Of a stretch of DNA of 64,000 nt, positions 1 to 64,000 are shown one piece after another. The notes beneath the pieces are model-generated. The model was not told the origin of the DNA. It worked only from the letters and a program-made list of their open reading frames with translations, and did not search any database. Where the stretch lies: positions 62,001 through 126,000 of the forward strand of contig NZ_WESC01000002.1 of assembly GCF_009184905.1 (NCBI RefSeq). Reading direction: 5' to 3'. Numbering within the stretch: the stretch's first letter is position 1; the number at the start of each line of letters is the position of its first letter. The DNA is from Parvibaculum sedimenti (GTDB taxonomy: Bacteria > Pseudomonadota > Alphaproteobacteria > Parvibaculales > Parvibaculaceae). The position numbers and the translations under genes were made by a program.

Positions 1-299
1 TGACGCGCCGCGACCACATTCTCGACCTTCGACTCCGCCGTCACCATGATGAAAGGCGTCGCCTTGAGATGCTGGTCGGCGCGAACGCTCTTCAGGAGCT
101 CGAAGCCGGTCATGGGCTGCATGTTCCAGTCGGAAATGACGAGGCCATAGTCGCGGCCCTTCATCATGGCGAGCGCCTGGCTACCATCCGAGGCCTCATC
201 GATGTCGGTGAAGCCGAGCTTGGCGAGAAGATTGTGGACGATACGGAGCATCGTGCGGTAGTCGTCCACGATCAGAATGGGCATCTTCATGTCGACCAT
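1..299 (-). CDS. cheY: CheY-type single-domain response regulator (3' end cut by window edge)
   Basis: This is a stand-alone receiver domain that takes phosphate from CheA and signals to the flagellar motor. Reading down from the ATG at 299, the protein starts MVDMKMPILIVDDYR. It shows the acidic pair D12/D13, phospho-acceptor D57 in the motif VISDWNM, and T87 in MVTAES, which are receiver hallmarks. Ninety-nine codons are visible; the conserved lysine and last helix lie outside the window. The gene follows cheW by 35 nt on the same strand, so it is the third gene of a cheA-cheW-cheY operon. The motif order and neighbours make CheY much likelier than a generic regulator. Confidence 0.93.
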   Translation of the reverse strand, partial: MVDMKMPILIVDDYRTMLRIVHNLLAKLGFTDIDEASDGSQALAMMKGRDYGLVISDWNMQPMTGFELLKSVRADQHLKATPFIMVTAESKVENVVAAR

Positions 300-334
300 G
301 GGTCTGTCTCCTTGGTGTTGGTCTGCGAGGGCGC

Positions 335-808
335 TCATGCGGCAGCCCTGATGGCGCCCAGTACGGCGCCGATGTTGAGGACAATGAGAAGGTTGCCTTC
401 GAGGCGGTAAAGCCCGTCGGCAATCTGGCGCCACTGCGGATCGAGCGTCGCGGGATTGTGGTCCTTCTGACGTTCCGAGAGACGAAGCACTTCACCCACC
501 TCGTCCACCAGAAGACTGAAATGCTCGTCCTCATGCTCCACGACGACCGCCATCGCCCGCTCCGGACGTTCCGCCGGAGCGAGCCCGAGGCGCTGGCGCA
601 TATTGACAGCGGTGACGATGCGCCCGCGCAGATTCAATGAGCCCGCGATCTCCGGCGGCGCCAGCGGCACACGCGTGATCCGCTGCGGCCCAAGCACATC
701 GCGCACGTCGAGGACCGGAACGCCAAAGATCTGACCGCCGATCGACATGGTCACGAAATCTTCCGTGCGATTCTGGTCGAGCGTCGCGTCTTCCTGTTGC
801 ATGCTCAT
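335..808 (-). CDS. cheW: CheW chemotaxis coupling protein
   Basis: CheW is the soluble adaptor that links chemoreceptors to CheA. The 157-residue product is one CheW/SH3-like domain with typical motifs: GGQIFGVPVLDVRDVL near residue 25, SLNLRGRIVTAVNMRQRL near 57, VDEVGEVL near 101, and a closing run GLYRLEGNLLIVLNIG. Length matches the family. Its ATG overlaps the cheA stop by 4 nt (ATGA at 805-808), so translation is probably coupled and amounts of the two proteins matched. The 35-nt gap to cheY suggests a shared transcript. No unusual residues were seen. Confidence 0.95.
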   Translation of the reverse strand: MSMQQEDATLDQNRTEDFVTMSIGGQIFGVPVLDVRDVLGPQRITRVPLAPPEIAGSLNLRGRIVTAVNMRQRLGLAPAERPERAMAVVVEHEDEHFSLLVDEVGEVLRLSERQKDHNPATLDPQWRQIADGLYRLEGNLLIVLNIGAVLGAIRAAA

Positions 809-3795
809 GCCGCCGTCTCCTCGCGATGCTCATCCGTGGAAAGCACGCGCGACAGCGAAGTCAGAAGCGCCCTCGGATCGAGCTTGGTCACATAGTCGTT
901 GAAGCCGGAACGCCGCCCGCGTTCGAAATCCTGCGGCGAGGCATGCGAGGAAAGCGCGACCATCGGCACGTCCTTCCAGCGTTCTTCCGCCCGCAGCGTC
1001 CGGGCAAGGTCGAAGCCCGAGAGGCCCGGCATCTCGATATCGGAAACGATGATGTCGAACTCGTCGCCATCGCGGCAGATTTCAAGCGCTGCCTCGGCAT
1101 GTTCTGCAATGGTGACGCGATAACCCGCCATCTTGAGCATGGGCATCAGCAGATTTCGGAAGAAACTTGAATCCTCGACGAGCAACACGCGGCGTTCGCT
1201 TTCCGCGCCATAGGCCTCGCGCGTTTCCAGGTCGAACCAGGCGGCGTCGCTCTGACGCAGATAGTGAACCGTGTCAATGACATCTGTAGAACGGCCCGCG
1301 ATGATCGAGCTGCCGAGAATGCCGGATTGCGCGCCACCCACGAGCTGCAGATCGAGCGAGCCCTCGACGATGTCGACGACTTCATCGACCACGAGACCAC
1401 ACATCCGCTCGCCTTCCGTGAAGACGAGGATCGGATGCTTGCCATCCCGCCGCGCAGGCGCGCCATCGATGCCAACCAGCGGCATGAGGCTGCCGCGATA
1501 TTGCATCACGGTGCGTTCGCCCGCTCGCTCCGCATTAGAAAGATCGGCTTCCTCCAGCCGCGCGATGAGCGAAAGCGGCACGGCCTTGGTGTTGTCGTCA
1601 CCCGCGCGGAAGACAAGCATCGAAACCGTTTCTCGCTGCTGGCGGCTGGCGGCCAGTGCTTCGTCGCGCGCCCGCGCCTCGGACTGAGCCGAGCCGCTCG
1701 TTGCGGCGGCGATGCCGTTTGGATCGAGAATCATGATGACGCGGCCGTCGCCGAGGATCGTCGTGCCCGAGAAGAGCGAAATCTGCCGCAGCGTCCGCGA
1801 CGTCGGCTTGACGACGATTTCTTCGGTATCGAAAACGCGATCGACAATGATGCCGAAGGCGAAGCTGCCGACCTGCGTCACGACGACATAGATTTCCTGC
1901 GGCGGTTCGTCTCCGGCCTCTTCGATCTTCAGAAGGTCGCTCAAGGCGACGAGCGGCAGGAGCCTGTCGCGCAGGCGATAAACCGGATGGCCATTGATGA
2001 GTTCAACGCCCTGCTGCGACTTCGAGCTGATACGCACGAGTTCGACGACGCTGCTCTGCGGCATGGCGAAACGCTCGCCGCGACATTCCACGATGAGCGC
2101 AGAGACGATGGCAAGCGTCAGCGGGATCTTGATGACGAAGCGCGAACCCTGCCCTTCAGTCGAGGAGAATTCGATGGCGCCACCAATTTTCTCGATATTG
2201 GTACGTACCACATCCATGCCGACGCCGCGTCCGGACACGCTTGTCACCTGGGCGGCGGTGGAAAAGCCGGGGCGGAAGATGAACTGCTGAATCTGTTGCT
2301 CGCTCATGCCGTCGATCTGGGCTTCCGTCGCGAGGCCGTTCTGGATCGCCTTGGCGCGAATGCGGCTCGTCGAAAGGCCACGCCCGTCATCCGAGACCTC
2401 GACGATGATGTGGCCGCCTTCATGGCGCGCGCTCAGACGGATCGTGCCATGCTCCGGCTTGCCCGCTTCGCGACGATCCTCGGGCGCCTCAATGCCGTGG
2501 TCGCCGGAATTGCGCACCATATGGGTGAGCGGATCGCGGATCGATTCCAGGATCTGCCGGTCGAGTTCCGTATCCGCGCCCGACATGACGAGATCGATTT
2601 TCTTGCCGAGTTCCTGCCCCAGATCGCGAACGAGGCGCGGCAGCTTCGACCATGCATTGCCGATAGGCTGCATGCGCGTCTGCATGACGCTTTCCTGCAG
2701 CTCGCTCGTCACCTGGTTGAGGCGCTGCAGCGGAGCCGCGAACGGGCTGTCTCCGACGCCGCGCAGGATCTGCAGGAGCTGGTTGCGGGTGAGCACCAGC
2801 TCGCTGACCATGTTCATCAGGTTTTCGAGCACGGTGATATTGACGCGCAGAGTCTGCGACTGCGCCGCAGCGGAGGCGGCTTGTGCGTTCTCGGCGGCGG
2901 GCTCCTCTGCCTTCACGCGCTTTGCTGGCGCGGGCTTCGCAGCAGCCGGCTCGGCAACGATGGGCTCGTCGGCCATGACGGGCTCCTGCGCCGCTGGAGC
3001 TGCGATGGCGGCGGGCTTTGCCGCTGCGACATTGAAGCGCGAGAGAACGGCCGCGACGTCGGCATCCGCGACCTCGAGCGTCGCCAGCGCTTTACCGAAT
3101 TCATCGCGGAGCATGTGCAACTCCTGCGGCGACCAGCCCTTGGCAACGAGGCCCGCGATGACGCCGTCAATGTCTGCGGTGGCGTCGGACGAACCCGTGA
3201 GCGCCGACGCAAAGGCGCCAGCCAGCGCGAACTGAAGATGGAGAAGCTCGGTTTCCGCCTCCGGGTGATCGGAAACCGCAGAGAGCATTTCGGCGCAGGC
3301 TTGTTCGCAGGCGGTGTCGAACAGGGACGCGCCGCCGATACGCTGATAAAGCCCATCGACCGATGGGAGGTCCGCAGGCTCTTCAACGGCCTCCGCAACC
3401 AGCTCCGCCGCCGCCCATTTTCCGGCAGCCATATCGCGCAGCGACATAATGACGTCGTCGTCGCTGCCTTCCGGCTCCTGACCCGCGACCGCGAGTTCCG
3501 CGATCAGTTCCTTGATCCGGTCGAGAGCGGCAAGGACCAGCGATACAGCATCAGCCGAAACCGTGAGCTCGCCGTCGCGAACCTTGCCCAGCACGTCCTC
3601 GGCTGCATGCGCGACCGCTTCGAGGCGCGGCAGGCCGAGAAAGCCGCATGTGCCTTTGATCGTGTGCATGATCCGGAAAATGCTGCCCAGCAGCGCCGGA
3701 TCGGCGGGTCGCTGTTCGAGCTCGACAAGTTCGCTATCGAGCAGTTCGAGCGCTTCCACCGTTTCAGCGAGGAATTCGTTGAGGAGGTCGTCCAT
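805..3795 (-). CDS. cheA: CheA hybrid chemotaxis histidine kinase with two CheW-like domains, C-terminal receiver and a globin-like insert
   Basis: CheA is the cytoplasmic kinase of the chemoreceptor array. The 996-residue protein is long for the family. Domains seen: an HPt domain at about 1-105 with phospho-His44 in RIMHTIKG; an extra helical domain at about 148-256; an Ala/Pro linker to about 312; a dimerisation segment at 313-378; and an ATPase domain with N-box HMVRNSGDHGIE near 425, G1 SDDGRGLS near 468 and G2 GRGVGMDVV near 522. A CheW-like domain follows at about 562-700, a second at about 722-850, and a C-terminal receiver at about 868-990 with Asp919 and Lys971. The insert opens with LYQRIGG, as in truncated globins, but appears to lack the proximal histidine. 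The operon continues into cheW and cheY. Confidence 0.95.
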   Translation of the reverse strand: MDDLLNEFLAETVEALELLDSELVELEQRPADPALLGSIFRIMHTIKGTCGFLGLPRLEAVAHAAEDVLGKVRDGELTVSADAVSLVLAALDRIKELIAELAVAGQEPEGSDDDVIMSLRDMAAGKWAAAELVAEAVEEPADLPSVDGLYQRIGGASLFDTACEQACAEMLSAVSDHPEAETELLHLQFALAGAFASALTGSSDATADIDGVIAGLVAKGWSPQELHMLRDEFGKALATLEVADADVAAVLSRFNVAAAKPAAIAAPAAQEPVMADEPIVAEPAAAKPAPAKRVKAEEPAAENAQAASAAAQSQTLRVNITVLENLMNMVSELVLTRNQLLQILRGVGDSPFAAPLQRLNQVTSELQESVMQTRMQPIGNAWSKLPRLVRDLGQELGKKIDLVMSGADTELDRQILESIRDPLTHMVRNSGDHGIEAPEDRREAGKPEHGTIRLSARHEGGHIIVEVSDDGRGLSTSRIRAKAIQNGLATEAQIDGMSEQQIQQFIFRPGFSTAAQVTSVSGRGVGMDVVRTNIEKIGGAIEFSSTEGQGSRFVIKIPLTLAIVSALIVECRGERFAMPQSSVVELVRISSKSQQGVELINGHPVYRLRDRLLPLVALSDLLKIEEAGDEPPQEIYVVVTQVGSFAFGIIVDRVFDTEEIVVKPTSRTLRQISLFSGTTILGDGRVIMILDPNGIAAATSGSAQSEARARDEALAASRQQRETVSMLVFRAGDDNTKAVPLSLIARLEEADLSNAERAGERTVMQYRGSLMPLVGIDGAPARRDGKHPILVFTEGERMCGLVVDEVVDIVEGSLDLQLVGGAQSGILGSSIIAGRSTDVIDTVHYLRQSDAAWFDLETREAYGAESERRVLLVEDSSFFRNLLMPMLKMAGYRVTIAEHAEAALEICRDGDEFDIIVSDIEMPGLSGFDLARTLRAEERWKDVPMVALSSHASPQDFERGRRSGFNDYVTKLDPRALLTSLSRVLSTDEHREETAA

Positions 3796-3919
3796 GAATC
3801 TTCCGTTGCCTGCAGCCTTGCGGAGGCCGTTTCGTTGCCCGGAAGTATTCGGTCCAATGTTTAATAAAGACGGAAACGAGCAGCCGGTTGCAGGTCGAAG
3901 AGGTCGGTTTGACCGGCTC

Positions 3920-3944
3920 GGAACCCATTGTCACAACATAGGTT
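3920..3944 (+). promoter_or_regulatory. Putative EcfG/general-stress promoter, distal copy
   Basis: GGAAC at 3920-3924 is followed after 16 nt by GGTT at 3941-3944. Alphaproteobacterial EcfG-type sigma factors recognise GGAAC-N16/17-CGTT, so this matches except for the first base of the -10 element. It points towards the KGG-repeat stress gene at 4093, about 150 nt away. The short motif alone is weak evidence; a second copy with the same spacing raises the likelihood. Confidence 0.4.
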
Positions 3945-4035
3945 TTAGAAAATCGACGTCGCAACGCGCGGTGCGCGTCTCTATGTCGCGGGCGTACCGG
4001 CGCGGGACGGAGGCAAGCGGACTGCGCAGCCCAGC

Positions 4036-4060
4036 GGAACCATTCCTCAAACTCGGGGTT
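4036..4060 (+). promoter_or_regulatory. Putative EcfG/general-stress promoter, proximal copy
   Basis: GGAAC at 4036-4040 and GGTT at 4057-4060 are separated by 16 nt, the same arrangement as the copy at 3920. Transcription would start about 25 nt before the KGG-repeat gene's ATG at 4093, leaving room for its GAGAGGGAGAG ribosome site. Stress sigma control of a stress-associated repeat protein is consistent, but it remains inference from motif and context. Confidence 0.5.
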
Positions 4061-4092
4061 CATTTCGGGAGAGAACCGAGAGGGAGAGCAAG

Positions 4093-4434
4093 ATGACAAA
4101 CACTCAGCATCGAGGCGGTTCCGGAAATTTCGCGGCCAACAGAGAGCGCGCCGCGGCGGCCGGTCGCAAGGGCGGCCAGAAGAGTGGCGGAAACTTCAAG
4201 AACGATCCGGCGCGCGCGGCGCTTGCCGGTCAGAAGGGCGGGCAGGTCAGCGGCGGAAACTTCAAGAACGATCCCGCGCGCGCATCAAGGGCTGGCCGCG
4301 AAGGCGGACAGGTCAGCGGCGGAAACTTCAAGCATGACCCTGCCCGCGCCGCCGGCGCCGGCCGCAAGAAAGCGCTGGAAAGTCGTGGCCCCGACCATGT
4401 GGAAGAAAAAGGCCACGACCACGAAAAGCAATAG
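4093..4434 (+). CDS. KGG-repeat general stress protein
   Basis: This small, very hydrophilic protein of 113 residues is built from repeats of a Gly/Lys-rich unit of the KGG type found in plant LEA-like and bacterial stress proteins such as GsiB. Units with GG-x-x-SGGNF-K-x-DPARA begin at residues 27, 49 and 71, a strict 22-residue period, with a degenerate unit before them (GGSGNFAANRERA at 8-20) and an acidic/His tail (DHVEEKGHDHEKQ). There is no signal peptide or membrane segment, so it is probably cytoplasmic and disordered. A GAGAGGGAGAG ribosome site precedes the ATG. Two stress-type promoters lie upstream. The family is linked to desiccation and osmotic stress; the molecular role is unknown. 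Confidence 0.85.
   Translation: MTNTQHRGGSGNFAANRERAAAAGRKGGQKSGGNFKNDPARAALAGQKGGQVSGGNFKNDPARASRAGREGGQVSGGNFKHDPARAAGAGRKKALESRGPDHVEEKGHDHEKQ
4171..4368 (+). repeat. Three 66-bp tandem repeats inside the KGG gene
   Basis: Three consecutive 66-bp units encode the 22-residue KGG repeats. The core GGCGGAAACTTCAAG recurs almost unchanged in each unit, so the DNA itself is repetitive and prone to copy-number change by slippage or recombination without a frameshift. Confidence 0.85.
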
Positions 4435-4466
4435 GCGCGAACCGGGCTGACAAGGCAACCTTTGCG

Positions 4467-4658
4467 CTATGCCGATTTCATCTTGAGCGATCCTGCCTTG
4501 TAGTGGCCCGCCGCCATCTGAAAGGCGATGTTGACCCGGTTCCAACCATTGATCGCGTTGACCGCCAATGTGAGATCGACGAGTTCCTCGCCGAGGGTCC
4601 TTTTTACATATTCGCTGACCTGCAACATGGCTTTGTAGGCGCCTGGCGCTGCCGCCAT
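4467..4658 (-). pseudogene. Carboxymuconolactone decarboxylase-family remnant with internal deletion
   Basis: The 63-residue product looks like the two ends of an AhpD-like carboxymuconolactone decarboxylase joined together. Its start, AAPGAYKAMLQVSEYVKRT, resembles the first helix of the family. It then passes directly into LGEELVDLTLAVNAINGWNR, which resembles the last conserved helices. Full-length members are about 145-150 residues and carry Cys-x-x-Cys plus His in the missing middle, so this protein would lack the redox/catalytic centre. No good ribosome site precedes the ATG. I read it as an in-frame deletion remnant; a functional mini-protein cannot be excluded. Confidence 0.6.
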
Positions 4659-4710
4659 GATCGTCTGGGGGAAAGACGAATGAGAGCCCGCCGATGTGAC
4701 TGTCGGCGCA

Positions 4711-4743
4711 AAGAAAAGCCCGCGCCGGTGAGGGCGCGGGCTT
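4711..4743 (-). terminator. Rho-independent terminator after the OprB porin gene
   Basis: An 11-bp perfect GC-rich stem (AAGCCCGCGCC at 4716-4726 with GGCGCGGGCTT at 4733-4743) has a 6-nt loop and is followed on the minus strand by TTCTTT. It lies 29 nt past the porin stop codon. Confidence 0.85.
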
Positions 4744-4771
4744 CAGGCAATCGCAGCGGAATGCCGGAAGA

Positions 4772-6094
4772 TCAGAAAGTGAGGCTTGTGCGAACGCCGA
4801 CCACCAGCGCGTTGTCGATCTTTGCGCCCATCGCATCTTCCGGATTCTCGACGTTGCCGCCCGGATGCACGATGTACTGGACGTCGGGCTGCACGCTCCA
4901 CCAGGGCGTGACAGCGGCGGTGTAGCTCAACTCGAAGACCGTCTCCTGGTCGCGCAGGGGATAGGCCGGATCGGAGGCGAGAAGCTGGAGATCGCGATCG
5001 GCGTCGCGAGCATCGCCGCTGATCTTCGCATAGGCGGCGCCGAAGGCCAGAACGTCCTCGTCGCGGCCCGGAATGAGACCCTTATATGCAAGCCCTCCAT
5101 CCGCATAGAAGGAAACGAGATTGCGGTCCGAAGGCGCGCCGCCGACGCGAGCGAAGAGGCTCAGCGCATCACTTTCACCTTTACGCCAGATCGTCTGGTC
5201 CGCGATCGCATAGACGCCGTGATCGTTGGAACGTTCAAAGCCGTATCGCTGATCGGCGAACTTGCCGGTCTGATACCAGGCGCCAAGCTTATAGACGCCG
5301 GGAAGCCCTCCGCCCTCACCCTGATTACTTGCGTACTGGACTTCGCCCATCCAGAGTGTGCCGCCGCTCATGCTGAAGGTCGTGCCGTGCCGGTTGCAGA
5401 CCTGCGCATCGTCGAAGCAATCCTCGCCCGCCGGATCGCCACTGAAGACGGCGCCGAGAACGGTGACACTCTTCGTCGGCGCGACAGCAACGCGAACGCC
5501 CGGCGTCGCCAGCGGATAGGCAGGACCACCATTCGTCTGATTGGCCGCTGCAATTCCCGCCCAGCCGAAAGTGCCATTGATAAGATTGCCCGCCGTGTCG
5601 CTGGTCATGAATTCGTCGTCGGCGGCAAGCTGGCCCGCGCGGATCGAAACCGCGTCATCGAGGAAATTCTGCTGCACCCAGAGCGTGAAGAGGCGCGTCG
5701 CCTGACGCGCTTCGATATTGCTCGGCGCGCCGATGCTGCCCGTGTAATCGGCCGTGGGCAGGCCATTGGTGTGATGGATCTGGTAGGCGCTCGCATGGGC
5801 CGTTCCACCCTGCCAGCCGAAAAGCTTGTCGAGGTCGAGGTCGAGCGAGAGTTCCGCGCGGCCCTCATAGCTCCAGCCGCGCTTCATACCGCCCGAGACG
5901 TCGCCCAGCGCCTCGCCGATATAGGCCAACCCGATTTCGATGCCCTGATCCGCCAACTCGCTGCGTGTGCCGCCCCAGTCGCCGGTCAGCGTGTCCTGTT
6001 CCCAGAGGTTCTTTTCGTCGGCCATGGCAGGCAGAGCAGCCATGGAAACCCCAAGCAGCGACGCCGTGGCAAGGGCGCGGCAAAGCATCTTCAT
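4772..6094 (-). CDS. oprB: OprB-family carbohydrate-selective outer-membrane porin
   Basis: The 440-residue protein begins with a clear Sec signal peptide (about residues 1-25, ending ALPAMA before DEKNLW). The mature start continues with DTLTGDWGGTRSELADQGI, the opening motif of OprB porins. It ends VVGVRTSLTF, with the terminal phenylalanine expected for outer-membrane barrel assembly. Between these lie alternating beta-strand patterns and a GW-rich region. OprB porins form channels for sugars and similar small solutes. The gene is alone: it has its own terminator downstream and a 174-nt gap to the GABA transaminase gene. The actual solute cannot be read from sequence. Confidence 0.9.
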   Translation of the reverse strand: MKMLCRALATASLLGVSMAALPAMADEKNLWEQDTLTGDWGGTRSELADQGIEIGLAYIGEALGDVSGGMKRGWSYEGRAELSLDLDLDKLFGWQGGTAHASAYQIHHTNGLPTADYTGSIGAPSNIEARQATRLFTLWVQQNFLDDAVSIRAGQLAADDEFMTSDTAGNLINGTFGWAGIAAANQTNGGPAYPLATPGVRVAVAPTKSVTVLGAVFSGDPAGEDCFDDAQVCNRHGTTFSMSGGTLWMGEVQYASNQGEGGGLPGVYKLGAWYQTGKFADQRYGFERSNDHGVYAIADQTIWRKGESDALSLFARVGGAPSDRNLVSFYADGGLAYKGLIPGRDEDVLAFGAAYAKISGDARDADRDLQLLASDPAYPLRDQETVFELSYTAAVTPWWSVQPDVQYIVHPGGNVENPEDAMGAKIDNALVVGVRTSLTF

Positions 6095-6203
6095 CTCTCA
6101 TCTCCGGTTCGGAAGCGGGGCAAGCCCCATAGGCGGGATCGGCAAGCTATGACAATTGCGATTAAGTCGCAAGAGCATTACATGCGGCGAAACGCCCTCG
6201 CCC

Positions 6204-6230
6204 GCGACGAACCCCTTGGGGATTCGTCGC
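6204..6230 (-). terminator. Possible terminator hairpin after gabT
   Basis: GCGACGAA at 6204-6211 pairs with TTCGTCGC at 6223-6230, and an inner CCCC/GGGG extends the stem with one mismatch. It lies 39 nt after the gabT stop. There is no T-run on the minus strand, so it may be a weak terminator or a 3'-end protecting structure. Confidence 0.4.
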
Positions 6231-6268
6231 GCCGACGGCGGAAAGCCAGCGAGATGAGGGGGAGGCGA

Positions 6269-7555
6269 CTAGACCCGCGCGGCGGCAAGTGCCCTTTCGA
6301 GCTTTTCCATGCCCTCGTCCACAATCGCATCCGGAGCCGTGAGCGGCACCAGAATGCGGATCGCATTGCTGAAAACGCCGCAGGAGAGAAGGATGAGCCC
6401 CTCGTCGAGCGCGGCGGCTGTGACGCGCTTCGTCGCCTCGGCGTCGGGTTCATAGGCGCCCCGGACCTTCACAATGTCGAAGCCGATCATCGCGCCATAG
6501 CCGCGAATGTCGGTGATGGGGACGACATCGTTGCGCGACGCGATCGAGTTGAGTTTCGCCTTGATGCGCACGCCCATGTCATTGGCGCGGTCGAGGAGCT
6601 TTTCTTCCGCAATCACATCGAGGACGGCAAGCGCGGCGGCACAGGCAATGGGGCTGCCCGCATAGGTGCCGCCGAGGCCGCCGGGCTCCGGCGCATCCAT
6701 GATCTCGGCGCGGCCGATGACGCCCGAAATCGGGAAGCCGCCTCCGAGCGACTTCGCAATGGTGATCATGTCCGGCTCGACGCCCGAATGCTCAATCGCG
6801 AAAAGCTTGCCCGTGCGCGCAAAGCCGGTCTGCACCTCGTCGACGACGAGGAGGATGCCGTGCTCGTCGCAGATCTTGCGCAAGGCGACGAGAAGCTCAA
6901 CCGGCGCATCGTAGAAACCGCCTTCGCCCTGCACCGCCTCGATCATGATGGCGGCGACGCGCGAGGGCTCCACATCGGCGCGGAAGAGCGTGTCGAGCGC
7001 CTTCAGCGTGTCGGCAACCGTCGTGCCGTGAGCGGCCACGGGGAACGGAACGTGATAGACCTCCGCCGGCATGGGGCCGAACTTCTTCTTGTAGGGCAGC
7101 GTCTTGCCCGTGAGCGCCATGGTCATCATGGTGCGGCCATGGAAGCCACCCGCAAAGGCGATGACTGCCGAACGCCCCGTCGCGGCGCGCGCGATCTTCA
7201 CGGCGTTTTCGGTTGCCTCGGCGCCAGTCGTGAAAAAGATCGTCTTGGCAGGCCCCTTGAAGGGCGCGAGGGTATTGAGCCTCTCCGCGAGTTCGATATA
7301 GGGCTCGTAGGGAACGATCTGGAAGGCCGTGTGCGTGTAATGCGCGAGCTGCTTTTCAACCGCCGCGATCACCTTCGGGTGACGATGGCCGGTGTTGAGC
7401 ACCGCGATGCCGCCTGCGAAATCGACAAAACGCCGCCCTTCCTCATCCCACAATTCGGCATTTTCCGCGCGCGCCGCGTGAATGGGATAGGCGACGGAAA
7501 CGCCGCGCGGAACCGCGCGCTCCCGGCGCGCGGCAAGCTCTTGGTTCTTGCTCAT
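6269..7555 (-). CDS. gabT: 4-aminobutyrate (GABA) aminotransferase
   Basis: This is a PLP-dependent class III aminotransferase that converts GABA and 2-oxoglutarate to succinate semialdehyde and glutamate. The 428-residue protein has GGIAVLNTGHRHP near the N terminus, FFTTGAEATENAVKIAR as the phosphate-binding region, LLVVDEVQTGFARTGK with the PLP-contacting Asp, and ITIAKSLGGGFP with the Schiff-base lysine at about residue 268. This motif set is typical of GabT/PuuE. The start at 7555 (MSKNQEL) was preferred over an upstream in-frame codon because AAGGATG precedes it at normal spacing. No semialdehyde dehydrogenase is adjacent. Its substrate could come from putrescine made by the agmatine genes at 36-41 kb. 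Confidence 0.9.
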   Translation of the reverse strand: MSKNQELAARRERAVPRGVSVAYPIHAARAENAELWDEEGRRFVDFAGGIAVLNTGHRHPKVIAAVEKQLAHYTHTAFQIVPYEPYIELAERLNTLAPFKGPAKTIFFTTGAEATENAVKIARAATGRSAVIAFAGGFHGRTMMTMALTGKTLPYKKKFGPMPAEVYHVPFPVAAHGTTVADTLKALDTLFRADVEPSRVAAIMIEAVQGEGGFYDAPVELLVALRKICDEHGILLVVDEVQTGFARTGKLFAIEHSGVEPDMITIAKSLGGGFPISGVIGRAEIMDAPEPGGLGGTYAGSPIACAAALAVLDVIAEEKLLDRANDMGVRIKAKLNSIASRNDVVPITDIRGYGAMIGFDIVKVRGAYEPDAEATKRVTAAALDEGLILLSCGVFSNAIRILVPLTAPDAIVDEGMEKLERALAAARV

Positions 7556-7659
7556 CAAAGCACATCCTTTCGTCCGCACCGGCGGGCACGCCGGGCGGAC
7601 GCCATGCTAGCGCATTTCCGCTGGCCGCTCACGATGGGAAGAATGGCTTTACGCCGCAT

Positions 7660-7694
7660 GAAAACAGCCCCGGAACCCTGTTCCGAGGCTGTTT
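7660..7694 (-). terminator. Rho-independent terminator after the acyl-CoA dehydrogenase pair
   Basis: A 14-bp stem (AACAGCCCCGGAAC with GTTCCGAGGCTGTT, one mismatch) closes a CCT loop, and its minus-strand 3' end runs into TTTT. It lies 23 nt past the stop of the gene ending at 7717 and separates that unit from gabT. Confidence 0.85.
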
Positions 7695-7716
7695 CACGAT
7701 TAAACGCCCGCCCGGC

Positions 7717-8961
7717 CTAACGACCGCTAGTTGGGATCTGATTGAACGGCACGGCCTTGTCGACCCGGATATCGGCCGGAAGCCCCAGCACACGTTCGGC
7801 GATGATGTTACGCAGAATCTCGTCCGTGCCGCCTTCCACGCGGGTCGCCGGCGAACGAAGCAGCATGGCCTGGAAGCGTGCGCTTGCCGCCGCCTGTCCG
7901 GGCGAGAGAAGCGCCCCGGCTTCGGCCTGCAGGTCGAGCGCCATCATGGCAATTTCCTGCATGGCTGAACCGGCGACGAGCTTGCCGATCGAATTTTCCG
8001 GTCCGGGGACTTCACCTTTGGATAGTGCCGAGATCGAACGGAAGGCCGTGTATTTGAGGCCACTTGTCCGCACCGCAAAGGTCGCGAGCTTCGAGCGCAC
8101 CGCCGGATTGTCGATGGCCGCGCCGTTGTCGGTCTCAAGCGAGCAACAGAAGTCGAGAAGCTCGGGGAAGCCCGTGGGCATGCCCGAGCCGATCGACAGC
8201 CGCTCATTCATCAGCGTCGTCAGCGAGACGTTCCAGCCATCGCCCACCTTGCCGAGGCGCTGGCTGTCGGGAATGCGGACATCGGTGAAATAGACTTCAT
8301 TGAAGCCCGACTGACCGTTCACCTGCTTGATCGGACGGATCTCGATGCCGGGCGATTTCATGTCCAGAAAGAACATGGTGAGGCCCTTGTGCTTCGGCAC
8401 GGTCGGGTCGGTGCGGGTAATCAGAATTCCGTAGTCGGAATGCTGTGCGCCGGAGGTCCAGATCTTCTGACCGTTGACGACCCAGCCGTCGCCATCGCGC
8501 TCAGCCTTCGTCCGCAGACCGGCAAGGTCGGAACCGCCCGCCGGCTCGGAGAAAAGCTGACACCAGATGTGTTCGCCGGCAGCAAGTGGCGGCAGATAGT
8601 TGCGCTTATGCTCTTCGCTCGCATAGGCCATCATCGTCGGTCCGCACATGCCGTGACCGATTATGAAGAGCGAGGAGAGCGCGGCATAGACACCCTCTTC
8701 CTGCTGCCAGATCACGCGCTCGATGGGCGATGCGCCACGGCCGCCATATTCCTTCGGCCAGTGAAGGCAGGCCCAGCCCGCGTCGAACTTTTTCTGCTGC
8801 CACTCCTTGGAAACCTTGATGATGTCCACGCCTTCGAGCGCCGTGTGGCCGAAGCCGGAGGTCTTCAGGCCGGCCTCATACTGCTTCGGGGCATTGGCGG
8901 CGATCCAGCTGCGCACTTCCTGACGAAAAGCTGCTTCCTGCGGTGTATCGTCGAAATTCAT
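7717..8961 (-). CDS. Acyl-CoA dehydrogenase, catalytic-type subunit
   Basis: This FAD flavoenzyme of the acyl-CoA dehydrogenase superfamily carries out the alpha,beta-dehydrogenation step of beta-oxidation. In its 414 residues are the mid-domain flavin/substrate signatures QLFSEPAGGSDLAGL and GQKIWTSGAQHSDYGI, and the C-terminal GGTDEILRNIIAERVLGLP, the G-T-x-E-I region that contacts FAD. It lies 30 nt downstream of a second, shorter homologue that lacks the last motif. Such pairs form alpha2beta2 heterotetramers in steroid side-chain degradation (ChsE1/ChsE2, FadE28/29); heteromer formation here is inference. The substrate is unknown; branched or polycyclic acyl-CoAs are possible. Confidence 0.88.
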   Translation of the reverse strand: MNFDDTPQEAAFRQEVRSWIAANAPKQYEAGLKTSGFGHTALEGVDIIKVSKEWQQKKFDAGWACLHWPKEYGGRGASPIERVIWQQEEGVYAALSSLFIIGHGMCGPTMMAYASEEHKRNYLPPLAAGEHIWCQLFSEPAGGSDLAGLRTKAERDGDGWVVNGQKIWTSGAQHSDYGILITRTDPTVPKHKGLTMFFLDMKSPGIEIRPIKQVNGQSGFNEVYFTDVRIPDSQRLGKVGDGWNVSLTTLMNERLSIGSGMPTGFPELLDFCCSLETDNGAAIDNPAVRSKLATFAVRTSGLKYTAFRSISALSKGEVPGPENSIGKLVAGSAMQEIAMMALDLQAEAGALLSPGQAAASARFQAMLLRSPATRVEGGTDEILRNIIAERVLGLPADIRVDKAVPFNQIPTSGR

Positions 8962-8991
8962 TTTTCTAATCCTTCAAAACCGATGGCGCGA

Positions 8992-10119
8992 TCAGGCGGC
9001 GTTCTTGGCACGCAAACGTTCGATGAGCTTGTCTTCCCATGTCGAGAGAGAGCCCAGCGAGAGCGCGAGGAGGTTCGAGCGCCGGTAATAGAGGTGGCAA
9101 TCGAACTGCCAGGTGAAGCCCATGCCGCCATGGACCTGGATGTTGTTCTTGGCGCAGTGCTGATAAGCCTGCGTAGCACTTACGCGCGCGGTGGCCGCCG
9201 CCTCCGGCAATTCCGACGAACCCGTCGAAAGCGCCCATGCGCCGTAATAGCAATTGGAACGCGCAAGCGTGGCCGAGACATACATGTCAGCAAGCATGTG
9301 CTTCACCGCCTGGAAGGAGCCGATGGGCCGGCCGAAGGCCATGCGGTCAAGCGCATAGTCGCGCGCCATTTCAAGCGCGCGGTCCGCGCCGCCCAATTGT
9401 TCGAAAGCGGTGAGAACGGCCGCACGGTCCAGCACACGCTCAATGATGGACCAACCCTCACCCTCTACACCGAGCAGCTCGGCATCGGCGCCCGAGAAAG
9501 AGATCTTCGCCTGGCTGCGCGTCGGGTCGATCGTCTCGACCGTTTCGCGCAACACGCCCGCACCTTTCAGATCGACGATGAAAAGCGAGATCGATCGCGC
9601 GTCGTTGCCCGCGCCGGTCTTCGCCGCGACGATGGCGAAATCCGCAACATCGCCATCGAGAACCGGAAGCTTCGTACCTGAGAGCTTGCCGCCCGCGACC
9701 TTTGCCTGAATGTGCTTCGGCGTCGCCGCGCCGACACCTTCGGCCAGCGCGAAGCAGCCGACGGTCTCGCCGCTTGCGAGCTTCGGCAGATAGGCCTGCT
9801 TCTGCGCTTCGCTCCCGGCGGCAAGCAGGAATTCTGCGGCGAGGAAGATCGACGACGCGAAAGGAACCGGCGCGACGGCGCGTCCAAGCTCCTCCGCGAT
9901 CACGCAGAGTTCGAGATAGCTCGCGCCGAGCCCGCCATATTCCTCCGGGATCGCCGTACCCATGAAGCCCATCTCGGCAAGCCCCTGCCACAGCGCCCCG
10001 TCATAGAGCTCCGGCCCTTCGAGGATCGCGCGCACGGCCTTGGGCGAACTCTTCGCTTCAAGGAAGCGTCGCGCCTGATCCTTCAACTGCTTCTGGTCGG
10101 CGGAAAAATCGAATTCCAT
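8992..10119 (-). CDS. Acyl-CoA dehydrogenase family, probable non-catalytic partner subunit
   Basis: A 375-residue acyl-CoA dehydrogenase-fold protein that starts MEFDFSADQKQLKDQARRFL. It keeps the N-terminal helical domain and GMGFTWQFDCHLYYRRSN near the C terminus, but the usual G-T-x-E-I motif is replaced by NLLALSLGSLSTWEDKL. The mid-domain signature is also altered (CFALAEGVGAATPKHI). This matches the beta-type partner in heteromeric dehydrogenases, which supports FAD binding without doing the chemistry. The start at 10119 follows GGGGAGAGAC. The catalytic-type gene is 30 nt downstream. A dyad at 10231-10242 lies 112 nt upstream of the start. Confidence 0.85.
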   Translation of the reverse strand: MEFDFSADQKQLKDQARRFLEAKSSPKAVRAILEGPELYDGALWQGLAEMGFMGTAIPEEYGGLGASYLELCVIAEELGRAVAPVPFASSIFLAAEFLLAAGSEAQKQAYLPKLASGETVGCFALAEGVGAATPKHIQAKVAGGKLSGTKLPVLDGDVADFAIVAAKTGAGNDARSISLFIVDLKGAGVLRETVETIDPTRSQAKISFSGADAELLGVEGEGWSIIERVLDRAAVLTAFEQLGGADRALEMARDYALDRMAFGRPIGSFQAVKHMLADMYVSATLARSNCYYGAWALSTGSSELPEAAATARVSATQAYQHCAKNNIQVHGGMGFTWQFDCHLYYRRSNLLALSLGSLSTWEDKLIERLRAKNAA

Positions 10120-10230
10120 GTCTCTCCCCATCCGCGCCCTGCCCACGCAAAGGCAGGAGGCTGCTCTGATTTTGATGGGTTGAGCCTAGCGCGATGACGC
10201 CCAAGCTGGCGAGAGAGCGGCAAGGCGCAG

Positions 10231-10242
10231 TGACGTAGCGTC
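10231..10242. promoter_or_regulatory. Putative operator TGACGTAGCGTC upstream of the acyl-CoA dehydrogenase pair
   Basis: The 12-nt sequence TGACGTAGCGTC recurs exactly at 52746-52757, where it is part of the perfect dyad TGACG-TAG-CGTCA. In both places it sits 110-125 nt before the start of a transcription unit encoding lipid-degradation enzymes. The regulator is unknown. Confidence 0.4.
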
Positions 10243-10269
10243 GCCCGGCGACAGCGCGCCACGCTCGCG

Positions 10270-10317
10270 AAAAATTCAACGAAAAGACGCCCACGATTGG
10301 GCGCGAGCGTCTTTTCG
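10270..10317 (-). terminator. Rho-independent terminator after the bactofilin gene
   Basis: On the minus strand CGAAAAGACGC pairs with the mirrored GCGTCTTTTCG arm (10280-10290 with 10307-10317). The intervening segment forms a second small stem (GCCCA/TGGGC), and the structure is followed by TTGAATTTTT. It starts 8 nt after the bactofilin stop. Confidence 0.8.
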
Positions 10318-10324
10318 GCTGGGA

Positions 10325-10909
10325 TCAATGTGCGACGAGCGAAACGAGGCCGATGGCGCCGAGCGTGAAAAACACGCCATAACCAAATGTGGCCGAGCGG
10401 CGCAGAAGGGAGCGGCTGACATTCGCGCGGAACGGCAGGCTCGCAAGCGTGCGAAGCTCGCTGCTCGCGCCTGCCGTCTCGTCTTCATCCTCGATCACCG
10501 TCACCTCGGCCTTGATCGTCGCGCCGCGATGACTGATGAGTTTGCCGCACTGGATCTCGCCCGTGACATGGCTCGAAGAGCGCAGGATGACCTCGCCGCT
10601 GACGACGAGCTGACCTTCGAATCGGCCAGCAATTTCCGCCCGGTCGGCATGGGCGCTGCCTTCGACGGAACCCGCAACACCAATGGACAGCAGGCATGTC
10701 CTGAGATCGGCGCGGCTCATCATGCCGTCAACAAACATCGACCCTTGGGTTTCAAATGAACCTTCAAGTGAACTGTTTTCGCCGACGACGATGTCCTCGC
10801 TGCCCGCGCGCAACACGCGAACGGTCTGGCCGACCGGCTTGCGCCCGCTTTCTTTCGACGATGTCGTGGAGGGGACGCTGGAGAAGGGCTCGACGGGATC
10901 CGTATTCAT
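10325..10909 (-). CDS. Bactofilin-family (polymer-forming cytoskeletal) protein with C-terminal membrane anchor
   Basis: The 194-residue protein has a bactofilin core at about 38-140, with repeating short beta-strand turns (IVVGENSSLEGSFETQGSMF, IAGRFEGQLVVSGEVILR, SSHVTGEIQCGKLI) that build a right-handed beta-helix and polymerise without nucleotide. The N terminus is polar and Ser/Pro rich. Unlike classic short bactofilins, it ends with a hydrophobic segment (GYGVFFTLGAIGLVSLV, about 175-191), so filaments may be tethered to the membrane. The ribosome site AGGAGGAAC precedes the ATG. Bactofilins commonly organise cell-wall enzymes or stalk growth; no such partner is adjacent. Confidence 0.8.
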   Translation of the reverse strand: MNTDPVEPFSSVPSTTSSKESGRKPVGQTVRVLRAGSEDIVVGENSSLEGSFETQGSMFVDGMMSRADLRTCLLSIGVAGSVEGSAHADRAEIAGRFEGQLVVSGEVILRSSSHVTGEIQCGKLISHRGATIKAEVTVIEDEDETAGASSELRTLASLPFRANVSRSLLRRSATFGYGVFFTLGAIGLVSLVAH

Positions 10910-11203
10910 GGGGTGTTCCTCCTAACGCGATGGGCAGTCCCATGTCGCAAAGCAGGACCGGCCCGAAAGGCAATTCGTGAAAAGACAGGCTGAACGGCCC
11001 CGCTCCAGCTCACAAGCCGATCCCCCTCCAAATCGGAGTGAGGCGGAAAACCCCGCGCAAAACGGAGCTCCCTCACGTCAAATCGGAGCTTTCCGCCGCT
11101 TCGCGCACAGCAGCGACCGTCCAATTGACCTTGTACATGGCCGGGAAGACTCCGCTAACATGAGGTAACGCGACGATCTGTCGGGAGACGAAGGAGGATT
11201 GAC

Positions 11204-12055
11204 GTGCGTCGATTGCTTTCCAGTATCTGGTGGCCACTGCTTTTCTGCGGCTCTGTCGGCCTCATCTATGCCGGCATGCGCGCGGGTCACGATGTCGCGG
11301 CGTTCAATCTCACCTATCTCACTCTGGCGCTCTGCATCGCGCTGCTCGAACGCCTGGTGCCGCATGAAGAAGCGTGGCTCGAGAACGACGGGCAGATGGG
11401 CCCGGACCTTGCGCATACGATCCTGAACAAGGGCATCGCGCAGGTCATCATCACCTTCGTCGCCTTCATGGGAATTGCGGACGCGCTCGCGCCGACTGGC
11501 GCGGGGCTCTGGCCCGCTGGCTGGCCGCTCGCCGTGCAGACAGCACTCGGCCTCGTCATCGTCGAATTCGGCCTCTACTGGAAGCATCGCCTCGCGCATG
11601 AATGGCCGTGGCTCTGGCGCTTCCACGCCGTGCATCACAGCGTAACGCGGCTATGGTTCTTCAATACAGGTCGCTTCCACCTTGTCGACACGATGACGGG
11701 CCTTATGGTCGGCATGCCGGTGCTGCTGCTGCTCGGCGCGCCCCGCGATGTGCTGCTCATGGTGAGCGCCATCACGGCGATCGTCGGCATGCTGACGCAT
11801 TGCAATATCGAGATGCGCTGCGGGCCTCTCAACTACATCTTCAACACGCCGACGCTGCACCGCTGGCACCACTCGAAGGTGCTCGCGGAGGGGAACAGGA
11901 ACTATGGCGAAAATCTCGTTCTGTTCGACCTTCTCTTCGGCAGCTATTTTAACGCACCGGACCGCCGCCCGCCGCGCGACATCGGCATCATGCACGACAT
12001 GCCGCCGACCTTTCTCGGCCAGCTGAAGGCACCCTTCACCAGCCAGCCACTCTAA
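11204..12055 (+). CDS. Sterol desaturase/fatty acid hydroxylase superfamily membrane protein
   Basis: This di-iron integral membrane oxygenase has 283 residues and several hydrophobic segments (about 4-24, 33-49, 83-105, 110-130, 178-200). The histidine clusters that bind iron are present: KHRLAHE near 127, FHAVHHS near 140 and LHRWHHSK near 223. Family members hydroxylate or desaturate sterols, hopanoids, fatty acids or carotenoids; the substrate cannot be assigned. The start is GTG at 11204, chosen because AAGGAGG lies 6 nt upstream. The gene converges on the allophanate hydrolase gene with a 20-nt gap and has no operon partner. Confidence 0.85.
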   Translation: MRRLLSSIWWPLLFCGSVGLIYAGMRAGHDVAAFNLTYLTLALCIALLERLVPHEEAWLENDGQMGPDLAHTILNKGIAQVIITFVAFMGIADALAPTGAGLWPAGWPLAVQTALGLVIVEFGLYWKHRLAHEWPWLWRFHAVHHSVTRLWFFNTGRFHLVDTMTGLMVGMPVLLLLGAPRDVLLMVSAITAIVGMLTHCNIEMRCGPLNYIFNTPTLHRWHHSKVLAEGNRNYGENLVLFDLLFGSYFNAPDRRPPRDIGIMHDMPPTFLGQLKAPFTSQPL

Positions 12056-12075
12056 GCCGGGCAAAGTGACCGGCT

Positions 12076-13869
12076 TCAGCCGGCCACCGCCTTGTCGCGC
12101 TCGAGATAGCGCCGCCAGCCGCCGAAGGACGTGATGTCCTCAGCACCTGCGAGGCCACTCGCCTCGCAGAGGAATCCCTTCACCTTGCGGCCACTGGCGA
12201 GATCTACCGTCCCGATGACGAGCGGCTGCGGCACCCCGGCCAGGAAGCTCCCGACCTGCGCCCGCGGAAGACGCCAGACTTCGAGTTCGATCGCCGCGCC
12301 CGTCTCGCCCTTCACCAGACCCGGACGGAAAGGCGGCCCGCCCGCCAGCGCATAAAGCGTGTAACAGGCCGCTGTCTTGGTGCGCTCGATGAACATGCCG
12401 CCGCGCGAGGTGAGTTCGTGATTGAGCGGCAATCCGCTCATATGCGCGCCGACGACGGCAAGCTCGAGAAAACCTTCATCCGCCTCCGCCCCGCCGAGGA
12501 ACGGCGCGCCCGGCGCAAGGCCGAGCGCCGCGCCGAAGCGCGCACCGATCTCGATGAGCCGCGCTTCGGAGAAGGCGGGCGCCGCCAGCGTGATACCGAA
12601 GGGAAGCCCCGTCGTTCCGATACCGGCGGGCACCGCAAGACCCGCCATATCGAGCAGGTTCATGAAGTTCGTATAGGTGCCGAGACGCGAATTGAGCTTG
12701 ATCGGCTCGGCCTCGAGTTCGCTCACCTTGTAGGTCGTCGGTGCCGTCGGCACGACGACGATGTCGAGACCCGCAAAGAGTGTCCGCACCTTGCGTTGCA
12801 GGGCTTGCAGCTTGTGCATCGCCTCGAATGTCTCGACGGCGCTCCGTGTGCGACCACCCAGAACGATCTTCGCGACCGTCGGGTCGCACTCGGCCTCATG
12901 CGCCTCGATGAACGAGCCCACCGCCACAGTGCGCTCCGCGACCCAGGGTCCCTCATAGAGCAGCAGAGCCGCCTCAAGGAAGGGCGCGAAATCGATCCGC
13001 CGCGCGCGGCCGCCAATGCTTTCGAGACGCTGCACGGCTTCATTGAACAGGCGCTCTGCTTCTCCGTCACCGAAGAAGACGAGATCCTCCGGCCGCGGCA
13101 CTGCGAAGGTGAAGCTGCCGCCCGGAACGAAAGGCGCATCGGCAAGCCGCGTCCGCGAATATGGATCTTCGTCGTCATAGACCGCGGCCTGCTTGAATAC
13201 TTCCGCCGTATCTTCCGGCGTCAGCGCAAAGATCGAAATGCAATCAAGCGAACGGCAGGCGGGAAGTACCCCCCGCGTCGAGAGAAGTCCGCGCGAAGGC
13301 TTGAGCCCGGCGATGTTGTTGAAGGCGGCAGGCACACGGCCCGATCCCGCCGTGTCGGTGCCGAGCGAGAAGGATACGAGTCCCGCCGCGACGGCCACCG
13401 CAGAGCCAGAGCTTGAACCGCCCGAGATGTAATCGGAATTGAACACCGAACGCGGCGCGCCATGCGGCGAGCGCGTGCCGACGAGACCCGTCGCGAACTG
13501 ATCGAGATTGGTCTTGCCAATGAGAACCGCGCCCGCATCGAGAAGACGCTGCACGGCATAAGCGCTTTCCTTCGGCTCGAACGCATAGGCCGGACAGGCG
13601 GCCGTCGTCGGAAGTCCCGCGCAGTCGATATTGTCCTTCACCGCGAAGGGCACACCGAAAAGCAGTAGCTTCGCCCGCGCCGCGGCGGGCAGCGCGTCGA
13701 GCGCGCGCGCACGAGCCAGCACCTCATCGGCAGGCGCGCGGGCGATCCACACCGCCGGATCGGCATAGGCATCGGCGCGCTTCAGCGCCTCTGCCGCCAC
13801 ATCCTCGGCACGAAGACCGCGCGCATAGGAAGCCCGAAGTGAGGGCAGAGAAAAACAAAGACCCTTCAT
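12076..13869 (-). CDS. atzF: Allophanate hydrolase
   Basis: Allophanate hydrolase splits allophanate into ammonia and CO2. The 597-residue enzyme has an N-terminal amidase-signature domain with Lys78 in GVPFAVKDN, the GGSSSGS loop near 150-156, and nucleophile Ser176 in DTAGSGR. A C-terminal domain of about 120 residues (from about 475, starting [16 protein letters not shown]) is the decarboxylating domain typical of AtzF. The start at 13869 is set by a 4-nt ATGA overlap with the carboxylase stop, so the two are translationally coupled. It is the last gene of the guanidine/urea carboxylase operon. Confidence 0.93.
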
Positions 13870-16800
13870 GCTGTCGCCTCCAGCGGCAGCAGCGTCACCA
13901 ACGCCTGCCCCGCCTGTACCATTGTTCCCGGTGCGCAATGCACCTCATGCACCCGGCCGCGCATGGGCGACCGCATTTCAATTTCCATCTTCATGGATTC
14001 GAGCGTGACCAGAGACTGATCCTGCGCGACCTCCTCGCCCAGCTCGACGCTGATCGCCCAGACATTCCCGGGAACGCTCGCCTCGACGAGACGCGCCCCC
14101 GGGGGCAGCTCGCCGATGGATTGCGGCGGCGGTGCCTCGGGCTCCGACGCCTGCATCGAAAGTCCACGCTCTTCCCAGCGCTGCCGTTCCTCTTCGAAGG
14201 CGCCACGTTGCACCGATCGGAAGCTTTCGATCTCGCCCTCATTGTCCTTGAGAAAGGCAAGATAGTCGCTGAGCCGAAAACTCGACTCCTCCACCTCGAC
14301 CTCATAACGCCCGTGTGGAAAGGCATCGCGGATGTCGAGCAGTTCCTCCGACGAAACGGGAAAGAAGCGGATGCGATCGAAGAAGCGCAAAAGCCACGGC
14401 GAGCCCGCCTCGAAATTCTTCGTCTCGCGCCACGTGTTCCACATCTGGAGAGTGCGGCCGAAGAGCTGGTATCCACCGGGCCCTTCCATGCCGTAGACGC
14501 ACATATAGGCTCCGCCAATGCCGACCGCGTTTTCCGGCGTCCAGGTGCGCGCCGGATTGTACTTGGTTGTCACAAGACGATGACGCGGATCGAGCGGGGT
14601 TGCCACCGGCGCGCCGAGATAGACGTCGCCGAGACCGAGCACCATGTAGTCCGCATCGAAGATGATGCGCTGGACATCCTCAATGCTTTCGAGTCCGTTG
14701 ATACGGCGGATGAACTCGATATTCGACGGGCACCAGGGCGCATCTGGATTGACCAACGTCTGGTACTTGCGCACAGCCTCCTGCGCCGCCGCGTCATTCC
14801 AGGAAAGCGGCAGTCGCACGATACGGCTCGGAACCTCGATATCCCTCGTCGCAGGCAGCTGCCGCTCGACCTCTTCCACCGTGGAAAGGAGCCGCTTCAA
14901 CGACAGCCGGTCTGGATCGAAATGGATCTGCAGCGAGCGGATACCCGGCGTCATCTCGATGATGCCGCGGACGCGCTTTGCCGCAAGCGCCGTCATCATC
15001 GCATGGGCGCGGAAGCGCAGCGCGAAGTCGAGCACCATCGGCCCATATTCGATGAGCAGATAGTCGTCACCCGCGCGGCGATAGGTGACCGCGACATCGA
15101 GATCGTCGATGCGGCCGAGCACGGCATCGCTCTGGACGGCAGGCGCCTGAATGCGTGAACCGTGATGCGGGCGCTTCAACGTCGAGAGCCAGCTCGCCTC
15201 CATCTTGCGCAGCGCCTCGGCTTCTTCATCGCTCACGCGGCGGAAGCGAACCTTGTCACCCGGCTTCAGCTGGCCGATCTTCCAGAGATCGGCCTTGGCA
15301 ATCGTCGCCGGGCAGACGAAGCCGCCAAGGCTCGGCCCGTCGAGCCCCAGAATGATTGGCATGTCGCCCGTGAAGTCGATTGTGCCGACAGCATAGGCGT
15401 TGTCATGGATGTTGGAGGGATGAAGCCCCGCCTCGCCGCCATCCTTGCGTGCCCATTTCGGCTTCGGCCCGATGAGACGGATGCCCGTGCGCGCCGAATT
15501 ATAATGAACCTCGTAAGTGAAGCCGAAAAGCGTCTCGATGTCCTCGTCGGCGAAATAATCGGGTGCGCCATGCGGACCGTAAAGTGCGGCGAATTCCCAT
15601 TCATTGACGAGCGGCGGCCTGTCGAGTTCTGGCAAGGCCTCCTGGTGAGCGGGCGCCTTCGCACCGGAGCGGTTGACGCGCAACACGTCGCCCGTCCTGA
15701 GCGCGCCCGTCGCATGGCCACCGAAACGGCCAAGCGTGAAGGTCGAACGCGAGCCGAGATATTCTGGCGCATCGAAGCCATTGCGAATGGCGAGATAGGC
15801 CCGCTGCCCCGCCCCCTCAATGGCGCCGATTTCAAGCGTCTGGCCGCGCTTCACCTCGAAGGCCTGCCAATGAGGCATGGGCTCGCCGCTGATCTTCGCC
15901 TGCATATGCGCGCCGGCAAGAACAACGGTCGCATCGGTGCGGAAATGCAGCGTCGGCCCTGTCAGCGTCATTTCAAGCGCGGGCGTGCCCGGCTCGTTGC
16001 CGACGAGACGGTTCGCCAGCTGAAAGGAAAGCGAGTCCATCGGCCCCGAGGGTGGCACGCCGACATTCCAATAGCCGACGCGTCCCGGATAATCCTGAAT
16101 CGTCGATTGCGCGCCCGGTGCCACCACGTCGATCGTTGCCGGCCGGAAGTCGAAATGGGCGAGCGACGACGTGCGCATCGCACCATCAAGGAAGGTCCAG
16201 GCGCCCGCGAGTTGGCGCAGGTAATCGAGATTGGTCTCGATGCCATAGACGGCGCTCTGATTGAGCGCCGAGGAGAGCTTCGCCACGGCTTCCGCGCGGG
16301 TTGCGCCCTTGACGATGATCTTGGCGAGCATCGGATCGTAGAAGGGCGTGACCTCGGTTCCCGTCGCGATCCAGCCATCGACACGCACGGCTTCGGGAAA
16401 ACTCACCTGCGTGAGCAGGCCCGACGAAGGCTGGAAGTTCCGTGCCGGATCTTCAGCATAGAGCCGCACTTCGATGGCGTGGCCCTGCGGCGGGCGCTCA
16501 TATTGTGCGAGATCACCGAGATCGCCGGAGGCTTGCCGCACCATCATCTCGACGAGATCGAGGCCGGTCACCTCCTCCGTCACCGGATGCTCGACCTGAA
16601 GCCGCGTGTTCACTTCGAGGAAGTAGAATTTCTCTTCCGCCGCATCATAGATGAACTCGACGGTCCCCGCAGATTCGTAAGCAACGGTTTCGCCAAGACG
16701 CACGGCCGCCTCCTGGAGTGCGCTGCGCACATCATCCGCCAGATTGGGCGCTGGTGTTTCTTCGATCACTTTCTGGTTACGGCGCTGCGCCGAGCAGTCG

Positions 16801-17477
16801 CGTTCACCAAGCGCGATGACCCTGCCCTTGCCATCGCCAAATATCTGCACCTCGATGTGGCGCGCTTCCGCGACGAACTTCTCAAGGAACATGCCGCCGT
16901 CCTTGAAGTTCGCAAGGCTGAGGCGCTGCACCGTTTCGAAGAGACGCGGAAGTTCCGCCGCCGTCTTGCAGAGCTGCAAGCCGATGCCGCCGCCGCCCGC
17001 CGTGCTCTTGATCATGACGGGATAGCCGATGGCACCCGCACGGGCGAGCGCATCGTCGAGGTCGGTAACGAGCGGCGAGCCCGGCAGCAGCGGCACGCCA
17101 CTCTTCTCGGCAAGCTCGCGCGCCGTATGCTTCAACGCGAAGGCCAGCATGTGTTCGGGACGCGGGCCGATAAAGGCAATACCCCTGTCGGCCAGCGCCT
17201 GCGCGAAGCCGGGGTTCTCGCTCAAAAATCCATAGCCCGGATGCACGGCTTCCGCGCCGGTCGCAATCGCAGCCGCGATGATCGCATCGACATCGAGATA
17301 GCTCTGCGCGACCACGGCGGGGCCAACGCAGACCGCCTCGTCCGCCAGGTCGACATGCGGCGCGAAGCGATCGGCTTCGGAATAGACAGCGACAGAGCTG
17401 ATGCCCATGCGGCGGAGTGTGCGAATGACGCGGCAGGCGATTTCGCCGCGGTTCGCAACAAGTACCTTCTTGAACAT
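13866..17477 (-). CDS. Biotin-dependent urea carboxylase family enzyme, probably guanidine carboxylase
   Basis: The 1203-residue enzyme contains a biotin carboxylase domain (about 1-450, starting [19 protein letters not shown], with ATP-grasp loop [12 protein letters not shown]). A KipA/KipI-type carboxyltransferase region follows (about 475-1110, with [18 protein letters not shown] and [19 protein letters not shown]). A C-terminal biotin carrier domain carries the biotin lysine K1163 in [10 protein letters not shown]. The family carboxylates urea to allophanate. Homologues next to DUF1989 genes and ykkC riboswitches were shown to carboxylate guanidine, and both markers are present here, so guanidine is the likelier substrate. 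The start at 17477 follows GGGAGGAAGAC. Coupled to allophanate hydrolase downstream. Confidence 0.9.
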
Positions 17478-17494
17478 GTCTTCCTCCCGGAACG

Positions 17495-18121
17495 TCAGCC
17501 GTTCCAGATAAGCGTGCGAATGGGCGTGGGGTTGAAGTCGTTGCAGGGATTGTTGACCTGCGGGCAGTTCGAGATGACGCACAGCACGTCCATCTCCGCC
17601 CGAAGCTCCACATAGTCTCCCGGCTTCGACACGCCATCGACAATGGCGAGCGTCCCGTCCGGCTCGATCGGCACATTCATGAAGAAGTTGATGTTGCTCA
17701 CGAGGTCGCGCTTGGTGAGCCCGTGCTTCGACAGTTCGAGAACGAAATTGTCGCGGCAGCTATGCATGTATTTCGTGTGATGTCCGAACCGCACGGTGTT
17801 CGCCTCGGCGCTGCATGCACCCGCGGAGGTATCATGTGCGCCGCATGTGTCGCCGATCACAGTCAGCATCACATTGCCCTCGTTCGAGAGAAGCTTCGTG
17901 CCTTCGGTGATGTAAGGCGCGCCTTGGGCGCGGATCGTGTCCTGCGCGCTGTAGCGCTCGACGGGATCGGCCATGCTGTAGAAAAGCGTATCGACGGCCT
18001 GGCAACCTTCGAGGTCGACAATGCGCAGCACCTGCCCCTTCAGGATCAGATGAGACCAGGGCTTGTTGGCCGGGACAATTTCATCATGAATGACGGTGTT
18101 GGGTTCGCGGTTGTTGGACAT
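17495..18121 (-). CDS. DUF1989 protein, urea carboxylase-associated protein 1 (probable carboxyguanidine deiminase subunit)
   Basis: The 208-residue protein belongs to DUF1989. Motifs include [35 protein letters not shown] with several Cys/His, and [33 protein letters not shown] at the C terminus, which suggest a metal site. In the characterised guanidine pathway two DUF1989 proteins form a heteromeric carboxyguanidine deiminase (CgdAB) that yields allophanate. This is the shorter partner; the longer lies 11 nt upstream. The ATG at 18121 (MSNNREPNT) was chosen because family similarity starts there, although the frame is open further upstream. It sits 17 nt before the carboxylase gene. Confidence 0.88.
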
Positions 18122-18132
18122 TTTCTCGGCCC

Positions 18133-18957
18133 TCACTCGAAAATCGCATCTGTATTGTCGAAACCGCGTGTCGCCTCTTCCGAGGAGGTACGGCAGAAAT
18201 CGTCGGCGGCAGGCGACGGCGATTTCCAGAGAGTGAGATCGACAGGCTCCGGTGCATAGGCACCGGTGCCGAGGGGATGCGGGCAGTTCGAGAGGAAAAC
18301 GAGAATGTCCATCTCGGCGCGGAGATCGACATAATCGCCGGCGGCGGGCTTCTCGTCCTGCCAGACGAGCTGACCGGCGGCGTCCACGCCAACCGGCGCA
18401 AAGAGCGTCAGGCAAGGCGGAATGTCCGCCTTGGAAAGCCCATGCTTCGCCGCAAGCAGGATGAAATTATCGCGCGTATTGCGGAGCGTGGTGTCAGAAT
18501 ATTTCTGAACATTCGTCGCCGCCGTGGACCCCCCCACGATAGCGTCATGACGGCCGAACGTGTCGTCAGTGATCGACGCGAGGACACGCCCCATGTCGGA
18601 ATAGAGAAGCTTTCCGCGATAGAGGCTGGCGCTCCACTGGATCTTCACCGTGTCGCCCGCGTTGAAGCGCTCGGTCGGGTCTGCGGCGCGATAGAGCAGA
18701 ACCGAAACGCCCTGCGTCGCGGCGGGCGCGACGATACGCAGCGTTTGCCCGTGCTTCACGATGCCCGACCAGCCCCAGCCGCCCGGCAGCGTCTCGCGCT
18801 TCAGAACCAGATCGGTCGGAATTTCTTTCGCGTTGCCCGTCGCCTCGCTGAAGTCGCGGCGCCTCGCCTTGCCGCGCGCATAGAGCTCTTCATAGCGCGC
18901 GCGTTGCGCCGCATAGCGATCGTGGTTTCCATCCGAGGTCTGAGATGTATCGGCCAT
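18133..18957 (-). CDS. DUF1989 protein, urea carboxylase-associated protein 2 (probable carboxyguanidine deiminase subunit)
   Basis: A 274-residue DUF1989 paralogue of the next gene, with the same pattern: GQTLRIVAPAATQGVSVLLYRAADPTERFN, ITDDTFGRHDAIVGGST, and YVDLRAEMDILVFLSNCPHPLGTGAYAPEPV. The N terminus carries an extra charged segment (ARYEELYARGKARRRDF). It is taken as the second subunit of the carboxyguanidine deiminase. The start at 18957 (MADTSQT) follows GGAGAAAGAG. A 99-nt gap with three small hairpins separates it from the ABC ATPase gene, while only 11 nt separate it from its partner. Confidence 0.88.
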   Translation of the reverse strand: MADTSQTSDGNHDRYAAQRARYEELYARGKARRRDFSEATGNAKEIPTDLVLKRETLPGGWGWSGIVKHGQTLRIVAPAATQGVSVLLYRAADPTERFNAGDTVKIQWSASLYRGKLLYSDMGRVLASITDDTFGRHDAIVGGSTAATNVQKYSDTTLRNTRDNFILLAAKHGLSKADIPPCLTLFAPVGVDAAGQLVWQDEKPAAGDYVDLRAEMDILVFLSNCPHPLGTGAYAPEPVDLTLWKSPSPAADDFCRTSSEEATRGFDNTDAIFE

Positions 18958-18977
18958 CTCTTTCTCCTGCTTCAGAC

Positions 18978-19047
18978 GGCACCTCGAGGAGGTGCCGAAA
19001 ACCTGGCCGTCCAGGCAAAAACTCAATCCACCGGGTCGTCCCGGCGG
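18978..19047 (-). other. Three consecutive hairpins between the ABC ATPase gene and the DUF1989 pair
   Basis: Three stem-loops fill this gap: CCGGG/CCCGG around 19031-19044, CCTGG/CCAGG at 19002-19015, and a perfect 8-bp GGCACCTC/GAGGTGCC stem at 18978-18996. On the minus strand the first is followed by GTTTTTG and the second by TTTTCG. They could reduce read-through or stabilise an mRNA end between transport and enzyme genes. Confidence 0.5.
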
Positions 19048-19056
19048 AGACGAAGA

Positions 19057-19854
19057 TCAACCGGCGACGGCGACCTTCGGCATTGCTTCTGCTGTCTCCG
19101 CCGGAGACGTCACTGCACCGGAAGGCGGCACGATCTTGCGCATGACGGGAAGATCGAAGGTGATCGTCGCGCCATAGGCTTCGAGTTCCTCCGGCCGCGT
19201 CTTTCGGCGATCGAAGGCGATAACGCGCGTTCCGAGCTTGAAGGCTTCGGAGAGATCATGCGTCACCATGAAAATAGTCATGCCCGTCTCGCGCCACAGC
19301 GCGAGCAGAATCTCATGGACCTCCGCGCGAATGCCTGGATCGAGCGCACCGAAAGGCTCGTCGAGGAGGAGAAGCTTCGGACGCTTCACCAATGCCTGCG
19401 CGATGGCGAGACGTTGCTGCATGCCGCCGGATAGCTCGGCGGGATATTTGCTTTCCGCCGCTTCGAGACCGACCGACTTCAGCATCTCGCGCGACATGTC
19501 GCGCGCCGTGCGGCGCTTCTTGCCGAAGAGACGGCCGAGAACGGGGCTCTGCCCAAGCTCAAGACCGAGCATGACGTTCTGAAGCGCGGTCAGATGCGGA
19601 AAGACGGAATATTTCTGGAAGACGACGCCACGATCCGGCGAAGGCTCTGCCTGCAGCGGCACGCCATCGACAAGGATGCGGCCCTGACTGGGCTTTTCAT
19701 CGCCGAGCAACATGCGCAGGAATGTGGACTTGCCGCAGCCCGACGGACCGACGAGCGAGATGAATGATTGCGGCGCCGTCTCGAAATTGATGCGTTCGAG
19801 TACGGTCTGCTTACCGTAGGTCTTCCAGACATTCTCAACGGTAACGCGGGTCAT
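19057..19854 (-). CDS. NitT/TauT-type ABC transporter ATPase (guanidine/urea carboxylase region)
   Basis: The 265-residue cytoplasmic ATPase shows Walker A GPSGCGKST near 36-44, Q-loop VFQKYSVFPH, ABC signature LSGGMQQR, Walker B LLLLDEPFGALD and switch histidine VTHDLSE. It matches the NitT/TauT/SsuB branch that imports nitrate, sulfonates and small nitrogenous compounds. An Arg/Lys-rich insertion (LGRLFGKKRRTARDM) lies before the signature. The ribosome site GAGGAG precedes the ATG, and the permease gene ends 10 nt upstream. With the permease and the binding protein at 21144 it should form the importer feeding the carboxylase pathway. Confidence 0.93.
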   Translation of the reverse strand: MTRVTVENVWKTYGKQTVLERINFETAPQSFISLVGPSGCGKSTFLRMLLGDEKPSQGRILVDGVPLQAEPSPDRGVVFQKYSVFPHLTALQNVMLGLELGQSPVLGRLFGKKRRTARDMSREMLKSVGLEAAESKYPAELSGGMQQRLAIAQALVKRPKLLLLDEPFGALDPGIRAEVHEILLALWRETGMTIFMVTHDLSEAFKLGTRVIAFDRRKTRPEELEAYGATITFDLPVMRKIVPPSGAVTSPAETAEAMPKVAVAG

Positions 19855-19864
19855 GGCTCACTCC

Positions 19865-20683
19865 TCACATATGGCCGCGATACATCCAGCCGAACGACAC
19901 TCGCCTGAGGCCGCGCAGCAGGAAGTCGAGAAAGAAGGCAAGGAAGGTGATCCAGGCGACGTAAGGCAGGATCACATCCATCGAGAGATAGCGCCGCATC
20001 AGGAAGATGCGGTAGCCAAGACCGGATTCGGCGGCGATCGCTTCGGCTGCGATCAGATAGAGCCAGGCGGGCCCAAGCGACAGACGGACGGAGTCGATCA
20101 GGCGGGGCAGCATCTGCGGTACGACGATGCGGATGATGATCTGCCATGTTGACGCGCCGAGTGTCTGCGCCTTGATGATCTGCTCATGTGGGATTTCTTC
20201 AACGCGCTGCGCGAGGTCGCGAATAATGAAGGGCACAATACCGACGAAGATCAGCACGATCTTCGCCGTCTCACCGAGGCCGAAGGTGATGAAGAGGATC
20301 GGCAGGATCGCAAGCGCCGGGATCATCGACACGACATTGGTGAAATTTGCCAGCGTCGCGCGGACATAGGGAATGAGGCCCTGCAACACACCGATGACGA
20401 AGCCCGCAAGCATCGCGAGGCCGACGCCGATAGCGAGACGCTGGAGGCTCACCATCGTGTCGAGAAGCAGCAGATAGTCGCCCGACCGAAGATCCGGCAC
20501 GAATGTCATTCGGTTGATCGCGTCGAGGATCGTCGACCATGCCGGCAGCAGCTTGTCGGTTGGATTGATGGCGAGCCGCGCCTGCGAGGCAAGCGCATAG
20601 GCGAGGAAGGCCAGAAAGAAGGGCGACGCAGCAAGAAGAAGCCGCGAGAGAATTTCAGGCCTCTGGTTGATAAGACGGCGCAT
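19865..20683 (-). CDS. NitT/TauT-type ABC transporter permease
   Basis: The 272-residue inner-membrane permease has about six hydrophobic helices (for example LAASPFFLAFLAYALA, IGVGLAMLAGFVIGVLQGLI, IALVLIFVGIVPFIIRD-like segments) and the EAA loop VEEIPHEQIIKAQTLGASTW that docks on the ATPase. The start at 20683 is preferred over an in-frame TTG at 20761 because GGCGAGGTGAGC precedes it. The stop of an 18-codon leader ORF lies just 2 nt before it, suggesting translational coupling. It is the first structural gene after the guanidine-I riboswitch, so the rest of the operon should follow that control. Confidence 0.92.
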   Translation of the reverse strand: MRRLINQRPEILSRLLLAASPFFLAFLAYALASQARLAINPTDKLLPAWSTILDAINRMTFVPDLRSGDYLLLLDTMVSLQRLAIGVGLAMLAGFVIGVLQGLIPYVRATLANFTNVVSMIPALAILPILFITFGLGETAKIVLIFVGIVPFIIRDLAQRVEEIPHEQIIKAQTLGASTWQIIIRIVVPQMLPRLIDSVRLSLGPAWLYLIAAEAIAAESGLGYRIFLMRRYLSMDVILPYVAWITFLAFFLDFLLRGLRRVSFGWMYRGHM

Positions 20684-20685
20684 GC

Positions 20686-20742
20686 TCACCTCGCCGCCAA
20701 CTGGCGGGAGAGCAGCGGAGCGGAGAGCGAGACGATATTCAT
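20686..20742 (-). CDS. 18-residue leader ORF coupled to the permease gene
   Basis: A short frame from ATG 20742 to TGA 20686 encodes MNIVSLSAPLLSRQLAAR. It has a strong Shine-Dalgarno GGAGG 7 nt before its ATG, and its stop lies 2 nt before the permease ATG, so ribosomes finishing it could restart on the permease. Its Shine-Dalgarno is complementary to a segment of the preceding hairpin (9 of 10 positions). I do not recognise the peptide. Coding status rests on its ribosome site and position only. Confidence 0.45.
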   Translation of the reverse strand: MNIVSLSAPLLSRQLAAR

Positions 20743-20744
20743 AG

Positions 20745-20825
20745 CCAGTCCTCCAGACCAACGGGGTCGTTACAACTCGGAGGATTGGCGTGCACGGCGG
20801 CGTGTAATGCCAATCCTCGCATTAC
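20745..20825 (-). promoter_or_regulatory. Candidate expression platform of the guanidine riboswitch
   Basis: Three mutually exclusive helices can form 3' of the aptamer. First, GTAATGC (20825-20819) pairs with GCATTAC (20810-20804). Second, GAGGATTGGC (20818-20809) pairs perfectly with GCCAATCCTC (20789-20780). Third, CCAATCCTCC (20788-20779) pairs at 9 of 10 positions with GGAGGACTGG (20754-20745), which includes the leader ORF ribosome site. No T-run follows any stem, so control of translation is more likely than termination. Which helix dominates with guanidine bound is inference. Confidence 0.6.
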
Positions 20826-20829
20826 GTCC

Positions 20830-20938
20830 GTCTCCCGGGCTTTTGTCCCGCCGTGTACCCGGCCGCTGTTCACCGACCGGGTTGCGGCTCTCGGACCAGC
20901 GCTTCCAACCGTAACGGTGGAAACCGGAACCCTAGCCG
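20830..20938 (-). ncRNA. ykkC: Guanidine-I (ykkC) riboswitch aptamer
   Basis: Read on the minus strand, this stretch carries the hallmark ykkC blocks in order: GGCTAGGGTTCCGG near the 5' end, CTGGTCCGAGAGC in the middle, and ACACGGCGGGACAAAAGCCC then GGGAGA at the 3' end. Variable stems lie between them. Guanidine-I riboswitches bind guanidine and turn on exporters or guanidine-degrading enzymes. It lies about 145 nt before the permease ATG and so should control the permease-ATPase-DUF1989-carboxylase-hydrolase operon. Identification is from conserved primary sequence; I did not run a covariance model. Confidence 0.92.
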
Positions 20939-21042
20939 CTGCCGAATCCAGAGGGTGCAAGCGCCGGGCCAGTCGGCGAGGGGCGGATTCGCTGGCGGCG
21001 GGACGGCACTTGGGCGCACTCACGAGAGTTGCCGCCTTAAAT

Positions 21043-21058
21043 TTGAGCAAATGCTCAA
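21043..21058. promoter_or_regulatory. Inverted repeat TTGAGCA-AA-TGCTCAA, putative operator
   Basis: Perfect 7-bp arms flank two bases about 105 nt upstream of the riboswitch 5' end and 37 nt beyond the terminator of the binding-protein gene. The shape resembles TetR-family operators such as the RutR site (TTGACCA-N2-TGGTCAA) but with a G/C swap. It may control transcription of the riboswitch operon in addition to guanidine sensing. The regulator is not identified. Confidence 0.45.
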
Positions 21059-21095
21059 TTCGCGAACACCAAAAAACAATGCAGGCAATAAAATA

Positions 21096-21126
21096 CCCCG
21101 CCTCCCGGATACGCAGGGAGACGGGG
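21096..21126 (-). terminator. Rho-independent terminator after the substrate-binding protein gene
   Basis: On the minus strand CCCCGTCTCCC pairs with GGGAGGCGGGG (one G-U) around a 9-nt loop, followed by TATTTTATTG. It lies 18 nt past the stop codon at 21144. It separates the binding-protein unit from the riboswitch operon downstream. Confidence 0.8.
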
Positions 21127-21143
21127 CGACACAGTCACTACAA

Positions 21144-22226
21144 TCAAAGCTTTCCGTCGGCCGCGAGCTGCATATAGGTCGGGTCAATCCTGAGCTTCAC
21201 ATTCGCCTTGTCGCCGACGACCTTGCCGCCGGGCAGTTCGATGCCGACAAAGCCCTTGTCCTTGGCCTTCTGACCAAGAAGCCCGTGACCGAAGCTGAAC
21301 TCCTGCACGTCACTGGCGATCTCGCCCATGGTCGGGCTTTTCAGCAGTTCAACGGCCTTGGCGGGGTCATAGTAGAAGCCGGTGGTCTTCACCTGACCGT
21401 CGAAGTCGGCAAGATTGGTGCCCGATGCCGCCGCCATGAAGGTGCGCGCATCGATGCCTTCCTTGTCGTTCTTCTGCATGACGCCGAGCGCTTCATACCA
21501 GGCGCCAGTGAGCGCCTTGCCGAACTCAGGATGCGCCTTCAGCGTGGCCGTATTGGCGACGACGATGTCCTGAATCTGACCGGGGAGTTTCGAGCTATCG
21601 AAGACTTCGGAGACGTCAGGCATGTTCCTGATCTGGCTGGTCGCCGGGTTCCAGGCAACCAGCGCCTTTACTTCCGGTGTGCCGAAGGCCGCGACGAAAT
21701 CGGCGTCGGCGATATTGGCCGTCGTAATGTCGCTTTCCTTGAGACCAGCCTGCTTCATCGCGAGCCAGAGCATGTAGTGCGACACGGAATACTGCACCAG
21801 ATAGACCTTCTCGCCCTTGATGTCGGCGAGCGTCTTGCCCTTACCCTTGAGGAAGATCGCGTCGTTGCCATTCGTATAGTCGCCGAGAATGATCAGCGAC
21901 GAGTCGACACCACCGGCAGACGGAATGGTGAGCGTGTCGATGGTCGTGTCGGCCACGGCGTCGAACTGGCCGGCCGTGTACTGGTTGATCGACTCGACAT
22001 AGTCGTTGATCTGAACGAGCTCGATCTTGATCCCGTATTTGTCAGCCCACTTCTTCAGAATGCCGGACTTCTCGGCATAGGCCCAGGGCATGTAGCCCGT
22101 GTAGATCGACCAGGCGAGTTTGAACGTCTTATCCGCGGCGGCGGCGGGCTGAACGGCGGTAACGGCCATCAGCGCGGCAGCCAGAAGCGCGAATACGGTC
22201 TTTCTTAATCGCGGCAGCCTATTCAT
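21144..22226 (-). CDS. ABC transporter substrate-binding protein of the urea/guanidine carboxylase region
   Basis: The 360-residue periplasmic protein starts with a Sec signal peptide (MNRLPRLRKTVFALLAAALM, cleavage after AAA near residue 30). The mature part begins DKTFKLAWSIYTGYMPWAYAEKSGILKKW, the NitT/TauT periplasmic-binding fold. This type is recurrently found beside urea carboxylase genes. The start at 22226 follows AAAGGA. The gene should supply the ligand-binding part of the importer at 19057-20683. It is placed oddly: upstream of the riboswitch and closed by its own terminator, with the dioxygenase gene 84 nt upstream. Ligand, urea or guanidine or a larger guanidino compound, cannot be read from sequence. 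Confidence 0.9.
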   Translation of the reverse strand: MNRLPRLRKTVFALLAAALMAVTAVQPAAAADKTFKLAWSIYTGYMPWAYAEKSGILKKWADKYGIKIELVQINDYVESINQYTAGQFDAVADTTIDTLTIPSAGGVDSSLIILGDYTNGNDAIFLKGKGKTLADIKGEKVYLVQYSVSHYMLWLAMKQAGLKESDITTANIADADFVAAFGTPEVKALVAWNPATSQIRNMPDVSEVFDSSKLPGQIQDIVVANTATLKAHPEFGKALTGAWYEALGVMQKNDKEGIDARTFMAAASGTNLADFDGQVKTTGFYYDPAKAVELLKSPTMGEIASDVQEFSFGHGLLGQKAKDKGFVGIELPGGKVVGDKANVKLRIDPTYMQLAADGKL

Positions 22227-22310
22227 GATCTGTCCTTTCAATGGGCGGAGCGTGTCCGCGATCCCGTAGGGTTGAGGCGTTTCCGCTTCTGTCGTTTCTC
22301 TATAATTCGT

Positions 22311-23381
22311 TCAGGCGCGTTCCTTGCGCCCGAAGAAGGTTTCGCCGGTCGTCTCGGATGCCGGAATGGCGACGAGCCCTTCCTTTTCAAGCTTCCTGAG
22401 ATAGGCGAAAGTCCGCATCGTCTGTGCAAGAAGGTGGTCGCCCGCGACATAGGCCGGATAGGTGCGCGTCGCGTCCTGCTCGATGAATTGGGGCAAGGGC
22501 TCGACCACCGTGTCGTAATCGACCGAGCAGAAAAGCGGGAAGGAGTAACGCTCGTAAGCGACCCGTCGCACACGATGCGCGGTGGCGATGAAGCGGCCAT
22601 TAGTCATGGCTTCCAGCATGTCGCCGATATTGATGACGAAGGCGCCCGGCACGGGCGGCGCATCGACCCAATTGCCCTCGGCATTGACGACCTCAAGGCC
22701 CGGCGCCGTGACATGCAGGATGGTGAAACACTCATAGTCGGTGTGCGGGCTGATGCCGAAATTGCTGGAGCTGCCGCCGATCGCGGACGCGTCGAAACCT
22801 TCCGCTTCGGGGTAATGAACGAGGCGGAGCTGCGACGGCGGTTTGGTCAGATAGCGATCGAAATAATTCTCGTCGAGACCGAGCGCCAGCGCAAAGCCGC
22901 GGAACAGCGTACGGCCCAGCGAGGTCGCCGCCTCGTAATAGGCGTAGATATCTTCCTTGAAGCCCTCTACCTCGTTCGGCCACTGGTTCGGCCCGAGAAG
23001 GCGATAGCCCTTGATGTGATCGGGATCGTCCTCGGCAAGATCGATGGAAAGATCGAAGGCTTCCTTCTTGTCGACGCTCGGCACGTCGCCCGAATAGAAA
23101 TTCTCCTCGCCCATTGGCACATAGCCGCGATGCGCGCGCGAATTTCCGATGTAATATTTTCTCTTCACGTCGTCCGGCAGCGCAAAGAAGGCCGCCGCCT
23201 TGGCCTGAAGATTTTCGATCAGTTCCGGCGCGATGGCGTGTCCCGTGACATAGAGAAAGCCGACTTCGCTCGCGGCCTTTTCCATTTCGCGCGCGACGGC
23301 TTTCCTCGCCTCAACATCATCGCCCAGAAGCGGCGCGATATCGACCAGCGGGATATGATCGAAGGCTCTGCCTTTTGCCAT
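22311..23381 (-). CDS. 2-oxoglutarate/Fe(II) dioxygenase of the isopenicillin N synthase family
   Basis: The 356-residue cytoplasmic enzyme starts MAKGRAFDHIPLVDIAPLL. It has the DIOX_N region (EVGFLYVTGHAI near 40), iron ligands H-x-D in GISPHTDYECFTILH and the distal His in TAHRVRR, plus the RYSFPLF region whose Arg would bind 2-oxoglutarate. The start at 23381 follows GGAGACGAAA; an in-frame ATG at 23393 that overlaps the upstream stop is the alternative. Plant relatives of this family hydroxylate homoarginine and release guanidine, and this gene sits next to a guanidine-type transporter and operon. A guanidine-releasing role is therefore attractive but unproven. Confidence 0.88.
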   Translation of the reverse strand: MAKGRAFDHIPLVDIAPLLGDDVEARKAVAREMEKAASEVGFLYVTGHAIAPELIENLQAKAAAFFALPDDVKRKYYIGNSRAHRGYVPMGEENFYSGDVPSVDKKEAFDLSIDLAEDDPDHIKGYRLLGPNQWPNEVEGFKEDIYAYYEAATSLGRTLFRGFALALGLDENYFDRYLTKPPSQLRLVHYPEAEGFDASAIGGSSSNFGISPHTDYECFTILHVTAPGLEVVNAEGNWVDAPPVPGAFVINIGDMLEAMTNGRFIATAHRVRRVAYERYSFPLFCSVDYDTVVEPLPQFIEQDATRTYPAYVAGDHLLAQTMRTFAYLRKLEKEGLVAIPASETTGETFFGRKERA

Positions 23382-23392
23382 TTTCGTCTCCA

Positions 23393-24238
23393 TCAGAAGG
23401 CGCTCCTGACTTTTCCAGCGGCGGGGAATGCATCGAGCGCGCCTTGTGCGTCGAGGATTTTCCATGATTGCGCAACATGATTCCCGTCGGCATCGACGTC
23501 CGAAAGCACGATCGTGCCGGAGGCCTTCGCCGCCCAGACAGGATCGATGCGCGCTTTCTCGCGGAAGGGAAGACTCGAGCGCTGAATGATCCAGCCCGCG
23601 CCAGTCACGATGCCTTGCGAGATTTCACAATCCACGAGGTCCTGCGCGTCCGTTAGGCTCGCGGCTCCTTTCACGCATTCCTGCAGATGCAGTCCCGCCG
23701 GAACCGCTGCCCCACGCGCGCGGGCATACATGAAGAGAGAGCCAAGCCGCATCAGATAGGCGCGGGTGCCATCGGCCGGATCGTCGAGCCGCAGCGCGCA
23801 AACAGGATCGAGATTGACCGGCTCGCGGTGCCAGTGCTCGATATAGGGAATGTCCTTCCCCTCCTCGACCATCATGTCCGGTTCCATCCAGAGACGGCCC
23901 TGATCGGAATAGATCGCCTGGGGCTGAAAATCGATCTCGCGCCGCCACTCGAAGAAGCCGTCGGCATAGTGAAGCTCGCCCGCGAAACCTTCCTGTGTCG
24001 CCAGCCAGTCAAGTTGCTCAGGCTGGAGCGCGCGCAAATTCTCGACGCCGCGAAAATCCGGACGGTCGGCAGGCTGACGCAGATCGAGATAGTAGCTCGG
24101 GCCCTGCATCCAGTTGACGAAGGTCGTCCGGTCGCTGCGGCCATCGGGCCAATCGATGAGAGAGCGGCTCCAGAGGCCCGCAAGGGCCTCAATGGTCGGC
24201 TCGCGCTTCGGTTCGATCCGTAGTCCGATATTCGCCAT
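23393..24238 (-). CDS. Uncharacterised protein coupled to the dioxygenase gene
   Basis: I do not recognise this 281-residue protein with certainty. It is rich in Trp and acidic residues and has no signal peptide or membrane helix. Two halves appear to alternate beta-strands: the first contains LAGLWSRSLIDWPDGRSD, WMQGPSYYLDLRQP and EWRREIDFQPQ; the second contains YLMRLGSLFMYARARG and GAGWIIQRSSLPF. The pattern of a 'W-x-R ... LDLR ... W-x-x-x-ID' barrel is reminiscent of lipocalin-like or HRI1-type double barrels, at low confidence. The start at 24238 follows GGAAGAGACGA. Its stop touches an ATG of the dioxygenase frame (TGATG at 23391-23395), so the two are likely co-translated. Confidence 0.75.
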   Translation of the reverse strand: MANIGLRIEPKREPTIEALAGLWSRSLIDWPDGRSDRTTFVNWMQGPSYYLDLRQPADRPDFRGVENLRALQPEQLDWLATQEGFAGELHYADGFFEWRREIDFQPQAIYSDQGRLWMEPDMMVEEGKDIPYIEHWHREPVNLDPVCALRLDDPADGTRAYLMRLGSLFMYARARGAAVPAGLHLQECVKGAASLTDAQDLVDCEISQGIVTGAGWIIQRSSLPFREKARIDPVWAAKASGTIVLSDVDADGNHVAQSWKILDAQGALDAFPAAGKVRSAF

Positions 24239-24330
24239 TCGTCTCTTCCGATACTGCACTGCACAAAGCATGCGTCGACGAAGAGCCATAGGTGAAGACA
24301 GGAAATTCCGATGCCGTCCATAAATTCGAT

Positions 24331-25269
24331 CTATGGGTGCTCGCCGAGGCGGCCCAAAATCTCATTGAGGAACAGTTCGGTCGGTGTGTCGCGCGCGTCC
24401 TGCTCGCGCGTAATGAGATAGACGTGATAGCTGGGCAACAAATCGTCGGGGAGCAGAGGATGGAGATTATGCCCCCGGTCGATTTCTTCCGCGACGCAAG
24501 TGGGCAAGAAGCCGATGCCGACGCCAAGCTCGATGAGGCGTTTCACCTCGTGCAGGTTCTCCGCAAATCCGCCCGCATGACGGCCGAGCCCGTAGCGGCG
24601 ACGGAAGCGCTCAAGTTCCTCGGGCTCGTCCTCGCCCGTCATCACGAAGGGCTCGTCGCAAAGGCTTGCAGGCTGGCCAACGGTCTGACCGAACAGCGGA
24701 TGATTGCTGCTGCAATAAAGCTGCTGGAATTCTTTCATGAGCGGCGCATAGCGAAGCCCCTCGCCCGGCGCGCTGTCGCAGGCGATGCCCACCTCCGCCT
24801 CGCCAAGCTTCAGCGCCTTGACCACGCCACGCCAGGCCACCACGTCGAGGCGGATCTCGACGCCGGGATGAAGCCCGTGGAAAGCGGCAATGGCGGCATC
24901 GAATTCCGGCGAAACGATGCTCGACATGATCTTGATGTTGATGACGCCCTCGACGAGGTTTGCGGCACGAGCCACCTCATGCGGCGCGGCGCGCAGCGCA
25001 CCCACCATCGCCTCGCAGAGCGGCAACAGCGCGCGGCCTGCCGGCGTCAGTTCAATGCCCTGACTGGTGCGGTGGCAAAGCTCGACGCCGAGATGTTCCT
25101 CGAGCCGCTTCAGGCCGGCGCTGATCGTCGGTTGCTGCTTGTTGAGATGGCGCGCCGCGGCGCTGATCCCGCCAGAATTGACGATTTCGAGAAAGAGCCC
25201 GAAGAGGTTCCAGTCGACATTGCGAACGAAATTTCGCTCGTCCGGCGGGATGAGGTTCAGCTTCGGCAT
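24331..25269 (-). CDS. LysR-family transcriptional regulator
   Basis: The 312-residue regulator has an N-terminal winged helix at about 20-80 (LFLEIVNSGGISAAARHLNK, then QPTISAGLKRLEEHLGVELC) and a LysR effector domain from about 110 (GVINIKIMSSIVSPEFDAAI). It lies upstream of the unknown-protein/dioxygenase/binding-protein genes on the same strand with a 92-nt gap, so it could regulate or be co-transcribed with them. The effector is unknown; a guanidino or amino compound is a reasonable guess from context. LysR genes are more often divergent from their targets, which makes the target uncertain. Confidence 0.9.
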   Translation of the reverse strand: MPKLNLIPPDERNFVRNVDWNLFGLFLEIVNSGGISAAARHLNKQQPTISAGLKRLEEHLGVELCHRTSQGIELTPAGRALLPLCEAMVGALRAAPHEVARAANLVEGVINIKIMSSIVSPEFDAAIAAFHGLHPGVEIRLDVVAWRGVVKALKLGEAEVGIACDSAPGEGLRYAPLMKEFQQLYCSSNHPLFGQTVGQPASLCDEPFVMTGEDEPEELERFRRRYGLGRHAGGFAENLHEVKRLIELGVGIGFLPTCVAEEIDRGHNLHPLLPDDLLPSYHVYLITREQDARDTPTELFLNEILGRLGEHP

Positions 25270-25342
25270 GGCTTTTCGCGCCTCTTTTTCCGGGCCCCCG
25301 GCGTTAGAGGGAGCAAGTTCCGGACCAGATGGGGCGCCGCCC

Positions 25343-26086
25343 TCAGAACTCCCATTCCGGACCGGGGATCGCCTGATAGGCGCGGGTCAGCGCGTCCGAC
25401 CAGGATTGGCGCAAGCCCTTGAAATAAGCATCGTCGTCCTTGATACGCCGGCTGAGAGCAACCTTCAGCGCGTCGCGGCGATAGACCATGAGGTCAATGG
25501 GCAGACCCACCGACAGGTTCGAGCGGATGGTCGAATCCATGGAAATGAGCGCGAGCTTCAGCGCGTCCCCCACATCGGTCTCAAAGGTCGCGGCGCGGTC
25601 GATGATGGGCTTGCCGTATTTGTGCTCGCCGATCTGGAAATAGGGCGTGTCTTCCGTCGCTTCGATGTAATTGCCCGCTGCGTAGACCTGGAAAAGTCGA
25701 AGCTGGCCATTGCCGATCTGCCCACCAAGCAGGATCGAAACATTGAAGGTTTCAGACTGCGCTTCGAGCGAGGGCCCGTCGACCTTGTAGATCTCCCGAA
25801 CCGCCTGCCCCATCAACTGAGCGGCGCGAACCATGCTCGGCGCGGTATAGAGCGTTTCGAGCGGCTCGCCTTCATGCAGCGACAATCCCTGCTCCGTCAC
25901 GAGATTGACGATTGCCTGGCTCAGGGCAAGATTCCCCGCCGTCATGATGCCGATGACGCGGTCGCCCGGGCGTTCAATGGTGGTGAGCTTGCGGAAGGTC
26001 GAGATGTTGTCGACACCCGCATTGGTGCGCGTATCCGCCAACATGACGAGGCCGCCTCGAAGGCGAAGCGCAACGCAATAAGTCAT
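25343..26086 (-). CDS. Anbu, ancestral beta-type proteasome homologue
   Basis: The 247-residue protein starts MTYCVALRLRGGLVMLADTRTNAG. Thr2 would become the N-terminal nucleophile after Met removal, and the ADTRTNAG motif supplies the Asp typical of proteasome beta subunits; the following lysine is in FRKLTTIE. This is the Anbu (bacterial proteasome homologue) family, which assembles into helical or ring oligomers. It is the last gene of a conserved four-gene set with transglutaminase-like, alpha-E and ATP-grasp proteins. The 22-nt gap to the transglutaminase gene supports an operon. Its substrates are unknown; links to nitrogen stress and peptide processing have been proposed. Confidence 0.9.
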   Translation of the reverse strand: MTYCVALRLRGGLVMLADTRTNAGVDNISTFRKLTTIERPGDRVIGIMTAGNLALSQAIVNLVTEQGLSLHEGEPLETLYTAPSMVRAAQLMGQAVREIYKVDGPSLEAQSETFNVSILLGGQIGNGQLRLFQVYAAGNYIEATEDTPYFQIGEHKYGKPIIDRAATFETDVGDALKLALISMDSTIRSNLSVGLPIDLMVYRRDALKVALSRRIKDDDAYFKGLRQSWSDALTRAYQAIPGPEWEF

Positions 26087-26108
26087 GAAATCAATTCCGC
26101 CCGGATCG

Positions 26109-26924
26109 TTATTGTTGTGCGGCGCTCTCGCCGACCTTCAGCCGCACCTCGAGCGTCTCCTGCCCGCCGCCGCGCCGTAGGCCGCGCACAGGCGCAGCTT
26201 CGAGATAATCGAGCCCTGTGGCGACGCGCACATAGGCCGCCGTCGGGCAAATTCTGTTGGCGACATCGAAGCCGACCCAACCGAGTCCGTCAATATATGC
26301 CTCTGCCCAGGCGTGGCTCGCCTCATGCTCCATGTTGACGTCGATCCAGAGATAGCCGCTGATATAGCGCGCGGGGATGCCGAGCATGCGCGCCGCCGAG
26401 ATGAAGACATGCGCGTGGTCCTGACAAACACCCGAACCCTTGGCCAGCGCTTCCGCCGCCGTCGTCTGTGCATCCGTATTGCCGATGTGATAGTCGAGCG
26501 CGTCGCGCACCGTCTCCATCAGCCGGTGAGCAAGATCGAGCGGTGTACGGTCGGACCCCGCACGCGCCTTTTCGGCAAGCGCGATAATTGCCTCGTCAGC
26601 ATCGGTGAGTTCAGTGCGGCGCAGATAGAAGCGTGGAGAAAAGGGCTCATGCGCATTGACGACGCCGCTGCGATCCAGCGTCTCGACCTCTGCCGTCAGC
26701 CGGATCGCAATCTCCTGATGCGGGCGCTCGACATAAAGCATCTGCAGGACATTGCCATAGACGTCGCGCGTTTCGGTCAGGCTTGCCTGCGACGGCACCT
26801 GAAGGCGCCAGCCCAGAACTGTCTGCGTCGCATTGTCGAGCGGCTTGAGACGCAGTGCCTGGATCGCGTAGGAGGCTGGCTCCGCGTATCGATAGACCGT
26901 CTCGTGATGGATATGGATGCGCAT
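26109..26924 (-). CDS. Transglutaminase-like cysteine protease family protein
   Basis: A 271-residue protein with an N-terminal beta domain (MRIHIHHETVYRYAEPASYA) and a transglutaminase core at about 150-220: Cys in AKGSGVCQDHAHVFISAARMLG, His in EASHAWAEAYIDGLGWVGFD, and Asp in that same GWVGFD strand, forming the Cys-His-Asp triad. The start at 26924 fits the family N terminus. A GTG at 26936 that overlaps the upstream stop (GTGA) is a real alternative and would add four residues. It belongs to the Anbu operon, where it may make or cut an isopeptide product. Confidence 0.88.
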   Translation of the reverse strand: MRIHIHHETVYRYAEPASYAIQALRLKPLDNATQTVLGWRLQVPSQASLTETRDVYGNVLQMLYVERPHQEIAIRLTAEVETLDRSGVVNAHEPFSPRFYLRRTELTDADEAIIALAEKARAGSDRTPLDLAHRLMETVRDALDYHIGNTDAQTTAAEALAKGSGVCQDHAHVFISAARMLGIPARYISGYLWIDVNMEHEASHAWAEAYIDGLGWVGFDVANRICPTAAYVRVATGLDYLEAAPVRGLRRGGGQETLEVRLKVGESAAQQ

Positions 26925-26932
26925 TCGAAACT

Positions 26933-27874
26933 TCACATCAGATAGCTTCGGCTGATCTCGGATCCGAGGCGGTTATTCTGCTCAACATACTGAGTCAGAA
27001 ACTCATGGAGCCCCTGGCGGAAGACGTCGCTTACCTGCCCGAAGCGGAGTTGCGAGTAGACCTGTCCTGCCATGCGATGGCAATCATGTCTTTGGCCATA
27101 TTCCTCGCCCAGCGCATCGAGGCAGTCCTTGATCTTCGCCGTGCAGCTGACCAGGGATCGCGGCATCTGATCGCGCATAATGAGAAATTCGGCGATATGC
27201 CAGGGCCGGATGCCCTCCTTGTAGAGGACATGATAACTGCGATAGCCGGAAACGGCGCGCAGGATCGATGCCCATTGATAATAGTCGATGCCGCCACCCA
27301 CCTCGGCATGTTCCGGCAGAAGCAGGTGATACTTCACGTCGAGAATGCGTGCCGTGTTGTCGCCGCGCTCGACGAAAGTGCCTAGTTGCATGAAGTGATA
27401 GCTGTCGCAGCGAAGCATCGTCGCCACCGTGCCGCCGTGAAAGAGGAGCGAGCGATCCTTCACCCAGTCGAGAAAACGATGAAGCCCGCTGCCGCGCACA
27501 CGTGTCTCGCTCCATTTTGGCAGTTCGAGCCAGGTCGCGTTGAGCGTTTCCCACTGCTCCGATGTCAGGGCGGTACGAACCGCGCGGGCATTGCGCCGCG
27601 CCGTCTCGATGCAGTTGCGAATGCTCGAAGGGTTGTCCTCATCGAAGGCGAGATAGGAGATCACATGCTCGGGCGTCGCGTCGCCGTACTTGCTATAAAA
27701 GCCTTCCTCGCAATCAGACACGATGATGGTCGAATGCCATTCGCTGCCGGTGGTTTCCGCGCTTGACGGCATGAGCGACAGCCTGTCCGTGACCTGAAGA
27801 ATGCGTGCGAGATTTTCCGCCCGCTCCATGTAGCGGGCGATCCAGTAGAGACTGTCGGCAGTACGGCTCAGCAT
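26933..27874 (-). CDS. Alpha-E domain protein
   Basis: The 313-residue, almost wholly helical protein starts MLSRTADSLYWIARYMERAENLARIL, the diagnostic opening of the alpha-E family. Other typical parts are FVERGDNTARILDVKYHLLLP and QLRFGQVSDVFRQGLHEFL near the end. It has no known enzymatic residues and occurs almost always with the permuted ATP-grasp and transglutaminase proteins. The gene is 26 nt downstream of the ATP-grasp gene and overlaps or nearly overlaps the transglutaminase gene. Its role in the Anbu module is unknown; a scaffold for a peptide-ligase-like reaction has been suggested. Confidence 0.9.
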   Translation of the reverse strand: MLSRTADSLYWIARYMERAENLARILQVTDRLSLMPSSAETTGSEWHSTIIVSDCEEGFYSKYGDATPEHVISYLAFDEDNPSSIRNCIETARRNARAVRTALTSEQWETLNATWLELPKWSETRVRGSGLHRFLDWVKDRSLLFHGGTVATMLRCDSYHFMQLGTFVERGDNTARILDVKYHLLLPEHAEVGGGIDYYQWASILRAVSGYRSYHVLYKEGIRPWHIAEFLIMRDQMPRSLVSCTAKIKDCLDALGEEYGQRHDCHRMAGQVYSQLRFGQVSDVFRQGLHEFLTQYVEQNNRLGSEISRSYLM

Positions 27875-27900
27875 CGCGTTACACCCGATCGGAACATGGT

Positions 27901-29319
27901 CTAGTCTTTCAGCACCCAGGTATCCTTGGTGCCTCCGCCCTGACTTGAATTGACGACGAGAGATCCCTCGCGCAGCGCAACGCGGGTGAGCCCGCCCGGC
28001 ACGACGCGGATTTCCTCGCCTGCGAGCACGAAGGGCCGAAGGTCGACATGCCGCGGCGCGATCCCCTGATCGACGAAGGTCGGGCAGGTCGAAAGCGCGA
28101 GCGTCGGCTGGGCGATATATTTCTCCGGCGCCGCCTTCACCCGCGCGGCGAAAGCCTCGCGCTCGGCGCGCGTCGCCTTGGGGCCGACGAGCATGCCGTA
28201 GCCGCCCGAGCCGTGAACTTCCTTCACCACCAGCTGGTCGATCCGCTCCAGCACATAGAGAAGATCGTCGCGATCGCCGCAGCGATAAGTCGGCACATTC
28301 TTGAGGATTGGCGTTTCACCGAGATAGAATTCGATCATCTGCGGCACATAGGTGTAGGTCGACTTGTCGTCGGCGATACCGGCGCCGACGGCGTTGGCCA
28401 GGTTGACGTTCCCTGCCCGGTAGGCGTTCATCAGACCCGCGACGCCCAGCACCGTGTCGGGACGGAAGGCAAGCGGATCGAGGTACTCGTCGTCGACGCG
28501 GCGATAGATGACGTCGACGCGCTTCGGCCCCTGCGTCGTGCGCATATAGACGATGTCATCCTTCACATAGAGATCCGGCCCCTCGACGAGCTCGATACCC
28601 ATCTGGTCGGCGAGGAAGGAATGTTCGTAATAAGCGCTGTTATAGATGCCCGGCGTCAGAAGCGCGACTGTCGGCTCATTCTCGCAATTGCGCGGCGCGA
28701 CCGAGGAAAGCGTTTTCAGAAGATCGTCGCAATAGTGATCGACCGGCGCCACGTTGTAGCGCGACAGGAGATCGGGAAAGAGCCGCATGGTGATTTCGCG
28801 GTTCTCGAGCATGTAGGAAACGCCCGACGGCGTTCGCACATTGTCTTCGAGAACGTAGAATTCCTCCGGTCCCACCCGCACCATGTCGATGCCGGAAATA
28901 TGCGTGTAGACACCCGCGGGAACCTGCACACCCTGCATGACGTGCCGATAGGTCTCGTTCAGCAGCACGTGGTCGGAGGGCATGATGCCCGCCCGCATGA
29001 TTTCCTGCGGCCCGTAAATGTCGGCGATGAAGGCATTGAGCGCCTTTACCCGTTGCACGAGGCCCGCCGAAATCTGACGCCATTCGGCAGCTTCGAGAAT
29101 GCGGGGGATGATGTCGAAGGGAATGATGCGCTCGGGGTCGCCACCCTCGCCATAGACCGCGAAGGTGATGCCGATACGGCGGAAAAAGGTCTCCGCCTCC
29201 TCGCGACGCAGGGAAAGAACCTCCGGCGGGGTCTCACTCAGCCAGTCGCGCAGAGTCGCATAGGCATTGCGAACCTCGTGGTCGCTGAGGCCCATTTCGT
29301 CGAAGACGGCCCCTGGCAT
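27901..29319 (-). CDS. Circularly permuted type 2 ATP-grasp protein
   Basis: The 472-residue protein belongs to the permuted ATP-grasp family that precedes alpha-E genes. Typical segments are GITFAVYGEGGDPERIIPFDIIPRI, LEDNVRTPSGVSYMLENR, and the ATP-contact region VVKEVHGSGGYGMLVGPKATRAE. The C terminus carries ISxxPTFV-like and LRPFVLAGEEIRVVPGGLTRVAL segments. It would ligate an amine and a carboxylate using ATP, perhaps building a short peptide. The start at 29319 (MPGAVFDEMGL) follows GGGGAG and was preferred over an upstream in-frame codon. First gene of the Anbu operon, with paired repeats at 29452-29496 in its upstream region. Confidence 0.9.
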   Translation of the reverse strand: MPGAVFDEMGLSDHEVRNAYATLRDWLSETPPEVLSLRREEAETFFRRIGITFAVYGEGGDPERIIPFDIIPRILEAAEWRQISAGLVQRVKALNAFIADIYGPQEIMRAGIMPSDHVLLNETYRHVMQGVQVPAGVYTHISGIDMVRVGPEEFYVLEDNVRTPSGVSYMLENREITMRLFPDLLSRYNVAPVDHYCDDLLKTLSSVAPRNCENEPTVALLTPGIYNSAYYEHSFLADQMGIELVEGPDLYVKDDIVYMRTTQGPKRVDVIYRRVDDEYLDPLAFRPDTVLGVAGLMNAYRAGNVNLANAVGAGIADDKSTYTYVPQMIEFYLGETPILKNVPTYRCGDRDDLLYVLERIDQLVVKEVHGSGGYGMLVGPKATRAEREAFAARVKAAPEKYIAQPTLALSTCPTFVDQGIAPRHVDLRPFVLAGEEIRVVPGGLTRVALREGSLVVNSSQGGGTKDTWVLKD

Positions 29320-29451
29320 CGCAACTCCCCGTTTACATGACGCCTCGCGCGCCAATCGCTTGGAAAGATAGAGAGCAAGAGCGGTGCCAGTGTCGAAGCC
29401 ACGAAAAAAGAGGCTACGCAGATAACGAGACTTAAAGAGACGATTATTTAT

Positions 29452-29496
29452 TGTGCGTAGTGCCTACATAACGAACAATTGTGTGCTTCATGCCTA
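29452..29496. promoter_or_regulatory. Paired direct repeats upstream of the Anbu operon
   Basis: TGTGCGTAGTGCCTA (29452-29466) and TGTGCTTCATGCCTA (29482-29496) agree at 12 of 15 positions and start exactly 30 bp apart, about three helical turns. They lie in an unusually AT-rich patch 130-180 nt before the ATP-grasp start and just after the histidine kinase stop. This arrangement suits cooperative binding of a response regulator or similar dimer. Confidence 0.5.
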
Positions 29497-29500
29497 AATT

Positions 29501-30709
29501 TTAGAGCCGATCCTCGGCTATCACCCGCTGGGCCGGAAGCGAAACGGTGACTCTGGTGCCGCGGCCCGGCTCGCTCTCGAGTGTCAGCGACCCGTCATGC
29601 AGTTCCGTGAGGAGCTTGGTGAGAGTAAGGCCGAGGCCGGTGCCCTCGTAGCGGCGGGCCAGCGAATTGTCGATCTGCTGGAAGGGCTGGAGCGCCTGGA
29701 CCATCTCCTCCGCCGTCATTCCGATGCCCGTGTCCTCGACCGTCATCAGGAAGTCACCCGATGGAGCACGGCCCATGAAGAGCTGGACGCTGCGTCCCTC
29801 GGGCGTGAACTTGATCGCGTTCGACAGCAGATTGAGGATGATCTGTGTGAGCCTTGTCGGATCGACCGACAGCGTCATCGGTACATCCGGACTCACCACC
29901 TTGAGCTCGACGCCCGCCGCCCTCGCGCTTTCCGCGACGAGCCTCTCGCAGGCGGCGAAGACATTGCCGACATCGACATCCTGCTCGTCGAGTTTCAGAT
30001 GGCCGCCTTCGATCTTCGTCAGATCGAGAATATCGTTGATGACATCGAGGAGATGCTTGCCGCTGCGATAGATGTCGCCCGCATATTCCTGATATTTCGG
30101 TTCGCCCAATGGCCCGAGAATGCCGTCGCGCAGGATCTGCGCAAAGCCGAGGATCGCGTTGAGCGGCGTCCGGAGCTCATGGCTCATATTGGCGAGAAAT
30201 GCCGATTTGGCGCGATTTGCGGCTTCCGCCTGCTCCTTCGCCCTCTGCAAATCGCGCTCGGCGTTTTTGCGGATGGTGATGTCCTCAACCGTGCCTTCGT
30301 AATAGAGAAGCGCTCCTGCGGCCGAGCGCACCTCGCGGCAGCATTCCGAAATCCAGATCACCTCGCCGTCGCGGCGATAGACCTGCGACTCGAAGCCGGA
30401 GACGACGCCCGTTTCGCGCATGAGGCGTACGAACTCGTCGCGGCGATGCGGATCGACATAAAGCTGACGACCGATATCGGTCAACGCATGGAGCATGCAG
30501 GCGGGCGACTCGTAGCCATAGATGCGCGCCAGCGCAGGATTGGCGGCGAGATAATATCCATCCGGCGTGGTCTGGAAGATGCCCCAGATCGCATGCTCGA
30601 ACATGCCGCGATAGACCTCGGGCGAGGACATGTCGGCCGGCACATGCGCCCCGATGCCTTCAAACTGCGAAAGCTGGGCGAGCCTTTGCTGTCTCGTCAT
30701 TGCGCTCAT
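29501..30709 (-). CDS. PAS-domain sensor histidine kinase
   Basis: The 402-residue soluble kinase has a PAS domain at about 33-145 (HAIWGIFQTTPDGYYLAANP, then YEGTVEDITIRK), a short coiled coil, a HisKA domain with phospho-His177 in FLANMSHELRTPLNAILG, and a HATPase domain with N-box IILNLLSNAIKFT, DTGIGM and GTGLGLTL. No membrane segment is seen, so it senses a cytoplasmic signal through PAS. No response regulator is adjacent, so it is an orphan. It lies upstream of the Anbu operon on the same strand with a 181-nt gap. The ATG at 30709 is taken; a GTG at 30715 and an ATG at 30700 are alternatives. Confidence 0.9.
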   Translation of the reverse strand: MSAMTRQQRLAQLSQFEGIGAHVPADMSSPEVYRGMFEHAIWGIFQTTPDGYYLAANPALARIYGYESPACMLHALTDIGRQLYVDPHRRDEFVRLMRETGVVSGFESQVYRRDGEVIWISECCREVRSAAGALLYYEGTVEDITIRKNAERDLQRAKEQAEAANRAKSAFLANMSHELRTPLNAILGFAQILRDGILGPLGEPKYQEYAGDIYRSGKHLLDVINDILDLTKIEGGHLKLDEQDVDVGNVFAACERLVAESARAAGVELKVVSPDVPMTLSVDPTRLTQIILNLLSNAIKFTPEGRSVQLFMGRAPSGDFLMTVEDTGIGMTAEEMVQALQPFQQIDNSLARRYEGTGLGLTLTKLLTELHDGSLTLESEPGRGTRVTVSLPAQRVIAEDRL

Positions 30710-30894
30710 TCTCACTCAAAAAAGCACTAATCCCCGGCGGCATAACCCCGGGCAAAATGCGGCTTGGCTCGATATTTACCGCAATTCCCTTTCCAACCCA
30801 TGAAGCAAGTCATTGTTTTTATTGCGCAATTCAAAAGCAAACTGTCGTGAAAATAGGCATTTTCCTCAAAATGGAAGCCTGTGCCGCGCCTCGC

Positions 30895-30925
30895 TTGACC
30901 TTCCAGTGACAGGAAGGCCTAGGGT
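30895..30925 (+). promoter_or_regulatory. CueR-type copper-responsive promoter
   Basis: A -35 element TTGACC (30895-30900) and -10 element TAGGGT (30920-30925) are separated by 19 bp, the over-long spacer used by MerR-family activators. The spacer region holds the perfect dyad CCTTCC-N7-GGAAGG (30899-30917), which is the CueR operator consensus. The ATG of the copper ATPase is 38 nt further on. The matching regulator gene is not in this window. Confidence 0.85.
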
Positions 30926-30962
30926 GACTTTCCTGACAAGAAGACTCGAAAAGAGGACAACG

Positions 30963-33323
30963 ATGGCTTCGCACACCGAAGGCAAGGCCTGCTGCGGCGG
31001 ACATGAACACCAGCATCACGCCGCTCATGGCGTGGCGGCAGGCATGGCCAGGGACCCCGTCTGCGGCATGAACGTCGATCCGCAGACGGCGAAATATCGC
31101 GCCGAGCACGAGGGTCAGACCTGGTACTTCTGTTCGGCTGGCTGCGAGGCCAAGTTCAGGGCCGATCCCGACAAGTATCGGCACCCGGTGGACCAGAAGC
31201 CGGAGCCGGAAGGCACGGTCTATACCTGCCCGATGCATCCGGAGGTGCGTCAGGTCGGCCCCGGCCCCTGCCCGATCTGCGGCATGGCGCTGGAACCCCT
31301 GGTCGCGAGCGCCGATGGCGGACCGAACCACGAACTCATCGACATGACGCGGCGGTTCTGGATTGGCCTTGCTCTGACGATCCCGGTCTTCCTGCTCGAA
31401 ATGGGCGGACATCTGACCGGGCTCATCATGGCGCTCGGCACGACGCTCACGAACTGGATTCAACTCGCGCTGGCGACACCCGTCGTGCTCTGGGCGGGTT
31501 GGCCCTTCTTCGTGCGCGGCTGGCAGTCGCTCCTTACCCGCAACCTCAACATGTTCACGCTGATCGCCATGGGCACGGGCGTTGCCTGGACCTACAGCAT
31601 CGTCGCGACTGTCGCACCCGGCATTTTCCCGCCGGCATTCCGCGATATGAACGGCGCGGTCGCCGTCTATTTCGAGGCATCAGCCGTCATCACCGTTCTG
31701 GTGTTGCTCGGCCAGGTGCTGGAACTCAGGGCTCGCGAACAGACGAGCGGCGCGATCCGCGCCCTGCTTGACCTTGCGCCGAAGACCGCACGCCGCATTC
31801 GCGCCGATGGCGAGGACGAAGAAGTGCAGCTCGACGACGTGCATGTCGGTGACCGGCTGCGTGTGCGACCCGGCGAAAAAGTGCCTGTCGACGGAAGCGT
31901 CCTGGAAGGCCGCGTCGCCATTGATGAATCCATGGTGACGGGCGAGGCCATGCCGGTGACGAAGGACCCTGGCGCCAAGGTGATCGCGGGCACGCTGAAC
32001 AAATCCGGCGGCTTCGTCATGACAGCGGAAAAAATCGGACGCGAGACCATGCTAGCCCGTATCGTGCAGATGGTCGCCGACGCACAGCGCTCGCGCGCAC
32101 CAATCCAGCGACTTGCCGATCGGGTAGCCGGATGGTTCGTGCCGCTGGTGATCCTCGCCGCCATCATCGCCTTCGCGGCATGGGCAACCTTCGGGCCAGA
32201 GCCACGCTTCACCTTCGGTCTGGTCGCGGCGGTCGCCGTGCTCATCATTGCCTGCCCATGCGCGCTGGGCCTTGCGACGCCCATGTCGATCATGGTCGGC
32301 GTCGGGCGCGGCGCGAGCTTCGGCGTCCTCATCAAGAACGCCGAAGCGCTGGAACGCATGGAAAAGATCGACACGCTGGTCGTCGACAAGACGGGTACGC
32401 TGACCGAAGGCAAGCCCTCGGTGACGTCCATCGTGACCGCCGGAGGTTTTGCCGAGGCCGATCTTCTGCGGCTTGCGGCAAGCGTCGAACGCGCGAGCCA
32501 GCATCCGCTGGCCGACGCGATCGTTGCGGCAGCGAAGGCGCGCGGGCTTGCGCTTCACGAAGCGAGCGATTTCGACGCGCCTTCCGGCAGAGGCGCCATC
32601 GGAACCGTTGACGGCAAGCGCATCGTCATCGGCAATGCGAATTATCTTGAAGAGCTGGGCATCACGACGGCACCGCTCGCGAAAGCCGCAGAAGATTTGC
32701 GGCAGGACGGCGCGACGGCGATCTTTGCAGGGATCGATGGAATGCTTGCAGGCGTCATCGCCATTGCCGATCCAGTGAAGGAAACGACGCCCGCAGCGCT
32801 CGCGGCGCTACAGGCCGAAGGCATACGCATCGTCATGCTGACGGGCGACAATCCGACAACGGCGCAGGCCATCGCGCGGCGGCTCGGTATCGACGAGGTA
32901 AAAGCACAGGTGTTGCCCGATGAAAAGGCCAGGGTGGTGAACGAACTCACCCAGGCGGGCCGCGTCGTCGCCATGGCGGGCGACGGCGTCAACGATGCGC
33001 CCGCGCTCGCCGCCGCCGAAATCGGGATTGCCATGGGAACCGGTACCGATGTCGCGATGGAAAGCGCCGGCGTCACACTGCTGAAGGGCGATCTCATGGG
33101 CATCGTCCGCGCGCGTCGTCTCAGCCAGGCGACCATGCGCAACATTCGGCAGAACCTCTTCTTCGCCTTCATCTACAACGCGGCTGGAATTCCCATTGCG
33201 GCAGGTGTTCTCTATCCAGTTTTCGGCATTCTGCTCTCGCCGATCATCGCCGCAGCAGCAATGGCGCTGTCTTCCGTCAGCGTCATCGGAAATGCGCTTC
33301 GGCTCCGGACGGTGAAGCTGTGA
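30963..33323 (+). CDS. copA: Copper-translocating P1B-type ATPase with YHS and heavy-metal-binding N-terminal domains
   Basis: This inner-membrane ATPase exports Cu(I) from the cytoplasm. The 786-residue protein has a His-rich start, a YHS domain at about 30-73 ([22 protein letters not shown]), and a zinc-ribbon-like heavy-metal domain at about 87-113 ([20 protein letters not shown]) in place of the usual CxxC domain. Eight membrane helices follow, with CPC in [12 protein letters not shown], phosphorylation site [13 protein letters not shown] motif [11 protein letters not shown] and hinge [11 protein letters not shown]. The start at 30963 follows AAAGAGGACAACG. Its stop overlaps the oxidase ATG (TGATG). 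It is the first gene of a four-gene copper operon behind a CueR-type promoter. Confidence 0.95.
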
Positions 33324-34978
33324 TGCGCGTTTCGTTATTGGTCTTCACATTCATCGGCCTGGCATTCGCGAGCTTCGCCGCCAAGGCGGGCGAATATAGC
33401 CTCGTCATCGATCGGCACGACGTCGATATAGGCGGACGGCATGGCGACATGATCATCGTCAACGGGCAATTTCCCGGGCCGCTGCTGCGCTTCAGGGAAG
33501 GCGAGGACGTCGCCATCCATGTGACGAACAGATTGAAGGATGACAGCTCGGTCCACTGGCATGGCCTCCTGCTCCCCGGTGAGATGGACGGCGTGCCGGG
33601 CATGAACGGCTTTGGCGGCATCGCGCCGGGCGCGACTTTCACCTATCACTTCAAGGTCCGGCAGAGCGGCACCTACTGGTATCACTCCCATTCTGGCTTG
33701 CAGGAGCAGGAAGGCCTTGCTGGCCCCATCGTCATCGATCCGGCGAAGCCGAGTGGCATCCAGGCAGCCCACGATTATGTGGTGATGCTGTCCGATTTTA
33801 CCGACGAACGCGCCGACGACATATTCCGCAACCTTAAAGCGGATTCCGGTTACTACAATCACTCTAAGCGGACGGCGGGCGACTTCTTCCGTGGCATGGG
33901 CAAGGACGGAATCGGCGCGACGCTGCGCGACCGGCTGGACTGGGGCGAGATGCGGATGGACCCGACCGATCTCGCCGATGTGACGGGCTACACCTTCCTC
34001 GTCAACGGCAAGTCGGCCAGCGCGAACTGGACCGGCCTCTTCAAGCCGGGCGAGCGCATACGCCTTCGCTTCATCAATGCTTCCGCCATGACCTATTTCG
34101 ATCTGCGCATTCCGGGTTTGAAGATGATCGTGGTAGCGGCAGACGGCCAGAACGTGATGCCCGTACCCGTGGACGAAATCAGGCTCGCCATCGCCGAGAC
34201 CTATGACGTCATCGTCACGCCGAAAGACGGCAAGGCTTACACGATTTTCGCCCAATCCCTCGACCGTTCCGGCTATGCGAGGGCAACACTCGCGCCGCGC
34301 GAAGGGATGGAGGCTCCGGTGCCGCCACTCCGCCGACGCGCGCAACTCACCATGGCCGATATGGGTATGGGTTCCATGGAAGGAATGGATCATGGCTCGA
34401 TGTCCAACATGGATATGGGCGGCATGGACATGAGCCAAATGGGCCACGCAGCCACAAACACGAAACCGAAAGAGTCAAAGAGCCCGGCGGAGGAAGAACA
34501 GGCCCCGAAAGGCTGGGGCGCGGGATTTCCTGCCGGAGAAAAGGTGCTGAGCTATGGCGATCTTAAATCTCTAACGCCGCAGAAGGATCTGCGCGAACCG
34601 TCGCGCGAGATCATTGTGCATCTCACCGGAAACATGGAGCGCTATATCTGGACGCTCAATGGCAAGAAGTTCGGCGACGCACAGCCCATCGAACTTAAAT
34701 ATGGCGAACGGGTGAAGCTCACCTTCGTCAACGACACGATGATGGCGCACCCGATGCATCTGCACGGCATGTTCGTGCAACTCGTCAACGGCCAGCCCGC
34801 CGCCCGGTTGCCGAACAAGCACATTGTCAGCGTTCCGCCAGGGCAGAGCTACTCGGTGCTCCTCACCGCCGATGCCCCCGGTGAGTGGGCATTCCATTGC
34901 CACCTGCTTTATCACATGGCGTCGGGGATGATGAACAAGGTGGTGGTCGCCCGCATGAGCGCGGAGGCAGCGCGATGA
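33323..34978 (+). CDS. Periplasmic multicopper oxidase of the CopA/PcoA copper-resistance type
   Basis: The 551-residue protein has a signal peptide ([20 protein letters not shown], cleavage near AKA). Three cupredoxin domains carry the four copper-binding signatures HWHGLLLPG, YWYHSHSGLQEQEG, HPMHLHGMF and HCHLLYHMASGMM. A Met/His-rich segment at about 343-377 (MADMGMGSMEGMDHGSM and following) is the extra copper-loading region of this family. It oxidises Cu(I) to less toxic Cu(II) in the periplasm. The signal sequence lacks an obvious twin-arginine motif, which is unusual since many CopA oxidases are Tat substrates. It overlaps copB by 4 nt (ATGA). Confidence 0.93.
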   Translation: MRVSLLVFTFIGLAFASFAAKAGEYSLVIDRHDVDIGGRHGDMIIVNGQFPGPLLRFREGEDVAIHVTNRLKDDSSVHWHGLLLPGEMDGVPGMNGFGGIAPGATFTYHFKVRQSGTYWYHSHSGLQEQEGLAGPIVIDPAKPSGIQAAHDYVVMLSDFTDERADDIFRNLKADSGYYNHSKRTAGDFFRGMGKDGIGATLRDRLDWGEMRMDPTDLADVTGYTFLVNGKSASANWTGLFKPGERIRLRFINASAMTYFDLRIPGLKMIVVAADGQNVMPVPVDEIRLAIAETYDVIVTPKDGKAYTIFAQSLDRSGYARATLAPREGMEAPVPPLRRRAQLTMADMGMGSMEGMDHGSMSNMDMGGMDMSQMGHAATNTKPKESKSPAEEEQAPKGWGAGFPAGEKVLSYGDLKSLTPQKDLREPSREIIVHLTGNMERYIWTLNGKKFGDAQPIELKYGERVKLTFVNDTMMAHPMHLHGMFVQLVNGQPAARLPNKHIVSVPPGQSYSVLLTADAPGEWAFHCHLLYHMASGMMNKVVVARMSAEAAR

Positions 34979-35694
34979 ACCGCTTCTCGCGATGCGCCGC
35001 CCTGCTACTGCCCTTCTCGCTCATGTTTTCATCCACGCTCTCGGCCGGAGAAATGATGGATGGGCATGACGGTCCACTCTTTCATGTACTGCGCTTGCAG
35101 ATCGATGGCGCGCAGAATGACGAAGGCGGACTCGTCACCTGGACAGGTTCAGGCTCCCTCGGCGGCGATCTGGAGAAGCTCGTCGTCAAATCCGAAGGCG
35201 AGATACAGAACGGCCATGTGGAGCGCTCGGAGGTCTGGGGCCTCTATAGCAGGAACATTTCCGACTTCTGGGATGTGCAAGCGGGCGCAAGGCAGGACTT
35301 CGATCCACACGCCCAGACCTATCTCGTCTTCGGCGTCGAAGGGCTCGCGCCCTACTTCATCGAGACAGGCGCGCATGCCTTTCTCGCCAGAAATGGCGAT
35401 GTGAGTGCAAGGCTTGAACAGTCGATCGACCTGCTCATCACGCAAAGCCTCGCCTTGACGCCGCATCTGAAGTTCGACGTCTCGGCAAATGACGCGCCCG
35501 AGCAAAAAATCGGCGCGGGGCTCTCCCGGATCGAACTGGGTACGCGGCTTCGCTACGAACTCACGCGGAAATTCGCTCCCTATATCGACCTCGTTTATGA
35601 GCGCGCGCTCGGCAATACGGCGCGGATGATCCGCGAAGGTGGCAGCGATCCCGGCGACCTCACGCTGCGCGCGGGCATAAGCTTCTGGTTCTGA
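34975..35694 (+). CDS. copB: Copper resistance outer-membrane protein CopB
   Basis: CopB/PcoB is an outer-membrane beta-barrel that acts with the multicopper oxidase. This 239-residue form is short: a signal peptide (FSRCAALLLPFSLMFSSTLSA, about 4-24), only a small Met/His stretch (GEMMDGHDGP), then the barrel domain with EVWGLYSRNISDFWDVQAGARQD-like strands and a terminal SFWF typical of barrel proteins. Many homologues carry a long Met-rich N-terminal domain which is missing here. The ATG at 34975 overlaps the oxidase stop. The gene is followed after 26 nt by a cupredoxin gene. Confidence 0.92.
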   Translation: MNRFSRCAALLLPFSLMFSSTLSAGEMMDGHDGPLFHVLRLQIDGAQNDEGGLVTWTGSGSLGGDLEKLVVKSEGEIQNGHVERSEVWGLYSRNISDFWDVQAGARQDFDPHAQTYLVFGVEGLAPYFIETGAHAFLARNGDVSARLEQSIDLLITQSLALTPHLKFDVSANDAPEQKIGAGLSRIELGTRLRYELTRKFAPYIDLVYERALGNTARMIREGGSDPGDLTLRAGISFWF

Positions 35695-35720
35695 ACAATC
35701 ACCCGACAAGGAAACCGATA

Positions 35721-36200
35721 ATGAAAATGCGCTTCGCCGCTCTGCTCACTGCAAGCCTCGCCCTCGCTACCTCTTCTGCCTTTGCCTCCGACATGGATGA
35801 CGGCCACAATCATGCCGCCGCCTATGGCGAACCTGGCGACGCAAAGAAGGCCGACCGCACCGTCACCATTGAGGCGACGGAAATCGCCTTCAACGTGAAA
35901 GAACTGACGTTCAGGAAAGGCGAGACCGTGCGCTTCGTCTTCGTCAACAAGGGCGAGCAGCCGCATGAATTCATGATCGCGGATGCTGCCGAGCTGGCCG
36001 ACCATCGCCAGATGATGCAGCAGATGGCCGGCATGAGCATGGAGAGCATGGGACATAAATCGCCCAACGCCATCTCCACCGAACCGGGCGAAACGAAGGA
36101 ACTCGTCTGGACCTTCACGAACGCCGGAGAATTCCAGTTCGCCTGCAACTATCCGGGCCATGCCGAGGTCGGCATGGAGGGCAAGATTGTCGTGAAGTGA
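35721..36200 (+). CDS. Periplasmic plastocyanin-like cupredoxin
   Basis: The 159-residue protein has a signal peptide (about 1-23, ending SSAFA), a His-rich start (DMDDGHNHAAAYG) and one cupredoxin domain. Likely type 1 copper ligands are His in EQPHEFMI, and Cys, His and Met in ACNYPGHAEVGM. A Met-rich loop (MMQQMAGMSMESMGH) lies between strands. Such proteins occur at the ends of copper operons and probably shuttle or buffer copper in the periplasm. It ends 3 nt before the converging carbamate kinase gene, so transcription from the two strands collides here; no stem-loop separates them. Confidence 0.9.
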   Translation: MKMRFAALLTASLALATSSAFASDMDDGHNHAAAYGEPGDAKKADRTVTIEATEIAFNVKELTFRKGETVRFVFVNKGEQPHEFMIADAAELADHRQMMQQMAGMSMESMGHKSPNAISTEPGETKELVWTFTNAGEFQFACNYPGHAEVGMEGKIVVK

Positions 36201-36203
36201 AGA

Positions 36204-37106
36204 TCAGGGATCGATGCGCGTTCCCGCCTTCCCTTCAACCACGGCGCGCGCCTCGGCGAGACTGCCGATGAAGGCGGGGCGCCCTGTGGCGCGAGCGAAG
36301 CGGCAGGCGGCATCGATCTTCGGGCCCATGGAGCCCTTGGCAAAGGAGCCGGGATCGATATCGGTCGCCGAGATTTCGCGCAGGAGGCGTTGTTCCGGCT
36401 TACCCCAATTCTCATAGACGCCATCGACATCGGTGAGAATGACGAGACGGCCCGCATCGAGATCATGAGCAAGGAGGGCTGCGCCGAGATCCTTGTCGAT
36501 CACGGCCTCGACGCCCTCAAGGGAGTTGTCGTCATTTTCTATGACGGGAATGCCGCCGCCGCCCGTGCAGACGACAAGCGCGCCCGCTTCGACCAGCACT
36601 GCGATTGCGTCCGCCTCGACGATGCGCTGCGGCTGGGGAGAGGCGACGACGCGGCGAAAGGAAGCGCCATCCTTCGCCATGGTCCAGCCGCGCGGGCCGG
36701 CAAGGCCGCCAGCGCCTATCTCCGAATAGACTGGCCCGATGGGCTTCGTCGGATGCTGGAAGGCGGGATCTTTTGCATCCACGACGGTCTGCGTGAGAAG
36801 CGCCACGACGTTCCGGGAAGGAAGCGCGCGGCGCATTTCCTGCGCGATCAGATAACCGATCATGCCTTGCGATTCCGCGCCCAGCGCATCGAGCGGATAA
36901 GGCGGCACGGCCTTGTAGGCATCGGCTTCAAGCGCGAGGAGGCCGACCTGCGGTCCGTTGCCATGAACCAGCACAAGCGTATTCGACCTTGCGACCTCGG
37001 CAAGCGCCGCCGCCGCGTCCCGCATATTGATGCGCTGGTTCTCCCAGCTCAGCGTCTCACCGCGCTTCAGAAGCGCATTGCCGCCAATCGCAACCACAAT
37101 ACGCAT
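36204..37106 (-). CDS. arcC: Carbamate kinase
   Basis: Carbamate kinase converts carbamoyl phosphate and ADP to ATP, CO2 and ammonia. The 300-residue protein has the family motifs IVVAIGGNALLKRGE at the start, VHGNGPQVGLLALE near 48, VCTGGGGIPV near 180, and ILTDVDGVYENWG plus FAKGSMGPKIDAA near the end. It lies 3 nt after the agmatine deiminase gene as the last gene of an operon with putrescine carbamoyltransferase. That operon is a complete agmatine deiminase pathway yielding putrescine and ATP. It is less likely to serve arginine deiminase, as no arcA is in view. Confidence 0.94.
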   Translation of the reverse strand: MRIVVAIGGNALLKRGETLSWENQRINMRDAAAALAEVARSNTLVLVHGNGPQVGLLALEADAYKAVPPYPLDALGAESQGMIGYLIAQEMRRALPSRNVVALLTQTVVDAKDPAFQHPTKPIGPVYSEIGAGGLAGPRGWTMAKDGASFRRVVASPQPQRIVEADAIAVLVEAGALVVCTGGGGIPVIENDDNSLEGVEAVIDKDLGAALLAHDLDAGRLVILTDVDGVYENWGKPEQRLLREISATDIDPGSFAKGSMGPKIDAACRFARATGRPAFIGSLAEARAVVEGKAGTRIDP

Positions 37107-37109
37107 GTC

Positions 37110-38207
37110 TTACCGGCCCAAGGGCTGCTGCTGGGTGATGCAGTGGATATTGCCACCGCCGAGTAGAATCTCCCGCGCCGCCACGCCCTTCACCTTCCGG
37201 TCCGGGAACGCCTTGGCGAGGATTTCGGCAGCATTGGCGTCATATTTCTGATCGAGCAACGGATAGATGATCGCGCCATTGGCGATATAGAAATTGACGT
37301 AGGACGCCGCGAGCCGAAGCCCCGCTTCGCGTGGCTGCGAGCCCTCGACGTGGTCGACGCCTTGCGCCTCCTCTGCCGTCTGGAAGAGCGGCCCGGGTTG
37401 GTGAAGCTTCACCACTTCGAGCGAGCGTCCCTTCGCGTCCTTCGCCTTCGACAGGCGGTCGAACGCATCCTTGCTGATCTCATATTGCGGATCGCTGGTG
37501 TCGTCAGTCCAGGTGAGGAGAACAACGCCGGGTTTGGCAAAGCAGGCGATATTGTCGATATGGCCGGACGTCTCGTCATTATAGACGCCGCGATCGAGCC
37601 AGATCGTGTGGCGGATGCCGAGATAGTCGCCAAGAAGATGCTCGATCTCCTCTTTCTTCAGCGAAGGATTGCGGTTCGGATTGAGCAGGCATTCCTCGGT
37701 CGTCAGCAGCGTACCTTCTCCGTCGACATGGATCGAACCGCCTTCGAGAACGAGCGGCGCCTTGTAACGCCCGACCCGCTCCATCTCGATGACCTTTTGC
37801 GCGACGAGTTCATCCTGATCCCAGGGGAAGTAGAGGCCACCCTCGATGCCACCCCAGGCATTGAATGTCCAGTCGACACCACGAACGGCGCCCTTGCCGT
37901 CCGTCACGAAGGTCGGGCCGCAATCTCGGATCCAGCTGTCGTTGTTCGATATCTCGACAAGGCGGATATTCGGCGGCAGGACGCGCCGTGCATTCTGGAA
38001 CTGTGCAGGCGACACGCAGACCGTCATCGCCTCGGTCTCGGCAATGGCCGACGCAACCGCCGCGAAAACCGCCTGCGCCGGCTTGCCGCCGAGCCGCCAA
38101 TTGTCCGGACGCTCCGGCCAGATCATCCACGTACCAGCATGTGGCGTCCATTCTGCAGGCATGCAGAAACCATCCGCCACAGGCGTCGAGGTAAAAGTCG
38201 CACTCAT
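37110..38207 (-). CDS. aguA: Agmatine deiminase
   Basis: Agmatine deiminase hydrolyses agmatine to N-carbamoylputrescine and ammonia. The 365-residue protein has family signatures [21 protein letters not shown] near the N terminus, [56 protein letters not shown]-type core with the catalytic His/Asp, and the C-terminal nucleophile Cys356 in [11 protein letters not shown]. The start at 38207 (MSATFTS) is preferred to an in-frame codon six residues earlier. It is 18 nt downstream of the transporter gene and 3 nt upstream of carbamate kinase. Confidence 0.95.
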
Positions 38208-38225
38208 TTTCCGAACCTCTCGCAA

Positions 38226-39629
38226 TCAGGCGGACTTGCGCCCCTGAATGGCAAGGATCACCTCGCCGATGAGAGCAGTAAGCACCACACCGCCGATGAT
38301 CGGCCCCGCCGTCTTCCAGTCGATGCCTTCACCCGGCACCCAGACGAAGAAGATAATCGCCTGAGCCACGAAGAGGAAACAGAGCGACGCAAGAATAACA
38401 AGTACGGCCCGGTTGCCCGGCACCCGATAGGGCCGGGGCACATCCACATCGACCCTGCGCAGCTTCAGGAAGGCCACGAAGACAAGCAGATAGGGCAGCA
38501 GGAAGACGATGGAGCTGAAGGCGAAGAGCGACCAGAAGAGGTCTTCCGCGGTTCCCGCCATGAGGCCGTAGAGCACGATGACGATCGTCGAAACGAGCCC
38601 AGTGAGCAGGAAGGCGCCGATAGGGGTCTTGTATGTCGGATGCAAGGTCGCAAAGACAGCGGGAAGCTCGCCATCGGCGGCGGCGGCCTGCGCCGTGCGG
38701 TTCGCGCCCAGCGTCCAGGTCACCATGTTGGCGAAGAACGTATAGAGCGCGCCGAGCCCGACAATCATGGTCACAGCCTTGGCGAGACTGGAGTCGCCGA
38801 GAAGTTTTCCAACCGTGTCGAGAACGCCTTCAATAAGGCCGATCTGATCGACCGGCAGCGCGGCGAGGATGCCGAAAGTGGCGAGAAGATAGAAGGCGAC
38901 GATGGCGAGACCAGCAATGACGATCGCGACAGGTACGTCACGCGCGGGATTCTGCATCTCTTCGCCGGCGCCCGACATCAGTTCGAAGCCGAGGAAGTTG
39001 TAGACGACCACCGGCAGGAAGGCGAGGCCGACATTCCAGCTCGGCATGAGGGAGGAGAATGTGATGTCATTCGCCATGCCGCGCGTGAAGGCAACCCAGA
39101 TGCCCGCGACGCCCATAAGCAGCATGATGGCGGCTTTCACCACCGCGCCGACATTCGGTACCCATTTGCTGTTGGCGAGGCTCGCAATGCCGACGCCGAC
39201 CGTGATCCATGTCATGACCACGCCGATGAATATCTTCGTCCAGAGGGTCATGTCGGGCGCGAAGAGCTGCGCGGCCATGCCGGCAAAGAGGATGTAGACG
39301 GACGGCATCCAGAGCGCGACATTGACCCAGTAGTACCAGCCCGCGCGGCCGGCCCATCTGTCGCCATATGCGCGACGGATCCATTGCTGAATGCCGCCTT
39401 CGCCGGGATAGGCCGCACCCAGTTCCGCGACGATGAGGCCATAGGGCACAAAAAAGAAAAAGAAAGTGATGACCCACCATGTGAGCGAGGAGATGCCGAC
39501 CTTGGCGGACGCCGCCAGCGTGTCGATGACGAGGATCGCGCAGACGGTAAAGAGCGTCATGTCGAGAGCGCTCAGCACGCGCTTGAAGCCGCCGCGTCCT
39601 GCCGTTGCCGGTGTGCTGATAACAGTCAT
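38226..39629 (-). CDS. APC-superfamily amino acid/polyamine transporter
   Basis: The 467-residue inner-membrane protein has about twelve hydrophobic helices, for example LDMTLFTVCAILVIDTLAAS, WWVITFFFFFVPYGLIVAEL, ILVFVAFLKL-like segments and VLVILASLCFLFVAQAIIFFV. The N-terminal helix and the E-L-G-A-A-YPGEGG motif fit the APC family. Its position between putrescine carbamoyltransferase and agmatine deiminase genes (32 and 18 nt gaps) suggests agmatine uptake, possibly in exchange for putrescine as in other agmatine deiminase operons. Substrate and mode are inference. Confidence 0.9.
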   Translation of the reverse strand: MTVISTPATAGRGGFKRVLSALDMTLFTVCAILVIDTLAASAKVGISSLTWWVITFFFFFVPYGLIVAELGAAYPGEGGIQQWIRRAYGDRWAGRAGWYYWVNVALWMPSVYILFAGMAAQLFAPDMTLWTKIFIGVVMTWITVGVGIASLANSKWVPNVGAVVKAAIMLLMGVAGIWVAFTRGMANDITFSSLMPSWNVGLAFLPVVVYNFLGFELMSGAGEEMQNPARDVPVAIVIAGLAIVAFYLLATFGILAALPVDQIGLIEGVLDTVGKLLGDSSLAKAVTMIVGLGALYTFFANMVTWTLGANRTAQAAAADGELPAVFATLHPTYKTPIGAFLLTGLVSTIVIVLYGLMAGTAEDLFWSLFAFSSIVFLLPYLLVFVAFLKLRRVDVDVPRPYRVPGNRAVLVILASLCFLFVAQAIIFFVWVPGEGIDWKTAGPIIGGVVLTALIGEVILAIQGRKSA

Positions 39630-39661
39630 CCAAATATCTCCTTGTCCCTATGGGCGAAATT

Positions 39662-40690
39662 TCAGTTTGCGTCGTACGGGGGCAAAAGTTTTGTACCGAG
39701 AAACGCCTGGATGCGGCCGGCATGCCAGTCGCGAAGCGCCTGTTGCGGACGGCGAATATGCGGGTACACGAACTCGATGAGGATCGCCTTTTCGGTGTGG
39801 AGGCGGTTCTCGGACTGGTCGTAGATAATGGAGCGGGGGTGATCGAGAACCTCGTCGGTGGCCTCGACGCCGCGGCTCGCCGGCAGGCAATGCATCATTT
39901 TCGCATGAGCCGGCGCCTTGCTGAAGAGCGCGAGATTGACCTGAAACTTGGGCATGAAGGCAGCCTTGCGGTCGGGGATTTCCGCTTCCTGGCCGACCCA
40001 CCACCAGAGATCCGTATAGATGAAATCGGCATCGCTGACCGCAGCAACAGGATCGTCGGTGATGGTGAGCGTACCGCCGGAAGCTGCGCAATTCTTGCGC
40101 GCCATCGCCTGAAGCTCGACGGAAGCCTGATATTGCTTCGGCGCGGCCTGCGTGAAATGCATGCCGAGCTGGGTGCAGATCAGCATCAGCGAGGAGCAGA
40201 CATTTGTCGTATCGCCGACGAAGGTCACCTTGATATCTTCGAGCGGCTTGCCGGGCAGCTTGTGCTCCGTCATGGTGAAGACGTCGCAGACGACCTGCGT
40301 CGGATGATTATAGTCAGTGAGACCGTTGATGACGGGGACGGTCGCATATTTTGCGAGCTCCAGAACCATCGAATGCTTGAGCATCCGCGCCTCGATGGCA
40401 TTGGTCATCCGGCTTATGACCTTGGCCGTGTCCTTGATCGACTCGCGCACGCCGAGATGAATTTCGCCGGGTCTGAGATAGAGCGCATGGCCGCCGAGCC
40501 GTGTCATCGCGACCTCAAATGAAATGCGTGTGCGCGTCGACGGCTCCTCGAAAATCATGCCGAGCGAGGCGCCTTCGAGAAGTCGTGGCAGCGCGCCCTG
40601 CTTGTCCGCCGCCTTGGTGAGCCGGACGAGTTCGATGAGATCGAGCAGTTCCGCCTTGGTGAAGTCCTGCGTGTCGATGAAGTGGCGCAT
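39662..40690 (-). CDS. ptcA: Putrescine carbamoyltransferase
   Basis: This enzyme phosphorolyses N-carbamoylputrescine to putrescine and carbamoyl phosphate. The 342-residue protein has the carbamoyl-phosphate loop EEPSTRTRISFE near 48, the HPTQVVCDVFT motif, and HCLPASRG near 268. The substrate loop YLRPGEIHLG near 71 is that reported for putrescine carbamoyltransferases rather than the ornithine enzyme, and the C terminus extends past the usual ornithine carbamoyltransferase end. With agmatine deiminase and carbamate kinase in the same operon the assignment is strong. First gene of the operon, divergent from N-carbamoylputrescine amidase. Confidence 0.9.
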   Translation of the reverse strand: MRHFIDTQDFTKAELLDLIELVRLTKAADKQGALPRLLEGASLGMIFEEPSTRTRISFEVAMTRLGGHALYLRPGEIHLGVRESIKDTAKVISRMTNAIEARMLKHSMVLELAKYATVPVINGLTDYNHPTQVVCDVFTMTEHKLPGKPLEDIKVTFVGDTTNVCSSLMLICTQLGMHFTQAAPKQYQASVELQAMARKNCAASGGTLTITDDPVAAVSDADFIYTDLWWWVGQEAEIPDRKAAFMPKFQVNLALFSKAPAHAKMMHCLPASRGVEATDEVLDHPRSIIYDQSENRLHTEKAILIEFVYPHIRRPQQALRDWHAGRIQAFLGTKLLPPYDAN

Positions 40691-40769
40691 TCTGAAATCC
40701 TGTTACAAAACGGCGATATGCGAGCCGGTTGCGAAGAGAGGGAACGACGATCTAGAGTCGCCGGACATT

Positions 40770-40783
40770 GCTTCGAACGAAGC
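40770..40783. promoter_or_regulatory. Inverted repeat GCTTCG-AA-CGAAGC between divergent ptcA and aguB
   Basis: Perfect 6-bp arms flank AA in the 123-nt gap between the two divergent genes. It is positioned to control one or both promoters. A dyad of this size can arise by chance in GC-rich DNA, so this is tentative. Confidence 0.3.
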
Positions 40784-40813
40784 GGACCAACGCTCTTTCC
40801 GATAGGTAGAGAC

Positions 40814-41701
40814 ATGACGAGCCTGACCGTCGCCGCCACGCAGATGGCATGCGGAAACGACCGCGACGAAAACATCGCGAATGCGGAACGCCTGGTGACG
40901 GCCGCCGCAGAAAAAGGCGCGCAGCTGATCCTGCTGCAGGAACTCTTCGAGACGCCCTATTTCTGCAAGGACACGCATCCCGACCTGCTGCACCTGGCGC
41001 TGCCCGTCGGCGAGAATCCCGCCGTTCAGCACATGCGCGTACTTGCGGCCCGGCATGGCGTTGTCCTGCCCGTCTCGATCTACGAGCGAGCCAACAACGC
41101 GCTCTACAACACGCTGGTCATGATCGACGCGGATGGCGAAATTCTCGGCATCTATCGCAAGTCGCATATTCCGGACGGCCCGGGCTACAAGGAGAAGTAT
41201 TACTTCTCGCCGGGCGACACGGGCTTTCACGTCTGGCCGACCCGCTTCGGCCGCGTGGGCGCCGCCGTCTGCTGGGACCAGTGGTTCCCCGAAACGGCGC
41301 GCATACTGGCACTGAAAGGCGCGGACGTGATCTGCTACCCGACCGCCATTGGCTCCGAGCCTCACGACCCCACGATCCATTCGCGCGACCACTGGCAGCG
41401 CACCATGCAGGGCCACGCGGCTGCGAACATGGTGCCGGTCATCGCCTCGAACCGAACGGGGCTTGAAGAGGGGCGTACCTGCGCGATCACCTTCTACGGC
41501 TCGTCCTTCATCACCGACAATACGGGCAAGAAAGTCGCCGAAGCTGGCGAGACGGGGGAAGCCTTGCTGACCGCAAGTTTCGACATCGAGGCGAACCGGC
41601 GAACCCGCCTCGAATGGGGCGTCTTCCGCGACCGCCGCGTCGATCTTTATGGCGAACTGCTCACCATGGACGGCGTGCTGCGCCATGCCACACATCAGTG
41701 A
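40814..41701 (+). CDS. aguB: N-carbamoylputrescine amidase
   Basis: This nitrilase-superfamily hydrolase converts N-carbamoylputrescine to putrescine, CO2 and ammonia. The 295-residue protein has the catalytic triad Glu43 (LLQELFETPYFC), Lys116 (YRKSHIPDGPGYKEKYYF) and Cys153 (AVCWDQWFPE), all in contexts typical of AguB. The start at 40814 (MTSLTVAATQM) matches the family. It is transcribed away from putrescine carbamoyltransferase. The window thus encodes both the hydrolytic and the ATP-yielding route from N-carbamoylputrescine. No close downstream partner on this strand. Confidence 0.95.
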   Translation: MTSLTVAATQMACGNDRDENIANAERLVTAAAEKGAQLILLQELFETPYFCKDTHPDLLHLALPVGENPAVQHMRVLAARHGVVLPVSIYERANNALYNTLVMIDADGEILGIYRKSHIPDGPGYKEKYYFSPGDTGFHVWPTRFGRVGAAVCWDQWFPETARILALKGADVICYPTAIGSEPHDPTIHSRDHWQRTMQGHAAANMVPVIASNRTGLEEGRTCAITFYGSSFITDNTGKKVAEAGETGEALLTASFDIEANRRTRLEWGVFRDRRVDLYGELLTMDGVLRHATHQ

Positions 41702-41895
41702 CGTCCAGCTTCTGTGAAGCTGTCGCATCGTCGTTGACGGCATAATCCGGCTCAAGGGCGACATGGCCTGTCCGCGATTGCTTTCGGTTCATCATCCTTT
41801 CAACGAGCCGCGCCGGTGACATTGATCGACGTCAACGGCAGCAGACGAAGCGAAACGGCTCAAGCGGGGCATTGACCCGCGAGGCGTTCGACATC

Positions 41896-43932
41896 ATGTT
41901 CCGCCGCATGGACGCTGCCAAAAACATCTTTTCCTATCGCAAACATTGGGCCCACCGCTTCGGCGTGGCGCCTTTCCTGCCGATGTCGCGCGCGGAAATG
42001 GACAAGTTGGGCTGGGATCAATGCGACGTGATCCTCGTCACCGGCGACGCCTATGTTGATCACCCCAGTTTCGGTATGGCTATTATCGGACGGTTGCTCG
42101 AGTCTCAGGGCTTCCTCGTCGGGATCATTTCGCAGCCGGACTGGCAGAGCGCCGAGCCCTTCAAGGCGCTGGGAAAGCCCGCGCTCTATTTCGGCGTGAC
42201 CGGCGGCAACATGGATTCCATGGTCAACCGCTACACGTCCGACCGGCGGCTCCGTCATAACGACAGCTACACGCCGGGCGGCGAAGGCGGCAAGCGGCCG
42301 GACCGTTCCACCATCGTCTATGCGCAGCGCTGCCGCGAAGCCTACAAGGATGTGCCGATCATGCTCGGCGGCATCGAAAGCTCGCTTCGCCGCATCGCGC
42401 ATTATGACTACTGGTCGGACAAGGTGCGCCGCTCGATCCTGGTCGACGCCAAGGCCGACATCCTGCTTTACGGCAATGCCGAGCGCGCGATCGTCGAAGC
42501 GACGCACCGGATCGCCAAAGGCGCAAAGCCTTCCGAGATCGACGATGTGCGCGGCGTCGCCGTGACGAAGCCCGCCGTGCCGGAAGGCTGGACCGAAGTC
42601 CATGCCGACGACATTGAGGCTGCCGATGAAGGCGCCCGCGCCAGCGCGCCGAACACAGTGGTCCGCCTGCCCTCCTACGAACAGGTATCGTCCGATCCGG
42701 AAACCTATGCCCGTGCCTCGCGCGTTCTCCACCGCGAGAGCAATCCCGGCAATGCGCGGCCTCTCGTGCAGCACCATGGCAATCAGGAAGTATGGCTGAC
42801 GCCGCCGCCCATTCCGCTGACGACCGAGGAAATGGACGGGGTCTACGACCTGCCCTATGCCCGCGCGCCGCACCCGGCTTACGAGGGCCAGAAGATTCCC
42901 GCCTGGGACATGATCAAGACCTCTGTCACGATCATGCGCGGTTGCTTCGGCGGCTGCTCCTTCTGCTCGATCACCGAGCATGAAGGCCGCATCATCCAGA
43001 GCCGCTCGGAAGGCTCGATCCTGAAAGAGATCGAGACCGTGCGCGACAAGGTGGAAGGCTTTACCGGCATCATCTCGGACATCGGCGGGCCGACCGCCAA
43101 CATGTATCGCATGGCCTGCAAGGACGAGCGCACGGAAGCGCTTTGCCGCAAGCCGTCCTGCGTCTATCCTGGCATCTGCCCCAATCTCAACACGAGCCAC
43201 GAGTCGCTGATCCAGCTCTATCGCAAGGCGCGCGAGCTGCCGGGCATCAAGAAGATCATGGTCGCCTCGGGCGTGCGCTATGACCTCGCCGTCGAAAGCC
43301 CGACCTACATCAAGGAACTCGTCACGCATCATGTCGGCGGGTATCTCAAGATCGCGCCCGAGCATACGGAGAAGGGCCCGCTCTCCAAGATGATGAAGCC
43401 GGGTATCGGCGCTTACGACCGCTTCAAGAAGATGTTCGACGAGGCGGCGAAGAAAGCGGGCAAGGAATATTTCCTCATCCCCTATTTCATTGCCGCGCAT
43501 CCGGGCACGACGGACGAGGACATGATGAACCTCGCCCTTTGGCTCAAGCGCAACAAGTACCGCGCCGATCAGGTACAGACCTTCCTGCCCTCGCCCATGG
43601 CGCTTTCAACCGCCATGTATTACTCCGGCAAGAATCCGCTGAAGGCCGTCCGCCGCGGCGCTTCGGAAGAGGTGGAGACGATCAAGGGGCTGAAGCAGCG
43701 CCGGTTGCACAAGGCCTTCCTGCGCTACCACGACGCCGAGAACTGGCCGCTCTTGCGCGACGCGCTCAAGCGCATGGGCCGGGCCGACCTCATCGGCCCC
43801 GGCAAGCACCAGTTGATCCCCGCATGGCAACCCGCCGGCACGGGCCTAAGCGGTGGCGAAGGAAACCGCCTCGGCAAGAAGCACAAGGTGCAGAAGTTCA
43901 CGACCAAGGGCGTGCTGCCGAAATCGAGATAA
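41896..43932 (+). CDS. YgiQ-family radical SAM protein
   Basis: The 678-residue protein belongs to the large YgiQ/UPF0313 family. It has an N-terminal domain ([33 protein letters not shown]-type opening), the radical SAM cysteine motif CxxxCxxC in [19 protein letters not shown] at about 355, and a conserved C-terminal region ([52 protein letters not shown]) ending in a basic tail. Function is unknown; it is widely conserved in bacteria. The ATG at 41896 is used; there is no strong ribosome site and a TTG at 41872 or the ATG at 41908 are alternatives. Single-gene unit converging on the monooxygenase gene. Confidence 0.9.
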
Positions 43933-43955
43933 GACGTCTTCGCCGTCGAGCGGCC

Positions 43956-43980
43956 GGCGAGCACCGCAAGGGTGCTCGCC
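43956..43980. terminator. Bidirectional terminator between ygiQ-like and monooxygenase genes
   Basis: A perfect 10-bp stem GGCGAGCACC/GGTGCTCGCC with a 5-nt loop lies in the 58-nt gap between convergent genes. On the plus strand it is followed by TCGTTCGGTTCT. It can serve both strands. Confidence 0.75.
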
Positions 43981-43990
43981 TCGTTCGGTT

Positions 43991-45472
43991 CTATTGTGCG
44001 GCCACCGTCTCGCGCTGGCCGAGCGTGTAATCCTCAAGTGCGATATTGGCCGTTGCTCTGGCGTAGTCGCGCGTATGCGAGCCCCAGTTCTGGGTGATGC
44101 GGCCGTCGGCCGTCTTGTACCAGGAGTGGCAGCCCGGATCGGCCCAGGTGGTCTTGGCGAGGTTCGCCTGAAGCTCGCGGTTGAAGCGATCCTGCGCCGT
44201 CTGGGTCACATCCATCGACGCCGCGCCACGCGCCTCCAGCGCCTGCAAAGCCTTGACCGCATATTCGACCTGACGCTCGATCATGAAGGTGATCGTGTTG
44301 TGGCCGAGATTGGTGTTGGGCCCATAAAGCATGAACATGTTCGGGAAGCCGGCGGTCGTGATGCCGAGATAGGCTTCCGGCGCTTCATGCCAGACATCGT
44401 TGAGGCGCTTGCCGCCGCGGCCGATCACATCCATCGACCAGTGCCAGCCAGTTGTCTCGAAGCCGGTCGCATAGACGATGACATCAAGATCGTGCATCGC
44501 GCCGTCGCCGGTCTTCACACCTTCGGGCGTGATGCCCTCGATATGCTCGGTGACGAGCGAGACATTGGGTCGCATCAGCGCCGGATAGAAATCGTCGGTG
44601 ATGAGGATGCGCTTGCAGCCGATCGGATAATCCGGCGTCAGCTTCTTGCGGAGTTCCGCATCCGGCACCTGCTCTTCAAGCTGGTTGAGCGCGATGCGCG
44701 TATAGGCGTCGCGGCCTTCCTTCGTCCAGCTGAAGGCCTGCCAGAAGAGATGGTCCGCATTGGCGTAAATCACGTCGCGGCCCATCTGCGCGATTTCGGA
44801 CGCCGTCATCATCAGCGCCTTTTCCTCCTCGGTGATCGGCCGGTCGAGACGCGGGATCACCCAGTTCGGCGTGCGCTGGAAAACGGTGAGGTGCTTCGCC
44901 ACCTTCGCAACTTCCGGAATGAGCTGCACGGCACTCGCCGCGGAGCCGATGACGCCGACGCGCTTGCCGGCAAGATCGACCGAATGGTCCCAACGTGCCG
45001 AATGGAAGGCCGGACCCTTGAAACTGTCGCGGCCCTTGATTTCCGGAATGGTCGGCCGGTTGAGCTGGCCGAGCGCGGGCACGATGGCGTCTGCCTCGAT
45101 CGTCTCGCCGGATTTGGTCGTCAGGCGCCAGACCGATTTCGCCTCATCCCAGACGGCGGAGGTCGTCTCGGCGCCGAGCTTCAGATTGGGGCGCAGATTG
45201 AAGGTGTCCGCCAAAAATTCCGAATAGGCCTGCACTTCGCCCGCGCGCGGAAAGAGATGGCTCCAGCCAAGGCTCGGCGCGAAGGAAAACTGATACATCG
45301 CCACCGGCGTGTCGCAGGCGCAGCCAGGGTAGGAATTATCCCGCCATGTGCCGCCAACCTTCGCGGCCTTTTCAAGAATCGTGACGTTATTGAAGCCCGC
45401 TTCCTTGAGCTTGATGGCAGCGCAAAGCCCGCCAAGGCCAGCACCGATGACCGCTACCGATGTCTTTCCCAT
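43991..45472 (-). CDS. Flavin-dependent Baeyer-Villiger-type monooxygenase
   Basis: The 493-residue FAD/NADPH enzyme has a first dinucleotide fold VIGAGLGGLCAAIKL, the FAD region GGTWRDNSYPGCACDTP, the Baeyer-Villiger fingerprint F-x-G-x-x-x-H-x-x-x-W in FKGPAFHSARWDHSV, and a second fold GVIGSAASAVQLIPEV. C-terminal YGPNTNLGHNTITFMIERQ is typical of the cyclohexanone/cyclopentanone and 4-hydroxyacetophenone-type group. It inserts oxygen next to a ketone carbonyl; the ketone is unknown. The crotonase gene lies 123 nt upstream on the same strand, which suggests ketone or alicyclic degradation, but the gap leaves co-transcription open. Confidence 0.9.
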   Translation of the reverse strand: MGKTSVAVIGAGLGGLCAAIKLKEAGFNNVTILEKAAKVGGTWRDNSYPGCACDTPVAMYQFSFAPSLGWSHLFPRAGEVQAYSEFLADTFNLRPNLKLGAETTSAVWDEAKSVWRLTTKSGETIEADAIVPALGQLNRPTIPEIKGRDSFKGPAFHSARWDHSVDLAGKRVGVIGSAASAVQLIPEVAKVAKHLTVFQRTPNWVIPRLDRPITEEEKALMMTASEIAQMGRDVIYANADHLFWQAFSWTKEGRDAYTRIALNQLEEQVPDAELRKKLTPDYPIGCKRILITDDFYPALMRPNVSLVTEHIEGITPEGVKTGDGAMHDLDVIVYATGFETTGWHWSMDVIGRGGKRLNDVWHEAPEAYLGITTAGFPNMFMLYGPNTNLGHNTITFMIERQVEYAVKALQALEARGAASMDVTQTAQDRFNRELQANLAKTTWADPGCHSWYKTADGRITQNWGSHTRDYARATANIALEDYTLGQRETVAAQ

Positions 45473-45595
45473 GATCTCCTCCCAGAGACATTGCGAAGAT
45501 TATTGATCCTTATCTTATCCGCTTCGCGAGCATTTCATTGAAGCCCAGGGCATCCCGTCCTCCCGTTCCACCGGCGGGGTGCCCCTCGTTTTACT

Positions 45596-46414
45596 TCAGT
45601 CGGCGTAGTTCGCGGCCCGCTTTTCGAGGTTCGACATGACGGACTCGATCTGGTTCCTGCTGCCGATGAGCTTGTCCTGCTCCACCGACTCCATCAACAA
45701 CCCGGCGGCGGGTTCCGCCACCACGGCTGCATTGAGGAGGCGCTTCGAGGCGCGGATGGCGTCCGGGCTCTTGCCTGCGATTTCGCGGGCGGTCGCAAGC
45801 GCGTCCTCACGCGGGGTCGCCGTCACGCGGGTCGCGAAGCCGATGCGGCCCGCTTCCTCGCCGGTGAAGACACGGCCCGTATAGGTCAGCTCACGGACAA
45901 TATCTTCACGCACCAGATGGCGCATGATCTGGGTGCCTGCCATGTCAGGAACGAGGCCCCACTTGATCTCCATGATCGAGAGCTTGGTGTCCGGCGCAAT
46001 GTAGCGCATGTCCGCGCCGAGCATGACCTGAAAGCCCCCGCCATAGGCGACGCCGTGAACGGCGGCGATGACGGGCACCGGAAGCTGACGCCACACCCAG
46101 ACCGCATGCTGGGGCCGATTGACGATACCGTGGGTACGCCGTTCGAGACGGCCAAGCATGCCGCCCTCTTCCTTCTTCGCGCCATCCTTCGGCGCGGCCA
46201 TCTTGCCGAAATTTCCCATGTCGAGACCGGCGCAGAAGGCGCGGCCTTCGCCCGAGAGCACCACGGCGCGGATGCCCTTCTCGGTGGCGAGCCGTTCGCC
46301 AGTTTCGATCAGCGCCTCGAACATCGCATCGTCGAGCGCATTCATCTTGTCCATGCGCACGAGGCGCACATCCGCCACGCCGTTCTCAATCGAGAGGGAA
46401 ATCCGCTCGCTCAT
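45596..46414 (-). CDS. Crotonase/enoyl-CoA hydratase family protein
   Basis: The 272-residue protein has the crotonase fold with oxyanion-hole segments GRAFCAGLDMGNF near 68 and AVHGVAYGGGFQVMLGADMR near 114, and the region IMEIKWGLVPDMAGTQIM near 145. The Glu pair of a standard hydratase is not obvious (the second site reads G-L-V-P-D-M), so it may be an isomerase or hydrolase of the superfamily. The start at 46414 (MSERISL) follows GCGGAGGAG. It is divergent from the amidohydrolase gene, with a TTGACGTAAG half-site about 105 nt upstream of its ATG. Confidence 0.9.
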   Translation of the reverse strand: MSERISLSIENGVADVRLVRMDKMNALDDAMFEALIETGERLATEKGIRAVVLSGEGRAFCAGLDMGNFGKMAAPKDGAKKEEGGMLGRLERRTHGIVNRPQHAVWVWRQLPVPVIAAVHGVAYGGGFQVMLGADMRYIAPDTKLSIMEIKWGLVPDMAGTQIMRHLVREDIVRELTYTGRVFTGEEAGRIGFATRVTATPREDALATAREIAGKSPDAIRASKRLLNAAVVAEPAAGLLMESVEQDKLIGSRNQIESVMSNLEKRAANYAD

Positions 46415-46555
46415 ATCGCTCCTCCGCAAGACACAAGGTTCTTTGCGCGAAGCCTAGCGCATTCCCGCGGCCTCATCGAAGCAGATTCACGACCGCGCCG
46501 TTTGACAGGCGGTGCCCTTACGTCAACTCTGTGCCGAAACACATATGAGGCAAGA

Positions 46556-48373
46556 ATGATGGGCAGGAACGACACGATCGAGGCAGGACACGGGCCATCC
46601 TGCGGCTGCGAAGACAAGGCGCATTCCCATGAGACGGAGAGTTTCGGCTGCCCCTGCTGCGCGCCGATCCTGCAGGATATGGGACTCCTCTCCTTTCCTG
46701 CGTTCGACAGGGCCTCGAAACCGGCGGATTGGGAGCGGCTCGGTCCGCCACCTGAAGCCCATGTCGGCACGACCATCATGGCGAATGCCAATGTCGTGAC
46801 GGCAGACGGGAATTTCACCATTGCCGAGGCGCTTGCGTTCCGAAACGGAAAGATCGTCGCGGTGGGGACGCTCGACGAGGTGAAGGCGAGTGCGGGCGAC
46901 GAGGCCGAGATCGTCGATTGCGGCGGGCGGACGATCCTTCCCGGCTTTATCGAGCCGCATATGCACTTTTTCCCCATCGCCATTCTGGGACGCTTCGCCG
47001 ATGTTGGCGCGATGACCTGCGAAAACGCGGACGCCGTGATCGATCAGATGGGCGCATTGGCGCGGGAGGCGAAGCCCGGCGAATGGATCGTCGCGCGGCA
47101 GTTCGACCCTTCGCTTCAACAGGGCGCTGACCGCATCAACGCGCGGGCGCTCGACAAGGTGGCTCCCAACAATCCCGTTTTCATTTTCAACGCGTCGCTG
47201 CACATCGGCTATTGCAACTCGGCGGCGCTGAAGATCGGGAGCATCACCGCCGCAACGCCCAACCCGCCCGGCGCCGCCTTTGGCCGCGAGGCGGACGGCG
47301 CACCGAACGGTGTGCTGCAAGGACAGGCGGCGATGTTCACCGTGCTCGGGCACAATCTCGCCGCCATGGCGGTCGACGACGTACCCGCAGCCTGCAAGCG
47401 CGTCTGCGAAAAGGCAAACCGCCTCGGCATCACCACGTTTTGCGATCAGGCGAGCGGCGGCTTTCAGGGACCGGGCGAGATTGAGGCCTTCCGAAAGTTC
47501 GCGGCCTCCGGACACATGACGACGCGGCTTCGCTATTCGCTGATCCAGGCAGGGGCGCACCGCTGGGACGAGCTGGGCTTCGCTTTTGGCGACGGCAACG
47601 AGATGGCGCGTGCAACCGGCTGGAAGATCGTTTCCGATGGCTCCAATCAGGGACGCACGGGGTTGCAGCGCGAGCCTTATCTTGGCCGTGACGACTATGG
47701 CATCGCCTATGTCGAGAAAGAAGCGCTGAAGGAAATGGTCGTAAAGCGCGCGCTTCAGGGCTGGCCGGTCGTCGTCCACGCCAATGGCGACAAGGCCATC
47801 GACAATGCGCTTGATGCCTTCGAGGCGGCCTATGCGGCGGGTGTACCGCAGGAACGCCGCTTCCGCATCGAGCATTGCTCGATCCTGCATGACGAGCAGA
47901 TCGACCGCATCGCGGAGCTCAATGTGAGCCCGAGCTTCCTGATCGGCCATGTCCACTATTGGGGCAAGGCATTCCGCGACGAGATATTCGGTCCGGAAAA
48001 GACCAACCTTCTCGGCCGCGCCGCCTCATGCGGCAAGAAGGGCATCCGCTGGACGATGCATTCGGATGAGCCGGTGAGCGAGATGGACCCGTTGCGGCTG
48101 ATCGACAATGCAGTCAACCGCAGTCTCTGGAAGGAACCGGGCGGGGTGCTCAATCCGGCGGAGCGCGTAAGCGTGGACGAAGCGATCATCGCGCTGACGC
48201 GCGACGCTGCATGGCAATGCCACTCGGAACATGAGGTCGGCACTCTGGAGCCGGGCAAGTTCGCGGATTTCGTCGTGCTGGACAAGGACCCGCGCGCCGT
48301 GGCGCCGCAAGCGATCCGCGATATCCGCGTTCTCGAAACGTGGGTGGGCGGAAAGCGCGTCTACTCTTCTTGA
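46556..48373 (+). CDS. YtcJ-like metal-dependent amidohydrolase with a Cys/His-rich N terminus
   Basis: The 605-residue protein belongs to the amidohydrolase 3 family. It shows VDCGGRTILPGFIEPHMHFF with the metal-binding HxH, VVHANGDKAIDNALDAF, RIEHCSILHDEQI and TMHSDEPVSEMDPLR, ending EVGTLEPGKFADFVVLDKDP. The family hydrolyses C-N bonds of diverse substrates. Before the usual start there is an extension of about 65 residues with CGCEDKAHSHETESFGCPCC, which could bind metal. The start at 46556 (MMGRND) follows TGAGGCAAG. Single gene ending at a bidirectional terminator. Confidence 0.88.
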   Translation: MMGRNDTIEAGHGPSCGCEDKAHSHETESFGCPCCAPILQDMGLLSFPAFDRASKPADWERLGPPPEAHVGTTIMANANVVTADGNFTIAEALAFRNGKIVAVGTLDEVKASAGDEAEIVDCGGRTILPGFIEPHMHFFPIAILGRFADVGAMTCENADAVIDQMGALAREAKPGEWIVARQFDPSLQQGADRINARALDKVAPNNPVFIFNASLHIGYCNSAALKIGSITAATPNPPGAAFGREADGAPNGVLQGQAAMFTVLGHNLAAMAVDDVPAACKRVCEKANRLGITTFCDQASGGFQGPGEIEAFRKFAASGHMTTRLRYSLIQAGAHRWDELGFAFGDGNEMARATGWKIVSDGSNQGRTGLQREPYLGRDDYGIAYVEKEALKEMVVKRALQGWPVVVHANGDKAIDNALDAFEAAYAAGVPQERRFRIEHCSILHDEQIDRIAELNVSPSFLIGHVHYWGKAFRDEIFGPEKTNLLGRAASCGKKGIRWTMHSDEPVSEMDPLRLIDNAVNRSLWKEPGGVLNPAERVSVDEAIIALTRDAAWQCHSEHEVGTLEPGKFADFVVLDKDPRAVAPQAIRDIRVLETWVGGKRVYSS

Positions 48374-48390
48374 AGTCTAAAGGGGCGGCT

Positions 48391-48429
48391 GAAAATGAAT
48401 GGGGACGCCGAAGCGTCCCCATGATTTTC
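48391..48429. terminator. Bidirectional terminator between the amidohydrolase and acyl-CoA dehydrogenase genes
   Basis: A perfect 8-bp stem GGGGACGC/GCGTCCCC closes a CGAA tetraloop at 48401-48420. GAAAAT on the left is complementary to ATTTTC on the right (48424-48429), giving A/T-rich flanks on both strands. It lies at the meeting point of two convergent genes. Confidence 0.85.
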
Positions 48430-49558
48430 AGAAGATCAGATCCGCCAGCTTGCGGCGGTGATAGGCCGCATCGCCATGCTGCACCTCGCACCAGACGCCG
48501 CGGCGGCGGAAGAGCTGCGCGTCGCAGTCATAGGTGAAGCCGAAGCCGCCATGGAACTGGATGGCGCGATCCGATGCAAAGGCAAGCGCATCACTCGACA
48601 GAGCCTTGGCCATGCGCACGGCAATCTCGCCCTCCTCGCCCTGACCGAAAACGCCTGCTGCAAAATAGAGATGCGAACGGGCTGCTTCGAGCGCGAGAAG
48701 CGCATCGACGGTCGGATGCTTCAGCGCCTGATAGGAGCCGATATAGCGGTCGAACTGCTTGCGGGTCTTCAGATACTCGACAACGACGTCGATGACGCCA
48801 CTCGTTCCGCCGCAGGCTTCAGCCGCGAGAAGCAGACAAGCCGCCTCGTCGATATGCTTGAGCGCCGCCGCGGTCTGCGCCTGATCGAGCAGATTCGCCC
48901 TGGGCACCGTCACGCCGTCGAGCTTCAGACGGTAGGAGCGACGCGTCTCATCGATGACGATCTCCTTTTCGAGCGACGCCTTGCCGAGGGCCGCCTTGTC
49001 GAGAAGGACCAGCGCCGGGCCGCCGCCAAGCGAAACGGAAATGATGACGAGGCCGGCGGAGGCCGCATCGGTCACGAAGGTCTTGGTGCCGGAAAGCGCG
49101 AGCGTATCGCCCGCTTCCGTCGCCTTCACGTCGAGATGCGCGAGGTTCCAGTCGCCATGCGGCTCGACGATGGCGAGAGCGCCGATGGTGCCTTCGCAAA
49201 TCTTCGGCAGCCATTCCTGCTTCTGCGCGGCGGTGCCTGCCTTCAGCAACGCCTGTGCGACAAGCGTCGTCGAGACAAAAGGTGTGCCCGCGAGATTGCG
49301 GCCGAGCGGCTCTGCAATGGTCACGACTTCTGCGAGGCCGAGGCCGCTGCCGCCGAACTCTTCCGGCACGGCAATACCGAGCCAGCCGAGGGAGGCCATT
49401 TCGTCCCAAACGGCACGGTCGAAATCCTCAGCGGCCGCAATGCGGGCGCGCGCCTTGTCCATCGGGAACTTGTCGCGAGCGAAGCTCGTCGCGATATCGA
49501 GAAGCTGCTCCTGCTCCTCGCCGAAGGTGATCGTCAGCTTTTTGTTTGTGTCCAGCAT
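48428..49558 (-). CDS. Acyl-CoA dehydrogenase family, probable non-catalytic partner subunit
   Basis: A 376-residue acyl-CoA dehydrogenase-fold protein starting MLDTNKKLTITFGEEQEQLL. It keeps VPEEFGGSGLGLAEVV and the FHGGFGFTYDCDAQLF segment near the end, but the G-T-x-E-I motif is absent (RRRGVWCEVQHGDAAYHRRK instead) and the mid signature is altered (ALAIVEPHGDWNLAHLDVKA). These are the same losses as in the gene at 8992. Start at 49558 follows GAGGAGCG. It lies 13 nt after a dehydrogenase that has all motifs, so an alpha/beta pair is likely. It is the last gene of a GST-dehydrogenase operon. Confidence 0.86.
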   Translation of the reverse strand: MLDTNKKLTITFGEEQEQLLDIATSFARDKFPMDKARARIAAAEDFDRAVWDEMASLGWLGIAVPEEFGGSGLGLAEVVTIAEPLGRNLAGTPFVSTTLVAQALLKAGTAAQKQEWLPKICEGTIGALAIVEPHGDWNLAHLDVKATEAGDTLALSGTKTFVTDAASAGLVIISVSLGGGPALVLLDKAALGKASLEKEIVIDETRRSYRLKLDGVTVPRANLLDQAQTAAALKHIDEAACLLLAAEACGGTSGVIDVVVEYLKTRKQFDRYIGSYQALKHPTVDALLALEAARSHLYFAAGVFGQGEEGEIAVRMAKALSSDALAFASDRAIQFHGGFGFTYDCDAQLFRRRGVWCEVQHGDAAYHRRKLADLIF

Positions 49559-49571
49559 GATCTGTCGCTCC

Positions 49572-50777
49572 TCAGCTCTTCGGCAGGCCGAGAACGCGCT
49601 CGCCAATGATGTTGTGCTGAATTTCGCTCGTTCCGCCGCCGATGGTGGCGGAGAAGGCGTTGAAATAGGAGCGTTGCCACTGGCCGCGCTCATAGGCGAG
49701 ATCGTCGCCGACATAATAGGCCGCATTTGCGCCTTGCAGCGAGAGCGCGAACTGGTTCATGCGGCGCTGATACTCGCTGCCGACGAGCTTCGACGACATG
49801 GGAATCGAGAACGGCCGGTCCACATTGAGCGCCTTGATCCTGGAGCGCGCCGAATTGAGCATCATGGAACGCTCTTCCATGACGAACTGCACGAGCCGGT
49901 CGCGGATCGTCGGGTCTTCGATCGCGGGCCTGCCGCCACGCTGCGCAGTCCGCGCAAGCGCGACAACTTCAGCCACCTCCCGACTCATCATGGCGTGGCC
50001 GCCAGCCTGACCGCCCACCGCGCCGCGCTCGAAGGCCAGCGTCGCCATGGCGACCTGCCAGCCTTCGCCTTCCTTGCCGATGAGGCAGGATTCGGAAATC
50101 CGCGCATCGGTGAAGAAGGTCTGGTTGAAGCCATATTCGCCGGTGAGCTTGCGGATCGGCACCACTTCGATGCCGGGAATACGCATGGGGATGAGGAAGA
50201 AGCTCAGGCCCTCATATTTGTTATTCGTGTTCTGCTTCGTGCGGGCGAGCAGGATCATGTATTTCGCGTGCCTGCCGAGGCTCGTCCAGATCTTGCTGCC
50301 ATTGAGCACGAACTCGTTGCCGTCGCGCGTCGCCTTGAGCTGGGCATTGCCGAGATCGGAGCCGTGATCGGGCTCGGAGAAGCCCTGGCACCAGATGTCC
50401 TCGGCGCTGAGAATGCCCGGAATATAGGCCTTCTTCTGCTCTTCAGAGCCCATGTTGAGGATCAGCGGACCGGCCCAGTTGAGGCCGATCGTGTTCGTCA
50501 TGAAGGGCACCTTCTGGCGGATCATCTCGCGCGTCACGATGTCCTGAAGAGCTTGCGGCTTTCCGTGGCCGCCATATTCCTTCGGCCAGGCCATTCCGAG
50601 ATAGCCGGCCTCATAAACCTTCCGCTGCCAGTCGCGCAGAAAATAGAACTGCTCATCCGTGCCCACTTCCATGAAGGAGAGCGGCAGCAGGAAGCCCGGA
50701 TCGGCGGGCTTGTTCTCTTCGAACCACGCCCGGACTTCCTCGCGGAATTCGTCGAGTTCCTGTTTGGTCAGGCTCAT
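49572..50777 (-). CDS. Acyl-CoA dehydrogenase, catalytic-type subunit
   Basis: The 401-residue flavoprotein has MAWPKEYGGHGKPQALQDIV, mid-domain signature QGFSEPDHGSDLGNAQ and NGSKIWTSLGRHAKYMILLAR, and C-terminal GGGTSEIQHNIIGERVLGLP, so it should be catalytically competent. The start at 50777 (MSLTKQELD) follows AGGGTGGA. It is 31 nt downstream of another acyl-CoA dehydrogenase gene and 13 nt upstream of its apparent partner. The large N-terminal helical domain resembles steroid side-chain and bile-acid enzymes, but the substrate is not determined by sequence. Confidence 0.88.
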   Translation of the reverse strand: MSLTKQELDEFREEVRAWFEENKPADPGFLLPLSFMEVGTDEQFYFLRDWQRKVYEAGYLGMAWPKEYGGHGKPQALQDIVTREMIRQKVPFMTNTIGLNWAGPLILNMGSEEQKKAYIPGILSAEDIWCQGFSEPDHGSDLGNAQLKATRDGNEFVLNGSKIWTSLGRHAKYMILLARTKQNTNNKYEGLSFFLIPMRIPGIEVVPIRKLTGEYGFNQTFFTDARISESCLIGKEGEGWQVAMATLAFERGAVGGQAGGHAMMSREVAEVVALARTAQRGGRPAIEDPTIRDRLVQFVMEERSMMLNSARSRIKALNVDRPFSIPMSSKLVGSEYQRRMNQFALSLQGANAAYYVGDDLAYERGQWQRSYFNAFSATIGGGTSEIQHNIIGERVLGLPKS

Positions 50778-50808
50778 TGTTCCACCCTTTTCCAACGATC
50801 TTCTTGAA

Positions 50809-51999
50809 TCAAATTCCCAGCTGCCGCGCGGCGAGATCGCGCATGATCTCCTCCGAGCCGCCACCGATGGCATTCACGCGCACTTCGCGATAGATGCGCT
50901 CCACACGGCAGCCGCGCATATAGCCCGCGCCGCCCATGATCTGCATCGCCTCGCGGGCGCAGAACTCCATCGTCAAAGTCGCCTGCACCTTGAGAAGCGA
51001 AAGGTCGGCAACCGGCGTTTCGCCCTCCTTCACGCGCACGACGCACTGCTCCAGATAGGCCTGCGTCGCCGCGATCTGCCGCGCCATTTCGGCAAACTTG
51101 TGCCTGATGACCTGATGATCGGCGAGGCGCTTGCCGAAAGTCTCGCGATCGCGCGCCCAAGCGAGCGCATCCTCGAAGCAGACGCGGGCGAAGGCGACCG
51201 CGCTCGCCGCAAGGCCAATGCGCTCCTTGTTGAAGTTGAGCATGATGCCGATGAAGCCGTTATTCTCTTCGCCGATGAGGTTTTCCTTCGGCACACGCAC
51301 ATCGTCGAAATAAAGCGCGGCGGTGTCGGACGACCACCAGCCCTGCTTCTTCAGGGGTGTGCGCGTGAAGCCCGGCATGTCGCGCTCAAGCAGAAGCAGC
51401 GAAATGCCCTTGGGGCCGGGGCCGCCGGTGCGCACGGCAACGGTATAATAATCCGCGCGCATGCCGCCCGTGATGAAAATCTTCGAGCCGTTGACGATGT
51501 AGCCGTCGCCGTCTCGCGTCGCACGGGTCTTGAGATTTGCGACGTCCGAACCGCCAGAAGGCTCGGTGATGCCCAGTGCATGAATCTTTTCACCGGCAAG
51601 CACCTGCGGTGCCACGCGGGCCTTCAATGCCGCGGAACCGATGGCGAGGACCGGCGGCAGGCCGATGCCGTGCACCATCAGGCTTGCATTGACGCCGCCC
51701 GCGCCGAGCCGCGCGAGTTCTTCCGCCGTAACGATCGAGTACATCGGATCGTCAACCGGCGTGCCGCCATATTCCTCCGGGTAGCCGAGGCCGAGAAGGC
51801 CGATTTCCGCCGCCTTCTTGTACAGTTCGCGCGGAAACTCGCCCGCTTCTTCCCATTCGTCGACATGAGGCATCATCTCCGCTTCGACGAATTTGCGAAG
51901 CGTCGCGCGCCAGGCGCGGTGATCGTCGTTATAGAGCGGGCCCATGTAGCGATGGTCGAAATCGACGGGGCTCTGGCCGTTGGAGAATTTGGCGGACAT
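50809..51999 (-). CDS. Acyl-CoA dehydrogenase (homomeric type)
   Basis: The 396-residue protein has all standard acyl-CoA dehydrogenase motifs: GYPEEYGGTPVDDPMYSIV, ALGITEPSGGSDVANLKT, VNGSKIFITGGMRADYYTV, RETFGKRLADHQVIRHKFAEM, and C-terminal MQIMGGAGYMRGCRVERIYREVRVNAIGGGSEEIMRDL. The complete set suggests an ordinary homotetrameric enzyme, unlike the two genes downstream. The start at 51999 (MSAKFSNGQ) follows GGGACGAT; the frame is open further upstream but that part overlaps the GST gene in another frame and has no family similarity. It is 14 nt after the GST stop. Confidence 0.9.
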   Translation of the reverse strand: MSAKFSNGQSPVDFDHRYMGPLYNDDHRAWRATLRKFVEAEMMPHVDEWEEAGEFPRELYKKAAEIGLLGLGYPEEYGGTPVDDPMYSIVTAEELARLGAGGVNASLMVHGIGLPPVLAIGSAALKARVAPQVLAGEKIHALGITEPSGGSDVANLKTRATRDGDGYIVNGSKIFITGGMRADYYTVAVRTGGPGPKGISLLLLERDMPGFTRTPLKKQGWWSSDTAALYFDDVRVPKENLIGEENNGFIGIMLNFNKERIGLAASAVAFARVCFEDALAWARDRETFGKRLADHQVIRHKFAEMARQIAATQAYLEQCVVRVKEGETPVADLSLLKVQATLTMEFCAREAMQIMGGAGYMRGCRVERIYREVRVNAIGGGSEEIMRDLAARQLGI

Positions 52000-52013
52000 G
52001 CGATCGTCCCGTC

Positions 52014-52625
52014 TCAAAGGCTGATGGCGCGCTGGAAAGCCGGACGCTCGCTCAGGCGCTTGTAATAGGCTTCCGTGTTCGGCTTGAAGCCGCCGCGGAA
52101 GCCCAGCGTGTCGGCGAGATAGAGCGCATAGCCGACGGCGATGTCGGCAATGGTGAAGCGGCCCGCGCAGAGATATTCGCGCTCGCCAGTCGCCTGCTCG
52201 ACGCTCTTGAGGCGCGAGAAGAACCACTGCGTATAATCGTCGACGGCCTGCTTGAGGCGACGCTCCTCCGGCTCCAGAACCGTGTAGCGCAGAACGATCG
52301 TCTGCGGGAAGGTCAGCGTCGCGTCGCTGCGGTGGAGCCAGTTGAGGTAGAGGCCGTAATCCTTGTCCTTCGGCGTCAGGCCGATATCCGAAGGGCCGTG
52401 ACAATCGACCAGATACTGACAGATGCCTGCCGATTCCGTCATCGTCAGGTCGCCATCGACCATGGTCGGCACGGTGCCGAGCGGATTGATGTCGAGATAG
52501 CCCTCTCGATAGAAGCGCGGCGGAAACTTCATCGACTCGAGCTCATAGGGAATGCCCATTTCCTCGAGCGTCCAGAGCGGGCGCACCGAGCGCGCACCTT
52601 TGCAGTGATAAAGCTTGATCGTCAT
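52014..52625 (-). CDS. Glutathione S-transferase family protein
   Basis: The 203-residue protein has an N-terminal thioredoxin-like domain (KLYHCKGARSVRPLWTLEEM, NPLGTVPTMVDGDLTMTESAGICQYL with the glutathione-binding E-S pair) and an all-helical C-terminal domain (LCAGRFTIADIAVGYALYLAD). The Ser/Arg-type active site cannot be fixed by eye. The start at 52625 (MTIKLYH) follows GAGGCGACAGG. It is the first gene of an operon with three acyl-CoA dehydrogenases. The dyad TGACG-TAG-CGTCA lies 121 nt upstream. A detoxifying or isomerising role in the same degradation route is inference. Confidence 0.9.
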   Translation of the reverse strand: MTIKLYHCKGARSVRPLWTLEEMGIPYELESMKFPPRFYREGYLDINPLGTVPTMVDGDLTMTESAGICQYLVDCHGPSDIGLTPKDKDYGLYLNWLHRSDATLTFPQTIVLRYTVLEPEERRLKQAVDDYTQWFFSRLKSVEQATGEREYLCAGRFTIADIAVGYALYLADTLGFRGGFKPNTEAYYKRLSERPAFQRAISL

Positions 52626-52745
52626 GGTCCTGTCGCCTCGAACGTCCCTGTTCCTGCCGCATCTTTCGCGCAGCTTACAGGGTTGTCGAAGAGGAAGGCG
52701 CATCCGTCAATGCCGAGATGCGGTTTTCCTCATACGCCGACTGGG

Positions 52746-52758
52746 TGACGTAGCGTCA
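52746..52758. promoter_or_regulatory. Dyad TGACG-TAG-CGTCA upstream of the GST/acyl-CoA dehydrogenase operon
   Basis: Perfect 5-bp arms flank TAG. Twelve of its 13 bases recur exactly at 10231-10242 before another acyl-CoA dehydrogenase unit. On the minus strand TTGACG here and TATGAG further on are 19 bp apart, which could be a MerR-type promoter, though the -10 is poor. Confidence 0.45.
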
Positions 52759-52784
52759 ACTGTGGATTGCGGGGCAGGCCGACA

Positions 52785-54149
52785 TCAGGCATTCCGAAGA
52801 TACCAGGCAAAATCGAGGTCGGTGACGGAGGCGAAGAAGCGGTCGCACTCAGCCTCCTTGATGGTGAGGAAGATATTGGTGAATTGTTCGCCAAGCCTGT
52901 CGCGGAGAAAATCCGACTTCCGCGCAACTTCGAGCGCCCGCCACCAGTTCATCGGCAGGGTCGCTTCCTTCTGGCCATAGCCATCACCAACCACAGGCTC
53001 GCTCGGCTCGATCCTCTTCTCAAGGCCTTCCGCGATGCCGGCAAGGACGGTCGCCAGAGCTACATAGGGATTGGCGTCCGCTCCGCAAACGCGATGTTCG
53101 AGGTGGCGCGACCTTGCCGGGCCCGATGTCACGCGGAGCGGCACCGAGCGATTGTCGATGGCCCATGCGGGCGCGAGCGGCGCATAGGAATTCTTTCTGA
53201 AGCGGCGGAAAGAATTCGCATTCGGAGCAAAGATCGCCATGCTCTCGGCCATGGTCGCCTCGAGCCCGCCGATCGCATGACGCAGATGCGGCGTCAGTTC
53301 ATCCCCCTCGCCCGCGAAGAGATTGTCGCTCGTCTCATCGGCCAGCGAGACATGCACATGCATGCCGCCGCCGGAGAGTTCCGCATAAGGCTTTGCCATG
53401 AAGGTCGCGACATAGCCATGCCGGTCCGCCACGCCTTTCACCAGACGCTTGTAGAGAATGGCGTCGTCCGCCGCGCGCATCGCATCGGCGCAATGAGCGA
53501 GCACGATTTCGAGCTGGCCCGGCGCATATTCGGAAATCAGCGTGCGCGCGGGCAGCCCCATCTTCTTCGCGCCCGCAAAGACGTCATTGAGGAAGGGCGA
53601 GAAATCTTCGAGATCCTGCATCAGATAGGCCTGAAGATGCGAGGGAGCGAAGCCGTTCGGCGCGGCGGCAGGCTTTGGCTTGCCGGAAAGGGCCGCTTCG
53701 CGATCGATCAGATAGAATTCGAGTTCGATGGCGACGACGGGCTTGAGGCCCTGCGCTTCGAGACTGTCGACCACGCGGGCAAGCGCATGGCGCGGATCGG
53801 CAGGCGTCGGCGAGCCGTCGCGTTCGTAGGACTCAAGAATGAGTTGCGCGGTCGGCACTTCATGCCAGGGCGCATGGGTGATCGTGCCCGCAACGGGCAA
53901 GCAGGGCCGGTCGGAATCGCCCTCTTCCCAGACCAGACCGGTTTCGAGCACGTCCGCACCCAGAATGTCGAGCGACTGAATGGAGCAGGGAAGCGGACGG
54001 CCATCGCGATAAGCGGCGGCGAGTTCTTCCGGGCGCAGCACCTTTCCCCGCGCGACGCCCGAAGGGTCGGTCAGGAAAGCCTGAATCTGAACGATTTCCG
54101 GATGAGCGGCGAGAAACTCGACCGCTTCCTTTTCATCTGCACGCGCCAT
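52785..54149 (-). CDS. Glutamine synthetase-like ligase (gamma-glutamylpolyamine synthetase type)
   Basis: The 454-residue protein has the glutamine synthetase fold: N-terminal beta-grasp (IVQIQAFLTDPSGVARGKVL), ATP/metal strands VVAIELEFYLI and SEYAPGQLEIVLAHCADAM, GGGMHVHVSLAD, and the ammonia/phosphate region FAPNANSFRRFRKN followed by IDNRSVPLRV. The Tyr adenylylation loop of nitrogen-assimilating enzymes is absent. It resembles PuuA-type gamma-glutamylputrescine or related amine ligases. The start at 54149 lies 3 nt past the transaminase stop. With a transaminase upstream it may channel an amine via a gamma-glutamyl intermediate; the amine is unknown. Confidence 0.85.
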   Translation of the reverse strand: MARADEKEAVEFLAAHPEIVQIQAFLTDPSGVARGKVLRPEELAAAYRDGRPLPCSIQSLDILGADVLETGLVWEEGDSDRPCLPVAGTITHAPWHEVPTAQLILESYERDGSPTPADPRHALARVVDSLEAQGLKPVVAIELEFYLIDREAALSGKPKPAAAPNGFAPSHLQAYLMQDLEDFSPFLNDVFAGAKKMGLPARTLISEYAPGQLEIVLAHCADAMRAADDAILYKRLVKGVADRHGYVATFMAKPYAELSGGGMHVHVSLADETSDNLFAGEGDELTPHLRHAIGGLEATMAESMAIFAPNANSFRRFRKNSYAPLAPAWAIDNRSVPLRVTSGPARSRHLEHRVCGADANPYVALATVLAGIAEGLEKRIEPSEPVVGDGYGQKEATLPMNWWRALEVARKSDFLRDRLGEQFTNIFLTIKEAECDRFFASVTDLDFAWYLRNA

Positions 54150-54151
54150 GG

Positions 54152-55522
54152 TCAAATCTCTGCCTCGCCGCAGAGCACGGCGAGCGCTTCGCCGAAACGG
54201 GCAATGAGCCCATCGACATCCGCTTCCGTCGTGCTCGGCGCAACGAGGGTCATGTTGTGGAACGGCGTCACCAGCACGTTCCGGTTGAGAAGGAAAAGAT
54301 GGATCGCGCGTTCGACCGTGTGGTCGATCGCGGCCGCTGCTTCGGCGCCATTTTCGAGCGGGCGCGCGGAGAAGACGAGTTCGGCCCGGGCACCGATCTG
54401 CGTGACCGTCCAGGGGAGCCCCGCCCGTGCGACTTCAGCGCGAAGACCTTCGGCCAACCGCTTCGCAAGCCGGGTCATGTGTTCATAGGCGGCGGAGGTC
54501 ATTACCTCTTCAAGGCAGGCGCGCATCGCGGCCAGCGCCAGCATGTTGCCAGACAGCGTGGTGCCGATGCCGGAATAGCCGGGCGTCTTCGTATCGAGAA
54601 CGCGGCGCATTTCGGCTTCGACATTTGCGGTGAACCCGAAGACGGCCGTTGGAAGACCGCCCGCAACGGGCTTTCCGAGCACAAAGAAGTCGGGATGGAG
54701 ATCATGCGCGCGGGTGTAGCCGCCGGGGCCGGTCGAGATCGTATGCGTCTCGTCGAGACAGACCAGCGTGCCGTGTTTACGCGCGGCGGCGAGCAGCCCC
54801 TTGATGAAGCCGTGCTTCGGCAACACCATGGCCGTATTGGTGAGCGCCGGTTCAGTCAGGACAAGCGCAATGTCGCCAGCGGCCAGCAGCTTCTCGACGG
54901 CGTCGAGATCGTTGAAAGGCGCGGCAACGCTCATCTGCGCGATGTCCTGCACCTGACCGAGAAGGCTCGGCTTCATTTTCGTCTTGCCGCCCTCGAGCTT
55001 CACGAAGGCGTCTTCCACCTGACCGTGATAGCAGCCATCGAAAACGAGGATCTTCTGCCTGTTGGTAATAGCCCGCGCCCAGCGCACGACCGCGCGGTTC
55101 GCATCGCTTGCCGTCGCCGTCACCTGCCAGAAGGGCAGACCGAAATGGGCTGCGAGAAGCGAGCCGACCTTTGCCGTGAGTTCCGAAGGAAGCATGGCGG
55201 TGAGCCCATGCATCGCCTGTTCAGCAATCGCCTTGGCGACCGGCGCGGGCGAATGGCCGAACATGGCGCCCGTGTCGCCGAGGCAGAAATCGGCATAGGC
55301 GTGGCCGTCCACATCGGTGACGGTGGAGCCTTTGGCCTCGCGTACAAAAAGGGGGAACGGCGTTTCCCAATCGAGCATCCAGTGGAGGGGGACACCGCCA
55401 GGGAAATGCTTTCCCGCCTCTTCCGCCATGCGGCGGGAGACAGGATGCCGCTCGGCAAACCGCGCGCGTTCAGCGGCGATGAGGGCTTCCGCCCGCTGCC
55501 TGATTTCCGGCGAGATGGCCAT
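54152..55522 (-). CDS. Class III PLP aminotransferase (glutamate-1-semialdehyde aminomutase-like)
   Basis: The 456-residue PLP enzyme has YADFCLGDTGAMFGHSPAPV, TATASDANRAVVRWARAITN in the phosphate-binding region, VFDGCYHGQVEDAF, LVCLDETHTISTGPGGYTRAH with the PLP Asp, and LGKPVAGGLPTAVFGF with the Schiff-base Lys. The GSA-type S-x-x-E site is changed (ATASDAN), so a heme-pathway role is unlikely and an amino-acid or amine transaminase fits better. Its stop is 2 nt before the glutamine-synthetase-like ATG, indicating a two-gene operon. GABA, putrescine or beta-amino acids are candidate substrates. Confidence 0.85.
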   Translation of the reverse strand: MAISPEIRQRAEALIAAERARFAERHPVSRRMAEEAGKHFPGGVPLHWMLDWETPFPLFVREAKGSTVTDVDGHAYADFCLGDTGAMFGHSPAPVAKAIAEQAMHGLTAMLPSELTAKVGSLLAAHFGLPFWQVTATASDANRAVVRWARAITNRQKILVFDGCYHGQVEDAFVKLEGGKTKMKPSLLGQVQDIAQMSVAAPFNDLDAVEKLLAAGDIALVLTEPALTNTAMVLPKHGFIKGLLAAARKHGTLVCLDETHTISTGPGGYTRAHDLHPDFFVLGKPVAGGLPTAVFGFTANVEAEMRRVLDTKTPGYSGIGTTLSGNMLALAAMRACLEEVMTSAAYEHMTRLAKRLAEGLRAEVARAGLPWTVTQIGARAELVFSARPLENGAEAAAAIDHTVERAIHLFLLNRNVLVTPFHNMTLVAPSTTEADVDGLIARFGEALAVLCGEAEI

Positions 55523-55610
55523 TTTTCGAAAAGAACCCCGGCGACGGCACTAGAGCCAACTTCTTTAGCTCAGAGCTTGCCATGCCGCCTAGGGACATAG
55601 GAAGAGCCAG

Positions 55611-55638
55611 CCTCGCGCCCCCTCCCCTGAGCGCGAGG
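55611..55638 (-). terminator. Possible terminator hairpin after the VOC gene
   Basis: CCTCGCGC (55611-55618) and GCGCGAGG (55631-55638) form a perfect 8-bp stem 11 nt past the VOC stop. The following minus-strand sequence (CTGGCTCTTCC) has no clear T-run, so termination efficiency is uncertain. Confidence 0.5.
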
Positions 55639-55649
55639 CCGGTGGCGCG

Positions 55650-56339
55650 TCACACCGTCTCAGCGACGGGCGGCGCCGTATAGGAAGCCGACTTGGTGAT
55701 GACCTCGTCGGGAACCTGAAGCATCTGGAGATAGACCTCTTTCGGATAAGCCATATGCGGCATTTCCGGGTCATAGGGCGGCTGCGGGACCGGGCTCGGG
55801 CCGCTGTAGGGAGCAGGCGCCTTGAAGCGGGCTGCCTCCTCCGCCGAAATGCCCGCCTTGGCAAGCACAGTGGGATCGATCCACTTCGCCGGATCGACCG
55901 CCACGTCGGAAGTCGCGACTTCGAGCGTCATGTGATCCGGACCTGCAAAATAGATCGAGCGGCACATGCCGTGATCGATCGGGCCGATAACATTGACGCC
56001 GTGACTGCGGATGCGGTCGCGAATGGCGACAAGGTCGCCATCGGAATCGACGCGGAAGGCGAGATGCTGAAGCGTTCCCGCCGCGCTCGGCAATGCGCCG
56101 CTGCCCGCATGGGTGCGGCCGATCTCGATCGGGATCTTGTCTACGTCGGGAAGCTGCACGATCGAGAAATAGCTGTGATCGTTCATGCGCAGGAACGCGT
56201 GCAAACCGCCCGGCACGCCATGCATGTCGAACAGCGCGACCAGCGGACAGCCAAGAACCTCCGAAAAAAAGGCGATGTGTTTCTTGATGTCGGAGGCCAT
56301 GAAGGCCAGATGGTGAATACCCGTCGTTAGCTGAGTCAT
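55650..56339 (-). CDS. VOC-superfamily (glyoxalase/extradiol dioxygenase-like) protein
   Basis: The 229-residue protein has one vicinal-oxygen-chelate module at about 8-135: metal ligand His in TGIHHLAFMASDIKKHIAFF, second His in LQHLAFRVDSDGDL, and Glu in HMTLEVATSD. These three could bind a divalent metal. The last 90 residues are Pro-rich (PYSGPSPVPQPPYDPEMPHM) and not typical. The start at 56339 follows GGGAGGAGACAGG. The tetR gene is 29 nt upstream on the same strand, so VOC may be part of the regulated unit. Reaction unknown: ring cleavage, isomerisation or glyoxalase-type. Confidence 0.82.
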   Translation of the reverse strand: MTQLTTGIHHLAFMASDIKKHIAFFSEVLGCPLVALFDMHGVPGGLHAFLRMNDHSYFSIVQLPDVDKIPIEIGRTHAGSGALPSAAGTLQHLAFRVDSDGDLVAIRDRIRSHGVNVIGPIDHGMCRSIYFAGPDHMTLEVATSDVAVDPAKWIDPTVLAKAGISAEEAARFKAPAPYSGPSPVPQPPYDPEMPHMAYPKEVYLQMLQVPDEVITKSASYTAPPVAETV

Positions 56340-56368
56340 CCTGTCTCCTCCCATGATGATCTTCGCCT

Positions 56369-57019
56369 CTATATATCTCGCTCGCTCTTGACGAAGCCGC
56401 TGAGCAGAGCGTCAAGAACGAGGCTTTCATGCGCGGCACGACCTTCCGCCGTGTCGGGATCGAAGCCGAAAGTGTCGCGCATCAGCGGCGCGAGATTGAT
56501 GACGCCTGCGGCGCCCGCCTGCAGCGTGATGACGATCATTTCCGGCGGAAATGGCTTCAGTACACCCGCCTCGATAGCGGCACTCGCAAGCGCGGCAAGC
56601 CGCCGGTTGCGATGGCCAAGCACGTGCTCGTCGAGCCAGGCGAGACGCTCGCCGCCCGCCATGCCTTCGAGCGCGACGACGCGGCCAAGCGCCGGATGCT
56701 TCCAGCTGATGCGCAGGAAGAAGCGCATGGCGATGCGCAATTGCGCGAGCGGCGATGCGTCCTGCGCGGCGTCGAGCATGCGCTCTTCTTCGGCGATCAC
56801 CTCGCCGAGGCCGAGCATGGCGCTCCGCCAGAGCTGGTCCTTGTCCTGAAAATGATAATGCAGCGTCGCCTGCGAAAGTCCCGCCGCTTCCGCAATGTCC
56901 GACATGGTGACGCGCTCGAAGCCGAGCCGCGAAAACTGGTCGAGCGCGACTTCGCGAATCCGGGCGGCCGTACGCTCGCCCTTCCCCGCCGAAACAGTCG
57001 CCGTACCCGCTGCGGCCAT
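56369..57019 (-). CDS. TetR-family transcriptional repressor
   Basis: The 216-residue regulator has an N-terminal TetR helix-turn-helix (FERVTMSDIAEAAGLSQATL then HYHFQDKDQLWRSAM, about 33-67) and a helical ligand domain. The start at 57019 (MAAAGTATVSAG) follows GGAGTCAG. The frame is open for over a kilobase upstream, but that part is antisense to the hydrolase gene and has no TetR similarity. It is divergent from the alpha/beta hydrolase gene with a 35-bp imperfect palindrome between, so it very probably represses itself, the VOC gene and the hydrolase. Confidence 0.9.
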   Translation of the reverse strand: MAAAGTATVSAGKGERTAARIREVALDQFSRLGFERVTMSDIAEAAGLSQATLHYHFQDKDQLWRSAMLGLGEVIAEEERMLDAAQDASPLAQLRIAMRFFLRISWKHPALGRVVALEGMAGGERLAWLDEHVLGHRNRRLAALASAAIEAGVLKPFPPEMIVITLQAGAAGVINLAPLMRDTFGFDPDTAEGRAAHESLVLDALLSGFVKSERDI

Positions 57020-57022
57020 ATC

Positions 57023-57057
57023 TGACTCCAAAATCAGTTTTGTTGATTTTATAGTCA
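57023..57057. promoter_or_regulatory. 35-bp imperfect palindrome, probable TetR operator
   Basis: The left arm TGACTCCAAAATCAG and the right arm TTGATTTTATAGTCA are complementary at 12 of 15 positions around a 5-bp centre TTTTG. It lies 4 bp before the tetR ATG and 56 bp before the hydrolase ATG, in an AT-rich patch suited to divergent promoters. Confidence 0.7.
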
Positions 57058-57112
57058 AAAAAGATAATTTCAGCAATGACAACGACGACTGCGCCCTGGG
57101 GAGGAGATCGCA

Positions 57113-58264
57113 ATGAAGGTGGTACGCGAGCCATATGGCTTTGTTCATGCGGATACGAGCCGGCTGAAGGAGGTCTATGGCGGGCCCACCGGCCAGGTCT
57201 TCGTGGAGTGCATGAGGATCAGGCCCGAGACGGGCGAGTCGAAGACCGCAATCCTGTTCAGTCATCCGGTCGGCGGCGGCTCGTTCCTGCCGCTCGTGAC
57301 CGCGCTCGCGGCGGCGGGCCGCCATGTCATCTATTGCAACCCGCGCTACCGGGGCAACGACACGGCGCTCATCATGGAAAAATGCGTTCTCGACCTCGGC
57401 GCCTGCATCGCCGACCTCAAGAAGCGCTTCGGCTATGAAAAAGTGGTGCTGGGCGGCTGGTCCGGCGGCGGCTCGCTCTCTCTCTTCTATCAGGATCAGG
57501 CCGAGCATCCGACCATCACCGAAACACCGGCCGGCGACCCGGTGGACATCAGGGGCGCGCGGCTCCAGCCCGCCGACGCCGTGCTGCTGCTTGCGGCCCA
57601 TATCAGCCGCTCGGTCACGATGACGGAATGGCTCGACCCCTCGATCCTCGACGAGGACAAGCCTTTCGAGCGGGACCGCGAGCTCAACATCTACGATCCG
57701 CAAAACCCGAACCAGCCGCCCTATTCGGACGCCTTCGTGCGGCGCTTCCGCGAGGCGCAGATCGCCCGCAACCGCCGCATCACGGCGCGGGTGAAGGCAA
57801 CGCTTGCGGACCTCAAGGCAAAGGGCGACCCCGATGCCGAACGGCCCTTTTGCGTCTATGGCACCATGTGCGACGTGCGCTGGACCGACCCGATGCAGGA
57901 CCCTTCGGATCGCCGTCCCGGCACCTGCTATCTCGGAGAACCGAAGATCGCCAATGACGGCCCTGTGGGTCTCGGCCGCTTCACCACGCTGCGCTCCTGG
58001 CTGTCGCAATGGAGCTATGACGAGAGCCGCGCGAACGGCATCGTCAACGCGGGCCACATTTCCGTTCCCGTGTTCGTCATCAACAATACGGCGGATCTCG
58101 CCTGCACACCGAGCCACGCACAGCGCCTCTACGACGCTGTCGCGTCGAAGGACAAGTCGATCGTCCAGATCGAGGGCGCGGACCACTACTATATCGAAAA
58201 GCCCGAACTGCTCCCGAAAGCAGTCGCCGCAGTAAGCGCCTGGCTCGACGCCCACGGCTTCTAG
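57113..58264 (+). CDS. Alpha/beta hydrolase
   Basis: The 383-residue protein has an alpha/beta hydrolase fold with an oxyanion HPVGGG segment near 51, nucleophile Ser in GGWSGGGSLSLFY near 121, an acid in FVINNTADLACTP near 325 and His in EGADHYYIEKPELLPKA near 358. It is long because of a cap insertion of about 150 residues (170-310). It may be an esterase, lactonase or C-C hydrolase. GGGGAGGAGATCGCA precedes the ATG. The divergent TetR gene and the palindrome between them suggest induction by its substrate. Confidence 0.85.
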   Translation: MKVVREPYGFVHADTSRLKEVYGGPTGQVFVECMRIRPETGESKTAILFSHPVGGGSFLPLVTALAAAGRHVIYCNPRYRGNDTALIMEKCVLDLGACIADLKKRFGYEKVVLGGWSGGGSLSLFYQDQAEHPTITETPAGDPVDIRGARLQPADAVLLLAAHISRSVTMTEWLDPSILDEDKPFERDRELNIYDPQNPNQPPYSDAFVRRFREAQIARNRRITARVKATLADLKAKGDPDAERPFCVYGTMCDVRWTDPMQDPSDRRPGTCYLGEPKIANDGPVGLGRFTTLRSWLSQWSYDESRANGIVNAGHISVPVFVINNTADLACTPSHAQRLYDAVASKDKSIVQIEGADHYYIEKPELLPKAVAAVSAWLDAHGF

Positions 58265-58356
58265 TCGAACGACGACACGCTACACCTGAAAAGGCCGCGC
58301 TCCGGCGACCTCGCTGGAGCGGCAAGCGGACGTGCGCGGTTCGAAAGGCATAGCCA

Positions 58357-58376
58357 GATCGCTATCATAGCGGATC
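58357..58376. other. Inverted repeat in the gap before the methyltransferase gene
   Basis: GATC-GCTAT and ATAGC-GGATC face each other around one base, with a one-base bulge. It lies in the 234-nt gap between the hydrolase and methyltransferase genes and may be an operator or an RNA hairpin. The rest of the gap shows no other signal apart from a ribosome site (AGGGA) before the next ATG. Confidence 0.3.
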
Positions 58377-58498
58377 GGTGAAAACTCACTATCGGCCGCA
58401 ATTGGTGCATGCTTTCGAATGGATGAACGGGTTCACCACGCCTTGGGGCGGGCAACAGCAAGCCTTCGACGATCCGCAGGGAGAACAGGGAATTGACT

Positions 58499-59149
58499 AT
58501 GTCCGACGCTCGCATGGAAACATCAGACAACGGATATGTGTTTACCGCCCATTGGTTCGAATACAACGCCAAGAACCTATGGGAGAGGCTGATCCCGCAA
58601 GTCAAACCGCAGAAAATTCTCGAGATAGGCTCATTCGAGGGCGCGAGCGCCTGCTACCTCATCGACAAGCTGGGGCCTGAATATCCTCTCGAAATCCATT
58701 GCATCGATAGCTGGGAGGGTGGCATCGAGCACCAGACGAGAGGGGTCGACATGAATTCGACCGAGAAGCTCTTCCATGACAATCTGCGTCTTGCGATCGC
58801 CGCCTCGCCCAATCCCGTCGATCTGGTCGTTCACAAGGAACGCTCCGACAGCGCGCTCGCCAAGCTTCTCAGCGCCGGAAAGGCCGGCTATTTCGATTTC
58901 ATCTATGTCGACGGTTCGCACCAGGCGCCCGATGTCCTCTTCGATGCGGTCGTGGGCTTCAAGCTGCTGCGGATCGGCGGGACAATGGCATTTGACGATT
59001 ATCTCTGGGCGGAACCTCTGCCGGGCGGCAAGGATCCCCTTCGAATGCCGAAACCTGCGATCGACGCTTTCGTCAACCTGAACCTCCGGAAGCTCCAGCT
59101 GCTCAATGCGCCCTGTATTCAACTCTATGTTCAGAAGATCGCCGACTAG
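58499..59149 (+). CDS. Class I SAM-dependent methyltransferase
   Basis: The 216-residue protein has the SAM-binding motif ILEIGSFEGASACYL near 41, a second acidic strand EIHCIDSWEGG near 66, and FIYVDGSHQAPDV near 141, the pattern of the methyltransferase 24 family. The start at 58499 is favoured by AGGGA 7 nt before; a TTG lies two codons upstream. Such enzymes often methylate sugars, lipid groups or glycan ends in polysaccharide loci. Its stop overlaps the end of the converging sulfotransferase-like gene by 4 nt. The acceptor is unknown. Confidence 0.85.
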   Translation: MSDARMETSDNGYVFTAHWFEYNAKNLWERLIPQVKPQKILEIGSFEGASACYLIDKLGPEYPLEIHCIDSWEGGIEHQTRGVDMNSTEKLFHDNLRLAIAASPNPVDLVVHKERSDSALAKLLSAGKAGYFDFIYVDGSHQAPDVLFDAVVGFKLLRIGGTMAFDDYLWAEPLPGGKDPLRMPKPAIDAFVNLNLRKLQLLNAPCIQLYVQKIAD

Positions 59150-60300
59150 GCCGAGGGAGCATCGCTCGGTTGCGACGCCACCAGGACCGCCGCCAGGTCC
59201 CTTATCCTTTGGGCCTCTGCCCTGAAGGCTTCAACCTGCATCGCGGCCGCCGCCTCGTTCATAGCCAGCTTGGCAAGGGCGATCATGGCGTTCCACTGCC
59301 GACGCTCTCTGGCAATTTCAGACCTCATGAGCGCGTTTTGCGCACGCTCGAGAGACAGTTGCCCGGCGAGAAGCCGCACCAGCCCCCTCAGCTCAGCAGA
59401 ATAGATGCACGCCTGCTCTATGGAAGCGAGATTCTCCGGCTTCTCGTAGCGGCCCCAGTCCGGCTCAAGGTCCCCCATTCGAATGTCGTCGCGGCGGCTT
59501 GTCAGCTCAGCATTCGAATCTTCGAATTGTCCCTGGAACATTCTCGCTATTTCCATGCCGACAAAGATCGGCTCGCTGCGCGGAAGATTTTGCACCACCG
59601 AATCGCTGAAGAGAAACGGGATCTGAAGAGCATTTCCCAGCGCAATGATGTTCGAGCCGACCGACGTGTTTTGATTTCCAATCACCTTGAGGGCCGCGCG
59701 ATCAATTGAAAATTGTTCAAAAATATAATCCGCAAACGGCAAATCGCGCTTATAGGAAAAGCACCGGACATTCTCTCGACCGAAGACGCTCTCCCATCGG
59801 TCGACGGCCGCATTATAGTCGAAAACAAGGCGGTTTCTGGACTGGCCGTAGAACCACCTCTTGTTGATCTTGACGCCCAGCTTCGAAGCGGTCGAAGCAA
59901 AAGAGATGACCGTGTCGATCTGGGGACGTAGATACAGCGCTATCCGGACATCATCGAAATAGTCTTTCAGAAATTCTGCCAGCTGGGCGACCATCTCCCT
60001 TGAAGACAGCTTGAAGTGCATATCTTCGAAGGACATGACGCAGACGTTGCATCCGGCCTTCTGCCGGTTTTCAAACTCCGCCGTGAAAGCGCCTAGCGCA
60101 TTTTGCCGAAAGTATTCAGGCGCCAGCACAGGATCGACGAGGAAGGAGTGGCTGATGCCCTCCGGCCGTCTGTCGACGGCTGAAAAGGAGGTCGGGTACC
60201 AGATGCCATTCGCGTTCAGGACGTCCCGGTTTTCGCCGAGCCAGGCCTGCGCGGTCGTGGTGCCGGTTTTGACGGTTCCAATATGCAGGATGAGCTTCAT
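59146..60300 (-). CDS. Sulfotransferase-like protein
   Basis: The 384-residue protein starts MKLILHIGTVKTGTTTAQAW, whose K-T-G-T-T-T loop matches the PAPS 5'-phosphosulfate-binding motif of sulfotransferases. A later RIALYLRPQIDTVISF segment fits the 3'-phosphate-binding strand (R-x-P/S). The last 80 residues are a charged helix (LARERRQWNAMIALAKLAMNE-like) that could form a coiled coil. It would transfer sulfate to a glycan or lipid. Codon use is slightly more AT-rich here than in neighbours, as is common in polysaccharide loci. Single gene between convergent and divergent partners. Confidence 0.75.
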   Translation of the reverse strand: MKLILHIGTVKTGTTTAQAWLGENRDVLNANGIWYPTSFSAVDRRPEGISHSFLVDPVLAPEYFRQNALGAFTAEFENRQKAGCNVCVMSFEDMHFKLSSREMVAQLAEFLKDYFDDVRIALYLRPQIDTVISFASTASKLGVKINKRWFYGQSRNRLVFDYNAAVDRWESVFGRENVRCFSYKRDLPFADYIFEQFSIDRAALKVIGNQNTSVGSNIIALGNALQIPFLFSDSVVQNLPRSEPIFVGMEIARMFQGQFEDSNAELTSRRDDIRMGDLEPDWGRYEKPENLASIEQACIYSAELRGLVRLLAGQLSLERAQNALMRSEIARERRQWNAMIALAKLAMNEAAAAMQVEAFRAEAQRIRDLAAVLVASQPSDAPSA

Positions 60301-60479
60301 GTCGTTAGCCAGCCAGTCTCACAGATCCCGATCGCGCAGAGATTCCAAAGGTTCCTCAGCATAAGACTGATCAGGCCGGAGCACCGCAAGCCCATGCACC
60401 CATTCCCCGGGGCTGGTGCTTTTCCAAAATGGACATACCATGCGCGGTCGGCAAATCAGGCGGGACGACAGGGGTAAGG

Positions 60480-61217
60480 ATGCAACGCGAAAATCTGGTG
60501 GTGGTGCGCGCAGGCGACAAGTCGCTGCACCCGCAATGGCTGACCAATGGTGCCCGCAGCTGGGATCTTGCGGTCAGCTATTACGGCGACTACCCGGAGC
60601 GCTACAAGGACCAGTACGACCTCCTGCATCTCTACAAGGGGCCGAAGTGGGAGGGGCTTGCCGACTTCATCGCCGGGCACCGCGATCTCGTACGAAAATA
60701 TCGTTATGTCTGGTTCCCGGACGACGACATCTTTACCACGGCGGAAAACATCGACCGGCTGTTCGAGGTTTGCGCCGACGCCGGCTTCACCGTCGCCCAG
60801 CCCGCGCTGACGCGCTACAGCTACTATACTTGGCCGATTACGCGGCGACAGCGCCGCGCAATCTATCGGCGAACCAACTTCGTGGAGATCATGGCGCCGT
60901 GCTTCCGGGTTGAGACCCTGGCACTGTTCGAGCCGACCTTCACGCTCAGCTCATCATGCTGGGGTATCGAGTGGCTCTGGTGGGACATGGCGGTAAAGGC
61001 CACTGTAGCACGCTTCGGCATTGTGGATTGCGCGGCGGTCTACCACACGCGCCCAGTGGGATCGGCCGGAAGCGGCGGCGCGACGGCCTCTCCCTGGGAT
61101 GAAAAGCGCAAACTCATGGACGCTTACAAGCTGCAGGAGACGGAGCCGCGCGTATTGGGAACATTTCCGTCGACATGGCGGCAATTTCTATCGCGGCTGT
61201 TGCCCAGGGAAAAGTGA
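60480..61217 (+). CDS. DUF707-family, putative glycosyltransferase-like protein
   Basis: A 245-residue protein with DUF707 features: RSWDLAVSYYGDYPERYKDQ, LLHLYKGPKWEGLADFI, and YVWFPDDDIFTTAENIDRLF, where DDD resembles the metal-binding DxD of glycosyltransferases. Another family segment is CFRVETLALFEPTFTLSSSCWGIEWLWWDMA. No signal peptide is seen. DUF707 is best known from plants and its activity is not established. The start at 60480 follows AGGGGTAAGG. It lies 6 nt before a DUF3431 gene, so the two are probably co-transcribed and act on the same surface glycan. Confidence 0.8.
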   Translation: MQRENLVVVRAGDKSLHPQWLTNGARSWDLAVSYYGDYPERYKDQYDLLHLYKGPKWEGLADFIAGHRDLVRKYRYVWFPDDDIFTTAENIDRLFEVCADAGFTVAQPALTRYSYYTWPITRRQRRAIYRRTNFVEIMAPCFRVETLALFEPTFTLSSSCWGIEWLWWDMAVKATVARFGIVDCAAVYHTRPVGSAGSGGATASPWDEKRKLMDAYKLQETEPRVLGTFPSTWRQFLSRLLPREK

Positions 61218-61223
61218 CGGCTG

Positions 61224-61997
61224 ATGAATATCCAGATCGTGGTCGCCAAATACAAGGAACCCATCGATTGGGTGCGGAAGCTCTCGCGCGACTATTCGCC
61301 CATCGTCTATGACAAGTCGCGCAAGAATCTCCATTGGCCTGTCCGCTTCACGATCAGGAACCTCGAAAATGCCGGACGCGAAGCACACACCTATCTGCAC
61401 TACATGCTGCATGACTACGCGCCCGGAAAATTCGACCGCATCGTCTTCACGCAAGCCGACCCCTTCGAGCACTCGCCTGATTTTCTGAAGCTCCTCGACC
61501 GGAACGACGAATGGAAAGACATCCAACCGCTGAGCTGGGGCTACATGCCGCTACACGGAATACCGCCGCGAAAGACCTTGGAGCGGGAGGTTTCCGAATT
61601 CATAGGCGATGCCCGCGTCCGCACGGAAGTCTATTCACTGCATAGCTGGGCGCCGATCGGCTACCTTGACGCTGGCGCCGCTGCCATTCTCGACAAATAC
61701 AACGAGGCGAACGGGTTGGAGCCGGGCGAGAATATAGGCGCGCATTTCCTACGCAAATGCGGACTGGAGAGATTGAGCGAGGAAGCGTCGCGCGCGCATA
61801 TCGGCAGATTCGCCTATGGCGCAATCTTCTCGGTGGCGGACGGGGTTCTGGCCCATTTCGTCGAGACAAACCGGCCGCAGATTGAACAGATCCTCGATGT
61901 GACCAGACAGGATCAGATCAATGCGTGGATGTTCGAGAGACTATGGCTCCACTTCATGGGCCTGCCCTTCATTCGTCTGCCCGACGGGGACGCGTGA
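61224..61997 (+). CDS. DUF3431-family protein
   Basis: A 257-residue protein with the DUF3431 pattern: MNIQIVVAKYKEPIDWVRKL, YDKSRKN, the core ENAGREAHTYLHYMLHDYAP, IVFTQADPFEHSPDFL, and SLHSWAPIGYLDAGAAAILD. DUF3431 proteins are mostly known from fungi and are thought to be glycosyltransferase-like, with no proven activity. GTGACGGCTG precedes the ATG and the spacing to DUF707 is 6 nt. The 3' end overlaps the galE gene on the other strand by 57 nt, which is unusually long for a convergent pair. Confidence 0.8.
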   Translation: MNIQIVVAKYKEPIDWVRKLSRDYSPIVYDKSRKNLHWPVRFTIRNLENAGREAHTYLHYMLHDYAPGKFDRIVFTQADPFEHSPDFLKLLDRNDEWKDIQPLSWGYMPLHGIPPRKTLEREVSEFIGDARVRTEVYSLHSWAPIGYLDAGAAAILDKYNEANGLEPGENIGAHFLRKCGLERLSEEASRAHIGRFAYGAIFSVADGVLAHFVETNRPQIEQILDVTRQDQINAWMFERLWLHFMGLPFIRLPDGDA

Positions 61998-62996
61998 CAT
62001 CCAGTCCCAGGCCGTCTGCACGATTGACGACAAATCACCGTATTGAGCGTTCCAGCCCAGAATTTTCCCGGCAAGGCTCGCATCGCCGACCAGCACCGCA
62101 GGATCGCCCACACGACGCCGCGCCGAGCGATACCGGATCGGCACGCCGGTCACCGCTTCGCAGGTACGAATGACGTCCAGCACGCTGAACCCATTGCCAT
62201 TGGCCAGATTGTAGAACTCCGCCGGACGGTCATGCTTCACCGCCCCACTCAACAATCGCTCGGCGGCGAGGAGATGAGCGCGGCAGAGATCGCTCACATG
62301 AATGTAGTCGCGCACGCAGCTTCCATCCGGCGTGTCAAAGTCGGTGCCATACACTTCGAGCATCGTCGCCGCGGGGTTACCGCCCGTCTTCACGCGCAAG
62401 GCTTCCGCCAGTACCAGCGGGATGAGATGCGTCTCCGGCTCATGTCGCTCGCCGGCACGGCCCTCCCTGTCGCACCCAGCCGCGTTGAAGTAGCGCAAGC
62501 CAACGCTTTGCAGCCCATAGGCCTCGCCGAAATCGCGCAGAACCTGCTCCACCATGAGCTTGCTCCGCCCATAGGGATTGATAGGGTTTTGCGAGTGATC
62601 TTCGGCAATCGGCACACTCTCCGGCTCGCCATAAGTGGCGCAGGTGGACGAAAAAACGAATTTCCCCACACCATGCTGACGCATGGCGGCAAGCAGGTTC
62701 AACGTGCCGAGCACATTATTCTGATAATAGAGATCGGGCTGCACCACAGACTCGCCCACATAGGCGAGCGCGGCGAAATGCATGACAAGATCGAAGGATT
62801 GCCCGGCGAAACAGTGGGCGAGCTCTTGCGGCGCGCGCAGATCGCCGACCACAAGGCGCGCGCCGTTCACCGCATCCGCATGACCTCGCGACAGATTGTC
62901 GAAGACCACGACCTCGTGCCCCTCATCCTGCAGCGCCAGCACCATGTGCGAGCCGATATAACCGGCGCCGCCAACGACGAGGATTTTTTTCTTCAT
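61941..62996 (-). CDS. galE: UDP-glucose 4-epimerase
   Basis: GalE interconverts UDP-glucose and UDP-galactose. The 351-residue SDR protein has the NAD-binding ILVVGGAGYIGSHMVLAL at the start, HFAALAYVGESV, catalytic Ser/Thr in FSSTCATYGEP, Tyr-x-x-x-Lys in NPYGRSKLMVEQVL, LRYFNAAGCD and VRDYIHVSDLCRAHLLA. All catalytic residues are present. The start overlaps the glf stop by 4 nt (ATGA at 62993-62996). Together with UDP-galactopyranose mutase it gives a route from UDP-glucose to UDP-galactofuranose. The last 57 nt overlap the DUF3431 gene. Confidence 0.95.
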   Translation of the reverse strand: MKKKILVVGGAGYIGSHMVLALQDEGHEVVVFDNLSRGHADAVNGARLVVGDLRAPQELAHCFAGQSFDLVMHFAALAYVGESVVQPDLYYQNNVLGTLNLLAAMRQHGVGKFVFSSTCATYGEPESVPIAEDHSQNPINPYGRSKLMVEQVLRDFGEAYGLQSVGLRYFNAAGCDREGRAGERHEPETHLIPLVLAEALRVKTGGNPAATMLEVYGTDFDTPDGSCVRDYIHVSDLCRAHLLAAERLLSGAVKHDRPAEFYNLANGNGFSVLDVIRTCEAVTGVPIRYRSARRRVGDPAVLVGDASLAGKILGWNAQYGDLSSIVQTAWDWMSRVPVGQTNEGQAHEVEP

Positions 62997-64000
62997 GATG
63001 CGCCCTCCACCGCCGCTTGCCCGATGAGACGCCGCGCCAGCAGACGCGCGCGCGCAATAGCCTGATCCATGTCGTAATAGCGATACTCGCCAAGACGTCC
63101 GCAGATCAACACATCCTTGAGCGCCGAAGCGCGCTCGCGATACCTCGCATAAAGCTCGCTATTGGCCTGATCGGGAAAGGGATACTCATATTCCGCCGGA
63201 TCATCAGGCGTGAAGGGTATTTCCCGTGTCAGCACGGTGCCGCGAATATGGCGCGCCGTTTCGGGCTCCATCATCTGCTTCCATTCGAGAGTACGGATAT
63301 GGTCGCCATTCAGCGGGTCGGGATTGTTCACCTGCCCGCAGGGTTGCAGCAGATCGGCGTCGACGAAATATTCATGCACGCGGCGCTGTCCGCGATAGAC
63401 GAGATGTCCCATGTCGAACCCGAAGAACTCGTCGATCGAGCCGGTGAAGACAAGACCCCTGCACGGCTTGAACGCGTCGCGCCGCCTCAGGTAATCCGTA
63501 TTGAGCTCAACCGGAATGCCATCGAGCATCGCCTCGACCATGCGCGTATAGCCTTCCACCGGAATGCCCTGATGAATGTGGCGCATGAGGCGCGGCTCAT
63601 CGTCTTCACGCACATCGAAACGCTTGACGAGCCCGGCTGAAAGCGCCGTCGCGGGGACGCCCCACTGCTTCTCCGTGTAGCCCTTCACGAACTTCTCATA
63701 GACCAGCCGCGGCATGAGGCCGAGTGCCGCCTCCTCGAAGTTCGCCGGATCGCCGGTGAATTCAGGCCGCCAATCCTTGCCGATCGTCCGCAGAATGTAG
63801 CTCCCGGCGATCGGCCAGTTCTCGTGTCGCTCATCGATCAGCGATTTTATGGCGGGCTCATACTTATAGAAGCGCGCGAAGCGATTGACGAATTTCCAGA
63901 GGTCGTCGTCATTGGTACGGAAGTAATGCGGCCCGTAAGTGTGGATGCTGATGCCGCTCGGGTGCAGATGATCGTGAACATTGCCAGCGACATGATCACG
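62993..64000 (-). CDS. glf: UDP-galactopyranose mutase (5' end cut by window edge)
   Basis: Glf is a flavoenzyme converting UDP-galactopyranose to UDP-galactofuranose. The visible 335 codons run in frame to the window end and start with the conserved segment NVHDHLHPSGISIHTYGPHYF (split as NVHDH and IHTYGPHYF). Later come EKFVKGYTEKQWGVPATAL, LDGIPVELNTDY, VFTGSIDEFFGF, REIPFTPDDPAEYEYPFP, and RLGEYRYYDMDQAIARA near the end, all typical. The FAD-binding N terminus lies beyond position 64000. It overlaps galE by 4 nt, so the pair is a coupled unit making the galactofuranose donor. Confidence 0.94.
   Translation of the reverse strand, partial: RDHVAGNVHDHLHPSGISIHTYGPHYFRTNDDDLWKFVNRFARFYKYEPAIKSLIDERHENWPIAGSYILRTIGKDWRPEFTGDPANFEEAALGLMPRLVYEKFVKGYTEKQWGVPATALSAGLVKRFDVREDDEPRLMRHIHQGIPVEGYTRMVEAMLDGIPVELNTDYLRRRDAFKPCRGLVFTGSIDEFFGFDMGHLVYRGQRRVHEYFVDADLLQPCGQVNNPDPLNGDHIRTLEWKQMMEPETARHIRGTVLTREIPFTPDDPAEYEYPFPDQANSELYARYRERASALKDVLICGRLGEYRYYDMDQAIARARLLARRLIGQAAVEGAS

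Follow-up and report, generated by a model that had tools for sequence, protein, structure and literature searches.

A LysR-type regulator gene, two enzyme genes and a gene for a substrate-binding protein (SBP), lying next to a guanidine-degradation operon, very probably form a methylguanidine-utilisation unit, lysR-mgdL-mgdH-SBP, with enzyme activities predicted from homology. The enzyme pair is already known; what is new here is its wiring, namely a regulator of its own, a predicted DNA site, a terminator and an SBP.

Layout of the module and its enzymes

In the window (the whole 64,000-nucleotide stretch of Parvibaculum sedimenti DNA that was analysed), the four genes are encoded on the minus strand, all upstream of a guanidine-I riboswitch (Gd-I) and the guanidine-carboxylase operon. 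The features are as follows.

24331..25269, minus strand: LysR-type regulator of the module (Pfam HTH_1 and LysR_substrate)
24319..24335, no strand: predicted LysR operator overlapping the lysR stop codon; palindrome CATAGAT-N3-ATCTATG (T-N11-A), 13/14 fixed positions
23393..24238, minus strand: MgdL homologue, predicted N-(hydroxymethyl)guanidine lyase, D52/R54 (alignment with the MgdL of L066; model)
22311..23393, minus strand: MgdH homologue, predicted methylguanidine hydroxylase (2OG/Fe(II) dioxygenase)
21144..22226, minus strand: module SBP, TIGR03427 paralogue, predicted (methyl)guanidine receptor (TIGR03427 score; SBP tree)
21095..21127, minus strand: intrinsic terminator after the SBP gene, 12-bp stem, T-rich tail
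20830..20946, minus strand: guanidine-I riboswitch at the head of the separate guanidine operon (83.3 bits, cut-off 63)
19865..20761, minus strand: ABC permease of the guanidine operon; translation probably begins near 20683 (Pfam)
19057..19854, minus strand: ABC ATPase of the guanidine operon (Pfam)
19003..19047, minus strand: guanidine-II riboswitch (Gd-II) before the first DUF1989 gene, marginal (33.0 bits, cut-off 32)
18133..19026, minus strand: DUF1989 protein UAAP1, carboxyguanidine deiminase subunit; translation probably begins near 18957 (Pfam/NCBIfam)
17495..18415, minus strand: DUF1989 protein UAAP2, carboxyguanidine deiminase subunit; the ORF as listed begins too early (Pfam/NCBIfam)
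13866..17582, minus strand: urea/guanidine carboxylase (TIGR02712, 1870 bits)
12076..13938, minus strand: probable allophanate hydrolase, named from position and sequence; a homologue is similarly placed in other genomes' guanidine operons

The three minus-strand open reading frames claimed by the earlier, sequence-only reading are present, and so is the downstream guanidine operon it had described, with riboswitch, permease, ATPase, two DUF1989 proteins and urea/guanidine carboxylase. It had missed lysR (25269-24331), which is part of the module. The overlap it reported between the two enzyme genes depends on the start codon: it amounts to one base (TGATG) with a dioxygenase start at 23393 and vanishes with a start at 23381, where a second in-frame ATG, preceded by GGAG, offers a possible alternative. 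We rejected the idea that the module is part of the riboswitch operon: it lies upstream of Gd-I, ends in a terminator, and comes with a LysR gene and a predicted operator of its own. Upon folding, the terminator hairpin gave -25.9 kcal/mol (z -3.8, 0/200 shuffles); it was absent from the pattern scan list because its loop is 9 nt long. No guanidine aptamer was found in 21000-25800 at E 1, only two sub-threshold unrelated matches on the other strand, and a sigma-70 promoter scan of 19000-25450 was uninformative (1 found vs a mean of 1.7 in shuffles).

The first enzyme gene encodes the protein at 24238-23393 that had been called unrecognised, and indeed it had no Pfam or NCBIfam match at E 0.001. 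It is nevertheless alignable with MgdL, the lyase which, according to PMC12508155, splits the product of methylguanidine hydroxylation by MgdH into guanidine and formaldehyde. Identity is 26% (59/230), and the D49 and R51 residues of MgdL, described there as needed for activity, align with D52 and R54 of the window protein. This pair is invariant in 40/40 aligned homologues, and so are W98, E125, Y132, E134, W136 and R175 (L015 was excluded from one such residue comparison). An AlphaFold2 model of the window protein (pLDDT 88) is barrel-like, with HRI1 and lipocalin-like proteins as fold matches; the published MgdL was likewise modelled as a beta-barrel (PMC12508155). A PDB sequence search with the window protein at E 1 found nothing, the three matches of the family profile to PDB sequences (E 0.9-1.1) were not meaningful, and a plasmid search for relatives found none.

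The call of a 2OG/Fe dioxygenase was borne out by DIOX_N (2.4e-29) and 2OG-FeII_Oxy (1.1e-20) matches. As references for MgdH and MgdL we used the sequences of L066, which match exactly the gene-specific parts of all four published Vreelandella boliviensis cloning primers. The window dioxygenase shares 173/347 aligned residues with MgdH (50%) and falls with it into a common clade of 36 rows (support 100/100). Outside this clade are five own-genome paralogues, one of which (L070, 40% identity to the window dioxygenase) is placed just outside it, as well as L051 and the PDB chains 9ovh, 6jyv, 3oox and 5c3p; 6jyv is presumably PA4191, a name not used as evidence. H217, D219, H273 and R282 (numbered from the METK start) are kept in 36/36 rows of the clade, and we take the first three to be the HxD...H iron site and R282 the arginine of the 2OG site. 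All tree rows other than PDB chains and the paralogues from the same genome came from mgdL-bearing loci, and the tight mgdH-mgdL linkage within the clade is therefore partly a selection effect. Judging by these matches, the window enzymes are members of the known MgdH/MgdL pair, with the same activities predicted in this organism.

Distribution, regulator and substrate-binding protein

The arrangement exceeds chance: relatives of the formerly unknown protein occur at 21 named loci, 19 of which also encode a homologous dioxygenase; none is near mgdL at L025 and L029, nor at L048-L050 and L052 outside that set. The sequence-only reading had tied a guanidine-releasing enzyme to guanidine degradation and had proposed a co-occurrence check. 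This expectation was supported in the phylum sample, where the guanidine carboxylase is present in 14/14 genomes with mgdL vs 46/398 overall (hypergeometric 1e-14, without kinship correction), or in 12/12 genera vs 33/213. The two genes are at most 20 kb apart in 6/12 regions among L046-L057 (L046, L047, L053, L054, L055 and L057), and L057 shows the published V. boliviensis gene order with both riboswitches. Not all mgdL genomes have the carboxylase: among the 21 named ones, 15 exceed the TIGR02712 cut-off and G398 has a fragment (925 bits), but G389, G393, G402, G404 and G405 (Frankia) do not reach it. In the class sample, 3/9 mgdL matches (G338, G307 and G070, all weak) lack the carboxylase; on visual inspection, G338 is a genuine though divergent homologue, and G307 a genuine fragment. 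The module of G323 (L059) is identical to that of L015 and was counted once, and the neighbourhood comparison left out G736. A guanidine-II riboswitch occurs at the same place in L011 and L063; the riboswitch scan covered loci other than L019, L021-L023, L026, L028, L059 and L061.

A lysR gene adjoins mgdL in 19/24 assessable loci, those without it being L018, L021, L022, L029 and L030. The palindrome lies before mgdL with 12-14 of its 14 positions in 18/25 assessable loci, with 11/14 in five, and is absent in two. Contig starts made L013 unassessable for both regulator and palindrome, and L026 for the regulator. In Xanthobacter L024, which has a divergent mgdL, a second copy (13/14) precedes mgdH-SBP at 8896. 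Allowing one mismatch at most, the 3.7-Mb genome has no site other than the window palindrome; at this threshold, sites also occur in related genomes without mgdL (twice in G009, once in G143) and at further places in G042, G169, G393, G395 and G404. Nine sites lie away from the module, and the surroundings of five were inspected: L095 (G042) is upstream of a probable uptake operon, L098 (G404) is flanked by a different LysR gene (26% identical) on one side and a divergent gene on the other, L099 falls within an ORF, and L096 and L097 have no module genes nearby. One site (G388 C48:51) lies at a contig edge. From this pattern we infer that LysR binds at the palindrome and thereby controls the module.

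The SBP was rightly recognised from sequence: it is an NMT1-like protein scoring 467 bits against TIGR03427 (cut-off 333.9). No other protein of the genome passes this cut-off; a second relative reaches 147 bits. Alignments took matches above 100 bits for the dioxygenase, 250 bits for the SBP and 55 bits for mgdL, and weaker relatives are therefore absent from the trees, among them, at L029, L048-L050 and L052, SBP-like matches with 25-29% identity.

Proposed pathway and competing explanations

In the pathway we propose, the SBP would deliver methylguanidine to the permease and ATPase of the guanidine operon, and probably guanidine too, because no other TIGR03427 protein exceeds the cut-off in this genome. 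MgdH, with 2-oxoglutarate and O2, would hydroxylate the methyl group to give N-(hydroxymethyl)guanidine, which MgdL would split into guanidine and formaldehyde; the module probably releases guanidine. The freed guanidine would open the guanidine-I riboswitch and be converted by carboxylase, carboxyguanidine deiminase and allophanate hydrolase to ammonia and CO2. LysR, at the palindrome before mgdL, would turn the unit on upon a small-molecule signal, most likely methylguanidine or its product. The earlier suggestion that intracellular guanidine release trips the riboswitch still fits, since the V. boliviensis Gd-I is reported to bind guanidine and, in the tested range, not methylguanidine (PMC12508155).

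The earlier choice of substrate was not supported. Hydroxylation of arginine, homoarginine or agmatine, as by plant 2-ODD-C23 or ethylene-forming enzyme (EFE), with guanidine dropping off spontaneously, would agree with the common superfamily, with a dioxygenase gene placed before guanidine genes, and with the best PDB match, 9ovh (E 8.2e-61), being named ethylene/succinate-forming enzyme. However, this name is a database label; 9ovh, which stands for EFE in the tree by name only, falls outside the MgdH clade, and 9eir, which carries the same name, gives a weak match (1.6e-19) that covers part of the protein only. Moreover, a dedicated MgdL with both catalytic residues makes little sense if the products decay alone, and MgdH and MgdL, the closest relatives of known function, work on methylguanidine (PMC12508155). 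We thus consider an arginine-type substrate very improbable. A slightly less remote idea, though still one we do not expect to be right, is that the pair demethylates N,N-dimethylguanidine or another methylated guanidine or N-methyl compound, with methylguanidine as a side substrate. Identities of 50% and 26% leave room for this, and with MgdL at only 26% the true substrate could be another N-alkylguanidine; two mgdH copies lie side by side at L058, L060 and L061, and MgdH is reported to accept N,N-dimethylguanidine as well (PMC12508155). Against it stand the family-wide conservation of the MgdL catalytic pair and of residues around it, and the report in the same text that V. boliviensis MgdL did not speed up the decay of hydroxylated dimethyl compounds.

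The SBP could also be the guanidine operon's own receptor, moved upstream and without any role in methylguanidine uptake. It is, after all, of the same TIGR03427 family and the sole member over the cut-off in the genome, and module SBPs are not one clade, 5/20 being placed in the same region of the tree as the operon SBPs. The window SBP, however, is one of 15 module SBPs that form a clade (100/98) to which none of the ten operon SBPs belongs, and both types are found side by side in L020 and at separate places in G323, which makes such a displacement rather unlikely. Returning to the methylguanidine-utilisation unit, its most specific version, in which LysR is a dedicated sensor of methylguanidine (or of the hydroxymethyl product) and the SBP a methylguanidine receptor plugging into the guanidine permease, is one we put forward tentatively, stopping just short of expecting it. 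If true, cells would treat methylguanidine as a nutrient, with a dedicated regulon superimposed on the guanidine riboswitches. This suggests that bacteria may sense methylguanidine by protein as well as by RNA. As natural sources of methylguanidine are called elusive (PMC12508155), a conserved regulator with a defined site would give a handle on when cells meet this compound; the pair of module-type and operon-type SBPs is a test case for telling guanidine from methylguanidine at uptake.

Comparison with known systems

Fungal HRI1 (yeast YLR301W, PDB 3rby, PF16815) resembles the MgdL homologue in fold (Z 14.9, 200 residues aligned, rmsd 3.5; Foldseek 1.4e-5). We draw this link because of the fold likeness and Pfam matches of some homologues, 1/13 of which passes the HRI1 gathering cut-off (L006, 28.5 vs 27 bits). 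The window protein itself had no PF16815 match in the Pfam scan, the family profile was not significant against the yeast Hri1 sequence (hmmsearch, hhalign), and yeast Hri1 has, by eye, S-L-R where MgdL carries D-x-R. More speculatively, hemiaminal lyase activity might extend to Hri1-fold proteins as a wider class. The fold link offers a biochemical starting point for yeast Hri1, which the PDB calls uncharacterised.

The plant homoarginine-6-hydroxylases 2-ODD-C23 (PMC11018352) and EFE belong, like MgdH, to one superfamily of 2OG/Fe(II) dioxygenases, and they release guanidine. They differ from MgdH in their substrates, and the EFE-named PDB chains are outside its clade or weakly similar. To our knowledge, no dedicated lyase exists for their products.

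The closest system is that of V. boliviensis (PMC12508155), which has a dioxygenase of the same clade (50% identity), an MgdL with the D-x-R pair, and ties to a guanidine-carboxylase operon with Gd-I and Gd-II riboswitches, all as found here. That work describes methylguanidine demethylation operons in halophilic Gammaproteobacteria; the pair is described here in Alphaproteobacteria and one Frankia. Its accessible text aligns 216 MgdL homologues and does not discuss a lysR-mgdL-mgdH-SBP arrangement for them. In V. boliviensis, the riboswitch operon includes mgdH-mgdL, flanked by gca and atzF, whereas in the window mgdL comes first, mgdH follows, and both are outside the riboswitch unit, accompanied by lysR, the conserved palindrome, a terminator and a distinct SBP paralogue.

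Gene layout and identity of the two enzymes

The module and the guanidine operon that follows it are read in this order:

25269-24331, minus strand: LysR regulator (first)
24238-23393, minus strand: MgdL homologue, without Pfam or NCBIfam match (second)
23393 or 23381 to 22311, minus strand: 2OG/Fe(II) dioxygenase, MgdH homologue (third)
22226-21144, minus strand: TIGR03427 substrate-binding protein, SBP (fourth)
20946-20830, minus strand: guanidine-I riboswitch, after the SBP gene and before the permease and ATPase genes
19047-19003, minus strand: marginal guanidine-II riboswitch, after the ATPase gene and before the first DUF1989 gene
minus strand: rest of the operon, in the order two DUF1989 proteins, urea/guanidine carboxylase, probable allophanate hydrolase

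As reference we sought the MgdH/MgdL pair of Vreelandella boliviensis, where, according to PMC12508155, MgdL activity is lost in variants at D49 or R51. The printed mgdH primer was searched in 82 genomes of one genus, that of genome G445, chosen because its locus L057 shows the published gene order. The single match, locus L066, agrees exactly with all four printed primers in their gene-specific stretches and shows the published gene order with guanidine-I and guanidine-II riboswitches present; judged from these sites, the genome would be V. boliviensis or something identical there. Counting along the MgdL sequence read from it puts D at position 49 and R at position 51.

With this MgdH the window dioxygenase shares 50% identity (173/347), compared with 40% for its best own-genome paralogue (129/324), 42% for PDB 9ovh (118/280) and 39% for 6jyv (122/310). 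A maximum-likelihood tree of 46 rows places the window dioxygenase and MgdH in one clade of 36 rows (support 100/100); apart from own-genome paralogues and PDB chains, all rows came from mgdL-bearing loci, and linkage to mgdL is thus by selection. The window MgdL homologue, whose closest relatives were found in Parvibaculum-like Alphaproteobacteria, is only 26% identical to MgdL (59/230), with the catalytic D and R invariant in 40/40 aligned homologues.

Several variants of the pair were seen. G445 has a second mgdL/dioxygenase pair at L051, whose dioxygenase, a short frame, lies outside the MgdH clade while the L057 copy lies inside; this second pair may represent a related demethylase acting on some other compound. 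One genus has two mgdH genes side by side (L058, L060, L061), perhaps for a second methylated guanidine, and L058 has two SBPs too. Four further loci (L048, L049, L050, L052) carry divergent mgdL homologues and a different ABC transporter, with no mgdH in the region; all four genomes (G754, G453, G530, G420) have the guanidine carboxylase.

Co-occurrence with guanidine carboxylase and separateness of the module

The sequence-only reading placed a possible guanidine-releasing enzyme beside guanidine genes and called for a co-occurrence search. Co-occurrence with guanidine carboxylase supports it. In a phylum sample of 398 genomes the mgdL profile matched 14, and carboxylase was over cut-off in 14/14 of these and 46/398 overall; by genus, the figures were 12/12 mgdL-bearing genera versus 33/213 (hypergeometric 1e-14 for genomes and 3e-11 for genera, uncorrected for kinship). 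In a class sample of 385 genomes, carboxylase was present in six of the nine with an mgdL match and in 22 overall. The three carboxylase-less matches were all weak; inspected by eye, G338 is a real divergent homologue, G307 a fragment and G070 a false match. Among the named genomes, 15/21 had carboxylase over cut-off and one more a fragment. Within regions L046-L057, an mgdL homologue lay at most 20 kb from carboxylase in 6/12; four of these six (L053, L054, L055, L057) have guanidine riboswitches, and the other two (L046, L047) have none at Rfam cut-offs.

The module is a unit of its own, apart from the riboswitch operon. Carboxylase lay within the examined stretch at only 4/21 named loci (L011, L012, L020, L025), several contigs ending early, and no guanidine aptamer reached the Rfam cut-off at any of 13 carboxylase-less loci (L013-L018, L024, L027, L029, L030, L058, L060, L062). 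In the window, 21000-25800 holds no guanidine aptamer at E 1, and a terminator hairpin of -25.9 kcal/mol, matched by 0/200 shuffles, stands between the SBP gene and the riboswitch. LysR adjoins mgdL in 19/24 assessable loci.

LysR-type palindrome and binding protein

At the lysR/mgdL junction lies the palindrome CATAGAT-N3-ATCTATG, which overlaps the lysR stop codon in the window and is followed by a CATYGA-type element. Its T-N11-A form is known for LysR proteins. Among 25 assessable loci (the window, 20 named, L058 and L060-L062), it is present at 12-14 of 14 positions in 18 and at 11 in five (L011, L018, L021, L022, L026), three of which (L018, L021, L022) are without neighbouring LysR; L029 and L030 have no palindrome. 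In Xanthobacter L024, mgdL is divergent from lysR-mgdH-SBP and a second copy precedes mgdH. At L020 the module SBP and the guanidine-I riboswitch flank a second palindrome (13085, 12/14), and there LysR may act on the guanidine operon as well.

With at most one mismatch, the palindrome occurs once in the window genome, at the junction, and in 20/28 genomes; a reversed control pattern had no match in any of the 28. It is not exclusive to the module: nine sites lie away from it, some in mgdL-less relatives (G009, G143). Five of the nine were inspected. One, a perfect second copy with the flanking element (L095 of G042, 5774, C10:190773), precedes what is, judged by eye, probably an ABC uptake operon; it also adjoins a distant 2OG dioxygenase (29.5%). 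Another (L098 of G404, 6029, 13/14) has a different LysR gene on one side and a divergent gene on the other, the mgdL homologue being elsewhere in that genome. The other three have no module gene nearby.

In an SBP tree of 30 rows, the window SBP belongs to a clade of 15 module SBPs (support 100/98). All ten SBPs of guanidine operons are in the other part of the tree, together with five module SBPs (L058 twice, L060, L061, L056), and module SBPs are therefore not one clade. Both types occur in one locus at L020 and at two loci in G323; L012 has the operon type only. In the window genome a single TIGR03427 protein, of module type, exceeds the cut-off; a second relative scores 147 bits. In G042, as in the window, the permease gene comes directly after the riboswitch; the G042 module has two SBPs, and no SBP was found in the 20-kb region of its guanidine operon. 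Module SBPs thus probably serve the permease of the guanidine operon. The aromatic position Y45, which we guess to be in the ligand pocket, is W in 10/10 operon SBPs, Y in 14/14 first-type module SBPs (one identical row omitted) and F in 4/4 of the second type.

Fold of the MgdL homologue and relation to published systems

An AlphaFold2 model of the window MgdL homologue, built from 22 sequences (pLDDT 88, pTM 0.87), had as best match yeast YLR301W, known as Hri1, a protein called uncharacterised by the PDB (Foldseek E 1.4e-5, the sole match below 0.001; Z 14.9 over 200 residues, runner-up 11.3). Pfam HRI1 was matched by 5/13 homologues at E <= 5 (best 1.6e-6), one of which (L006, G039) passed the gathering score; the window protein had no match to it, and a direct profile match of the family to yeast Hri1 was not significant. 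The model and the homologues' matches make a common fold well supported and distant homology likely. Judged by eye, S-L-R of yeast Hri1 stands where MgdL has D-x-R.

Background was drawn from PMC12186494 (guanidine pathways) and PMC11018352 (plant hydroxylases). Guanidine release beside guanidine genes, as the sequence-only reading had it, is very probably right; what differs is the substrate and the control. The guanidine-II aptamer precedes the first DUF1989 gene in the window and the carboxylase gene in V. boliviensis, where, according to PMC12508155, this class binds methylguanidine too. Searches of open-licence PMC papers, supplements aside, turned up no account of the LysR/palindrome/SBP wiring. 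Both enzymes belong to the pair published in October 2025, and the new part is this wiring.
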